Source of the DNA: Dysgonamonadaceae bacterium | Lineage (GTDB): Bacteria > Bacteroidota > Bacteroidia > Bacteroidales > Azobacteroidaceae | Assembly: GCA_031260045.1 (NCBI GenBank) | Contig: JAIRKO010000037.1 | Coordinates: forward strand, 1-41,173 | Reading direction: 5' to 3' | DNA: 41,173 nucleotides | Part shown: positions 1-41,173 of the stretch, one piece after another | Numbering within the stretch: position 1 is the stretch's first letter | How the letters are laid out: each line of letters begins with the position of its first letter | The notes under the pieces: model-generated | Database searches by the model: none | The model's input: the letters and a program-made list of their open reading frames with translations, nothing else | What the model was told of the DNA's origin: nothing | Position numbers and translations under genes: made by a program

Positions 1-2
1 CG

Positions 3-269
3 GAAGAAGCCGCCCGGCAGGCAATCGAAAATGACGTGCATGTGTTGGGCGTATCGTCGCTGGCGGCAGGACACAAGACCCTGGTTCCGCAGGTGATTGA
101 AGAATTGAAGAAACTCGGTAGAGAGGACATTCTGGTGATTGCCGGCGGTGTGATTCCCGCCCAGGATTACGATTTTCTGTACAAATCGGGAGTTGCGGCG
201 ATTTTTGGACCGGGGACTTCGGTGGCCAGGGCGGCGGTAACTATTTTGGAGTTGTTGCTGGCGGAGTGA
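3..269 (+). CDS. mutB: Methylmalonyl-CoA mutase large subunit, C-terminal end (partial)
   Basis: The reading frame is open from the window edge, so only the last 88 residues are present; the GTG at 36 is internal and not a start. The visible part is the end of the adenosylcobalamin-binding domain: [14 protein letters not shown], then VIAGGVIP, then the loop IFGPGTS before a final helix. These are typical of the large subunit of methylmalonyl-CoA mutase, which interconverts succinyl-CoA and (R)-methylmalonyl-CoA in propionate metabolism. The B12-binding His of the DxHxxG motif lies upstream, outside the window. A related small-subunit or other acyl-CoA mutase C-terminus is possible but less likely. 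Confidence 0.88.
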
Positions 270-312
270 GGCAATGTTATTGTAAATCCGTTGCGCAAGC
301 TGCTAAAAATTC

Positions 313-354
313 AATCAGCCGGAGCATTGACAGAGGTTTTCCGGTTGGTTTTTT
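313..354 (+). terminator. Rho-independent terminator after the mutase gene
   Basis: A 12-bp stem (313-324 with 339-350, several G-U pairs, 14-nt loop) is followed by a run of T. It sits 44 bases after the stop codon. The rest of 270-560 is AT-rich and holds the promoter of the next gene. Confidence 0.7.
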
Positions 355-530
355 GTTGTTAAAATGTTAAACTGCGGGCTACCGATAATCTTTTATATTG
401 ATAGATATTATCGTTTTTATTTTCTATCGGGACAAAAAGTTGTTTGCAAAGACGCACGAAGTTGAATTGAAAATCAACGAAGCCAATCATCCCATTCGCA
501 GCATTTTTTCATTTTCTTAAAAGAAAACCT

Positions 531-538
531 TAACTTTG
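531..538 (+). promoter_or_regulatory. Bacteroidota -7 box for the DUF4290 gene
   Basis: TAACTTTG fits the TAnnTTTG consensus and lies 22 bases before the ATG at 561. The -33 element is not clear. Confidence 0.55.
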
Positions 539-560
539 CAAAAAATATAAAACATTTAAT

Positions 561-1154
561 ATGCGGTACAATACACAAGAAAAACAGATGGCTTTGCCGG
601 AATACGGCAGGAATATCCAAAATATGGTCGATTACTGCGTTTCGATTTCCGACAGGGAAGAACGAACGCAGTGTGCAAATGCAATTATCAATATCATGGG
701 GAATATGTTTCCTCATTTGCGGGACGTCAACGATTTTAAACATATCCTTTGGGATCATTTGGCGATTATGTCGAATTTTGCGCTGGATATTGATTATCCC
801 TACGAGGTGGTTAAACGGGAAGATATGTTTGTCAAACCGGCGAAACTGCCCTATTCGCTTAAAAAAATAGTCTATAAGCATTACGGCAAAAACCTCGAAA
901 ATATGATTAAAAAGGCGAAAGAATACGAAAGCGGCGAGTTGAGGGACGCCCTGATTGGCATGTTGGCTAATCACATGAAAAAATCGTTCCTCACCTGGAA
1001 TAAAGAAGCCGTCGACGACCAAAAAATTTTCGCTGATTTGGAATATTTATCCGACGGAGAAATCGTATTGAATGAAGATTCCCATAAATTGACGGAATCG
1101 AAAGATATTTTATCCAAGAAAAACAAAAATCTTGCCCGCAGGCAAAAAAACTAA
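561..1154 (+). CDS. DUF4290 family protein
   Basis: A 197-residue soluble protein with no signal peptide or membrane segment. The N-terminal half (MRYNTQEKQMALPEYGRNIQ, then CANAIINIMGNMFPHLRD and LWDHLAIMSNF) matches the DUF4290 family, found almost only in Bacteroidota and of unknown function. The C-terminal 40 residues are charged and rich in Lys and Asn. It stands directly upstream of murA-rimM in the same direction, 65 bases away, so it may belong to the same transcript. The ATG at 561 follows a clear -7 box. The family assignment is from memory of its conserved N-terminus. Confidence 0.85.
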   Translation: MRYNTQEKQMALPEYGRNIQNMVDYCVSISDREERTQCANAIINIMGNMFPHLRDVNDFKHILWDHLAIMSNFALDIDYPYEVVKREDMFVKPAKLPYSLKKIVYKHYGKNLENMIKKAKEYESGELRDALIGMLANHMKKSFLTWNKEAVDDQKIFADLEYLSDGEIVLNEDSHKLTESKDILSKKNKNLARRQKN

Positions 1155-1161
1155 TAGTTAA

Positions 1162-1212
1162 GAAGGAGGCATAATTTTACTCTTAGTTCTTAACTCTTAG
1201 TTCTTAACTCTT
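1162..1212 (+). repeat. Short tandem repeat between a Shine-Dalgarno-like site and murA
   Basis: An AAGGAGG sequence near 1164 is followed by about two and a half copies of a 14-bp unit (CTCTTAGTTCTTAA) before the murA ATG at 1220. The ribosome-binding-like site is therefore about 50 bases from the start codon, too far to act directly. Confidence 0.5.
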
Positions 1213-1219
1213 AATTTTC

Positions 1220-2527
1220 ATGTCATCATTTATAATAGAAGGCGGACACAAATTATCGGGGGAAATCACCCCGCAGGGAGCAAAAAACGAAGCCTTAGAG
1301 GTAATTTGCGCAACTTTGCTTACTCCCGAAAAAGTAACCATCCACAATATCCCGGATATTCTGGATGTGAACAATTTAATCATGTTGTTAAAAGCAATCG
1401 GCGTAAAGGTGGAGCATCCGAACCCCGGCACATACACTTTCCGGGCAGACGACATCAACCTTGAATACCTCAAAACGGAAGCGTTTTTGAAAGGTTCAAC
1501 GGCATTGAGAGGCTCGGTTATGATGGTCGGACCCTTGGTTGCCCGTTTCGGGGAAGCGCTTATACCCAAGCCGGGAGGCGATAAAATAGGACGTCGCCGG
1601 TTGGATACGCACTTTACCGGCATACAAAAATTGGGCGCTGAATTTAATTACGACTCCCAACGACAACTTTTTGAAGTGAAATCCACCGGGCTGAAAGGAA
1701 CGTATATGTTATTGGACGAAGCATCGGTAACGGGAACCGCCAACATCCTCATGGCTGCCGTTTTAGCCGAAGGAAAGACCACAATTTACAACGCCGCCTG
1801 CGAACCTTATTTGCAGCAACTGACAAAAATGCTGATGGCAATGGGCGCGCGGATAGAAGGTTTAGCCTCCAATCTGCTCCGCATCGACGGCGTTGAAACT
1901 TTACACGGTTGCGAACATACGATTTTGCCTGATATGATTGAAGTTGGAAGTTTTATCGGCATGGCTGCGATGACCCGTTCCACGTTGCGCATCAAAAACG
2001 TTTCGTTCGACAATTTGGGGATTATTCCCGCCGCTTTCGGGCGACTGGGAATCGCCCTCACAAACGAAAACGACGACATCCTTATCCCCGAACAGGATTC
2101 CTACACCGTCGAAACCTTTATCGACAGTTCTATCCTGACGATTGCCGACGCGCCCTGGCCCGGACTGACGCCCGATTTGCTGAGCGTTTTCCTTGTGGTA
2201 GCCACGCAAGCCAACGGAAGCGTGCTGATTCACCAGAAAATGTTTGAAAGTCGCCTGTTTTTTGTCGACAAACTCATCGACATGGGCGCACAGATTATCC
2301 TCTGCGATCCGCACCGAGCAACGGTTATCGGCTCTAACCGCCGTAACAGCCTGCGGGCAACAACGATGGTTTCGCCCGATATTCGCGCGGGAATTGCGAT
2401 GCTGATTGCCGCAATGAGCGCCACAGGAACCAGTTGCATCCAAAATATTGACCAAATCGACAGGGGATATGAATATATTGACAAACGCCTGAATGCTTTG
2501 GGCGCAAGAATTACGCGAATTTCATGA
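1220..2527 (+). CDS. murA: UDP-N-acetylglucosamine 1-carboxyvinyltransferase MurA, Asp-type
   Basis: First committed step of peptidoglycan synthesis: transfer of enolpyruvate from PEP to UDP-GlcNAc in the cytoplasm. The 435 residues cover the whole EPSP-synthase-like fold, starting MSSFIIEGGHKLSGE with the substrate-binding KNE at 22-24. The active-site loop reads LRGSVMMVGPLVARFGEA followed by PKPGGDKIG. The residue at the position of the usual catalytic Cys (Cys115 in E. coli) is Asp121. That substitution is known to make MurA insensitive to fosfomycin. The stop overlaps the rimM start (ATGA), indicating translational coupling. Confidence 0.96.
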   Translation: MSSFIIEGGHKLSGEITPQGAKNEALEVICATLLTPEKVTIHNIPDILDVNNLIMLLKAIGVKVEHPNPGTYTFRADDINLEYLKTEAFLKGSTALRGSVMMVGPLVARFGEALIPKPGGDKIGRRRLDTHFTGIQKLGAEFNYDSQRQLFEVKSTGLKGTYMLLDEASVTGTANILMAAVLAEGKTTIYNAACEPYLQQLTKMLMAMGARIEGLASNLLRIDGVETLHGCEHTILPDMIEVGSFIGMAAMTRSTLRIKNVSFDNLGIIPAAFGRLGIALTNENDDILIPEQDSYTVETFIDSSILTIADAPWPGLTPDLLSVFLVVATQANGSVLIHQKMFESRLFFVDKLIDMGAQIILCDPHRATVIGSNRRNSLRATTMVSPDIRAGIAMLIAAMSATGTSCIQNIDQIDRGYEYIDKRLNALGARITRIS

Positions 2528-3045
2528 TCAAACGGGAAGAGTTGGTGAAAATTGGGCGGTTCGGGAAGCCGCACGGCGTTAAGGGAGAAATTGTATTTAC
2601 TTTCACCGGCAACTCTTTTGAACATAGCGAATGTCCTTTTTTTATTTGCGACATTGACGGTATTTTTGTGCCGTTTCGCATTGACGATTATCGGCTTACT
2701 TCCGGTACGGCAGGCTTGGTTCGTTTGAAAAACCTTGATTCGGACGATAAAGCCCGTTTCCTGTCCAACAGAGAAATTTATTTTCCCGGAAAATATCTTA
2801 TTCCTACTTCCGGCGACGTTCCTACGTGGAACTATTTTACAGGTTTTACGGTAATTGACGAACATTCCGGAACGGTCGGACGCATCGCCGGCGTTGAAGA
2901 ATCGACCCTCAACACCTTATTTATTATAGATACAAATATCGCTGAGATACTTATTCCTGCGGCAGAGGAGATGATCGCTTTTATCGACGAAGATAAGAAA
3001 GAATTGCATGTTGCGCTTCCCGAAGGCTTGCTGGAATTGCCCTAA
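2524..3045 (+). CDS. rimM: Ribosome maturation factor RimM
   Basis: A 173-residue protein of normal RimM length. The N-terminal barrel has the signature IGRFGKPHGVKGEI (residues 8-21), and a PRC-barrel half follows (YFTGFTVIDEHSGTVGRIAGV, with IPAAEEMIAFID near the end). RimM binds ribosomal protein S19 and assists 30S head assembly. It overlaps murA by 4 bases. The next gene is convergent, with only 9 bases between the stop codons. Confidence 0.93.
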   Translation: MIKREELVKIGRFGKPHGVKGEIVFTFTGNSFEHSECPFFICDIDGIFVPFRIDDYRLTSGTAGLVRLKNLDSDDKARFLSNREIYFPGKYLIPTSGDVPTWNYFTGFTVIDEHSGTVGRIAGVEESTLNTLFIIDTNIAEILIPAAEEMIAFIDEDKKELHVALPEGLLELP

Positions 3046-3054
3046 GATAAAACT

Positions 3055-5670
3055 CTATTTGACAAGAATTTTTGCGACTTTACCGCCGCATCTGACAATT
3101 GCCATGCCGCGGGGAGTTGCAACCGTTTGATCAACGCCGGTTATTGCCTCCGATTTGATTAACCGACCGTCAATGGTGTAAAAATCAGCAATTTGACCTG
3201 ACCGGTTCAGCAAACGCACGCCGCCGCTTACTCCGAAAATTTCACCCCGTCCTACCACTTCAAGACCGGTAAAATTTCCATTCTCATCCTTTTTGCCAAA
3301 CCGGAATATCAATACATTTTCTATACCGCTAACGAATACCAAACGCCCGCGAGTTTCCGCCAAATAACGGTAATTGTCGGAACCGTAATTCCTGAAATCG
3401 GCATTTGAAGTGATTACAAAAGTGTATTGTTCCGTTTCTTTTATCGGATTTTTTGTGTAATTCGGATCAATATACCGGAAACCGAAAGTTTGGATAAATC
3501 GCTCGTCCGCCCTCGTCGGCAAGTATTCTTCATAGTCGGGAAGCCTTCCGTTCCTGAAATAAGCCATGGGATATCTGCGCCCAAACCATGTATATTTGTA
3601 TCTATAATCCGTTTCATGCCAAGAATCGGTGAGGTATAAATCTTTGTCCGGAATTTTTATTTTGTAATAAAAAATCGGATGTTTTATATAAGAACCGATC
3701 ATTTCCTGCCCTTCGGCGATAAATTCGAGTTGGCTGTTATTAATATCGGTCAACGTACCGAAATTAATTGGCGAAGCTTTGCTTTCGCCGATGAAAATGA
3801 GACCGCCCCCGTTAAAATTGACATCGGTCAGCACGCCCTCTACATCGCCGCCGTCGCCGAATGAAGCCCATTCGTTTTCATCCGAATATTTACCGGCAAG
3901 TATCCACGAAGTCGCTATATACGTATCTACCAGCGAATAATCCGCAGAATAGACGTTCCATTTAAGGCTGTTTTCTTCGGGATTATTTTCCATGATAATT
4001 TTATCCAAGCGTATGGCGACGGCATCTTTCGAGGAATTACCGACAAGCAGGTAAGGATAATCGGTCGAGGCGCTATCACTCAAAGTTTGAAAATACACCG
4101 GTTGATATTCGACTTCATAGATTTTTTCGCCATACCTCACCGGCGTGGCACGAAACCCGTTTGTATCAACCATATACGGGAAACAAAATTTATATTGTTT
4201 GTATTTATATTTATATTGCGGATCCCCGTATTTTGCCGGATTTATGAGTATGTCCCGTTCCTCATCGGTTAGCCGCGTCCAGTACACGGAATTGTCCTGC
4301 GGAGCGTTTACATGAAGGAAATATTCCACATCGTCTTTCGTAAGAGAAAGTGCAAAATATGGAATCACGTGTTCCGTTTCACCCAGCGACACTTCCGTTG
4401 TCTTGTATATTGTCATGAAAGTTGCGGAATTAATATCACTTTCAACCTTGTCCAGATGAACCCTGTATGAATGATTGCCGACGGGTTCGCCTGCCGAACC
4501 GGAAAGTTTATCTGTCAGGTTGCGGTCGACAAACGGCGCTTCGAGCGCAGCCAACCGTTCGGGAAGCGCATAGTAAGAAATGTTGTAATATGGTGATTCA
4601 TAAAGCGTAGGGGTGATTTCAAACGTGTCAATTTTAACGGTATATGAGGAAGCGTATTCGCTGAGGTCAAACACCTGCACACGCGACGCATCGCCGCCGT
4701 TCAACCGCCTGAAATAATACGTTCCCTGTAACTGATTGTTCGGATGTTCACCGTAAATCCTACCCAAATCCGGTGTAAAAGCGTACAAATAAGGGTCTTC
4801 CTCATCGGGACGGATTTTCCAGTGGGCGAGCAAAGTATGCGCATTCGCCCGTTTCAACCGGCTCAGCCCTGTGCCTCCGCCAGCGTAATAAAATCCGTCA
4901 TTTGTGTCATATACAAGGTAGCGGCTGTCGCTGTTCATCTGCACATACGTCGGTTTTTTCCATCGAAATTCCATCGGGATAACCGGCGCAATGTCGGAAT
5001 CGCTCCCTGCCACCCAGCGTTGTATTCCGTCGTCTTTCGGCGAATATAGGCTCACACGGAACAATTCGCCGCTTTTGTCGTCTCGACCGATATTTTTATT
5101 ATAAAAAACAGTGTCCTGCAAAACGGTTTCCGTATCATATTGCGCTTTGTAAGAAGCCAAAGGCAGATATCGGTAACCGTTACCCTTTGGATACCAGGCG
5201 TTTTCAGGCTTGCTCTCGTCTCCGGCGATAGCAAACAGTTGTAATGCAGCCTTATTTTTTGCCGAGTCTTCGGCAAGTTCATCGTACTTGTCGCGCCACG
5301 CCAAATTCACTCCCGTTACGGCGGATACCGCCAATTGCCGGTCATAGGAACAAGCCGTTGTGTCGATTGTCAAATATTTGCCTTCGTCGTTTTGAATTCG
5401 GTACAAAGGTATTTCCGTAGAGTCGAAACCGTTGATTTCCGCTTCTTTTATTTCATTATCCGCTCTGTATGAATAAGTATATTTTCCGTCTCGGATGGAG
5501 AATGCGTATGTATGCGTCAATTCGGAAGGCGACAGGTGCGAATGTTGCAAAGGAAATCCCAACAGTTTTTCGCGCGCCATCCATTCCGGCGTAACGAGCC
5601 TTTCGCCTGCCGTTATGTTGAAAGGCGGCAATGTCAAAAAGGCAAGCAGTAAAATAGATAATCTGTTCAT
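3055..5670 (-). CDS. Large exported protein of Bacteroidales type (DUF6383-like C-terminus)
   Basis: The frame extends upstream to 5721, but the -7 box at 5690-5697 lies inside that extension. The start is therefore placed at the ATG at 5670, which gives a good signal peptide (MNRLSILLLAFLTLPPFNIT) and 871 residues. I recognise no enzyme domain. The body is rich in Tyr, Asp and aromatic beta-strand-like segments. The last 80 residues (VSGGVRLLNRSGQIADFYTI, then IDGRL, ending VAKILVK) look like the small beta domain that ends many Bacteroidales exported proteins, either DUF6383 or a type IX sorting domain. It is probably envelope-anchored or secreted. Function unknown. Confidence 0.7.
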   Translation of the reverse strand: MNRLSILLLAFLTLPPFNITAGERLVTPEWMAREKLLGFPLQHSHLSPSELTHTYAFSIRDGKYTYSYRADNEIKEAEINGFDSTEIPLYRIQNDEGKYLTIDTTACSYDRQLAVSAVTGVNLAWRDKYDELAEDSAKNKAALQLFAIAGDESKPENAWYPKGNGYRYLPLASYKAQYDTETVLQDTVFYNKNIGRDDKSGELFRVSLYSPKDDGIQRWVAGSDSDIAPVIPMEFRWKKPTYVQMNSDSRYLVYDTNDGFYYAGGGTGLSRLKRANAHTLLAHWKIRPDEEDPYLYAFTPDLGRIYGEHPNNQLQGTYYFRRLNGGDASRVQVFDLSEYASSYTVKIDTFEITPTLYESPYYNISYYALPERLAALEAPFVDRNLTDKLSGSAGEPVGNHSYRVHLDKVESDINSATFMTIYKTTEVSLGETEHVIPYFALSLTKDDVEYFLHVNAPQDNSVYWTRLTDEERDILINPAKYGDPQYKYKYKQYKFCFPYMVDTNGFRATPVRYGEKIYEVEYQPVYFQTLSDSASTDYPYLLVGNSSKDAVAIRLDKIIMENNPEENSLKWNVYSADYSLVDTYIATSWILAGKYSDENEWASFGDGGDVEGVLTDVNFNGGGLIFIGESKASPINFGTLTDINNSQLEFIAEGQEMIGSYIKHPIFYYKIKIPDKDLYLTDSWHETDYRYKYTWFGRRYPMAYFRNGRLPDYEEYLPTRADERFIQTFGFRYIDPNYTKNPIKETEQYTFVITSNADFRNYGSDNYRYLAETRGRLVFVSGIENVLIFRFGKKDENGNFTGLEVVGRGEIFGVSGGVRLLNRSGQIADFYTIDGRLIKSEAITGVDQTVATPRGMAIVRCGGKVAKILVK

Positions 5671-5689
5671 TTTCAAAAAAAGATAAATG

Positions 5690-5697
5690 CAAAGGTA
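5690..5697 (-). promoter_or_regulatory. -7 box for the large exported protein
   Basis: TACCTTTG on the minus strand, 20 bases before the ATG at 5670. It rules out the longer reading-frame start. Confidence 0.6.
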
Positions 5698-5856
5698 AGG
5701 ATTTATTTTTGAAAATGACAAGTTTTGTGAATATCTGGATTTAACTAACTAATGCAATAGTTTTATTGATTTCGTTATTAAAACTGCAAAGAGGCAAATC
5801 AAAGTCTTGGTCTTCGATTTTCATTAATATAAGTGTGAAAAATAAATTATATTTTT

Positions 5857-6027
5857 CCGGATTGCTTCATCGCTTCGCGGTTCGCAATGACGTGTGCGGT
5901 GTGTTTCAACCCGCCGCGCTTTGCCGCTGAATAAGCCCGCCATTGCGATCGTAGCGAAGCGAAGACCCGCAATCCCCTGCAAAACCGTACGCATCATTGC
6001 GAACCGCGAAGCGGTGAAGCAATGACG
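5857..6027. repeat. Inverted pair of REP-like intergenic repeats
   Basis: Two oppositely oriented copies of a repeat built on GATTGCTTC...GCTTCGCGGTTCGCAATGACG (5857-5892 and 5992-6027) flank about 100 GC-richer bases. Together they can fold into a long hairpin. The gap 5671-6050 holds nothing else. Related copies occur at 9172, 13484, 16593, 17825 and 24723. Confidence 0.75.
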
Positions 6028-6050
6028 GCTACGGTAATTTGAAACAGCCC

Positions 6051-7253
6051 CTAATTTTTCAACAATTTGCCCGTCAACGTCTTTCCACCCGATGAAATCC
6101 GGACAATGTATACGCCCGATTTTAAGCCGGATACATCCGCTTGGCGGTCGTAAAACGATTGCGAAAACAAAAGCCTGCCGGTCATGTCGTAAACTGAAAA
6201 AATACCGGTTTCATCGGAAAAATAGACGGTATTGTTTGCCGGATTCGAATAAAAATACAAGCGTTGTTTGTCTATTTTTCCGATTCCGCTATTTTCATTG
6301 TTTTCGACAAGATGGTCGGCAAAGAATTTCACTATTTCCTCCTTATAATCCATCCCGTCGCCGTCGGCTTTTGCAAATACGTATGCATGTTTCGCTCCAT
6401 CCGCTTGGTAGTGAATTACTTCATGTTCGGGATGCGGGTAAGTGAATTTCTTGACCGTGATGCCGTTGCCTTCCGGAAAATCTTCGACCAATGCTTCTCC
6501 CGCCTCATTCCTGCTTACCCAATAATCAATTACTTCGCTTTTCGGTTTGCCTAACGTAACCGGCAAATAAAGCACGCCCGGAAAAAGCGTGTATGAACCG
6601 ATACCGGTGTAGGGAACCACTTCATCGCTCAGGCTGTGAAAATCGCAAACGGGAACCGGCGCGGGTTTTTCAAGTCCTTTTATCGCCGTTCCCATCGTAC
6701 CGGCAATGGATACCATGCCGGACAAACGGTGTCCGTATGGCAAAGCATACTGATACGCCATGTAACCGCCCATGGAAACGCCTATCAGGAAAAGGTTTTT
6801 CGGATTAACGGCGTATTCGGATAACACGGTACCTATCAAAGTATCGAGAAAACCGGCATCGTCAATGGTTTCGTTCAATTCGATATTCAACAGCGACGAT
6901 GTAACCGTCAATCCGCAGCCCCAAACGGAATTGAGTTGAATATCTCCCAAAAAATTCGCCCATTTGATTACATCTTGACTTTGTTCGGGAAGCGCTTTCG
7001 GAGCGACAATCACATAATTCAGGGAGTCGGCAATCGCCGACAGGTCGAGACTCCCGAAGAAAGCATCCGGCGAATTGTTAAAACCGTGCAGTCCGACAAT
7101 CAGACCGTCAAATTCCCGTGCATTTTCGGGGGTATAAAGTAAATATTCCCGTTCGTATCCGTCAAACTCAATCGTTTTTTTAACGGGATTTTCGGCAAAA
7201 CTATGCCAAAATGCAAAACAAAGCAGTAAATTAATTAAAATTTTTTTCATCAT
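6051..7253 (-). CDS. Secreted alpha/beta-hydrolase (esterase/depolymerase type) with type IX sorting domain
   Basis: A 400-residue protein. It has a signal peptide (residues 1-20, ending HSFAE) and then an alpha/beta-hydrolase of the PHB-depolymerase/feruloyl-esterase (CE1, LpqC-like) kind. The oxyanion region is VGLHGFNNSPDAF, the nucleophile is Ser in GVSMGGYMA, the likely acid is Asp in SLSDEVVPY and the His is in DGAKHAY. The last 70 residues (NPANNTVYF, VYDMTGRLLF, LKSGVYIVRI, ending LTGKLLKN) form a type IX secretion C-terminal domain, so the enzyme is probably exported to the surface. The substrate cannot be read from the sequence. The start at 7253 gives a compact signal peptide. Confidence 0.85.
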   Translation of the reverse strand: MMKKILINLLLCFAFWHSFAENPVKKTIEFDGYEREYLLYTPENAREFDGLIVGLHGFNNSPDAFFGSLDLSAIADSLNYVIVAPKALPEQSQDVIKWANFLGDIQLNSVWGCGLTVTSSLLNIELNETIDDAGFLDTLIGTVLSEYAVNPKNLFLIGVSMGGYMAYQYALPYGHRLSGMVSIAGTMGTAIKGLEKPAPVPVCDFHSLSDEVVPYTGIGSYTLFPGVLYLPVTLGKPKSEVIDYWVSRNEAGEALVEDFPEGNGITVKKFTYPHPEHEVIHYQADGAKHAYVFAKADGDGMDYKEEIVKFFADHLVENNENSGIGKIDKQRLYFYSNPANNTVYFSDETGIFSVYDMTGRLLFSQSFYDRQADVSGLKSGVYIVRISSGGKTLTGKLLKN

Positions 7254-7289
7254 TTTTTTTATTTATTCGTGTTACATATAAAATTACAT

Positions 7290-8474
7290 TTATTTCAATT
7301 GAGCAATCACCATTCCCTCCAAATCGTCGTAATTATCTACCCGCGAAACAATATCGCCGTCTTTATTAAATATAAAACCGGTTGGAAGATTGCTGACATT
7401 ATATTTTTTCGCGATTTCGGAGTAAACGGACTGTGGGTCAATCACACAAACCCAAGGCAAATTGACGGCGGCGTTTTTCCAAAAATGCCTATCCCTGTCC
7501 AACGACACCTGATAGACGGCAAAGCCTTGCGGCGCGTATTGCCGGTAAATTTCCAGCAAATCCATGTTGTGGCGGGGCGAATTTTGCGACTCGTAAGCCG
7601 TGAAATCCAACAGTACGACCTTGCCCGCGCCGATTTCCGAAAGCCGTATTTCGTTGTCAGAAATTGACGGCAGGGAAATGTCGAAAAACTGCTTGCCGTC
7701 TAACTCCCGAAGCGTTACCGTGTTTTGTTCCCGCCGCAACACCGCGAGCGAATGCGTGAATAACCCAACCAAATGTTTGGTGCGGAGCGCATTGGGATAA
7801 TACACATTCCAGTTATTTGCCACCGCGCCATACATTTTGGCGTCCTGCCTGTCGTAAGGATCGAATATCAACAACCCGTCGATTTGCTGAAACAATGCGA
7901 AATATGCCGACGCCGAAGCGGGATTGTCCATGATATATTTCGCGGCTTCCTTTTTATAACCGTCAATAATTTCCCTAATTCCGGCAATGTACGCATCGGT
8001 GGCAATTGCTGCGGATTTGTACTGTTTTTGCAATTGATTATAAGCCTCGCCGGTTGCCGATTGCAAAAAAGCCAGTTCTTTGATTTTTGTACACTCAAAA
8101 GAACCTTCCACCGTATAATTGCGGGCAAAATTCAGCGTATCCGATTGCACTTTAATTGTTTCCGTACTGTCGATGGATAAATTGACAAACCGGCGTTTCA
8201 AACGCAAACGAAAAAAATCCGGCGACTGCGGACGCGATTTTTTGAACCGGAAAAAACCGTTATCCCCCAACGTTACGGAATCCAAAACCACAACCGACGA
8301 GGTGGTAACGTTTTCAAAATAAAGCGTTTTTCCCGTACCGTTTTTTACATTGCCTTCTATCGTAAATTCATCTTTTTTTGTACACGAGGCAACCATGCAG
8401 ATACCCAATGCACAAAACCCTATCGCGTAGCGCCCCGCTACGCGGGAATGAGCGGTTTTAAAAGCTTTGTTCAT
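7290..8474 (-). CDS. TlpA/DUF4369-type lipoprotein with a thioredoxin fold lacking the CXXC motif
   Basis: A 394-residue protein. The N-terminus leads to a lipoprotein-like MVASC (Cys31). Residues 35-130 (FTIEGNVKNGTGKTLYFENV) resemble the DUF4369 beta-sandwich of Bacteroidetes TlpA-like proteins, followed by a helical middle. From about residue 275 there is a thioredoxin/AhpC-like domain (KVVLLDFTAYES, then YAPQGFAVYQVSLD, then VSNLPTGFIFNKDGDIV) with the cis-Pro. The position of the redox CXXC holds YESQNSPRHN, so a disulfide function is unlikely. Its start lies 4 bases after the queC stop, so it is probably cotranscribed. The N-terminal stretch SRVAGRYAI is encoded by a 9-bp-arm palindrome. 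Confidence 0.82.
   Translation of the reverse strand: MNKAFKTAHSRVAGRYAIGFCALGICMVASCTKKDEFTIEGNVKNGTGKTLYFENVTTSSVVVLDSVTLGDNGFFRFKKSRPQSPDFFRLRLKRRFVNLSIDSTETIKVQSDTLNFARNYTVEGSFECTKIKELAFLQSATGEAYNQLQKQYKSAAIATDAYIAGIREIIDGYKKEAAKYIMDNPASASAYFALFQQIDGLLIFDPYDRQDAKMYGAVANNWNVYYPNALRTKHLVGLFTHSLAVLRREQNTVTLRELDGKQFFDISLPSISDNEIRLSEIGAGKVVLLDFTAYESQNSPRHNMDLLEIYRQYAPQGFAVYQVSLDRDRHFWKNAAVNLPWVCVIDPQSVYSEIAKKYNVSNLPTGFIFNKDGDIVSRVDNYDDLEGMVIAQLK
8424..8444. repeat. Perfect palindrome inside the lipoprotein signal region
   Basis: CGCGTAGCG, loop CCC, CGCTACGCG. It encodes part of the signal peptide of the 7290-8474 gene and resembles the GCGTAGCGGAG core of the REP-like repeats nearby. Confidence 0.7.
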
Positions 8475-8478
8475 AAAT

Positions 8479-9141
8479 TTATTTTTTTGCCTTATTCAAA
8501 TATTCCATCAACCCATCATTCCGAAGTTTGCAAGCCGGACAATGCCCGCACCCTTCGGCGGCAACGCCATTGTAGCAAGTCAGCGTATCGTTTTTGACAA
8601 TATCGAAAACGCCCAATTCGTCGGCTAACGCCCAAGTTTCGGCTTTGCTGAGCCACATAAGCGGCGTGTGGATGATAAACTGCTCGTCCATAGCGAGGTT
8701 TAGCGTTGTGTTGGCGGAGTGGATAAACGTGTCGCGGCAGTCGGGGTATCCGCTGTAATCGGCTTGGGAAACGCCGATTATGATATTTTTAATTCCGTGC
8801 GAACGGGCAATGACCGCTGCAATCGTCAGGAAAAAAAGGTTGCGTCCGGGAACAAAAGTGTTGGGATATGAATTTTCCGGTTTTTCCCTGTCCATAACCA
8901 AATTGTGGTTTGTCAGCGAATTATCGGACAAAAGGCTGATAATGCCGGCATCCGAAACTTGAAACGGCACATCGGCGTTTTTTGCGATTTTTTGAGCAAT
9001 CGCCACTTCTTGCGCATGGCGTTGTCCGTAAGAGATGCACAAGGTGCGCACTTCCTTAAATTTTTTTAGCGCCCAAAACAGGCAGGTAGTCGAATCCTGA
9101 CCGCCGGAATGTAGCACAAGCGCCGATTGATTTGTTTCCAT
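8479..9141 (-). CDS. queC: 7-cyano-7-deazaguanine synthase QueC
   Basis: ATP-dependent conversion of 7-carboxy-7-deazaguanine to preQ0 in queuosine biosynthesis. The 220 residues begin with the PP-loop motif [11 protein letters not shown] (residues 10-20). The zinc-binding cysteines are near the end ([19 protein letters not shown]), and the length is normal. It is first in a likely two-gene transcript with the lipoprotein gene. No other queuosine gene is in the window. I looked for a preQ1 riboswitch in the roughly 190-base upstream region and saw none. Confidence 0.96.
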
Positions 9142-9171
9142 TTGTTTCTATTTTTAAAAATTTTATTCTAT

Positions 9172-9258
9172 AATTGCTTCGGGCTTTGCCTTTGTAATGA
9201 CTGGGTTGCAATACCGCAGCCGTCAACAGCGAACCGCGAAGCGGTGAAACAATCCAGA
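9172..9258. repeat. REP-like intergenic repeat
   Basis: Two diverged, inverted halves (ATTGCTTCGGGCTTTGCC, and GCGAACCGCGAAGCGGTGAA followed by ACAATCCAG) lie in the queC-ftsK gap, within the probable 5' leader of queC. Confidence 0.7.
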
Positions 9259-9336
9259 GAATACCTAATTGCACAATTTATAAATAGCAACTTGAGTTTT
9301 TTAGTTTATCAAAATCCCGTTGAATTTTTAGAAATG

Positions 9337-9344
9337 CAAAGGTA
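9337..9344 (-). promoter_or_regulatory. -7 box, probable queC promoter
   Basis: TACCTTTG on the minus strand. It implies a leader of about 190 bases that contains a REP-like repeat. Confidence 0.4.
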
Positions 9345-9370
9345 TAAAAAATTTAATGAATATTTTTTTG

Positions 9371-9378
9371 TATTTTTG
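9371..9378 (+). promoter_or_regulatory. -7 box for ftsK
   Basis: TATTTTTG, 25 bases before the ATG at 9404. It supports the downstream start. Confidence 0.45.
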
Positions 9379-9403
9379 CCGGTCAAAATATCGCTTTGTT
9401 TTT

Positions 9404-11806
9404 ATGCAACAAAAAAAAAATAAACAACAACAAGAACCATCGGCAATTACACGCTTTCTCAAAAGCGATGCAACCCTCTTTACGCTTGGTTTGGTTATTT
9501 TGATGCTTTCGGTTTATATGGCGATTGCCGTCGCGTCGTTTTTCTTTTCGGGCGCAGCCGACCAGAGTCGGATAGAAGGGCTTTCGCTGTTTCACAAGGG
9601 GCGTATCGGCGATATCGAAAACTGGACGGGAGCCAGAGGTGCGATTATCGGGAACATCCTGCTGAACGAAGGGTTCGGCATTGCCGTTTTTTTCCTGCTT
9701 TTATTCCTGATATTCACCGGCTTGCGCTTGATGAAAGCCAAATACGTAAACCTGTTTAAATATTTCATTGTCTGCTCCATACTCACCATTTGGACTTCGC
9801 TTGCTCTCTCATTTTTCTTTGGAAATTTCTTTCAGGATACGGCTATTTACATCGGTGGACGGCACGGGCTTACCCTGTCGAGAATTGCGAAGCATAATCT
9901 CGGCGTTCCGGGAACTTTCCTTGTTATCTTGTTGGTTTTCATTCTTATAATGACGCTTATTTCCAGTGAAACCATCCCGTTTATACGGAAACTTTTTTCT
10001 TATACTCCGAAAATAAAGAAACCAAAAACGAATACGCAGCAGGCTACGGAACAGGATGATGCCGATTTTATCGACGCCGATACCCAGCCGGATATTCAAG
10101 AAGAACCGGAAAAATTTACGCCGTCGGAAAAACCGTATAATCCGATTACCGATAACGATTTCGAGATAATTATCCCCAAAGCGGACGAGGGAGAAATGTT
10201 TTCCCCCGTTTCATCGGAAAAAGACGACTGCTATCCCGCTGAAAATATTCCCGCCGATTACGACGAGAAAGAAGCCGAACGTTTGCTGCAGGAACTCGGC
10301 ATTTATGACCCGACAGCCGATTTATCCCAATACCGGCTGCCTCCCGTCGATTTGTTGAAAAAATACGACCAAAACGAAACGCAGGTGGATATGTCGGAAC
10401 AAAACAACAACAAAAACCGGATTATCCAAACGCTTGAAAATTACGGGATAAAAATAAAATCCATCAAAGCGACGGTTGGACCAACAGTTACGCTTTACGA
10501 AATTGTTCCCGAAGACGGTATCCGCATCGCCAAAATCCGCAATTTGGAAGACGACATCGCCATGAACCTTGCGGCTTTGGGCATCCGCATCATTGCGCCC
10601 ATGCCGGGAAAAGGGACTATCGGCATTGAAGTCCCGAACAGAGAGCCGCAAATCGTTTCCATGCACTCGATTATTTCCTCGCGGAAATACAGGGAATCCG
10701 ACTACGAATTGCCGATTGCTCTGGGGCGCACCATTACGAATGAGGTGTTTATGGTCGATTTGGCAAAATTGCCGCATTTGCTGGTCGCCGGCGCAACCGG
10801 ACAGGGAAAATCCGTAGGCTTGAACGCCGCTATCACTTCGTTGTTGTACAAAAAACATCCCGGACAACTCAAATTCGTACTTATCGACCCCAAGATGGTT
10901 GAATTTACGATTTATTCTACTATCGAAAAGCATTTCCTTGCCAAACTTCCCGACGTCGAAAAGCCAATTATCACCGATTTCACGAAGGTAATCGACACGC
11001 TCAACTCCCTGACGGAAGAGATGGATTCCCGCTACGAATTACTGGAAAAAGCCGGTTCGCGAAACGTGAAGGAATACAACGATAAGTTTGTCAACCGCCG
11101 CCTAAATCCGCAGAAAGGACATAAATTCATGCCCTACATCGTTGTCATTATCGACGAGTTCGGCGATTTGATTATGACGGCGGGAAAGGAAATCGAACTG
11201 CCCATCGCCCGTATCGCCCAAAAAGCCCGCGCGGTGGGCATTCACATGATTATCGCGACCCAAAGACCTACAACCAATATTATTACGGGTACCATTAAGG
11301 CGAATTTCCCTGCACGCATCGCTTTCCGTGTTATCTCGGCCATCGACTCGCGGACAATTCTCGACGGTCAGGGCGCTAACCAACTGATTGGACGGGGCGA
11401 CATGCTGTTTTTTCAGGGTAGCGATATGGTGCGCGTTCAGTGCGCTTTTGTGGATACGCCCGAAGTGGAACGCATTTCCAAATTTATCGGCAGTCAACAG
11501 GCTTATCCGACGGCGTTTATATTGCCCGAATACGTTGGGGAACGAAAAGACAAGTCGACGGAGAATTTTAGTCTGGAAGACCGCGACCCCATGTTTGAGG
11601 AAGCCGCCCAGTTGATTGTAGCCCATCAGCAAGGTTCTACTTCGCTCATTCAGCGGAAATTTTCAATCGGCTATAACCGCGCGGGACGGCTGATGGATCA
11701 ATTGGAAAAGGCAGGCATTGTTGGACCCACGCAGGGTAGCAAACCTCGCGACGTGTATGTTATGGACGAATATCAACTGAGGCAAAAATTGGATGCGATG
11801 CAATGA
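9404..11806 (+). CDS. ftsK: DNA translocase FtsK/SpoIIIE
   Basis: A 800-residue septal DNA pump for chromosome segregation and dimer resolution. The frame is open from 9356, but the ATG at 9404 follows a -7 box and gives a normal N-terminus (MQQKKNKQQQ). Four hydrophobic segments lie in residues 25-190, followed by an acidic linker. The alpha domain is present (NYGIKIKSIKATVGPTVTLY). The motor has Walker A GATGQGKS (about residue 463) and Walker B VVIIDEFGDL. The gamma winged helix, which reads KOPS, is at the end (STSLIQRKFSIGYNRAGRLM). Domain order and length are complete. lolA and trxB follow in the same direction. Confidence 0.95.
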   Translation: MQQKKNKQQQEPSAITRFLKSDATLFTLGLVILMLSVYMAIAVASFFFSGAADQSRIEGLSLFHKGRIGDIENWTGARGAIIGNILLNEGFGIAVFFLLLFLIFTGLRLMKAKYVNLFKYFIVCSILTIWTSLALSFFFGNFFQDTAIYIGGRHGLTLSRIAKHNLGVPGTFLVILLVFILIMTLISSETIPFIRKLFSYTPKIKKPKTNTQQATEQDDADFIDADTQPDIQEEPEKFTPSEKPYNPITDNDFEIIIPKADEGEMFSPVSSEKDDCYPAENIPADYDEKEAERLLQELGIYDPTADLSQYRLPPVDLLKKYDQNETQVDMSEQNNNKNRIIQTLENYGIKIKSIKATVGPTVTLYEIVPEDGIRIAKIRNLEDDIAMNLAALGIRIIAPMPGKGTIGIEVPNREPQIVSMHSIISSRKYRESDYELPIALGRTITNEVFMVDLAKLPHLLVAGATGQGKSVGLNAAITSLLYKKHPGQLKFVLIDPKMVEFTIYSTIEKHFLAKLPDVEKPIITDFTKVIDTLNSLTEEMDSRYELLEKAGSRNVKEYNDKFVNRRLNPQKGHKFMPYIVVIIDEFGDLIMTAGKEIELPIARIAQKARAVGIHMIIATQRPTTNIITGTIKANFPARIAFRVISAIDSRTILDGQGANQLIGRGDMLFFQGSDMVRVQCAFVDTPEVERISKFIGSQQAYPTAFILPEYVGERKDKSTENFSLEDRDPMFEEAAQLIVAHQQGSTSLIQRKFSIGYNRAGRLMDQLEKAGIVGPTQGSKPRDVYVMDEYQLRQKLDAMQ

Positions 11807-11858
11807 ACTATTATGACCATATTACTTACAATACTGTAATTCTGTCTAAAAAATACAA

Positions 11859-12497
11859 ATGAAAAAAATTATAATTACCCTATTTATAAGCACAGGCTTT
11901 TTCATGCCTGCTACAGCTCAAAAAGACGCAAAAGCAAAAGATTTATTGAATAAAACTGCGGCAATCCTTGCGCAGGCGGGTGGCATTTCGGCATCTTTTA
12001 CCCTGAACATCAAAGACGGAATGAACGAAACAAGTCAGGCGTGCGACGGAACAATCCTGATGAAAGGCGATAAATTCATAATCAATATGCCCGAACAAGC
12101 TATTTATTTCGACGGGAAAACGCAGTGGATTTATCAAAAATCCGGCGAAGAAGTGAGCATTACCCAACCCTCCGGCGAAGAAATGCAAGCCTTAAATCCC
12201 AAATCAATTTTTGCAAACTATAAGAAAACCGATTACCGGTATGCGGGAACAAAAACCGACGGCAAAAAGCGTAAAGTGCAGGAAGTAATCCTTTTCCCAA
12301 AACAAGGGGATATTTCCAAAATCACAATACAGATCAACGCTGCCGGTTTCCCCGTTTCGTTTTTTATTTTTTACAAAAACAAAATTGAAAGCAAGATACA
12401 CATCAATAAATATCTGACAAAACAGAATTTTTCCGACAGCCTGTTTGTTTTCGACGGCAAACAATATCCCAATGCCGAAATAATCGACCTTCGGTAA
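11859..12497 (+). CDS. lolA: LolA-like outer-membrane lipoprotein carrier
   Basis: A 212-residue periplasmic protein with a signal peptide (MKKIIITLFISTGFFMPATA, then Q). The mature part has the LolA pattern: an N-terminal helix (AKDLLNKTAAILAQAGGISA), then SFTLNIKDG, GTILMKGDKFII, and the strand pair IYFDGKTQWIYQKSGEEV. It would shuttle lipoproteins from the inner to the outer membrane. It lies 52 bases after ftsK and 18 before trxB; the ftsK-lolA pairing is common in Bacteroidota. The symbol is by family resemblance. Confidence 0.85.
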   Translation: MKKIIITLFISTGFFMPATAQKDAKAKDLLNKTAAILAQAGGISASFTLNIKDGMNETSQACDGTILMKGDKFIINMPEQAIYFDGKTQWIYQKSGEEVSITQPSGEEMQALNPKSIFANYKKTDYRYAGTKTDGKKRKVQEVILFPKQGDISKITIQINAAGFPVSFFIFYKNKIESKIHINKYLTKQNFSDSLFVFDGKQYPNAEIIDLR

Positions 12498-12515
12498 AGA
12501 TTGAATATAAAAATC

Positions 12516-13448
12516 ATGGAAAAAATAAAATGTTTAATTATAGGCTCAGGTCCTGCCGGTTACACCGCCGCCATCTATGCGTCCCGCGCCGGTTTGTCCC
12601 CTGTTTTGTACGAAGGGCTTCAGCCCGGGGGACAATTGACCACTACGAGCGAAATTGAAAATTTTCCCGGCTATCCCAACGGAATTAACGGTTTGGAAAT
12701 GATGGAAGACCTGAAAAAACAAGCCCTCCGGTTTGGCGCCGACATCCGCTCCGGCATTGCCACCGGCTGCGATTTATCCCAATCGCCACACAAAATAATC
12801 ATAGACGGCGAAAAAACAATCGAAACGGAAACGCTGATTATTTGCACCGGCGCAAGCGCCAAATATTTAGGTATTCCCGACGAAGTCCAATACGCCGGTA
12901 GGGGCGTATCAGCCTGCGCCGTTTGCGACGGATTTTTTTACCGTAAAAAAACAGTTGCCGTTGTCGGCGGCGGCGACTCGGCTTGCGAAGAAGCCGTTTA
13001 TCTTGCCGGACTGGCGGAAAAAGTGTACCTGATTGTCAGGAAAGACCGTTTACGCGCCGCGCAAATCATGCAGGACAAGGTATTGAACCATCCGAAAATA
13101 GAGGTATTATTCAACACAAATACTGTGGGACTTTTCGGCGAAAAGGCGGTGGAAGGCGTTCATCTGGCGCGGCACGCAGGCGCTCCGCAGGAAGAAAAAT
13201 TCGACCTTGCCGTCGACGGTTTTTTTCTTGCCATCGGGCATACGCCCAATTCTGCCGTTTTCAAAAAATACCTGAAATTAGACGACGCAGGTTATATCCT
13301 GACGCAGGGACGGAGCGCGCAAACCGACGTTCCGGGCGTTTTTGCAGCCGGCGACGTTGCCGACCCGCATTACAGACAAGCGATTACGGCAGCCGGAAGC
13401 GGCTGCATTGCCGCTATGGAAGCGGAACGGTATTTGGCTAACAGATAA
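12516..13448 (+). CDS. trxB: Thioredoxin-disulfide reductase
   Basis: FAD/NADPH flavoenzyme that reduces thioredoxin. The ATG at 12516 is chosen over a TTG five codons upstream because it gives the usual MEKIKCLIIGSGPAGYTAA with the FAD-binding GxGxxG. The redox pair is CAVC at residues 134-137, the NADPH-binding motif is VVGGGDSACEEA, and the closing FAD motif is GVFAAGDVADPHYRQ. The length of 310 residues is normal. It is the last gene in the ftsK-lolA-trxB run. A REP-like repeat follows the stop codon. Confidence 0.95.
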   Translation: MEKIKCLIIGSGPAGYTAAIYASRAGLSPVLYEGLQPGGQLTTTSEIENFPGYPNGINGLEMMEDLKKQALRFGADIRSGIATGCDLSQSPHKIIIDGEKTIETETLIICTGASAKYLGIPDEVQYAGRGVSACAVCDGFFYRKKTVAVVGGGDSACEEAVYLAGLAEKVYLIVRKDRLRAAQIMQDKVLNHPKIEVLFNTNTVGLFGEKAVEGVHLARHAGAPQEEKFDLAVDGFFLAIGHTPNSAVFKKYLKLDDAGYILTQGRSAQTDVPGVFAAGDVADPHYRQAITAAGSGCIAAMEAERYLANR

Positions 13449-13483
13449 CCGCAGCCTGTCAATTTGGGTTGCACTATGGTTTT

Positions 13484-13577
13484 CTCTGGATTGCTTCAGG
13501 CTTTGCCTTCGCAATGACGCGGTGAGGTTAAATCCGTACCCGTCATTGCGAACCGCAAAGCGATGAAGCAATCCAGA
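13484..13577. repeat. Inverted pair of REP-like repeats between trxB and metA
   Basis: The left copy (13484-13519) and right copy (13541-13577) are inverted around about 20 bases. They share CTGGATTGCTTC and the CGCAATGACG core and form a strong hairpin that may also end trxB transcription. Confidence 0.75.
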
Positions 13578-13635
13578 ATAAAATAAATTATGAACTAATT
13601 ATGAAGATTTACTTATGTTTTTAATCAAATAAAAT

Positions 13636-14583
13636 ATGCCCGTCAACATCCCCCATAATTTACCCGCCGTCGAGATTCTCAAAAAAGAAAACATTTTTGT
13701 AATGGACAACCTGCGCGCCGCCACGCAGGACATCCGTCCCCTGAAAGTTGCGCTCCTGAACCTTATGCCCGTTAAAATCGTAACCGAAACGGATTTTGTG
13801 CGCCTGCTTTCCAACAGCCCCCTGCAAGTGGAAGTGGATTTGGTAAAAATGCAATCGCATGAAAGCAAACATACGCCGCCGGAACATTTGACCACTTTTT
13901 ACAGGAATTTCGACGAGGTTTGCAAAGAAAATTACGACGGAATGATTATCACGGGCGCGCCTGTCGAAACGCTTGAGTTTGAGGATGTAACTTATTGGCG
14001 AGAATTAACGGAAATCATGGATTGGGCTGCCCGCCACGTTACCTCGACGATATACATTTGTTGGGGCGCGCAAGCCGGACTGTACCATTTTCACGGCATT
14101 AGGAAATATCCTTTGGAGAGGAAAAAATTCGGCGTGTTCCGGCATACGCTTAATCGGCAGGGTGTATCGCTTTTTCGCGGGTTTGACGACGAATTTTGCG
14201 TGCCTCACAGTCGGTATACCGAAATCCGGCGGGAAGATATTCTTAAAAATCCTGCGTTGAGCCTGCTTTCCGAATCGGAAGAAGCCGGCGTGTATCTCGT
14301 CATGTCGCGCGGCGGACGCGAAATTTTCGTTACCGGACACTCCGAATATACGCCCGAAACTTTGCACAACGAATACCTGCGCGACCTTGCCAAAAACCTG
14401 CCGATTGACCTGCCAGCCAATTATTATCGGGACAACGACCCCCGCAAAGGCATTTGTGTGCGGTGGCGCGCCCATGCTCACCTGATGTTCAAAAACTGGC
14501 TGAACTATTATGTTTATCAGTCCACGCCTTTCGATCCGAAGGAAATAGAACGGTTGGGCAACATCGTGGAAAATTACGAATAA
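13636..14583 (+). CDS. metA: Homoserine O-acetyltransferase of the MetA family
   Basis: First step of methionine synthesis from homoserine. The 315 residues match the MetA fold, with the catalytic Cys142 in [11 protein letters not shown] and the His/Glu pair in [11 protein letters not shown]. Residue 111, in [15 protein letters not shown], is Glu. In characterised MetA enzymes Glu111 marks acetyl-CoA use and Gly marks succinyl-CoA use. I therefore call it an acetyltransferase although it is often annotated as succinyltransferase. It appears to be a single-gene unit bounded by REP-like repeats and a hairpin. Confidence 0.93.
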
Positions 14584-14589
14584 ATCGCG

Positions 14590-14621
14590 AGTGGCAACTA
14601 TTATTTTTTTTAGTTGCCACT
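14590..14621. terminator. Hairpin after metA
   Basis: A perfect 11-bp stem (14590-14600 with 14611-14621) has a T-rich loop but no T-run behind it. It is a possible terminator or mRNA end-stabilising hairpin. Confidence 0.45.
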
Positions 14622-14687
14622 AATGCACTAATAAAATATAATTTAGTTTTTCACACATACTTAGCAACTCGAATTATATATAATTAT

Positions 14688-14932
14688 GGAAAAATTTAGA
14701 TGTAATATTGGAAAATTACATGTAATTCCGGAATATTAGATGTAATTCTGAAATATTATATGTAATAATTGGAATATTACATGTAATGCTGAAAAATTAG
14801 ATGTAATTCTGGAACATTAGATGTAATTACGGAAAATTACATGTAATGCTGGAATATTACATGTAATTCTGAAAAATTTAGATATAATTCTGGAATATTA
14901 GATGTAATTTTTTGGAATTATATAACCGTAAA
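14688..14932. repeat. AT-rich 20-bp minisatellite (about 11 copies)
   Basis: Units of 20-22 bp follow the pattern GAAWATTASATGTAATTCTG and are nearly all kept at 20 bp. ATGTAAT is conserved in all but one unit. Where the variable base is C, the unit contains the palindrome ATTACATGTAAT. There is no open reading frame through it. It fills the gap between metA and the yjbQ gene, ending 17 bases before the yjbQ start. Confidence 0.9.
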
Positions 14933-14949
14933 CAATAAATTATTTACCT

Positions 14950-15366
14950 ATGAAATCCTATCGTAAAGAACTAACATTCAACACTCCTACCCGCAGAGAT
15001 TACATCAACATCACGCCGATAATAGAAGACTGCCTGCGGGAAAGCGGCATCCGCGAAGGACTACTGCTCTGCAACCCGATGCACATCACGGCAAGCGTTT
15101 TTATCAACGACGACGAAGCGGGGTTACATCACGATTTTGAAGAATGGCTCGAAAAAATTGCGCCCGAAAAACCTCATTCTCAATACCGGCACAATGGTTT
15201 TGAAGACAATGCCGACGCCCATATCAAACGGCAAGTGATGGGACGCGAAGTGGTTGTGGCTGTAACCAACGGCGCGCTTGATTTCGGAACTTGGGAGCAA
15301 ATTTTCTATGGCGAATTTGACGGAAAACGCAGCAAACGGGCGCTGGTGAAAATTATCGGGGAGTAA
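14950..15366 (+). CDS. YjbQ/UPF0047 family protein
   Basis: A 138-residue cytoplasmic protein of the YjbQ family, also named secondary thiamine-phosphate synthase enzyme. Diagnostic segments are [20 protein letters not shown], the metal-site His residues in HHDFEEWL and [11 protein letters not shown], and the ending [15 protein letters not shown]. The in vivo role is unsettled. It lies 12 bases before pepT in the same direction, so the two are probably cotranscribed. The minisatellite occupies its upstream region, so any promoter is in or before the repeats. Confidence 0.92.
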
Positions 15367-15378
15367 AAACGTAATATT

Positions 15379-16614
15379 ATGACGGTTACAGAACGCTTCT
15401 TAAAATACATTTCGTTTGATACGCAATCGGACGAAAAAGCAACAACAACGCCCAGCACGGAAAAACAAACGCTTCTGGCACAAGTTTTAAAGTCCGAAGC
15501 CGAAGCCTTGGGTTTAACCGAAATTTCTTTGGACGAACAGGCTTACCTGATGGCGACTTTGCCTGCCAACACAGACAAAAAACTCCCCGCCATCGGCTTC
15601 ATCGCCCATCTGGACACAAGTCCCGATATGTCCGGCGCAAACGTAAAACCTAAGATTATAGAACATTACGACGGGAAAAATATTGTTTTGAACGAAACGG
15701 AAAATATCGTCCTTTCGCCGGAAATGTTTCCCGAACTGCGACTGCACAAAGGCGAAGACATAATCGTTACCGACGGTACAACGCTGTTGGGCGCTGACGA
15801 CAAGGCAGGTATCGCCGAAATCATGACGGCAATGCAATATTTAATTGAACATCCGGAAATTAAACACGGGAAAATCCGTATTGCCTTTAATCCCGACGAA
15901 GAAATCGGAAGAGGCGCAGCAGGATTTGATGTGGAAAAATTCGGTTGCGACTGGGCTTACACGGTGGACGGCGGCGAAGTCGGCGAACTGCAATACGAAA
16001 ATTTCAACGCCGCCGCCGTTCATCTTAAATTCAAAGGGCTGAATGTACATCCGGGTCATGCGAAAAACAAGATGCGCAATGCCAGCCTGCTTGCCATGGA
16101 GTTTTGCGCCATGTTGCCGCCGACGGAACGCCCCGAAACGACGGACGGTTACGAAGGTTTTTTTCATCTGACCGGCATGAAAGGCACGGTCGAAGCAGCC
16201 GAACTGTCGTATATCGTTCGCGACCACGCCGCCGCCAAGTTCAACCGGCGTTTGCAACGGATGGAAGAGATTGCCGACCGCCTGAACGCGGTTTATCCCG
16301 CCGCCGTTCAATTGGAAATCAAGCCGCAATACCGCAATATGCGGGAGATTGTCGAGCCGCAAAAACACATCATGGATTTGGCGGCGGAGGCGATGAAAGC
16401 GGTTGACGTTACGCCCGTTATCCGTCCCATTCGCGGTGGAACGGACGGTTCGCAACTCTCGTTCAAAGGCTTGCCCTGCCCGAATATTTTTGCCGGCGGA
16501 CTGAATTTTCACGGACGCTATGAATGGATTCCGGTGCAATCTATGGAAAAGGCGGTGAGGGTGATTGTGAAGATTGCGGAATTGAATCATACCGTCATTG
16601 CGGGCGGGGCGTAG
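15379..16614 (+). CDS. pepT: Peptidase T (aminotripeptidase)
   Basis: Zinc-dependent removal of N-terminal residues from tripeptides in the cytoplasm (M20 family). The 411 residues show the M20 metal ligands in order: His/Asp in [14 protein letters not shown], the bridging Asp in [14 protein letters not shown], Glu-Glu in [11 protein letters not shown], and the last His in [16 protein letters not shown]. The dimerisation domain lies between. The C-terminal residues HTVIAGGA and the stop codon are encoded by the start of a REP-like repeat. The family usually ends close to this point, so the tail is a small extension or replacement. Confidence 0.95.
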
Positions 16615-16683
16615 CGGAGATCCGCAATCCACTGCAAACCCCACTGCGTCACCAGCGAAGGCGCAGCCTGAAGCAATCCAGAA
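16593..16683. repeat. REP-like repeat overlapping the pepT 3' end
   Basis: It starts inside the last pepT codons (CGTCATTGCGGGCGGGGCGT) and continues to GAAGCAATCCAGAAA, in two imperfectly inverted halves. Confidence 0.7.
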
Positions 16684-16716
16684 AACTAATATACCAATCT
16701 TAAAAAATATAAATAC

Positions 16717-17853
16717 ATGAACCCATTTTTTATAATCGTATTTCTGATTTATACGGCAATCAATGCCTACATATTCTACAAAACCCGGCGGGTCATTCCC
16801 CATGAGAAAATAGTAAGATATTTATTTTCAGTTGTTTTTGTCTTTTTATACGGGGCGTTTTTCGTTGTCATGTTGGGACGGAATGTCATTCCGTTGGGTA
16901 TGCAAAAAATCCTTTATTTCCCCGGTACATGCTGGTTGGGCATCATGTTCTACCTGTTCCTTTTTTTCCTGCTTACGGATTTGGTTTGGGGTTTAGCCTG
17001 TCTTTTCCGGCTTTTTAAAAAATCGGGAAATTTCTTGAAAATACAGGTATTAACCGGTTATATACTGACTGCCGGACTGATGATTTACGGGTATTACCGT
17101 TTCACGCATCCTGAAATATCGGAACAGGATATTGTCATTAACAAAAGCGCAGGGATTTATAAAGAATTGAAAATAGTAGGATTAAGCGATTTGCATTTGG
17201 GCGTAAACATTGATAAAAACAGGCTGAAAAAAATCGTTCAACTGGCAAATCGGCAAAATCCCGACTTGATACTCATTGCGGGCGATATTATTGACAACAA
17301 TGTTTTACCCTTGATGCGGGAAAAAATGTGGGAAGAATTTGGGCAAATGCGTGCGCCGCTCGGCGTTTATGCCTGTTTGGGAAACCACGAATATTTGAGC
17401 GGGATTGAACCGAGCATGGATTTTTTGCGGAAAACAAATATCCGGCTGCTTGTCGACAGCGTTGTGTTGATAGACAATAGTTTTTGGCTGGTCGGACGGG
17501 ACGATATACAAGGGAATCCCAACCGAAAACCGCTGGTTGATTTGGTTGCGGAAACGGATACGAGCTTGCCCTTGTTTTTGCTCGATCATGAGCCGGTTAA
17601 CTTAAACGATGCGGAACAAAACAATATCGACTTGCAATTTTCGGGACATACTCATTTCGGACAAATTTTTCCGATCAACCTGCTTGTGAAACGGATGTAT
17701 GAAACGGCATACGGTTATGCCCGCAAAGGGAATACCCAATATTACATTTCTTCCGGTATCGGGTTGTGGGGTCCGCCGGTTCGCATCGGGACGAATTCGG
17801 AAGTGGCGGTTTTTAATGTATTGCTGTCGCAGCGTAGCGGAGAGCCGCAATGA
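16717..17853 (+). CDS. Membrane-anchored metallophosphoesterase (YkuE-like)
   Basis: A 378-residue protein. The first 130 residues hold four hydrophobic segments (about 3-20, 35-55, 68-92 and 108-126). A calcineurin-like phosphoesterase follows, with dimetal motifs in order: GLSDLHLG, LIAGDIIDN, LGNHEYLSG, LLDHEP and FSGHTHFGQ. The layout matches bacterial YaeI/YkuE-like proteins, some of which act on lipid A precursors or phospholipids; the substrate here is unknown. The last residues (SQRSGEPQ) are encoded by a REP-like repeat, so the tail is probably not ancestral. Confidence 0.88.
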   Translation: MNPFFIIVFLIYTAINAYIFYKTRRVIPHEKIVRYLFSVVFVFLYGAFFVVMLGRNVIPLGMQKILYFPGTCWLGIMFYLFLFFLLTDLVWGLACLFRLFKKSGNFLKIQVLTGYILTAGLMIYGYYRFTHPEISEQDIVINKSAGIYKELKIVGLSDLHLGVNIDKNRLKKIVQLANRQNPDLILIAGDIIDNNVLPLMREKMWEEFGQMRAPLGVYACLGNHEYLSGIEPSMDFLRKTNIRLLVDSVVLIDNSFWLVGRDDIQGNPNRKPLVDLVAETDTSLPLFLLDHEPVNLNDAEQNNIDLQFSGHTHFGQIFPINLLVKRMYETAYGYARKGNTQYYISSGIGLWGPPVRIGTNSEVAVFNVLLSQRSGEPQ

Positions 17854-17856
17854 CGA
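17825..17856. repeat. REP-like repeat at the metallophosphoesterase 3' end
   Basis: GTCGCAGCGTAGCGGAGAGC followed by CGCAATGACG provides the last codons and stop of the gene. Confidence 0.65.
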
Positions 17857-17936
17857 CTGCGGCATTAATCATTAATCCAGAAAAAACGATAAACGCGAAT
17901 AATTAATTACTAATCATTAACCATTATAGAAAAACA

Positions 17937-17970
17937 ACGAAAGCAACATCGTTAATGATGTTGCTTTCGT
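17937..17970. terminator. Bidirectional terminator hairpin
   Basis: A perfect 14-bp stem (17937-17950 with 17957-17970) has a 6-nt loop, with T-rich sequence after it on both strands. It separates the converging metallophosphoesterase gene and the 869-residue gene. Confidence 0.8.
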
Positions 17971-18034
17971 CTTTTAGGTTGTATCACGGTTACGCATCAT
18001 CAAAATTTTGCGTAATGTGAATTAATTACCACAA

Positions 18035-20644
18035 TTATTTATTACCGATAATTAATTTTCTCACCCATCCCGAACTTCCTTTTACAACCAATACCTGCGC
18101 CGAATTAGTTGAAGCGATCGCGTTTGTTGAAACGCCCGCAGGCTTTTTAAACTTGTTCAGCATGGTTCCGGCGGTGGAATAAACGGTTACCTCTTCCTCT
18201 TCCGGCGAATTGACATACAAATTATGCCGGTAGGCGTAAACTTTTACGTTGGGCGCGTCGGTCGGCAAAATACCTGCGGGATACTCGGGAACGGTATCAA
18301 TAGGATCTTCTATGATAGTAGCCGTGACCGTGCATACGATGATCCTCTCTCCCTCAACCGCCGGAAGCACGAGTATCGATGTGTCCGCAGCATTTGAAAT
18401 TTCCGTCCCCGCCCATATGTATTGATAATTTTTCTTTTCGTCCATACCGGTAACCGTCAAAGTGATATTCTGACCCGGCGTGATAATCGCGCCGCTATCA
18501 ATCGGCTCGTTATTGTAAGTAGCGATAAGATTTAAACCTTTTAAACTTGCCGTATCGCCGGCAAGATTGAATTTTACCTTACAACCGGCGTTTATTATAT
18601 ATTTCAGATCAACATCGGCGGCAACGCTGTCAATAATTAGCGTGCTTGTGTTGTCGGTGGATGATACACGCCCGTTGTGGACTTCATGTCCCTCCCATTT
18701 GCTGTCTATATACAAGTCGGTTCTCTCGAATTCAGCTTTGAAAACAAGCGTATCGCCCTGTAAAACTTCGTCGTTGTTTGCAATCAGGTTGCCGTTGGTT
18801 GTTGAGACATCGAACGTTGGGGGATACAAGCCGAAACTGAAATATTTTACCTGATAATAAGGGCGCACAACACATTTTATATCCAGCGTATCTTCGTTTT
18901 TAACGGTTAATGTTGAATCGTCGGAAACCAATAGGCTGTCTCCCTTGTTTGTCCAGGTATATTGATAATGTCCCCCCGCTTTGGGCGGCGTAACCGAAAA
19001 AACAATTTCTTCATCTTTTGCCGATTTTCCGGTTTGGATTGTATCGTTACCCTCCTTATATCTGGCGGTAATTTGAGCGTCGGAAATGTATTTGTCTTCA
19101 AATTGAAATCTTACCGGAAGAAAAGAATGCACAGTACAAGTTACATCTGCGGAATCCACGCGGGTGGGCATCTGGTAATACGCCGTGTCGGTAGCAACCC
19201 GACCGCCCGGAATTCCTCTTCCTGTCCATATATAATAATAATCTCCCTCGGGATGGATAACCGAAAAATCAATCGCATCGTATTCGGAAACTTCGGCGCC
19301 GTTTAAGATGTTTTGTCCCTTACATTTGGCGTGAATACCAAACGGAGGGAGGTTGTCCTCGTCGTATACAATTTTATATTTTACTTTGGAAGTATACGCT
19401 ACATAACATACTATCTCTGCGGGCTTTCCCGTACGCCTTCCAAGAATTTGCAGTGTATCGGTTTCCGAACGGAAATCCCTCAAACCATCAGGAAGAATTC
19501 CATCTCCCGTCCAGATGTAGTGGGGTGTTCGCTGCTCGGTTGCACCGTCGGGTCGTATGAGTGTTACTTGAGCAGCGCCCGCCAGCGGTGAAACAAGATC
19601 ATCCCCATCTATTATTCTTCCACTTACGGTGTCTGTAACTTCGAGACGCCAATTCGAGGGGGGGGTGCCGGCAAGTTTAGCGATTACCGTAGAATAAGGG
19701 GTTACCGTACATGTTATTGGTGTATTCCCTGCAGGAAGATTGTCGATTTGTATTCCGTTTGTCGTCTCGTTGGCAGCAATTCCCCTCACCGACCACTCGA
19801 AGAGTACCGAGTCGTTCTCGGCGCCGCTAAGCGTGAGTATAAGGCTACCGTGAGGTTTAAGATAGTCGTTGCTTTGTATCGGTACCATAGTACTATCATT
19901 CAAGAAATAATCGGCGTTCATAATCATTCCCTCATGAAAGCCGGAACCTTTGATCTCGAAAGATGCTATGGCGGCAGAGTCGACGGTACATTTTATCTTG
20001 ACTGTATCGCCAGTGATTTTTTCAATTGAGAATTTATTATCGCGGGTGGTGAAAGTGCTGTCGGGAACTTCCCATGTGTACAAATACGGTGTTGTCCCGC
20101 TGCTTGTAACGGTAAGTTCGATATCGCTATTGTTTGGAGGACGGTGAAAAGAAGGGATGCTTCCGGAAGTCTCATCGATGAAAGTTCCATCAGGCTTAAT
20201 CGTGCGTACCGTGGCGCCTAAACCAGTTGGAAAATCCCGTGTAAACTGTATCACAGTGTTATAGCTCGGAGAACATGTTATGTTTACATCATTGGTAATG
20301 GCGCTGATAGTCAAGGTCTCAATATCTGTAGAGGGGTGGATAAGGCGGGACGTTCCCCTCTCTTCCGTCCAAGCGTACATATACGTTCGTGCTGGATTTG
20401 GATGGGACTCGGTTTTCTCAGCCACCAATGTAATACTTCCGCCGTCATTCACATAAACCACTCCGCCGTAGATTGTATCTTGGCTCGTTGTTATGGCTTT
20501 GAGAGTTATATCCCCGTCCGTATAATTTGGGTCGACATTAAAAGTTACCAGATGAGTCGTTTGCGCCGAAGCCGCAACGAAACACAAAGACAGTAACATC
20601 GCCATTAATGCTGCTTTTGCCGAATAAAAAGTTTTTGTTTTCAT
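18035..20644 (-). CDS. Large exported protein of about eight Ig/PKD-like repeats with a sorting-like C-terminus
   Basis: An 869-residue protein with a signal peptide (residues 1-27, ending VAASAQ). The body is a tandem of roughly 90-residue units. Each ends in a strand such as ITCTVTPYSTVIAKL, VKIKCTVDSAAIASF, DVTCTVHSFLPVRFQ or DIKCVVRPYYQVKYF, and each carries a YxYIWxG-like strand (YLYTWEVPD, YYYIWTGRG, YQYIWAGTE). I count about eight copies. The C-terminal 65 residues (HNLYVNSPEEEEVTVYSTAG, VRKLIIGNK) look like the Bacteroidales exported-protein ending also seen in the 3055-5670 gene. It is probably a surface or secreted adhesin-like or structural protein. Function unknown. Confidence 0.75.
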   Translation of the reverse strand: MKTKTFYSAKAALMAMLLSLCFVAASAQTTHLVTFNVDPNYTDGDITLKAITTSQDTIYGGVVYVNDGGSITLVAEKTESHPNPARTYMYAWTEERGTSRLIHPSTDIETLTISAITNDVNITCSPSYNTVIQFTRDFPTGLGATVRTIKPDGTFIDETSGSIPSFHRPPNNSDIELTVTSSGTTPYLYTWEVPDSTFTTRDNKFSIEKITGDTVKIKCTVDSAAIASFEIKGSGFHEGMIMNADYFLNDSTMVPIQSNDYLKPHGSLILTLSGAENDSVLFEWSVRGIAANETTNGIQIDNLPAGNTPITCTVTPYSTVIAKLAGTPPSNWRLEVTDTVSGRIIDGDDLVSPLAGAAQVTLIRPDGATEQRTPHYIWTGDGILPDGLRDFRSETDTLQILGRRTGKPAEIVCYVAYTSKVKYKIVYDEDNLPPFGIHAKCKGQNILNGAEVSEYDAIDFSVIHPEGDYYYIWTGRGIPGGRVATDTAYYQMPTRVDSADVTCTVHSFLPVRFQFEDKYISDAQITARYKEGNDTIQTGKSAKDEEIVFSVTPPKAGGHYQYTWTNKGDSLLVSDDSTLTVKNEDTLDIKCVVRPYYQVKYFSFGLYPPTFDVSTTNGNLIANNDEVLQGDTLVFKAEFERTDLYIDSKWEGHEVHNGRVSSTDNTSTLIIDSVAADVDLKYIINAGCKVKFNLAGDTASLKGLNLIATYNNEPIDSGAIITPGQNITLTVTGMDEKKNYQYIWAGTEISNAADTSILVLPAVEGERIIVCTVTATIIEDPIDTVPEYPAGILPTDAPNVKVYAYRHNLYVNSPEEEEVTVYSTAGTMLNKFKKPAGVSTNAIASTNSAQVLVVKGSSGWVRKLIIGNK

Positions 20645-20914
20645 ACCTTGTTAATTACTAAGATTAATGTTATTAGTTTATATTATTTTTCTGGATTGTT
20701 TCACACATTCACTTATAACGGCGATTTATTATGCCTGTTAATTAATAAACGGTTCTCTTTTCTGTTTGAGGGCGTAAAGGTAAGTATTTTTTTCAAAAAA
20801 ACTAATATGTGGCGTTTTTTTTTGATAATTTAACCTCGATTGCGTCCCCGCGTTTTGCCGGTGAATATGCGCGAACGCGATGTAGCGGCAGGGCGTGGCG
20901 GCGGAAATCGCCAA

Positions 20915-20943
20915 TAAAAACGCCCGAAGAAAACTTCGGGCGT
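20915..20943 (-). terminator. Terminator of tRNA-Phe
   Basis: A 10-bp perfect stem (20920-20929 with 20934-20943) with loop AAAA is followed on the minus strand by TTTTT. It lies about 60 bases beyond the tRNA 3' end. Confidence 0.8.
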
Positions 20944-21000
20944 AAAAAAATCTATCTGTCGAAATGTTGACAAGCTTTAACGTAGAAATTTTGCTTGTCG

Positions 21001-21073
<73 letters not shown>

Positions 21074-21090
21074 TTTACTGTTTGCGCTCG

Positions 21091-21098
21091 CAAAGGTA
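21091..21098 (-). promoter_or_regulatory. Promoter of tRNA-Phe
   Basis: TACCTTTG on the minus strand, preceded at exactly 19 bases by TTG. The tRNA begins 18 bases downstream. It is a good internal reference for this organism's promoter spacing. Confidence 0.65.
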
Positions 21099-21198
21099 GG
21101 GTTTATTTTTAAATTGGCAAGGCTTTTGTGAAAAAAAATTACACCTTCCCCCGCCCTCCGAAGGAGGGGGAGGGGAGGTAATTCGCATAAATAATTTT

Positions 21199-21206
21199 AT
21201 CTTTGC
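21199..21206 (+). promoter_or_regulatory. -7 box for glgB
   Basis: TATCTTTG, 26 bases before the glgB ATG at 21232. Confidence 0.5.
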
Positions 21207-21231
21207 GCTCCGACAAAAAAAACAACCGTTT

Positions 21232-23262
21232 ATGAGTTCACTTAAATTAATCGAAAACGATGCGTGGTTAAAGCCCTATGCACCGGCGATTGAAGCCCGA
21301 TATAATCATTTCCAACGCAAAGAAAAGGAGTTGACCCGCAACGGCGAAATTGACCTGCGCGATTTTGCGTCGGGACATTTGTATTTCGGACTGCACGCCG
21401 CGCCCTCCGGCTGGGTTTTTAGGGAATGGGCGCCGGGAGCGGAAAATATTTATCTGACCGGCGATTTCAACGACTGGCAGGAGCGTGAAGAATATCGCTT
21501 GCACCGTATCGAAAACGGCGTTTTTGAAATCCATCTTCCCGCCGATGCGCTTCACCACGGAGATTTGTACAAACTGAAAATTTACCGACACGCCTGCGCC
21601 GTCGAACGGATTCCGGCTTGGGCGCGCCGCGTAGTGCAGGACGGGAATACGCATGTTTTCAGCGCGCAGGTGTGGGAGCCTGAGCAGCCTTACCGCTTCC
21701 GTATCCGCTCGTTTCGCCCCGATATTTCTCCTTTATTAATCTATGAATGTCATATCGGGATGGCTACCACCGACGAAAAAACGGGGACTTATCGGGAATT
21801 TACCGAAAACGTTTTGCCCCGCGTCAAGGCTGGCGGTTATAACTGTATTCAAATTATGGCGATACAGGAACATCCCTATTACGGATCGTTTGGCTACCAC
21901 GTTTCCGGTTTTTTTGCGGCTTCCTCGCGCTTCGGTACGCCCGACGAATTGAAGGAACTGATTGATACGGCGCACGAAATGGGCATTGCCGTAATTATGG
22001 ACATGGTACATTCTCATGCCGTCCGAAACGAAGCCGAAGGTTTGGGGCGTTTCGACGGGACTGAGGCGCAGTATTTTCACACCGACAGCCGCCGCGTACA
22101 TCCCGCTTGGGATTCGCTTTGTTTCGATTACGGAAAAAACGAAGTCCTGCATTTCTTGCTTTCCAACTGCCGGTTTTGGATGGAAGAATACCTGTTTGAC
22201 GGCTTTCGTTTCGACGGGGTAACTTCCATGCTCTATTACAGTCACGGCTTGGGCGAGGCGTTTACTCATTACGACCGCTATTTCGACGGGCAACAGGACG
22301 GCGACGCGATTTGTTACCTCACTTTAGCCAACCGATTGATTCACCGGATAAATAAACATGCGATAAGCATTGCCGAAGAAATGAGCGGGATGCCCGGACT
22401 TGCCGCGCCAATCGAAAACGGCGGCTACGGCTTCGATTACCGCATGGCGATGAATATTCCCGACTACTGGATTAAACTGATTAAGGAACGGAAAGACCAG
22501 GACTGGCAGGTTTCGGGCATCTGGCGGGAAACGACCGACCGCCGCGCCGACGAAAAAACGGTTAGTTACGCCGAAAGCCACGATCAGGCGTTGGTGGGCG
22601 ACAAAACCATTATTTTCCGGCTGATTGACGCCCAAATGTACCGGCACATGGGGACGGGCGACCCGAATATGGTCGTCGACCGAGGCATGGCGCTACACAA
22701 AATGATACGGTTGGTTACCGCCTCAACCCTCAACGGCGGGTATTTGAATTTTATGGGTAATGAATTCGGGCATCCCGAATGGATTGATTTTCCGCGCGAG
22801 GGCAACGGATGGTCGTATAAATACGCCCGCCGCCAATGGGATTTGGTAGATAATCCCGATTTGAAATACCGGTTTCTGGGGGATTTCGACAAAGCCATGA
22901 TTCATTTAATCCAGGGGATTAAAGGGTTTCAATCGTTTGAAATCCACAAAGTTTGGGATAACGACGGCGATCAGGTGTTGGCTTACCGCAGGGGCGATTT
23001 GTTTTTTGCGTTTAATTTCAATCCGGAGCGGTCGTTCGCCGATTATGGGTTTTTGTCGCCTGCGGGCAAATACGGGATTGTTTTGAACACCGACAGTCTG
23101 CGCTTCGGCGGCTTCGGATTGGTTGACGAATCCGTCGAACACCTCACCATCCGTGATGCGCTTTATGAAAACAAGGGGAAGGAATGGCTGAAACTGTATC
23201 TTCCGGCGCGGACGGCTTTGGTTTTGAGGCGGGAGGCACGGGATTTCACGGCTCGTTCATAG
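21232..23262 (+). CDS. glgB: 1,4-alpha-glucan branching enzyme, eukaryote-like (GH13_8) type
   Basis: Introduces alpha-1,6 branches into glycogen. The 676 residues contain an N-terminal CBM48 (YLTGDFNDWQ) and a GH13 barrel with MDMVHSHAV, the nucleophile in FRFDGVTSMLY (Asp328), the acid in IAEEMSGMPG (Glu382) and YAESHDQALVGDKT. A C-terminal beta domain follows. Phrases such as RFDGVTSMLYYSHG and NFMGNEFGHPEWIDFPREGN follow the animal/plant/fungal GBE1 pattern more than E. coli GlgB, as is known for some Bacteroidota. No other glycogen gene is adjacent. Its 3' end overlaps the converging rlmD gene by 17 bases. Confidence 0.93.
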   Translation: MSSLKLIENDAWLKPYAPAIEARYNHFQRKEKELTRNGEIDLRDFASGHLYFGLHAAPSGWVFREWAPGAENIYLTGDFNDWQEREEYRLHRIENGVFEIHLPADALHHGDLYKLKIYRHACAVERIPAWARRVVQDGNTHVFSAQVWEPEQPYRFRIRSFRPDISPLLIYECHIGMATTDEKTGTYREFTENVLPRVKAGGYNCIQIMAIQEHPYYGSFGYHVSGFFAASSRFGTPDELKELIDTAHEMGIAVIMDMVHSHAVRNEAEGLGRFDGTEAQYFHTDSRRVHPAWDSLCFDYGKNEVLHFLLSNCRFWMEEYLFDGFRFDGVTSMLYYSHGLGEAFTHYDRYFDGQQDGDAICYLTLANRLIHRINKHAISIAEEMSGMPGLAAPIENGGYGFDYRMAMNIPDYWIKLIKERKDQDWQVSGIWRETTDRRADEKTVSYAESHDQALVGDKTIIFRLIDAQMYRHMGTGDPNMVVDRGMALHKMIRLVTASTLNGGYLNFMGNEFGHPEWIDFPREGNGWSYKYARRQWDLVDNPDLKYRFLGDFDKAMIHLIQGIKGFQSFEIHKVWDNDGDQVLAYRRGDLFFAFNFNPERSFADYGFLSPAGKYGIVLNTDSLRFGGFGLVDESVEHLTIRDALYENKGKEWLKLYLPARTALVLRREARDFTARS

Positions 23263-24670
23263 TATTCGTCAATTCCAACAGCACAACATTTTCCACATGG
23301 TGAGTATGGGGAAACATATCCACAGGCTGCACCTTGCCGAGGCGGTATTTCCGGTTGAGCAACTGCAAATCGCGCGCCTGAGTCGCGGGATTGCAACTGA
23401 CGTACACAATCCTGAGGGGTTCTGCCGACAGGATGGTTTCAATCACGTCGTTATGCATACCGGCGCGTGGCGGATCGGTAATCAGCACGTCGGGACGTCC
23501 GTAAGTCTGCATGAATTCGTCGTTTAGTATGTCTTTCATATCGCCGGCGAAAAACAGGGTGTTGCGGATGTTGTTGATTTCGGAATTAATTCGAGCGTCT
23601 TCAATCGCTTCGGGCAGGTACTCGATGCCGATTACGCGGCGGGCTTGGCGGGCAATGAAATTGGCAATCGTCCCCGTTCCCGTGTAGAGGTCGTATACCG
23701 CTTCGTTGCCGGTCAACGCTGCAAAATCGCGGACAATCCGGTAGAGGTTGCAAGCCTGTTCGCTGTTGGTTTGGAAAAAAGATTTCGCGCCGATTTTGAA
23801 TTTCAGGTCTTCCATTTCTTCGCAAATAAAATCGTTTCCTTTGAAAACGTGTACTTCCTGGTCGGCAATGGTATCGTTGGCTTTTTCGTTGATGATGTAA
23901 AGTAGCGAAGTAATCGTGGGAAATGTTTCGGCAATATGGGTCAGCAGGGCGTTTCTCCGGTCTTTGTCGTCTTCAAAAAATACGACGATTAGCATCACTT
24001 CTCCGCCGGAAGTGGTGCGGATAATGATGTTTCGCAGCAAACCGCACTGGTTTCGCAAGTCGAAAAAAGAGTACCCATTTTGCAGGGCAAAAGCCTTGAT
24101 TTCGTTCCTGATTTGGTTGGAAATATCGCTTTGCAGCCAGCATTTGCGGATGTCCAGCGCCTTGTCGAACATGCCGGGGATGTGGAAACCCAAAACATTC
24201 CGGTTTTCGATGGCGACGCCCGATTGAATTTCTTCGTCGGTCAGCCAACCTTTATTGGAAAAGGTAAATTCCAGTTTGTTGCGGTAAAACCGCGTTTTGT
24301 CCGAACCGAGTATGGGGCTGATTTCCGGCAGTTCGATTTTCCCGATGCGGGTCAGATTGTCGACAACCTGCTGCTGTTTGTATCGAATTTGTTCCGAATA
24401 AGGGAGGATTTGCCATTTGCAGCCGCCGCACACGCCGAAATGTTCGCAAAAAGCCTCCGTCCGCTGCGGGGAATATTCGTGAAAACGAACCGCTTTCCCT
24501 TCCGCATAGCCCTTTCTTTTCCGTGTCGGTTGAATGTCAACCAAGTCGCCCGGAACGGCGAACGGGATAAAAATCACCAAATCGTCGTACCGGGCAATGG
24601 CTTTTCCTTCGGCGGCGATTCCGGTGATGCGTACTTTTTCCAGGATGGGGAGCGGCTTTTTGTTTTTCAT
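23246..24670 (-). CDS. rlmD: 23S rRNA (uracil-C5)-methyltransferase RlmD/RumA family
   Basis: S-adenosylmethionine-dependent m5U methyltransferase. The 474 residues start with a TRAM domain (KVRITGIAAEGKAIAR). An iron-sulfur Cys cluster follows (CEHFGVCGGCKW). The Rossmann methyltransferase has FFQTNSEQA, DLYTGTGTIANF, TDPPRAGMH and the catalytic VSCNPATQARDL. The RlmD position (U1939) is inferred from family; RlmC or a double-specific RlmCD enzyme cannot be excluded. It is transcribed alone from a -7 box at 24690. Confidence 0.9.
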   Translation of the reverse strand: MKNKKPLPILEKVRITGIAAEGKAIARYDDLVIFIPFAVPGDLVDIQPTRKRKGYAEGKAVRFHEYSPQRTEAFCEHFGVCGGCKWQILPYSEQIRYKQQQVVDNLTRIGKIELPEISPILGSDKTRFYRNKLEFTFSNKGWLTDEEIQSGVAIENRNVLGFHIPGMFDKALDIRKCWLQSDISNQIRNEIKAFALQNGYSFFDLRNQCGLLRNIIIRTTSGGEVMLIVVFFEDDKDRRNALLTHIAETFPTITSLLYIINEKANDTIADQEVHVFKGNDFICEEMEDLKFKIGAKSFFQTNSEQACNLYRIVRDFAALTGNEAVYDLYTGTGTIANFIARQARRVIGIEYLPEAIEDARINSEINNIRNTLFFAGDMKDILNDEFMQTYGRPDVLITDPPRAGMHNDVIETILSAEPLRIVYVSCNPATQARDLQLLNRKYRLGKVQPVDMFPHTHHVENVVLLELTNTMNEP

Positions 24671-24689
24671 TGTCGTATTTTTGTTTGGA

Positions 24690-24697
24690 CAAAGTTA
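24690..24697 (-). promoter_or_regulatory. -7 box for rlmD
   Basis: TAACTTTG on the minus strand, 20 bases before the ATG. Confidence 0.5.
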
Positions 24698-24722
24698 TGG
24701 TTTTTTCTTGACATCTGTGTTG

Positions 24723-24770
24723 TCGTCATTGCGGGATGACGGACTTTTGACCCCACCGCGTCATTACGAT
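24723..24770. repeat. Degenerate REP-like repeat
   Basis: TCGTCATTGCGGGATGACGG and a partner GCGTCATTACGA lie in the gap between rlmD and the flavodoxin operon. Confidence 0.5.
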
Positions 24771-24784
24771 ATTTGACCCGCACC

Positions 24785-24827
24785 TAAAAAAACGTTCTCT
24801 GTTATTACACAGAGAACGTTTTCTTTT
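24785..24827. terminator. Terminator of the flavodoxin operon
   Basis: A 12-bp perfect stem (24791-24802 with 24809-24820), extendable through A/T pairs, has T-rich sequence following on both strands. It lies just beyond the stop at 24832 on the minus strand. Confidence 0.8.
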
Positions 24828-24831
24828 AGCG

Positions 24832-25197
24832 TTATGAATTATGAAACTCGTAATTTGTAACCCGTAATTCATAATTGTTGTTACATAGAAAAACAGCGTT
24901 AAAGCCGGCTTTCTGAGGCGGACTGCCGCTTTCCTTTTCCCAAAACCGGCGCACCGTTTGCCTCAATTCCTCAAACTCGTCAACGGAAAACGCCATGTTT
25001 ACGGAGGTGTTACCCACCGGCAGGTAAATGTCGTGCGCCAAACCCTTGCCGCTGTTCGCTGCTTTGTAATGGCAGGTGTCGATGGATTCCAGATAATCCA
25101 AGAAAACTTTCAGGTGTTTAATCTCGGTGAAATGTATAAGAATATTGCCTGCCTCCAAGTGTATTTTGGAACACGATTTACATCTGAATATCCTCAT
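24832..25197 (-). CDS. Small Cys-containing protein coupled to flavodoxin
   Basis: A 121-residue protein with an N-terminal FRCKSCSKIHLEAGNILIHF (two Cys two residues apart) and a helical second half (NMAFSVDEFEELRQTVRRFW). The pattern recalls small Bacteroidota proteins of the DUF6686 kind, but I cannot confirm the family. The start overlaps the flavodoxin stop by 4 bases (ATGA), so the two are translationally coupled and probably function together. The C-terminal tail (NNNYELRVTNYEFHNS) is translated from low-complexity sequence that looks like former intergenic DNA, so the original stop may have been earlier. Confidence 0.65.
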   Translation of the reverse strand: MRIFRCKSCSKIHLEAGNILIHFTEIKHLKVFLDYLESIDTCHYKAANSGKGLAHDIYLPVGNTSVNMAFSVDEFEELRQTVRRFWEKESGSPPQKAGFNAVFLCNNNYELRVTNYEFHNS

Positions 25198-25700
25198 ACT
25201 TCCAACGCTTTTTTCAACTGCGCCACCCAGCGGTCGATGCGTTCGTCCGTGAGGTTGCTTTCGTTGTCTTCGTCAATAATCAGACCAACAAATCGCCCGT
25301 CCGCAACGGCTTCGGATTCGTCGAACGAATAACCGTCCGTTTCCGTGAAGCCGACAACGGCTGCCTTGTCCTTCACTGCGTGGTAGATTGTTCCGACCGC
25401 GTTGCAAAAGGTGTCGGGATAGGACTGCGAATCGCCGCAGCCGAATAGTGCGACCTTTTTGCCCGACAAATCGGCGTTGTCAACCGTTTGGATGAAGTCT
25501 CCCCAATCGTCCTGCAAATCGCCCAGCCCCCATGTGGAGCTGCCGAACAGCAGCGCGTCGTATTGCGTTAAATCGCTCGCGCCGGCTTTCGCCACGTCGT
25601 GAACGTCGCCGTCGCCAACGCCTAATTTCTTCGCAATATTTTTGGCAACATGCTTTGTGTTGCCGCCGGATGAACCGTAGAAAATTCCAATTTTACTCAT
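25194..25700 (-). CDS. fldA: Flavodoxin
   Basis: A 168-residue long-chain flavodoxin, an FMN electron carrier. The phosphate-binding loop is FYGSSGGNTKHVAK (residues 8-21). FMN-stacking regions include LFGSSTWGLGDLQDDW and FGCGDSQSYPDTFCNAVG, and the C-terminal part is DEDNESNLTDERIDRWV. The length and the inserted loop are those of the FldA class. It is the first gene of a two-gene operon with a -7 box at 25789 and a terminator at 24785. Confidence 0.95.
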   Translation of the reverse strand: MSKIGIFYGSSGGNTKHVAKNIAKKLGVGDGDVHDVAKAGASDLTQYDALLFGSSTWGLGDLQDDWGDFIQTVDNADLSGKKVALFGCGDSQSYPDTFCNAVGTIYHAVKDKAAVVGFTETDGYSFDESEAVADGRFVGLIIDEDNESNLTDERIDRWVAQLKKALEV

Positions 25701-25788
25701 GATACTGTTTTATTTAAAAAATTAATTGTTTTCAATATTTTGTTTTGCTATCATCGCCGCGAAAATTCCTTCCGTTTAAAATAAAATA

Positions 25789-25796
25789 CAAAAGTA
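25789..25796 (-). promoter_or_regulatory. -7 box for fldA
   Basis: TACTTTTG on the minus strand, about 90 bases before the fldA ATG. Confidence 0.45.
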
Positions 25797-25890
25797 TGCT
25801 TTGTCGCAATATCTGTCAATCCCCATTTATAGGGATTTTTGAGAAAGGGAATCACTACAAGTTGGTATATTCATTATTGTAAAGACAAAT

Positions 25891-25921
25891 TTTGTCAGTT
25901 CAAAATGAGTTTCTATCTTTG
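25891..25921 (+). promoter_or_regulatory. Promoter of the restriction-modification operon
   Basis: TTTG (25891-25894), 19 bases, then TATCTTTG (25914-25921): a near-perfect Bacteroidota promoter. It lies just upstream of the decayed regulator. Confidence 0.6.
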
Positions 25922-25944
25922 TAGAACTAAAAAACAGTTTGTAA

Positions 25945-26137
25945 GTGGAAACTTTTGGCAAATGTATCAGACATCTACGAATAAATACGGTTTGCCGATA
26001 CAGAAAATTATCGCACAATTAGATATTGATTCTTCTCTGTTTGGTAGAATAAAATTCTTGATGAAGATGCTGATAATATTGGAGTGTTGAAAGTGACGGA
26101 ACAAACAGTTGAATATCTAAAATCTAAAATAAAATAG
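25945..26137 (+). pseudogene. Decayed XRE-type regulator upstream of the RM genes
   Basis: Three pieces in three frames resemble the small HTH regulator that often precedes such methylases. From GTG 25945 the text reads VETFGKCIRHLRI; the next frame gives YGLPIQKIIAQLDIDSSLFG (HTH helices 2-3); a third frame (from 26060) gives DEDADNIGVLKVTEQTVEYL and ends at TAG 26135-26137, 3 bases before the methylase start. At least two frameshifts and a large internal deletion are needed to explain it. The methylase may now be transcribed without its autoregulator. Confidence 0.7.
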
Positions 26138-26140
26138 ATT

Positions 26141-28000
26141 ATGGCAAACGAACAATACAGCGAACAGTTGGTAGAAATCGAAATGAAAGTCAAGAAAGGC
26201 GAAAATTCTTTTGGTTTCGTGTTTCCGCAAGGCGATATTCAGGGGATTGAGAAATTTGAAAATCTATTGAAAAAAGCAGGTGGAAAACCTGATTTGTGCG
26301 AACTTTCCGATTTCTCAAAAGGCGGAAATGGAAAGGCAAAGCCTGAATATGTTATTACTTTCAATAACGACACTAATACCATTTTAGTCGTGGAATGTAA
26401 GCGTTCCGTCAAAGATCATTCCTCGGAAGATCTTAACAAGCCGAAAAAGTTTGCGGTTGACGGCGCATTGTATTATGCTAAATTTTTGAAAGAAGAATAC
26501 AATGTAGTTGCGATTGCCGTAAGCGGAACAAAAAAGGAAGACTGCAAGGTTTCGACTTTTTATTGGCAAAAAGGGTTTGAAAATTATACGGAATTTACAA
26601 AAATCAATATCATTTTAGAGCCGTTGAACTATTTAAAATTTATCAAGGGCGAAAAAATTTCTATTGCATATTCTCTCGAAGACATACGCAGAACGGCTAT
26701 TGATATGGGCAATAAACTACGAATTGCAAAAGTTACGGCGAATAACAAACCTATTTTCATTGCAGGTATTTTAATTGCTTTACAGGACGAAACTTTTGAT
26801 ACGGAGTATCAAACTGCTACAAATCTTATTTCGCTCGTTGAACGCTTACAATCTGCAATTACACGAGTATTGAAATCCACAAATGTAGAACAGGGCAGGA
26901 TTGACAGTATTTTAAGTACTTTCAACGATGTGGCAAGTTTGCACCATTTTCAAACAACGCCAATGACAACCGATAACTCTTTGCGTTGGTACATTCAGGA
27001 GTTGGATATGAAAATAAAGCCTATGATGAATCATTCCGATTCTTCTATCGATGCTTTGGGTGAATTTTATCAGGAATTTATCAAATTTTCAAACGGCGAT
27101 GACGGAAAAGCATTGGGAATTGTGCTTACTCCGCAACACCTTACCGATTTTATGTGCGAAGTCAGCGGACTGAACAAGAACAGCAAAGTTGTTGATATTT
27201 GCGCAGGTTCTGGCGGTTTTTTGGTAATAGCAATGAGCAAAATGATGAAAAATGCGAACCCGGAAGAAGTGAAACGTATACGGCAACACGGACTTTTTGG
27301 CGTAGAAGCAGACCCTAATATTTATGCTTTGTGTATTGCAAATATGATAGTTCGTCGAGATGGGAAAAGTAATATTCACTATGGCAGTTGTTTTGACGAA
27401 AAAATTATAGCAGAATTACGAAAGCAAAACATTGATATTGGGCTAATCAATCCTCCGTATTCACAGGAAGACTACAATGAATTGGCTTTTGTTGAACAAC
27501 TATTGTCGGTTCTTGCTACTCGCGGCGTTGCGGTGGCTGTTGTGCCTTTGAATTGTGCATTAGGAACTACCTGTAAAGCAGAGCGGGAAAGATTATTTCA
27601 AAAACATACCCTTGAAGCAGTTTTCAGTATGCCAACTGAAATTTTCAATCCTGCGGCTTCTGCCCCGCCCTGCGTAATGGTATGGACGGCAAATGCGCCG
27701 CACCCTGCCGACAAACAAACATTCTTTGGATATTACCGCGAAGACGGCTTTGTGAAACGCAAAAAACTTGGGCGAGTTGATGCTTACGGCAAATGGGAAG
27801 AAATTAAAAATGAATGGCTAAAACTGTATCGCGAAAGAGACGTCAAATCCGGATTATCTGTAAAACATTGCGTAACGCACACAGACGAATGGTGCGCCGA
27901 AGCATATATGGAAACAGATTACTCGAAACTCAATCAAGCAGATTTTGAAAAGAAAATCAAAGAATATGTTGCATTCAAATTCTTAAACAATGTTGAGTAA
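26141..28000 (+). CDS. Restriction-modification fusion protein: nuclease plus N6-adenine methylase (BcgI A-like)
   Basis: A 619-residue protein. Residues 65-90 hold a PD-(D/E)XK-like nuclease core (KPEYVITF, then ILVVECKRSV, with Glu85 and Lys87). The middle is helical. The gamma-class N6 methylase has LTPQHLTDFM, the SAM motif DICAGSGGF (from residue 352) and the catalytic NPPY (from residue 437). A nuclease-methylase fusion with a separate specificity protein is the layout of BcgI-type (type IIB) enzymes, which cut on both sides of their site. A plain HsdM is excluded by the N-terminal ECK domain. The stop overlaps the next start (TAATG). Base composition is more AT-rich than the core genes, suggesting transfer. 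Confidence 0.85.
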   Translation: MANEQYSEQLVEIEMKVKKGENSFGFVFPQGDIQGIEKFENLLKKAGGKPDLCELSDFSKGGNGKAKPEYVITFNNDTNTILVVECKRSVKDHSSEDLNKPKKFAVDGALYYAKFLKEEYNVVAIAVSGTKKEDCKVSTFYWQKGFENYTEFTKINIILEPLNYLKFIKGEKISIAYSLEDIRRTAIDMGNKLRIAKVTANNKPIFIAGILIALQDETFDTEYQTATNLISLVERLQSAITRVLKSTNVEQGRIDSILSTFNDVASLHHFQTTPMTTDNSLRWYIQELDMKIKPMMNHSDSSIDALGEFYQEFIKFSNGDDGKALGIVLTPQHLTDFMCEVSGLNKNSKVVDICAGSGGFLVIAMSKMMKNANPEEVKRIRQHGLFGVEADPNIYALCIANMIVRRDGKSNIHYGSCFDEKIIAELRKQNIDIGLINPPYSQEDYNELAFVEQLLSVLATRGVAVAVVPLNCALGTTCKAERERLFQKHTLEAVFSMPTEIFNPAASAPPCVMVWTANAPHPADKQTFFGYYREDGFVKRKKLGRVDAYGKWEEIKNEWLKLYRERDVKSGLSVKHCVTHTDEWCAEAYMETDYSKLNQADFEKKIKEYVAFKFLNNVE

Positions 28001-28944
28001 TGAAACGGTTAGATGAAATATTTGATATAAAGTACGGCAGTCAATTGGACTTAAATAAATGTGTTATCTGCGAAAAGCCAGAAGGATACAACTTTGTTAA
28101 TCGTAGTTCCAAAAACTGCGGCGTTTCTGCTCGTATTTTAGAAGAAGGAAACAAAAAACCTTTTCCTGCGGGACTTATCACAGTTGCAATGGGTGGTAGT
28201 GTATTATCTTCATTTGTACAACAAGAGCCGTTTTACACGGGGCAAAACGTGAAAGTATTAAAACCAAAACAAGAAATGTCGGATTTGCTCAAACTGTATT
28301 ATTGCTATTGTATTGAGCAAAATATTTATCGCTTTTCAACTTTTGGACGTGAAGCAAACGTAAGTTTTGGCTCTATCATTGTCCCCGATATTGAAGATAT
28401 GCCGCAAGAATTGAATAACATTGAAATTTCTGATTATGAATTTGACAAAAAGCCAATTATTGATAAAAAGATAGAACTGAATACAGAAAAATGGGAATGG
28501 TTTAATTTGTATGATACTTATTTTGAAATGTTTGCTGGGAAATACTACCCAAAAGATAGTTTCAGCGTAGGGAAAACGCCTTTAATTTCGACAAGTAAAA
28601 TAGAAAATGGCGTTATGGCATTTACAGATTTACGCCCAACCTTCAAAGGAAATTGTATCACAATAGGCAAAGTCGAAATGACAACTTTTTATCAGCCACT
28701 CCCTTTTTGTGCAACGGCAGACGTTACCGTGTTAGCGCCTAAATTTGAAATGTCCAAATACTGCGCTTTATTCTTACAAATAATATTAGGAGCAGAAAAA
28801 TATCGTTGGACTTATGGAAATCAAATAAGACTGAATGACTGCCAAAAGATAAAGATCAAACTGCCCATTACGTCTGACGGATTGCCCGATTGGCAATTTA
28901 TGGAAGATTATATCAAATCACTTCCCTATAGTGGCAACATTTGA
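28000..28944 (+). CDS. DNA specificity subunit (HsdS/BcgI B-like)
   Basis: A 314-residue protein of BcgI B size with two target-recognition halves. The first starts MKRLDEIFDIKYGSQLDLNK and contains AMGGSVLSSFV and YTGQNVKVLKP. The second starts WEWFNLYDTYFEMFAGKYY and contains PLISTSKIENGV, ITIGKVEMTTF and CATADVTVLAP. Each half would read one side of a split recognition site. It is translationally coupled to the methylase-nuclease (1-base overlap). Both domains look complete, so the system may be functional. The recognition sequence cannot be predicted. Confidence 0.88.
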   Translation: MKRLDEIFDIKYGSQLDLNKCVICEKPEGYNFVNRSSKNCGVSARILEEGNKKPFPAGLITVAMGGSVLSSFVQQEPFYTGQNVKVLKPKQEMSDLLKLYYCYCIEQNIYRFSTFGREANVSFGSIIVPDIEDMPQELNNIEISDYEFDKKPIIDKKIELNTEKWEWFNLYDTYFEMFAGKYYPKDSFSVGKTPLISTSKIENGVMAFTDLRPTFKGNCITIGKVEMTTFYQPLPFCATADVTVLAPKFEMSKYCALFLQIILGAEKYRWTYGNQIRLNDCQKIKIKLPITSDGLPDWQFMEDYIKSLPYSGNI

Positions 28945-29082
28945 TACGCAAATATTAGGAATATAATGCAGAATCACAATTGAAGACGGCTTTGCGTTTT
29001 GCAGGATAACAATACCCGCGCCAATCTGCCATATTCTATAGCAGAAAGCAGATGGATCAACGACGATGAGTAGCGTACGATA

Positions 29083-29166
29083 TCAGACACTACGTTCACC
29101 AGCATATATATTCGAGATGCGGTTTTTCGCTTTAATCCGGTTAACTAATGTTTTTGCTTTTGACAT
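29083..29166 (-). pseudogene. Possible decayed reading frame downstream of the RM genes
   Basis: A 27-codon frame (MSKAKTLVNRIKAKNRISNI, then YAGERSV) starts with an A-rich leader directly next to the stray CRISPR repeat piece. After a frameshift it could continue as SDIVRYSSSLIHLLSAIEYG. I recognise no family. The rest of 28945-29180 shows nothing else. Confidence 0.25.
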
Positions 29167-29187
29167 AATTTTATTATTTTTCTTATC

Positions 29188-29255
29188 TTTCAAACTCGTA
29201 TCTTTGACATCGAAAACAGTTGGTGACACAAATAAAGGAGTTGACTTCTTTTTTT
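29188..29255 (+). ncRNA. Stray CRISPR repeat piece followed by a terminator (tracrRNA-like candidate)
   Basis: Bases 29188-29220 match 33 consecutive bases of the CRISPR repeat, in the opposite orientation to the arrays at 30788 and 38763. A 14-base spacer follows, then a 6-bp hairpin (29235-29240 with 29245-29250, loop TTGA) running into seven T (29249-29255). A TTTG (29159-29162) and TATCTTTC (29184-29191) with 21 bases between could be a promoter. Anti-repeat plus tail plus terminator is the form of a tracrRNA, but the tail is short. The alternative is a leftover repeat from a lost array. See findings. Confidence 0.45.
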
Positions 29256-29335
29256 ATCGAATTTACACACTTGAAATTCAAATAGTTAAATATATATTTT
29301 AGCAGAATTTATAGATAGTTAGCAATGCCTTATTT

Positions 29336-30178
29336 TCATCCGGCAACCAAAATCCGGTCTTTCCCCGAAATATCCCGAAAAAGCCGGACCGTTTCAAACC
29401 CTTTGCTTCTCAACATCTCCGCCGCATCTTTCCCGTAAACGGCGCTCGTTTCAAGATAAAGCCTCCCGTGTGCTGCGTTTAAACGCTTTCGAGCAACATC
29501 TGCAATCCGCTCATAAAACAGCAAAGGCTTTTCCTGCGGCACAAAAAGTGCTCGGTGCGGCTCGTAATTCAACACATTTTTCGACATTGCGCCTTTCTCT
29601 TCCGGCGTCACATAAGGCGGATTGCTGGCAATCACATCCAACTGTTCCGGCAATTGTTCCGCCCAAGCGTCAAAAATGTCGTGCCGGACAAATCGCACAG
29701 CCGCTTGATTGTTCCATGCATTTTCCGAAGCAACCTCCAAAGCCTCTATCGAAATATCCAAAGCATATACCTCCGCGCCGGGCAAAAATTTGGACAAAGC
29801 CACCGCGATACAACCCGAACCCGTTCCAATATCCAGCACGGTGAACGGCAAACGGCGAGCGGTGCATTCGTTTAATATCCGTTTGACCAACTCTTCCGTT
29901 TCCGGACGGGGAATCAGCGTCTGCTCATTAACCTTGAATTTCAGCCCGTAAAACTCCGTTTCACCCAAAATATACTGTATCGGACGGAATTTTTTCAAAT
30001 CGTCAATCATCTTCTCAATGATGCGTTTTTCATCCGGCGATAGTTGTGTATCTCTGCCGAACAGAATGGATTGTTTGTCCAAACGGCAAACCGATTCCAT
30101 AATCAACCAATAAAATGCTTTGATTTCGGGTTCTTCGTAATAATCCCGCAATTGCTCTTTTATGTAGGAAAACGTCAT
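29336..30178 (-). CDS. prmC: Peptide chain release factor N5-glutamine methyltransferase PrmC/HemK
   Basis: Methylates the GGQ glutamine of RF1/RF2. The 280 residues have an N-terminal helical domain and the linker RPIQYILGETEFYGLKF. Next is the SAM motif VLDIGTGSGCIAVAL and the catalytic ASNPPYVTPEEK, where the Gln side chain binds NPPY. LFYERIADVARKRL follows. The length is normal. A minus-strand TAATTTTG box at 30207-30214 gives a short leader. This core gene sits between the RM system and the CRISPR array. Confidence 0.95.
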   Translation of the reverse strand: MTFSYIKEQLRDYYEEPEIKAFYWLIMESVCRLDKQSILFGRDTQLSPDEKRIIEKMIDDLKKFRPIQYILGETEFYGLKFKVNEQTLIPRPETEELVKRILNECTARRLPFTVLDIGTGSGCIAVALSKFLPGAEVYALDISIEALEVASENAWNNQAAVRFVRHDIFDAWAEQLPEQLDVIASNPPYVTPEEKGAMSKNVLNYEPHRALFVPQEKPLLFYERIADVARKRLNAAHGRLYLETSAVYGKDAAEMLRSKGFETVRLFRDISGKDRILVAG

Positions 30179-30206
30179 TTGCAGATTGAAATTAGACTTT
30201 TTATTG

Positions 30207-30214
30207 CAAAATTA
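30207..30214 (-). promoter_or_regulatory. -7 box for prmC
   Basis: TAATTTTG on the minus strand, 29 bases before the ATG at 30178. Confidence 0.5.
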
Positions 30215-30635
30215 CATGAAACTTTTATATAATACGCAATATAAGCATTTCGGATGGTTGCATCCGTCACCCCGCGAACCGAAATATTAGTTCCGATTAA
30301 ATCTGTAAATCTTTTACTCATTATTATCATGTATTTTTGTCCGGAAGGAAGAAGGCGAGACTTGTCCCTACTATTTTCAATCTTTGATTTGCATAAATAA
30401 TTCAAATAAAGCATTTAGCCTTTTCCTGCTTTCACGGTCTTACTTTGATTATTATTAATGATGATAACCAACTATTACACAAAATATTATTTTGTTGATT
30501 TCATCATTCTTAAAGACGGTTCAAATAAAGCGGATAATGGCATAACAATATTGTTAAATGCTATAAATCAACTAAATACAACTGTAAAAATCGTTACATG
30601 TTGCGTAAAACATAGTTGATTATCAGTAAAATACA

Positions 30636-30710
30636 AAACGTACCCTCCTTTATCGCCTAATTAGACGAGAGTAGGGTACGTTTATAAAATCCCGTTTTTC
30701 AGGCGGGATT
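30636..30710. other. Two hairpins in the 609-base gap before CRISPR array 1
   Basis: The gap 30179-30787 has no convincing gene. It holds a perfect 11-bp inverted repeat (30636-30646 with 30673-30683, loop 26) and a 7-bp hairpin (30688-30694 with 30704-30710, loop 9). The remaining 77 bases up to the first repeat are AT-rich and could be a leader. The stretch 30415-30635 is AT-rich with nothing recognisable. Confidence 0.5.
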
Positions 30711-30787
30711 CTACTCGTAAACAGTCTGTTTTTAATTTCCTATGAATCGTTATAAAGCAGTCAATATCAATCAAATACTAATATTGT

Positions 30788-31507
30788 GCTGTTTTCGATG
30801 TCAAAGATACGAGTTTGAAAGCAATTCACAACCGTTTCCGTGCGTTCCTGTTCGTTGTCAAAGCTGTTTTCGATGTCAAAGATACGAGTTTGAAAGCAAT
30901 TCACAACCAAAAATCCGCGAGAACGACTACGTTCTTGGCTGTTTTCGATGTCAAAGATACGAGTTTGAAAGCAATTCACAACTTATTTAAATTGATTCTA
31001 AATTATAATTCTGCTGTTTTCGATGTCAAAGATACGAGTTTGAAAGCAATTCACAACTTCGTCATTAAAGAAGATGTTATAATTTACGCTGTTTTCGATG
31101 TCAAAGATACGAGTTTGAAAGCAATTCACAACACACTACCGCCCGGGTTCTGGTTCCGGACGGCTGTTTTCGTTGTCAAAGATACGAGTTTGAAAGCAAT
31201 TCACAACGGTTCGGCGCATGTGCATCGTTTAACTTATGCTGTTTTCGATGTCAAAGATACGAGTTTGAAAGCAATTCACAACGTCCAGGGCGCGATGACG
31301 ACGATGGAGAACGCTGTTTTCGATGTCAAAGATACGAGTTTGAAAGCAATTCACAACTAACGCAATTCCGACGCTGCCGGGAAAGGCGCTGTTTTCGATG
31401 TCAAAGATACGAGTTTGAAAGCAATTCACAACCTCTTCTTAATAGCCTCAGCAGCAGCGCGTGCTGTTTTCGATGTCAAAGATACGAGTTTGAAAGCAAT
31501 TCACAAC
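30788..31507. CRISPR. CRISPR array, first half: 10 repeats, 9 spacers
   Basis: The 45-bp repeats start on the plus strand with GCTGTTTTCGATGTCAAAGA and end with GAAAGCAATTCACAAC. Starts are 30788, 30863, 30938, 31013, 31088, 31163, 31238, 31313, 31388 and 31463, and every spacer is 30 bp. Only the sixth repeat has a change (CGTTGTC for CGATGTC). On the minus strand the repeat begins GTTGTGAATTGC, like the long repeats of Bacteroidota type II-C systems as I recall them. No cas gene is present in the window. The last repeat borders the mobile element directly. Reading frames through the array are artefacts. Confidence 0.98.
31490..31507. other. Left attachment site (attL core) inside the last repeat of array half 1
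   Basis: TTGAAAGCAATTCACAAC, repeat bases 28-45. It is identical over 18 bases to 38763-38780 at the other end of the element. Confidence 0.8.
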
Positions 31508-31550
31508 ATAGACTTAATATATTGATAATTAAGTGTTTGATAAATCGCGG

Positions 31551-31568
31551 GTAATAAATGGGTAATAA
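31551..31568 (+). promoter_or_regulatory. Left-end arm-type repeats (2 x GTAATAA)
   Basis: GTAATAA at 31551 and 31562. Four copies of the same heptamer lie at the right end, which suggests integrase arm-binding sites. Confidence 0.4.
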
Positions 31569-31578
31569 TTTTAATCAA

Positions 31579-31617
31579 AAACGCCCAAAATTCACATTTT
31601 GGGGCGTTTCCTTTTTT
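31579..31617. terminator. Terminator hairpin at the left end of the element
   Basis: A 12-13 bp stem with one bulge (31579-31590 with 31597-31609), T-rich on both sides. It would stop transcripts passing between the array half and the element. The rest of 31508-31780 is AT-rich without a gene. Confidence 0.7.
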
Positions 31618-31751
31618 GTCGATTTAAATAAGCGAGTAACAACCCGATTATTTGACTGCAAATGTACAACTTTTTTTATACTTTCAGCGGCAAAGTATAT
31701 ATTTTTTATATTGTTTTTCCTTACTTTCTTTTGTTTGTTATGAAAAACATT

Positions 31752-31759
31752 TATATTTG
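31752..31759 (+). promoter_or_regulatory. -7 box for the cargo genes
   Basis: TATATTTG, preceded by TTTTG at about 18 bases and followed by the ATG at 31781. Confidence 0.5.
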
Positions 31760-31780
31760 CATGGTAAATAGCAAAATTCA

Positions 31781-31966
31781 ATGAAAAAGGAATTAGGTAA
31801 AACATTGATTGATATAGCAAAATTAGTCATCGGCGGGGTTATTCTTGCCGGATTGATGAAACAGGACATACCACCCGTATATCTGTTTCCGGTTGGTAGC
31901 ATTATTTCTATATTAATGATTTGTATCGGACTTGTTTTAATTTCACTTGGTAATAAAAATGATTAA
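31781..31966 (+). CDS. Small two-helix membrane protein
   Basis: A 61-residue protein with two hydrophobic segments (about 9-26, LIDIAKLVIGGVILAGLM, and 33-56, YLFPVGSIISILMICIGLVL) joined by a short polar turn and ended by GNKND. The start follows a good -7 box. I recognise no family. In a replicating element this small protein could be a holin-like, coat-like or toxin-like membrane protein, but nothing in the sequence decides between them. A second tiny membrane protein starts 13 bases after the stop. Confidence 0.6.
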   Translation: MKKELGKTLIDIAKLVIGGVILAGLMKQDIPPVYLFPVGSIISILMICIGLVLISLGNKND

Positions 31967-31979
31967 AAAATAATTTGTT

Positions 31980-32081
31980 ATGGAATTGATTTATTTCTTT
32001 ATCGGATTAGGCGTTTTTGCAATAGCAGCCGGAATTTGGGGGTATTGGGATTATAGACGGGGTATGAAAAAACACGATTAA
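31980..32081 (+). CDS. Tiny single-helix membrane protein (33 residues)
   Basis: MELIYFFIGLGVFAIAAGIW is one hydrophobic helix; the rest (GYWDYRRGMKKHD) is a basic tail. It lies 13 bases after the preceding membrane protein on the same strand, so the two are probably cotranslated. The size and the helix-plus-basic-tail form are like a minor or major coat protein of a filamentous phage, but also like many small regulators or toxins. No family is recognised. Confidence 0.5.
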   Translation: MELIYFFIGLGVFAIAAGIWGYWDYRRGMKKHD

Positions 32082-32279
32082 TAAAAAAACGACCCAAACA
32101 ACCCACAATGTAACTATACCGGAGCCTCAACCCATCACAGAAGTTTTTAACTAATTGATGAATATGTTAACGGGGGCGGCATTAATGACAATAAGATTAT
32201 CCTCGAGATGTTGGATTTGCTGAAAAAAAAAGAGGAGCAAATAGATAACTTGTTGAAAATCAAACAAATAAACAACTGA
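32074..32279 (+). pseudogene. Frameshifted coding remnant
   Basis: Two fragments in different frames read like one protein end. The first is NKKTTQTTHNVTIPEPQPIT followed by EVFN, with its stop at 32152-32154. The second is DEYVNGGGINDNKIILEMLD followed by LLKKKEEQIDNLLK (32157-32279). The coiled-coil ending is common in phage-type repressors, whose HTH part would be missing here. Family not proven. Confidence 0.4.
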
Positions 32280-32362
32280 TTTTAAAGATAAAAATTTAAT
32301 TTATCTTTATCGTCGAATTTTTAGACGACCGGCGCAGGTCGATAAAGTCTGCAAAAAATAAA

Positions 32363-32941
32363 ATGAAAAATTATTTTAAAATGATTGTGTTAATGGGAAT
32401 TGTGTGGACTCTGGGTGTTGGATTGAATGCTTGTAAAGAGGGGGACACCCCGCTGCCTGGCACCGCGGGGGGTGATGTTGTTGGAGAGTGGCAATCTATG
32501 GGATGGGAGGTGGTGGACATCGCGCATCGGGATGCCACGTTAAAAGCTAAGATTACCGATGTGTTTAAGAATTCGGATTGGTTTCAGGATTCTATAAATA
32601 TAGTATCATACCGCGCCGATCATACTATGGGAGTCTGGGATGATGATATATGGTACACGGGGGGTATCTGGAACGATAATGGCAATATATATGCAGTGGA
32701 CAATGAGGGAAACAGAATCCCAGGATGGGATTATATATTTTACATTCAAAATGATATACTTACCGAGTACATCGATTTACTCGACGAGCCTGTCATTAGT
32801 TATATCAACGGGTACTCCTGCGACGAAGAAACAATGGATTATGTTTATAAGAATTCAATTGATGAATTAATTACATTCCGCGATTTAAAATTCACTAAAT
32901 TTAAATTGGCGCATAAGTTTTCCCGCGTTCAATCTAATTAA
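32363..32941 (+). CDS. Cargo lipoprotein, lipocalin-like
   Basis: A 192-residue protein with a lipoprotein signal peptide (hydrophobic residues 6-22, lipobox LNAC, Cys24). The mature start has DVVGEWQSMGWEVVD, reminiscent of the first strand of lipocalin-like Bacteroidota lipoproteins. A beta-rich, Asp- and Trp-rich region follows (WDDDIWYTGGIWNDNGNIYA). It is probably attached to the outer membrane. It contains several codons rare in the core genes (AGG, ATA), consistent with foreign origin. Function unknown. Confidence 0.65.
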   Translation: MKNYFKMIVLMGIVWTLGVGLNACKEGDTPLPGTAGGDVVGEWQSMGWEVVDIAHRDATLKAKITDVFKNSDWFQDSINIVSYRADHTMGVWDDDIWYTGGIWNDNGNIYAVDNEGNRIPGWDYIFYIQNDILTEYIDLLDEPVISYINGYSCDEETMDYVYKNSIDELITFRDLKFTKFKLAHKFSRVQSN

Positions 32942-32978
32942 TATTATAAATATTTGTAAATTAAATAATTAAGTTAAA

Positions 32979-33218
32979 ATGAAAAAGAGGATATTAATTA
33001 TTACACTGTTATTATTTATCCCCATAATCTTGGTCGATGAATCAATAACAATAGCGCAGGGTGAAGATAAAGTGTTGATTTGCAGCGGGAAAAATTCTAA
33101 AAAATACCATTCAAAAAGATGCAGCGGATTAAATAGATGTGGCGGGGATATTATTACATCTACGATGTCGGCGGCTATAAAGGATGGCTACACCCCCTGC
33201 AAGATTTGTTACCGCTAA
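32979..33218 (+). CDS. Small exported protein with a Cys/His metal-binding motif
   Basis: A 79-residue protein with a signal peptide (residues 1-27, ending TIAQ). The mature part follows a recognisable pattern: VLICSGKNSKKYHSKRCSGL, RCGGDIITSTMSAAIKDGY, TPCKICY. The Cys/His spacing (C, YH, C, then PCKIC at the end) is like the Ada-type zinc-binding domain found at the ends of some nucleases and secreted proteins. It probably binds a metal outside the cytoplasm. It is the last plus-strand cargo gene, 37 bases after the lipoprotein gene. Confidence 0.65.
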   Translation: MKKRILIITLLLFIPIILVDESITIAQGEDKVLICSGKNSKKYHSKRCSGLNRCGGDIITSTMSAAIKDGYTPCKICYR

Positions 33219-33237
33219 ATTACAGGGTTATAACTTG

Positions 33238-33304
33238 TTGATATTCAGGTATCTTTATATCTTAATATTATCAATGTAAAGATATAAAGATACTTGAATA
33301 TCAA
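33238..33304. repeat. Long AT-rich hairpin (26-bp arms), copy A
   Basis: 33238-33263 pairs with 33279-33304 with a single G-T mismatch (loop 15). The right arm and loop recur as a direct repeat at 35674-35709. There is no T-run after it on either strand, so it is not a standard terminator. Confidence 0.75.
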
Positions 33305-33359
33305 TGAGTTATGATATTAATGACAAATAAATTACAAGGCGGCAGTAACTTGTTGATTA

Positions 33360-33446
33360 TTAGTATTTATCTGATTGCTGAATATAACGCAGGATTTCAG
33401 CCACATCAATCGGATTAATGCCAAGGTTATTAATTACCTGTTTCAT
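33360..33446 (-). CDS. Possible 28-residue protein
   Basis: MKQVINNLGINPIDVAEILR followed by YIQQSDKY: a compact, well-balanced amphipathic helix-turn sequence with a normal start, downstream of the replication gene on the same strand. Too short to be certain; no family recognised. Confidence 0.35.
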   Translation of the reverse strand: MKQVINNLGINPIDVAEILRYIQQSDKY

Positions 33447-33477
33447 TAATATTCTTATATTATTTTTTTTATTTTAA

Positions 33478-33531
33478 GAAAGACGTTAACGTCTTTCTCT
33501 TTGGTGATTTAAAAAAGACGTTAACGTCTTT
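33478..33531. repeat. Two palindromes GACGTTAACGTC (candidate origin region)
   Basis: The 20-bp perfect palindrome centred on GACGTTAACGTC at 33478-33497 is followed by a second copy at 33514-33531, with CTTTGGTGA repeats between. One copy is kept at 40912-40925 beside the second replication gene. The region 33532-33706 is AT-rich and contains a partial GAGAGGTA/TACCCCCTCTC inverted repeat. Confidence 0.7.
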
Positions 33532-33706
33532 CCCTTTGGTGAGAGGTATACCGCGATTTTCCTGAAAAAAAAATCCTACCCCCTCTCAATTTTCTTTAAG
33601 AAATCTCGTTTTTATTTAATTAATTATTATTTAAATAAAGTCTTTTTTTATTAAAAAATAACAAAAAGGGCATTTTTTTATATTTAATAAAGTAGGGAAA
33701 TGATAC

Positions 33707-34636
33707 TCACCGGGCATACCTCGCTATATCAAAAATTTTCACTTCAATTTCTTTCATCAGGTCGCTTTGGTTTTCAAAATCGGAAACAGCTATCATTTTG
33801 TTTAAGTCGGTTTTTAGCCGAGTGTAATACTTTCTATCTGAAAACACGTTTCTTGCCTTTAATTCACTTAAAAAGTCATCAATTGTACTTTGTCCCGATT
33901 GCTGCAATAAGTGAGCAAATAACGCCGCTTGTGCCTCTTTGGGCGTGGTTATATTGTCTGTCATAAAACTTTGTTTTTTGAGTTTATTGATTGTCTTGAA
34001 TTCATCGTACCAACTTTTAATAACGGGTCGATAGAAATCTTTATCGTACAACTTGGTAGCCGTTAAATCTGTATTAAACTGCTTGTTGAGGCGTTTTGTA
34101 AACCGTAACTCATACCTCAAAAGATTTCTGTTTTGCAAAATAGCCGGTATCTGTGTGCCTTTAACTTTTGCTTCTTTGGTTTTATCATAAAAGCTAATTT
34201 GCCGTTGATGGTTGTTATAATAAAGCGTGTCTTGTGTGGCTTGCAGTCGCTCAAAATATGGCTTTTGCCCCAAACAAACATAATAATCGGCGGGCGGTTT
34301 CTTGGTAGGTAGTATCGTTGAAACGTCCATGCGTGTAACCTTTGCCCGACTTATATCGGTATTCAAACAATCGCTTAGTTTTTTTATAGCCTCTTCAGTA
34401 TATTTTCTTGTTAAAGTATGCAGATTGTCCCCAAAGAAACTTTTTGACAAACTGCCGTGCAATGATATGCCATTTTCAAAAACATTAACGGTATAATCTA
34501 AAATTTTCCCGGTGCAACTATAACCTGATTTTTCATTTTGCCGTTCTGTAATTTCAGATAAACGGGGGACAATATCAAAGGTGCTACTCCCTGATATGTC
34601 CGTCCTGTCTATCCAAAAATTTACCGTATCAAACAT
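33707..34636 (-). CDS. Rolling-circle replication initiator, gpII/gpX-like (copy 1)
   Basis: The frame reaches 34666, but the first ten codons run through a palindrome (34646-34664). The second Met (34636), matching the other copy, is taken as the start, giving 309 residues. Features fit the phage/plasmid gpII/gpX replication family of filamentous phages: TRMDVSTIL, then YFERLQATQDTLYY, ISFYDKTKEAK and LLRYELRFTKRLNKQF, followed by a helical C-terminal part. This family nicks the plus-strand origin. It is the last large gene of the minus-strand element operon. A homologue with identical blocks is at 39808. Confidence 0.75.
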   Translation of the reverse strand: MFDTVNFWIDRTDISGSSTFDIVPRLSEITERQNEKSGYSCTGKILDYTVNVFENGISLHGSLSKSFFGDNLHTLTRKYTEEAIKKLSDCLNTDISRAKVTRMDVSTILPTKKPPADYYVCLGQKPYFERLQATQDTLYYNNHQRQISFYDKTKEAKVKGTQIPAILQNRNLLRYELRFTKRLNKQFNTDLTATKLYDKDFYRPVIKSWYDEFKTINKLKKQSFMTDNITTPKEAQAALFAHLLQQSGQSTIDDFLSELKARNVFSDRKYYTRLKTDLNKMIAVSDFENQSDLMKEIEVKIFDIARYAR

Positions 34637-34645
34637 AATTCTATT

Positions 34646-34664
34646 GTTACCAAAATTTGGTAAC
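34646..34664. promoter_or_regulatory. Palindrome before replication gene copy 1
   Basis: GTTACCAAA-A-TTTGGTAAC, ending 9 bases before the chosen start. It is a candidate operator or mRNA hairpin. The other copy has a different palindrome in the same place. Confidence 0.6.
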
Positions 34665-34700
34665 ATTTACAACTTACTATACGCGCGCGCGAGGCTATTT

Positions 34701-35198
34701 TCATTTTGCCGATTGTCTCAACTTATTTAACGCTTCATTTAATTTTCCATCTTCTAATTGTGCAGCATACCCCATTATCAATTGCCGGGATTTGGGAACG
34801 ATTAAAATTTCAATCGTGTTCAGGTCAGGAGATATAATAAACAAATATCCGTCATTCCGGTTTTCAAAGAACGGGTTATTCTTTCCGCCTTTTAACTCTT
34901 GTGATTGTGGCGGCTCTCCGTAACCTATTATCTGTTCCCCATGTGTTAAATTAATCGTGTATATACTACTAAAATTAACGCTTCCTTTGCATTGCAGCCG
35001 CGTCTCTGCTGTGCTGTTAGGGTTGCATTTGTCGTTCCTCTGGTAGTACATTACAATTTCATTTTTGGCATTTTTTATTTCTTGCAATGGCTTATAATAG
35101 CCTGCCGTTGCCGTAACCACATAACGGGGTGTGATGCTTTCCGAGCCATCTTTTTTAATGGTTTGCCGCCGCGTCAACATTAAATAACAACTAACCAT
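34701..35198 (-). CDS. Unknown element protein, 165 residues
   Basis: No signal peptide. It begins MVSCYLMLTRRQTIKKDGSE and is mostly predicted beta (VTATAGYYKP, INLTHGEQIIGYGEPP, GYLFIISPDLNTIEILIVP), ending in a helix (LNEALNKLRQSAK). The start overlaps the HTH gene by 8 bases and it is followed by the replication gene, so the three are one operon. The same C-terminal 25 residues are left over at 39669-39745 before the second replication gene. This shows the pair is a conserved module, and the protein may be a replication partner or single-strand-binding protein. Family unknown. Confidence 0.7.
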   Translation of the reverse strand: MVSCYLMLTRRQTIKKDGSESITPRYVVTATAGYYKPLQEIKNAKNEIVMYYQRNDKCNPNSTAETRLQCKGSVNFSSIYTINLTHGEQIIGYGEPPQSQELKGGKNNPFFENRNDGYLFIISPDLNTIEILIVPKSRQLIMGYAAQLEDGKLNEALNKLRQSAK

Positions 35199-35508
35199 GC
35201 TTACCCCCTTTCTTTTTCACAGCACTTGTAAGCATGTAATTTTCTGCCTCTGTTTCTATTTCATCAGCGGTTTTAACTTTATGCTTTAACTGCCAAGCCG
35301 TTAGCTCGTCTTTATCAAAGAAAGTAAATTTTCCCCCATCCGATTTGTAATAAGGTATTTTTTTGTAACACGTCAATTTGTATAAGTGGCTTTTACTCAG
35401 TCCTGTAAACAGGCTTGCATCACTCATTGTGAGGGCTTGTTTTGCCACGATTAATGTTAATTGCTTAATTTCTTGCAATTCACGTTTTAAATCGTTTAAT
35501 TCGTTCAT
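35191..35508 (-). CDS. Excisionase-like helix-turn-helix protein
   Basis: A 105-residue protein. An N-terminal coiled coil (LNDLKRELQEIKQLTLIVAK) precedes a MerR/excisionase-type HTH: ALTMSDASLFTGLSKSHLYK, then LTCYKKIPYYKSDGGKFTFF and DKDELTAWQ. This is the HTH_17 layout of Bacteroidota element proteins that act as excisionase or replication regulator. It is the first gene of the hth-unknown-rep operon, with a -7 box at 35624. Whether it controls excision or replication cannot be decided. Confidence 0.75.
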   Translation of the reverse strand: MNELNDLKRELQEIKQLTLIVAKQALTMSDASLFTGLSKSHLYKLTCYKKIPYYKSDGGKFTFFDKDELTAWQLKHKVKTADEIETEAENYMLTSAVKKKGGKHG

Positions 35509-35623
35509 AATTAAAATTTTATTAAATTAATTTTGGTCGTTAGCAGGTAGCCATTACACTCCCGCCGCCGTACCGCTGCCAAATTTTAAATACGGTAATG
35601 GTCGTCTCGTCGATTTGACGGGA

Positions 35624-35631
35624 CAAAAGTA
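35624..35631 (-). promoter_or_regulatory. -7 box of the hth-rep operon
   Basis: TACTTTTG on the minus strand, followed by TCCCGTC. The integrase promoter has CCCCGTC in the same position. The leader is 115 bases. Confidence 0.5.
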
Positions 35632-35647
35632 AGCGTGTGGGAAATGC

Positions 35648-35697
35648 AAAAAAATATCTTTATATCTGATTTTTATCAATGTAAAGATATAAAGATA
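35648..35697 (-). terminator. Terminator of the int-fic operon (hairpin copy B)
   Basis: A 13-bp stem (35655-35667 with 35685-35697) is followed on the minus strand by about seven T. Its right half repeats the sequence of hairpin A. It lies just after the stop of the 219-residue gene. Confidence 0.65.
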
Positions 35698-35724
35698 CTT
35701 GAAAATCAATAAGATATGGGATTG

Positions 35725-36384
35725 TTATTGATTGCTTTCGATTATGTTTTTCAATTCTTTATGATATGCTGAAACAATCGGGCGTTTAAGATTGCCGTTT
35801 TTGTCGGTTATGTAGGTATAGTTTTGTGGTATTAGCGGTTTGCCGTTTGAAAAAATAAAAAGGGAGTTCAACAAGGCTCTGTTTTTTATTACATGGTCTT
35901 CATATCCCAAGAGGCAAAGCAAATCAAGCAATGATTTTTTATTTGTTATTTTCCCGTGTGTGGTACGGTTTGATTTAATCCATTTCAAAGGTTGTGCCGT
36001 TGCATCTTCAATAAATCCCTGTTCCTGTAATGCTTGTAATATATTATCTGGTATTGTTATGGGTTGAGGCTCAGTTGGCTGTTCTGATTTATCTAATAAG
36101 TTCTCTAACTCCGCGTTTATATTTTCAATTTTTTTCTTAATGTTTTCCTCTTTTTTCAAATGTTCCTGTATGCTTGTAATATATCCAAATTCTTCATAGC
36201 GGTTCACCTGCTCCATAGTCTCTATTTCCGTCTTAGTCCCCTTTGGCACATTCGCCCTATTCTGCTTCCTGAACGCCACTAACTCTGTATGTACCCACAT
36301 TCTATTCTTATATTCCCTCTCTAAGTCCGCCCTTAGATTTTTTTTTATTTCCTGAAGTTTTAAAATTTCGTCTAATTTTTTCAT
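35725..36384 (-). CDS. Unknown coiled-coil protein, 219 residues
   Basis: Residues 1-100 are highly charged and helical (LDEILKLQEIKKNLRADLER, EHLKKEENIKKKIENINAEL). The C-terminal half is globular (DNILQALQEQGFIEDATAQP, HGKITNKKSLLDLLCLLGY, YTYITDKNGNLKRPIVSAYH). No known domain is recognised; such proteins occur beside integrases in Bacteroidota elements. It lies 23 bases after fic in the same direction and is followed by a terminator, so it ends the int-fic-unknown transcript. It could be the partner or target of the Fic enzyme, which is inference only. Confidence 0.65.
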   Translation of the reverse strand: MKKLDEILKLQEIKKNLRADLEREYKNRMWVHTELVAFRKQNRANVPKGTKTEIETMEQVNRYEEFGYITSIQEHLKKEENIKKKIENINAELENLLDKSEQPTEPQPITIPDNILQALQEQGFIEDATAQPLKWIKSNRTTHGKITNKKSLLDLLCLLGYEDHVIKNRALLNSLFIFSNGKPLIPQNYTYITDKNGNLKRPIVSAYHKELKNIIESNQ

Positions 36385-36407
36385 ATTCTTATTATTAATC
36401 AGTTAAA

Positions 36408-37184
36408 TCATTGATTATTAGCAGCCTCAACAATCCCCAAATAATTTTCCAAAGCATTTTTAACGGCGTTTGCCACAATCAAATTAAACGCCGCTCGGTT
36501 GCCGTCGGTGTGGCTTTGTTCTAATGCTGTGTAATAGGCTTGTTTTGCCTCATTATTTGCTTTCAGGGACGTTATTATATAGCCTTTGGATAGTAGATAC
36601 AAATTCATCAAAAGCCGTGATGTACGCCCGTTGCCGTCGATAAATGGGTGTATCTTTACTAATTCGTCGTGTAGGTAGGCAGCAATCAAGATGGTATGTG
36701 TAGCGGCTTCTTCCATTGTTTTGTAGTCAATGATAAATTTTTCCATTTGGGGTTCTATCAGGTAAGGTTGAGGCGGCGTGTGTCGGCTGCCTACAATCAT
36801 TACCGGTACACTCCGGTATTTGCCCGCCTGCTGCCTGTTTATTCCGTGTAATACAAGCGCGTGGATTTCCTGTATTGTCCGCTCGGTTATTTCTATATCA
36901 TTGCTTGCAATTTCTTTGATAAACTCAACGGCTTGGGCGTGGTTAATCGCTTCTAAATGTTCCATTATGCTTTTGCCGCCGATAGTAACGCCCTCGCTTA
37001 CTACTAATGCCGTTTCCTGCAAGGTTAGCGTATTACCCTCAATCCGGTTGCTCTCGTAGGTATATTCCATTTCAAACGCGGCTTTAATTTTCCTTAACGC
37101 CTCTGTGTCAAGTGGTCGGATTGCCTGTAAACGGGCTTTTAACAAATCGGCTTCTTCCAATATTTTTTTTAGTTCAGTGTTCAT
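36408..37184 (-). CDS. Fic-domain AMP-transferase with built-in inhibitory helix
   Basis: A 258-residue protein. The Fic motif is complete: HPFIDGNGRTSR, residues 179-190, with catalytic His179. The N-terminal helix carries the inhibitory motif SNRIEG (residues 45-50), where Glu49 blocks ATP in class II Fic proteins. The flap region is GKYRSVPVMIVGSRHTPPQP. The enzyme is therefore expected to be self-inhibited and to AMPylate a protein (or itself) when released. It sits between the integrase and the coiled-coil gene. No separate antitoxin is needed or seen, so a toxin-antitoxin label is not supported. Confidence 0.9.
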   Translation of the reverse strand: MNTELKKILEEADLLKARLQAIRPLDTEALRKIKAAFEMEYTYESNRIEGNTLTLQETALVVSEGVTIGGKSIMEHLEAINHAQAVEFIKEIASNDIEITERTIQEIHALVLHGINRQQAGKYRSVPVMIVGSRHTPPQPYLIEPQMEKFIIDYKTMEEAATHTILIAAYLHDELVKIHPFIDGNGRTSRLLMNLYLLSKGYIITSLKANNEAKQAYYTALEQSHTDGNRAAFNLIVANAVKNALENYLGIVEAANNQ

Positions 37185-37216
37185 AAATATTTTGTTTTTA
37201 ATCCATTTCTATTTAT

Positions 37217-38410
37217 TCATATATTGTTAAATTTTTTCATCGCTTGTGCCAAAGGGGCAATTTGCAGGGCTGCATAATGTTTTTCTGTAATTGCACTGTT
37301 AGAATGCCCCAAAATGCCGCTAATGGTTTTTATATTTTCCCCTAATGCAAGCAGTAGCGTGGCGGCTGTGTGCCGGGCTGTGTGAAAACTGATTTGTTTT
37401 GTAACGCCGCTTTCCCTTGCCCACGATTTTAGAAAAATATTTGTGTAACAGTTTGTAGATAGGTTGAAAATAGCATCTGTACCCGCTGCATCACGCCGAG
37501 CCGGTAAAAATTGCTTTGCTTTGTCGCCGATAGGTAGATATTGCAACGTATTTGTTTTTTGCTGCCGGATGTGCAAACAGGTTTCCCCTGCAAATTCAAC
37601 TATTTTTTCCCACGTTAAACCCCTTATATCTGAAAATCTAAGTCCGGTATAACAGGCAAACAAAAACGCGGCTTTTACACCCGGCTTTTGGCATTCGGTA
37701 TTTTCCAATTTTTTGAGTTCCTGAACCGATAGAAATATAATATCATGGCTTTGCCGTTGTGGTTTCTCACATAACGCCATCGGGTTTATGGTTATAATTT
37801 CCTGCTTTATTGCAGCATTTAAAATTGTTTCAAATACTTTGATATAGTCAATTTGAGTATTGATTTTCAGCGGCGTATGGTCTCTTGTGCTTGTTTGTTT
37901 TTGCAGATAGGTAATAAATCCCTGACAAAACCGTTTATCAATCTGTTTGAAAGTAACACGACGGTTGCCGGTATATTGTTTGAAATGACAAATAAAAGAT
38001 TTGTATGTTAAGGACGTGCCGCGCTCGTTAATTTCCCCGCGCTTGTTAGTCCGCTTTTTGTCGGCTTGCAGTTCTGCAAAGGTAAGAAAATCGGCATTTG
38101 CCGCCTGCTTGGATTGCAGGGCATTATGATTGCCGTTGTTAATTTCAATAATACGCGCCGCCCTGATTGTTTCCGCTTGTCTTAACGTTTCTTTGTCGGC
38201 GTGCTTATTGCCGGTAAGGTATAGTTTCAAAAATTCATATTCATGTATGAGGTTGCCGCCCGTTCCCTGTCCCAGAAATATATCAAGGTAAAGGGATTTA
38301 TTACCTGATTGCAGCGTTTTTTCTCTTAAATAAACGGGGCTTTTTGTCTGATTTTTAACGCCTTTGGGTCGCCCCCTATGCTTTGCATTATTTAATTTTT
38401 TATTACTCAT
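37217..38410 (-). CDS. Tyrosine recombinase (integrase)
   Basis: A 397-residue protein. Parts are an N-terminal arm-binding domain (about 25-95), a SAM-like core-binding domain (about 105-215) and a catalytic domain. The residues of the active site are all present: Arg258 (TGLRFSDIRGL), Lys285, His343 and Arg346 (FHTARHTAA), His369 (GHSNSAI) and Tyr379 (EKHYAAL). It lies nearest the right attachment site, with four arm-like repeats between, and is probably the enzyme that put the element into the CRISPR repeat. It resembles the integrases of Bacteroidota transposons and elements. First gene of the int-fic-unknown operon. Confidence 0.93.
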   Translation of the reverse strand: MSNKKLNNAKHRGRPKGVKNQTKSPVYLREKTLQSGNKSLYLDIFLGQGTGGNLIHEYEFLKLYLTGNKHADKETLRQAETIRAARIIEINNGNHNALQSKQAANADFLTFAELQADKKRTNKRGEINERGTSLTYKSFICHFKQYTGNRRVTFKQIDKRFCQGFITYLQKQTSTRDHTPLKINTQIDYIKVFETILNAAIKQEIITINPMALCEKPQRQSHDIIFLSVQELKKLENTECQKPGVKAAFLFACYTGLRFSDIRGLTWEKIVEFAGETCLHIRQQKTNTLQYLPIGDKAKQFLPARRDAAGTDAIFNLSTNCYTNIFLKSWARESGVTKQISFHTARHTAATLLLALGENIKTISGILGHSNSAITEKHYAALQIAPLAQAMKKFNNI

Positions 38411-38434
38411 TTGTTACTTATTAAATCGACGGGG

Positions 38435-38442
38435 CAAAGTTA
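38435..38442 (-). promoter_or_regulatory. -7 box for the integrase gene
   Basis: TAACTTTG on the minus strand, 25 bases before the ATG. It is followed by CCCCGTC, a motif shared with the hth promoter. Confidence 0.5.
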
Positions 38443-38571
38443 AAACAAAAAAAAGAATAAATAAAAGAAAACAAGCCTTTTTTTGAATTTATTTTTAATT
38501 TTATAATACGATGTATATAAGCATGTTAATTAGCAAGAGAAATAAATTTTGGCGTTTTTTCTGCTATTTTT

Positions 38572-38629
38572 AGCGTCGAGTAATAAAATTTTAGCCGCCG
38601 AGTAATAAAAAAAGTAATAAAAGTAATAA
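38572..38629 (+). promoter_or_regulatory. Right-end arm-type repeats (4 x GTAATAA)
   Basis: GTAATAA at 38580, 38602, 38614 and 38623; the first two lie in a 22-bp tandem repeat (TTTTAGC...GAGTAATAAAA). The same heptamer occurs twice at the left end. The gap 38411-38762 holds no gene. Confidence 0.45.
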
Positions 38630-38680
38630 AAATATTGACATATTAAAAGAAAACAACCCCGCTTTTCAGGGCATAAAAAA

Positions 38681-38698
38681 AGCCGCTAAAAAGCGGCT
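38681..38698 (-). terminator. Hairpin near the right end of the element
   Basis: The stem AGCCGCT (38681-38687) pairs with AGCGGCT (38692-38698); on the minus strand it runs into TTTTTT. It would stop minus-strand transcripts coming from array half 2 into the element. Confidence 0.6.
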
Positions 38699-38762
38699 GC
38701 ATTTACGTTTTATTTATTTTTGTTTTTCTTTTGTTTTATGTTAATTTTAACACTGTGATTTG

Positions 38763-38780
38763 TTGAAAGCAATTCACAAC
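38763..38780. other. Right attachment site (attR core): last 18 bases of a CRISPR repeat
   Basis: TTGAAAGCAATTCACAAC, identical to repeat bases 28-45. The bases before it do not match the repeat; the 30 bases after it are a normal spacer. Confidence 0.8.
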
Positions 38781-39668
38781 TTGCGCCCAAATGTATTAAT
38801 TAACTTTGACGCTGTTTTCGATGTCAAAGATACGAGTTTGAAAGCAATTCACAACAGATAGTTATATATGCGTTTGTCGGCTTCTGCTGTTTTCGATGTC
38901 AAAGATACGAGTTTGAAAGCAATTCACAACATCGCCGGGGCGGCTGCCTTTCCCGGCAGGCTGTTTTCGATGTCAAAGATACGAGTTTGAAAGCAATTCA
39001 CAACTTTCCCACCTGAAGATAATGGGTAAGGTTAGCTGTTTTCGATGTCAAAGATACGAGTTTGAAAGCAATTCACAACTCGCCGGGGCGGCTGCCTTTC
39101 CCGGCAGCGGCTGTTTTCGATGTCAAAGAGACGAGTTTGAAAGCAATTCACAACTAAGTGGCTGCAGTCTATCCGGTTCCTGTGCTGTTTTCGATGTCAA
39201 AGATACGAGTTTGAAAGCAATTCACAACAGAAGCAATCTTCCTTTGCCGCCGCCGGCGGCTGTTTTCGATGTCAAAGATACGAGTTTGAAAGCAATTCAC
39301 AACGCACGGCGTAAGTCGTTTGTTTCTTTAAAGCTGTTTTCGATGTCAAAGATACGAGTTTGAAAGCAATTCACAACTGCGCCACTTCGACGGATGTTTC
39401 GTCGTAGGCTGTTTTCGATGTCAAAGATACGAGTTTGAAAGCAATTCACAACCCGGATTGGCATCCGGTGCGGCAAAATCTTGCTGTTTTCGATGTCAAA
39501 GATACGAGTTTGAAAGCAATTCACAACGAAAATGAAAAACTTAATTATTATCTTAATGCTGTTTTCGATGTCAAAGATACGAGTTTGAAAGCAATTCACA
39601 ACCGTTGCAACAAACTTTCGCACCGAAAAAACGATGTCAAAGATACGAGTTTGAAAGCAATTCACAAC
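38763..39668. CRISPR. CRISPR array, second half: 11 full repeats plus two partial repeats, 12 spacers
   Basis: The same 45-bp repeat and orientation as 30788-31507. It begins with the 18-base repeat end (38763-38780), then full repeats at 38811, 38886, 38960, 39035, 39110, 39184, 39259, 39333, 39408, 39483 and 39558. It ends with a 37-base repeat lacking its first 8 bases (39632-39668). Spacers are 29-30 bp. The repeat at 39110 has one change (GAGACG for GATACG). Spacers at 38931-38959 and 39080-39109 are the same sequence shifted by one base. A truncated element gene starts at 39669 with no spacer between. Confidence 0.98.
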
Positions 39669-39745
39669 ATACAGGGGTTTGCTGCACAATTAGCAGATGG
39701 ACAATTAAACGAAGCGTTAAATGAGTTGAGACAATCGGCAAAATG
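39669..39745 (+). pseudogene. C-terminal remnant of the 165-residue element protein
   Basis: The text reads IQGFAAQLADGQLNEALNEL followed by RQSAK and stop, matching the end of the 34701-35198 protein (GYAAQLEDGKLNEALNKLRQ). Homology begins exactly at the base after the last CRISPR repeat. The N-terminal part is missing. Confidence 0.85.
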
Positions 39746-39783
39746 AAAATAGCCTCGCGCGCGCGTATAGTAAGTTGTAAGTA

Positions 39784-39799
39784 TTGCAGATTTCTGCAA
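39784..39799. promoter_or_regulatory. Palindrome before replication gene copy 2
   Basis: TTGCAGA-TT-TCTGCAA, ending 8 bases before the ATG at 39808. It has the same position as, but a different sequence from, the palindrome of copy 1. Confidence 0.55.
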
Positions 39800-39807
39800 C
39801 AAAGATT

Positions 39808-40734
39808 ATGTACGATACAGTAGATTTTTGGATAAATAGAGTTGGGTTGTCTGGAGCAAGTCCTTTTGGCACCCAACAATATTTGTCTAATATAACGGAA
39901 CGGAATAATGAGAACGGCTACAGTTGCAACGGTAACGTTGGAGATTATAAGATTAATATTTCAGACAACGGCATATCGTTGAAAGGAAGCCTATCAAAAC
40001 ATTACTATGGAGATAATTTGCACACTTTGACACGGCGGGATACCCAGCACGCAATTGAGAAACTAAGCGAACAGTTGCATTTGGATGTGGGAAAGGCAAA
40101 GCCGACACGTCTGGACGTTTCAACGATTGTGTGTACCAGACGACCGGCGGCGGATTATTACAGATGGTTGGGTGCCAAGCCATATTTTGAGCGGGTGCAA
40201 ACCACAACGGACACGGTTTATTATATAAACTATCAAAAGCGACTTTGTTTTTATGATAAAGCCAAACAGGCTGAGGCTAAAAACATACCGATACCGCCTA
40301 TTTTGCAAAACAGCAATCTTTTGAGGTATGAGTTACGGTTTACAAAACGCCTCAACAAGCAGTTTAATACAGATTTAACGGCTACCAAGTTGTACGATAA
40401 GGATTTCTATCGCCCCGTTATTCAAAGTTGGTACGATGAATTTAAATCAATCAAGATAATTAATAATAAAAGTTTTATGACAAACGATATAACAACATTA
40501 AAAGGAGCAAAAGCCGCTATAATTGCATATTCAATGCAAAGACTGGAACAAGATGTTATCAATGAATTTTTAAGTGTTTTAAGAGCAAATAATAGTCTAA
40601 AAAGCCGCTCTGATTACACAAGGGTAAAGGAATATATAAACAAAATGAGGACTGCATCCGATTTTGAAGACAAAAGCGATTTAATCAAAGAGTTGCAAGA
40701 GAAATTTTTTGATATAGCGAGGTATGCCCGGTGA
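39808..40734 (+). CDS. Rolling-circle replication initiator, gpII/gpX-like (copy 2)
   Basis: The start at 39808 (MYDTVDFWINRVG) aligns with the second Met of copy 1; the upstream TTG frame runs through a palindrome. It is 308 residues and intact. Family features are TRLDVSTIV, YFERVQTTTDTVYY, LCFYDKAKQAEAK and LLRYELRFTKRLNKQF. The N-terminal 170 residues are clearly diverged from copy 1. The block from about residue 172 to 215 is identical in protein and almost identical in DNA, so the two genes have recombined. It lies opposite in direction to copy 1 and belongs to a truncated second element continuing past the window. Confidence 0.75.
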   Translation: MYDTVDFWINRVGLSGASPFGTQQYLSNITERNNENGYSCNGNVGDYKINISDNGISLKGSLSKHYYGDNLHTLTRRDTQHAIEKLSEQLHLDVGKAKPTRLDVSTIVCTRRPAADYYRWLGAKPYFERVQTTTDTVYYINYQKRLCFYDKAKQAEAKNIPIPPILQNSNLLRYELRFTKRLNKQFNTDLTATKLYDKDFYRPVIQSWYDEFKSIKIINNKSFMTNDITTLKGAKAAIIAYSMQRLEQDVINEFLSVLRANNSLKSRSDYTRVKEYINKMRTASDFEDKSDLIKELQEKFFDIARYAR

Positions 40735-41173
40735 GTATCATTTCCCTACTTTATTAAATATAAAAAATGCCCTTTTTATTCATTTTTATTCAAAAAAAAA
40801 CTTTATTTAATTTATAATTAATTAAATAAAAAACGAGATTTTTTAAAAAAATTGAGAGGGGGTAGGATTTTTTTTTCAGGAAAATCGCCGTATACCCCCT
40901 CACCAATAGAGAGACGTTAACGTCTTTTTTGAAATAAAAAAAATTAAATTAAATTTTTTTACAGCAACGGCAGGCTGCCAAACGCCCCGTTATGTGGGTA
41001 TGGATATTCCATCAAAAAAAGAAAAATAAGACATTATTATTGTTATTCCCAAAAAACACATACCTTTGCAGCGTAAAAATAAGGAAAATAAAAACAGACT
41101 AAAAGTATTTTTTCTTACAATTTTGGTGCTGTTTTGTTGCTTGATAATTTTTTATACGTTATTATTAACTGTA
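40735..41173 (+). other. Candidate origin region of the second element and window end
   Basis: No clear gene. The part up to 40925 is about 90% like the region after copy 1 and contains a perfect 9-bp inverted repeat (GAGGGGGTA at 40856-40864, TACCCCCTC at 40893-40901) and the palindrome GACGTTAACGTC (40913-40924). A -7 box TACCTTTG at 41061-41068 is followed by a frame open from 41081 to the edge that encodes a hydrophobic signal-like stretch (KVFFLTILVLFCCLIIFY), but no ATG is seen. Confidence 0.55.

Follow-up and report, generated by a model that had tools for sequence, protein, structure and literature searches.

Integrative elements of the NBU1 type, which are directed to tRNA genes, are known in Bacteroidota. 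Prophages in the CRISPR loci of Streptococcus pyogenes were reportedly described by Varble et al. in 2021, under a title that proposes an attack on immunity. That mobile elements integrate into CRISPR arrays is stated in passages of two further papers (PMC10359306, PMC10651486). The kind of element considered here has its precedent in the S. pyogenes prophages to which these passages refer, and the view of a preliminary description of our locus that no such element had been described has to be given up (PMC10359306, PMC10651486). For Flavobacterium psychrophilum CN46, the passages at hand report an array split by IS256 that is transcribed on both sides, and they propose promoters encoded in the repeats (PMC10309648).

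The split array and its junctions

The window, i.e., the whole 41,173-nucleotide stretch of DNA analysed here, contains a 7.27-kb element (31508-38780) that divides one CRISPR-Cas9 array into 10 + 12 repeats. Judging from pairing with the tracrRNA, the crRNA sense of the array would be the minus strand. The array and its surroundings are organized as follows.

30788..31507, minus strand (predicted sense): first half of the array, 10 repeats of 45 bp and 9 spacers
31463..31507, minus strand (predicted sense): complete 45-bp repeat at the left junction
31490..31507, no strand: left 18-bp core, exact copy of TTGAAAGCAATTCACAAC
31508..38762, no strand: element body; 31508-38780 is the segment whose removal restores the array
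38763..38780, no strand: right 18-bp core, exact copy, handle of spacer 38781-38810
38781..39668, minus strand (predicted sense): second half of the array, 12 spacers and 12 repeats (repeats from 38811)
39669..40958, plus strand: second Rep-element remnant, oppositely oriented, abutting the last repeat; its Rep frame (39784-40734) is open and 61% identical

Repeat-to-repeat spacing is 74-75 bp in both halves, and 66 bp ahead of the final repeat at 39624, which is shortened by its first 8 bases. The 18-mer TTGAAAGCAATTCACAAC has 23 exact copies in the window, every one on the plus strand; 22 lie within repeats, and the remaining one is the lone right core, outside any full repeat. From base composition, the chance occurrence of this 18-mer anywhere in the window is about 2e-6. 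The identity between the junctions is exactly 18 bp, since the base before the core is T in the repeat and G at the right junction, and the base after it is A in the element and T in the spacer. When 31508-38780 is excised in silico, the 30-bp spacer to the right of the element (38781-38810) abuts repeat 31463-31507 at normal spacing. The copy number of the 18-mer and the restored spacing agree with the junction structure given in the preliminary description, namely a full 45-bp repeat on the left and its last 18 bases on the right.

The rest of the assembled genome holds a single match to the 18-mer at up to one mismatch (C11:81177, one mismatch), which we take for the anti-repeat of the tracrRNA, located upstream of cas9. 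The left flank of the array agrees with the corresponding flank in genome G006 in 64 of 106 columns, barely above the control (62 of 118), so we make no claim on a leader. The remnant at 39669 is not accounted for by a simple insertion, its orientation being opposite.

Genes and end motifs of the element

The following genes and motifs were found between the two cores.

31550..31642, no strand: three candidate arm-type sites RGTAAYAA at the left end (motif picked post hoc)
31781..31966, plus strand: 61-aa ORF, DUF6722 (PF20482, 6e-12), hydrophobic by eye
31980..32081, plus strand: 33-aa ORF, hydrophobic by eye, weak match to a PHROG of unknown function
32363..32941, plus strand: 192-aa ORF, start lipoprotein-like by eye, no family match
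32979..33218, plus strand: 79-aa ORF, weak match to a PHROG of unknown function
33707..34666, minus strand: Rep, Phage_CRI / G2P-type replication protein (PF05144, 7e-16)
34701..35198, minus strand: 165-aa protein that accompanies Rep in several relatives
35191..35508, minus strand: HTH_17 protein, excisionase-like (PF12728 above cut-off; phrog_66, 1e-4)
35725..36384, minus strand: 219-aa protein, weak PADLOC match to PtuA (3e-4)
36408..37184, minus strand: Fic-domain protein (PF02661, 5e-22)
37217..38410, minus strand: tyrosine recombinase with open reading frame (PF00589 at 9e-21, PF13102 and PF17293, all above cut-off)
38579..38629, no strand: four candidate arm-type sites RGTAAYAA at the right end (motif picked post hoc)

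The recombinase, whose start codon lies 353 bp from the right core, is apparently intact, as had been noted in the preliminary description; judged by eye, it has the full catalytic motif (R, K, HxxR, GH and Y). The HTH_17 protein scored 23.1 bits against TIGR01764, under the cut-off of 28.8, and the 219-aa protein gave nothing in Pfam, PHROG or NCBIfam. The RGTAAYAA motif, chosen after inspection of the ends, has 14 of its 17 window copies inside the element, and 11 of those 14 are no more than 800 bp away from an element end.

No phage structural genes were found in the element, and a Zot/pI-type assembly ATPase and coat genes are absent from the Pfam/PHROG matches of the ten scanned ORFs. 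A phage or inovirus identity was ruled out because these characteristic families are missing from the ORF scans, although a G2P-type Rep is present. The Pfam/PHROG matches of the element ORFs likewise include no relaxase or coupling protein and no Cas1 or Tns-type transposase, and on the latter ground a casposon or a CRISPR-associated transposon was ruled out. Searched against phages, the Rep gave no match, and against plasmids one weak match (24%). The recombinase matched 29 phage records weakly (best 38%, mostly unannotated fecal contigs), gave no match among viral contigs and genome contigs, and was left unplaced in an integrase tree.

Relatives at tracrRNA genes and at other sites

Related elements, with a recombinase 36% identical to that of the window, are inserted in the tracrRNA gene. 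Two genomes of the same genus, G006 and G423, show both element ends, and a third genome shows one. In G006, a perfect 33-bp direct repeat is present at 2460-2492 and 9295-9327 of contig L057; the second copy lies inside the tracrRNA gene and is followed by cas9, cas1, cas2 and the array. In G423, the integrase is identical to that of G006 but split by a later insertion, and the Rep is at 94%; the tracrRNA site is found at both ends (22 bp, one mismatch), beside cas9 with cas1 and cas2. The cas9 genes of G423 and G006 align significantly only in pieces, at 23-40% identity. OttesenSCG-928-B11 (integrase at 87%) has the tracrRNA tail at the recombinase end. Cas9, identified with the TIGR01865 profile, represents the host system, a candidate type II-C system, in the window's genome, and Cas1 and Cas2 are found in G006 and G423.

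In both G006 and G423, the direct repeat spans the nexus and tail of the tracrRNA at both ends, with cas9 on the anti-repeat side. In the present closing hairpin of the tracrRNA, the loop and one arm belong to element DNA, and the original host tail, which has a hairpin of its own, is found at the far end (the host hairpin of G423 being recognized by eye). Rfam at gathering scores called no tracrRNA in these loci. The tracrRNA site is conserved: at up to one mismatch, its 18-base target was found in 122 of 393 genomes sampled from the window's order, at 131 places against 9 for a reversed control pattern; some of the one-mismatch places are due to chance. Contigs L138, L141 and L185, which end inside the tracrRNA site, may be further attachment cases, as may L123, G141:C27 and PJR4-type phages. 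Ten of 11 'half' matches to the tracrRNA were dropped as attachment cases, having unrelated surroundings by eye and no cas9. L124 was also dropped: there, cas9 and the tracrRNA merely neighbour a recombinase beside a gene read by eye as tmRNA, a gene that ARAGORN did not call. In the part of the open-access literature that was searched, tracrRNA was nowhere described as an attachment site.

Other relatives use other sites. L089, L091 and L092 have direct repeats at the 3' ends of tRNA-Met genes; of their set, the end search covered L089-L092 and L096. L055 has a direct repeat of 15 AT-rich bp at the 3' end of what we take to be ychF. L114, with a recombinase 81% identical to that of G006, is not at a tracrRNA gene and sits in a looser intergenic site. 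The search for ends gave no result for L056, L090 and L096, and the L054 element extends past its contig end. Relatives at non-CRISPR sites, which the preliminary description had regarded as evidence against its reading, were found only among elements whose recombinase is less than 50% identical to that of the window, so they do not bear on it.

A 16-base core was found at up to one mismatch in 17 of 38 genomes of the genus, several with single hits. In the arrays that were opened (those of G423 and G027, and the short array of G006), no recombinase element was present in any repeat, and the window holds the only repeat insertion seen. In the G027 array, a stretch of about 560 bp that carries a small ORF takes the place of one spacer. 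The window recombinase had no relative at more than 49% identity in our searches, so its site preference is represented by a single case. The G006 recombinase gave no match among viral contigs. The same 19 bp occur in Riemerella phages such as RAP44, where the 4 kb inspected on either side contain no annotated integrase (four records, in one of which the record ended sooner). These phages were dropped as attachment cases and are closer to solitary repeat units or Racrs.

Reading of the insertion and comparison with known systems

The core at both ends, the recombinase and the restored spacing support the earlier proposal of a tyrosine-recombinase element that uses the handle end of the CRISPR repeat as attB. 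We consider it highly probable that this is a small integrative element which reached the chromosome through conservative site-specific recombination of its attP with the handle end of one repeat, and that the array was spared. Strand exchange would take place within or near TTGAAAG; in the reconstructed attP, the putative exchange point lies between TGTGATTTG and CAATTCACA, two imperfectly inverted arms with 8 of 9 positions complementary. The RGTAAYAA motifs near both ends may act as arm sites, and the element would leave as a circle that Rep could replicate. The spacer to the right retains its handle, the left repeat is intact with a promoter-like box, TATCTTTG, and both array halves are predicted to still yield crRNAs. 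The counterpart choice of the relatives is the tracrRNA gene, with part of the new 3' hairpin supplied from element DNA. Such a strategy would resemble the use of tRNA genes, a short conserved RNA gene serving as attB without being killed.

The preliminary description expected crRNA production to be interrupted. A loss of crRNAs through the insertion seems unlikely, because the left repeat is whole and the 18 bp present in duplicate correspond to the crRNA handle. It is through these bases that the repeat pairs with the tracrRNA, so the right spacer keeps its handle; in the duplex predicted with this genome's tracrRNA, the right core retains 18 of 19 base pairs. The retained handle and the complete left repeat also make it unlikely that the insertion is an attack on immunity, by which part of the array would be silenced to the benefit of the element. 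The S. pyogenes precedent, as far as its title and citing passages go, points in that direction, and so does the second Rep-element remnant adjoining the last repeat of the same array. However, the IS-split array of F. psychrophilum is described in the passages at hand as transcribed on both sides (PMC10309648), and none of the 21 spacers in the window matches the element at up to six mismatches.

It is quite unlikely that the recombinase normally uses another attB and hit the repeat once through resemblance. The single repeat insertion, the lack of a close relative of the window recombinase for comparison and the looser site of L114, whose recombinase is so similar to a tracrRNA-type integrase, would fit such a secondary site; the perfect 18-bp identity between element end and repeat would not, and neither would the fact that the only other match to the 18-mer in the assembled genome is inexact. 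An origin by illegitimate or homologous recombination, or as an assembly chimera, is very improbable even for a fragmented draft assembly (81.6% complete, 57 contigs). The attachment structure is clean and accompanied by a recombinase and end motifs, and the same architecture recurs in relatives at other sites and in other assemblies. Moreover, assembly usually works with words longer than this 18-bp overlap.

Site-specific integration at the handle end of the repeat can be placed in a wider picture. It is likely that within one family of integrative elements in Bacteroidia, integrases have come to use the two RNA genes of CRISPR-Cas9 as attachment sites, and that the tracrRNA type carries a tail mimic which completes the closing hairpin. 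Because the mimic would complete this new hairpin, the defence system would become a landing site that is stable and widely conserved in the way of a tRNA gene, and a working site would be in the interest of both element and host. CRISPR-Cas9 RNA genes thus seem able to act as landing sites in the manner of tRNA genes, with their RNAs apparently not destroyed. If so, RNA genes of an immune system are attachment sites for the mobile DNA that they should police, and are spared by it. Such elements could hold Cas9 loci under selection and could be a source of recombinases for inserting DNA into CRISPR repeats or tracrRNA genes. This raises the question of whether such elements evade the local Cas9 system, tolerate it or depend on it.

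As in the S. pyogenes prophages, in the passages available, a mobile element enters a CRISPR array through a repeat-like sequence; in the window, the junction lies inside a repeat, and the element end shares its core with that repeat. The window differs in that a 7.3-kb Rep-coding element is present in a Bacteroidia genome and has relatives at the tracrRNA gene. The array is divided in two as by IS256 in F. psychrophilum CN46, whereas IS256 has a transposase and a target-site duplication and lacks a dedicated att core. With solitary repeat units and Racrs, as presented in the passages seen, the element shares a piece of CRISPR repeat on mobile DNA, but Racrs act as RNA, whereas the repeat piece in the window is one of two att copies and adjoins a recombinase (PMC10651486). 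Like the NBU1-type tRNA elements, including L089, L091 and L092, the element has a tyrosine recombinase with a SAM-like domain and a short core in the 3' part of an RNA gene that is retained after insertion. Unlike in those elements, a CRISPR repeat or a tracrRNA gene serves as attB, and an array offers many equal sites.

Structure of the split array and its inserted element

A single CRISPR array with a 45-bp repeat occupies positions 30788-39668 and is interrupted by 7,273 bases. The left junction of the interrupting element is a full repeat; the right junction consists of the repeat's final 18 bases alone (TTGAAAGCAATTCACAAC, 38763-38780) and is followed by an ordinary 30-bp spacer. Taking out 31508-38780 from the sequence restores the array spacing. 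Re-examination of the array thus bore out the coordinates, junctions and repeat count (10 + 12) of the preliminary description, and the sequence gives good support for a recombinase-coding element having inserted into a CRISPR repeat. This is the single case of a recombinase element in a repeat that we saw.

Features of the split array and the inserted element, from left to right
Left array half: 10 repeats and 9 spacers
Plus strand: 61-aa ORF, DUF6722
Plus strand: 33-aa ORF
Plus strand: 192-aa ORF, lipoprotein-like
Plus strand: 79-aa ORF
Minus strand: Rep, Phage_CRI/G2P family
Minus strand: 165-aa protein
Minus strand: HTH_17 protein
Minus strand: 219-aa protein
Minus strand: Fic protein
Minus strand: recombinase, start 353 bp from the right core
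Right array half: 12 spacers, 12 repeats (final repeat 8 bases short)

The HTH protein matches an NCBIfam excisionase domain below the family cut-off. When the element ends were joined in silico, the reconstructed attP read TGTGATTTG-TTGAAAG-CAATTCACA, with arms complementary at 8 of 9 positions and 7 bp between them, which would be the usual appearance of a tyrosine-recombinase core. The motif RGTAAYAA, picked post hoc after it had been sighted near the ends of relatives, has 17 copies in the window; 14 lie inside the element, 11 of them within 800 bp of its ends.

Several further observations concern the surroundings of the element. About 1.6 kb to the left of the array, at 29187-29219, lies an isolated exact 33-base piece of the repeat, oriented the opposite way. 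Genes for a methyltransferase (type IIG-like, PADLOC 4e-101) and a specificity subunit (26141-28944), immediately to the left of the CRISPR region, possibly form a small defence cluster. Spacers 38931-38959 and 39080-39109 have 28 bases of one protospacer in common, offset by one base, and spacer 31358-31387 overlaps 14-16 bases of their common target on the other strand; by sequence, one target was sampled repeatedly. The remnant of a second Rep element (39669-40958) begins exactly at the end of the shortened last repeat. Its Rep ORF is open and 61% identical to the first Rep, and its orientation, inverted relative to the first, is not accounted for by simple recombinase insertion.

Predicted function of the interrupted array

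The cas9 gene of this genome (assembly of 1.99 Mb in 57 contigs, 81.6% complete) is on another contig, C11 (TIGR01865 score 422 bits, cut-off 100). The CRISPR system is type II, and the subtype is likely II-C. A putative tracrRNA was read from the sequence directly upstream of cas9. Apart from the copies described above, the assembly contains the core only in the anti-repeat of this RNA, with one mismatch. In the predicted RNA duplex, bases 1-19 of the repeat (in crRNA sense) pair with the tracrRNA. Because this duplex is almost as stable with the 18-bp core alone (-24.6 kcal/mol) as with the complete repeat (-26.0), the duplicated core corresponds to the crRNA handle.

Within the repeat, TATCTTTG fits TAnnTTTG, the Bacteroidota -7 box according to PMC7366714. 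For Flavobacterium type II-C arrays, promoters encoded in repeats were proposed, and an IS256-split array was transcribed on both sides, as reported in PMC10309648. After the insertion, all 21 spacers keep, in crRNA sense, an upstream repeat (the outermost shortened) and a downstream handle, and for this reason the array is predicted to be still functional. The earlier expectation that crRNA production would be interrupted across the junction is not supported by this arrangement.

Attachment sites of related elements

Searches with the recombinase gave matches in 56 of 58 genomes, mostly distant, and Rep matched in 15 of 393 genomes of the order. Rep of G006, a genome of the same genus, matched in 5 of 38 genomes of that genus. 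Several matches are elements that combine recombinase, HTH, 165-aa protein and Rep. In G006 (Bacteroidia bacterium PG1894_40, BNYG01000036.1), a perfect 33-bp repeat is present at both element ends, with one copy within the tracrRNA gene, followed by cas9, cas1, cas2 and an array. A near-identical element in G423 (Bacteroidia bacterium MS502-62, BNTW01000020.1), its recombinase gene interrupted by 16.5 kb of other DNA, carries the tracrRNA site at each end (22 bp, one mismatch) and adjoins cas9, cas1 and cas2. The Cas9 proteins of the two genomes align significantly in pieces only (23-40%). In OttesenSCG-928-B11 (recombinase 87%), the end beside the recombinase carries the tracrRNA tail, and the contig stops short of the opposite end.

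Other relatives occupy different sites. In Tannerellaceae Roe453_bin14 (recombinase 81%, truncated by the contig end), the element end is intergenic, with just partial likeness, and is not a tracrRNA site. Locus L055 (Fic 78%, Rep 68%, recombinase broken) shows a 15-bp AT-rich repeat across the stop codon of a gene that we take to be ychF. At three loci (L089, with the recombinase as two ORFs, L091 and L092), direct repeats lie at tRNA-Met 3' ends. Since relatives occupy a tracrRNA, a gene 3' end, tRNA-Met and an intergenic site, the choice of attachment site shifts within the family, two of the sites chosen being RNAs of CRISPR-Cas9. The window element and that of G006 have different cores, with (by eye) only a short inverted GTTGTGAA in common from the recombinase side, which suggests that use of the CRISPR repeat and of tracrRNA were separate shifts. 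An integrase tree gave no placement of the window recombinase.

A third family element in the window's genome (contig C56; 16107-19477 of locus L054) has a broken recombinase and an open Rep, with two tRNA-Asn copies about 400 bp before the recombinase. No recombinase element lay in a repeat of the arrays opened in the genus core scan (G423, G027 and the short array of G006). On G027 contig C122, one array interval of about 560 bp (within 4583-5205 of locus L117) has a small ORF replacing the spacer, with complete repeats on both sides, and at 6856-6905 of that locus a repeat is fused with the next one, its end and a spacer lost.

tracrRNA as a probable target and exchange of its 3' end

With at most one mismatch, the tracrRNA site TTTTCACAACGGAATAAT occurs at 131 places across the order, in 122 of the 393 genomes searched; a control gave 9 matches. 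We opened 58 sites (49 of the 131 order places and 9 of 41 genus places), a non-random choice in which two-match genomes and contig ends were taken first. They comprised 44 complete tracrRNAs, 11 sites without a following anti-repeat and 3 truncated by a contig end, with cas9 at 41 of the 58 loci. Ten of the 11 look like chance matches and were rejected as tracrRNA insertions. In the other (G141:C27, 2250-2500 of locus L140), in a genome from a different family of the order, foreign DNA follows a genuine tracrRNA tail, a possible further insertion; no recombinase was found on this short contig, and contig C4 of the same genome carries a complete tracrRNA with cas9. Only G006 and G423 had two site copies on one contig in the order and genus scans.

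Similar sequences occur in phages. On a 61-kb viral contig (IMGVR_UViG_3300013936_000003; 975-2505 of locus L123), a complete tracrRNA-like sequence (fold z -4.1), anti-repeat and terminator included, lies about 200 bp from a gene for a tyrosine recombinase; G006 Cas9 had no match within the 5 kb examined. This may be a phage attP mimic or a phage tracrRNA. Riemerella phage PJR4 (L126 3600-3638; also PJL1 and PJX6) has a 39-base tracrRNA-like sequence, 87% identical to that one, about 700 bp from the annotated integrase. The exact 19-base CRISPR-repeat handle occurs in 12 phage records, 11 labelled Riemerella (RAP44 twice) and one Shigella phage Henu10. In RAP44 (L125 3970-4080) it lies within a mini-array (repeat, 30-base spacer, partial repeat) adjoining dinD.

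The tracrRNA-directed relatives are more surprising than the repeat insertion. The cas9-side copy in G006 retains anti-repeat and nexus. One arm of its closing hairpin lies within the 33-bp repeat of both ends, the loop and other arm are in element DNA, and the original host tail (hairpin, then U run) is at the far end, 6.8 kb off. The G006 tracrRNA folds much more stably than shuffled controls (z -7.4). G423 shows the same tail exchange, with a host hairpin that differs by eye and an element side nearly the same as in G006. Because the new tail has no long U run, termination may be weaker.

Prophage integration into CRISPR arrays has already been described (Varble 2021, as cited by others), and the window element is a variant, itself new, of this known integration. 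For tracrRNA as an attachment site, we found no description in the open-access literature, which is weak as evidence of absence; the nearest published case, as reported, is IS982 between tracrRNA and cas9 in F. psychrophilum. The tracrRNA-type element would supply a substitute 3' end for its target RNA, just as tRNA-directed elements supply a replacement 3' end for theirs.
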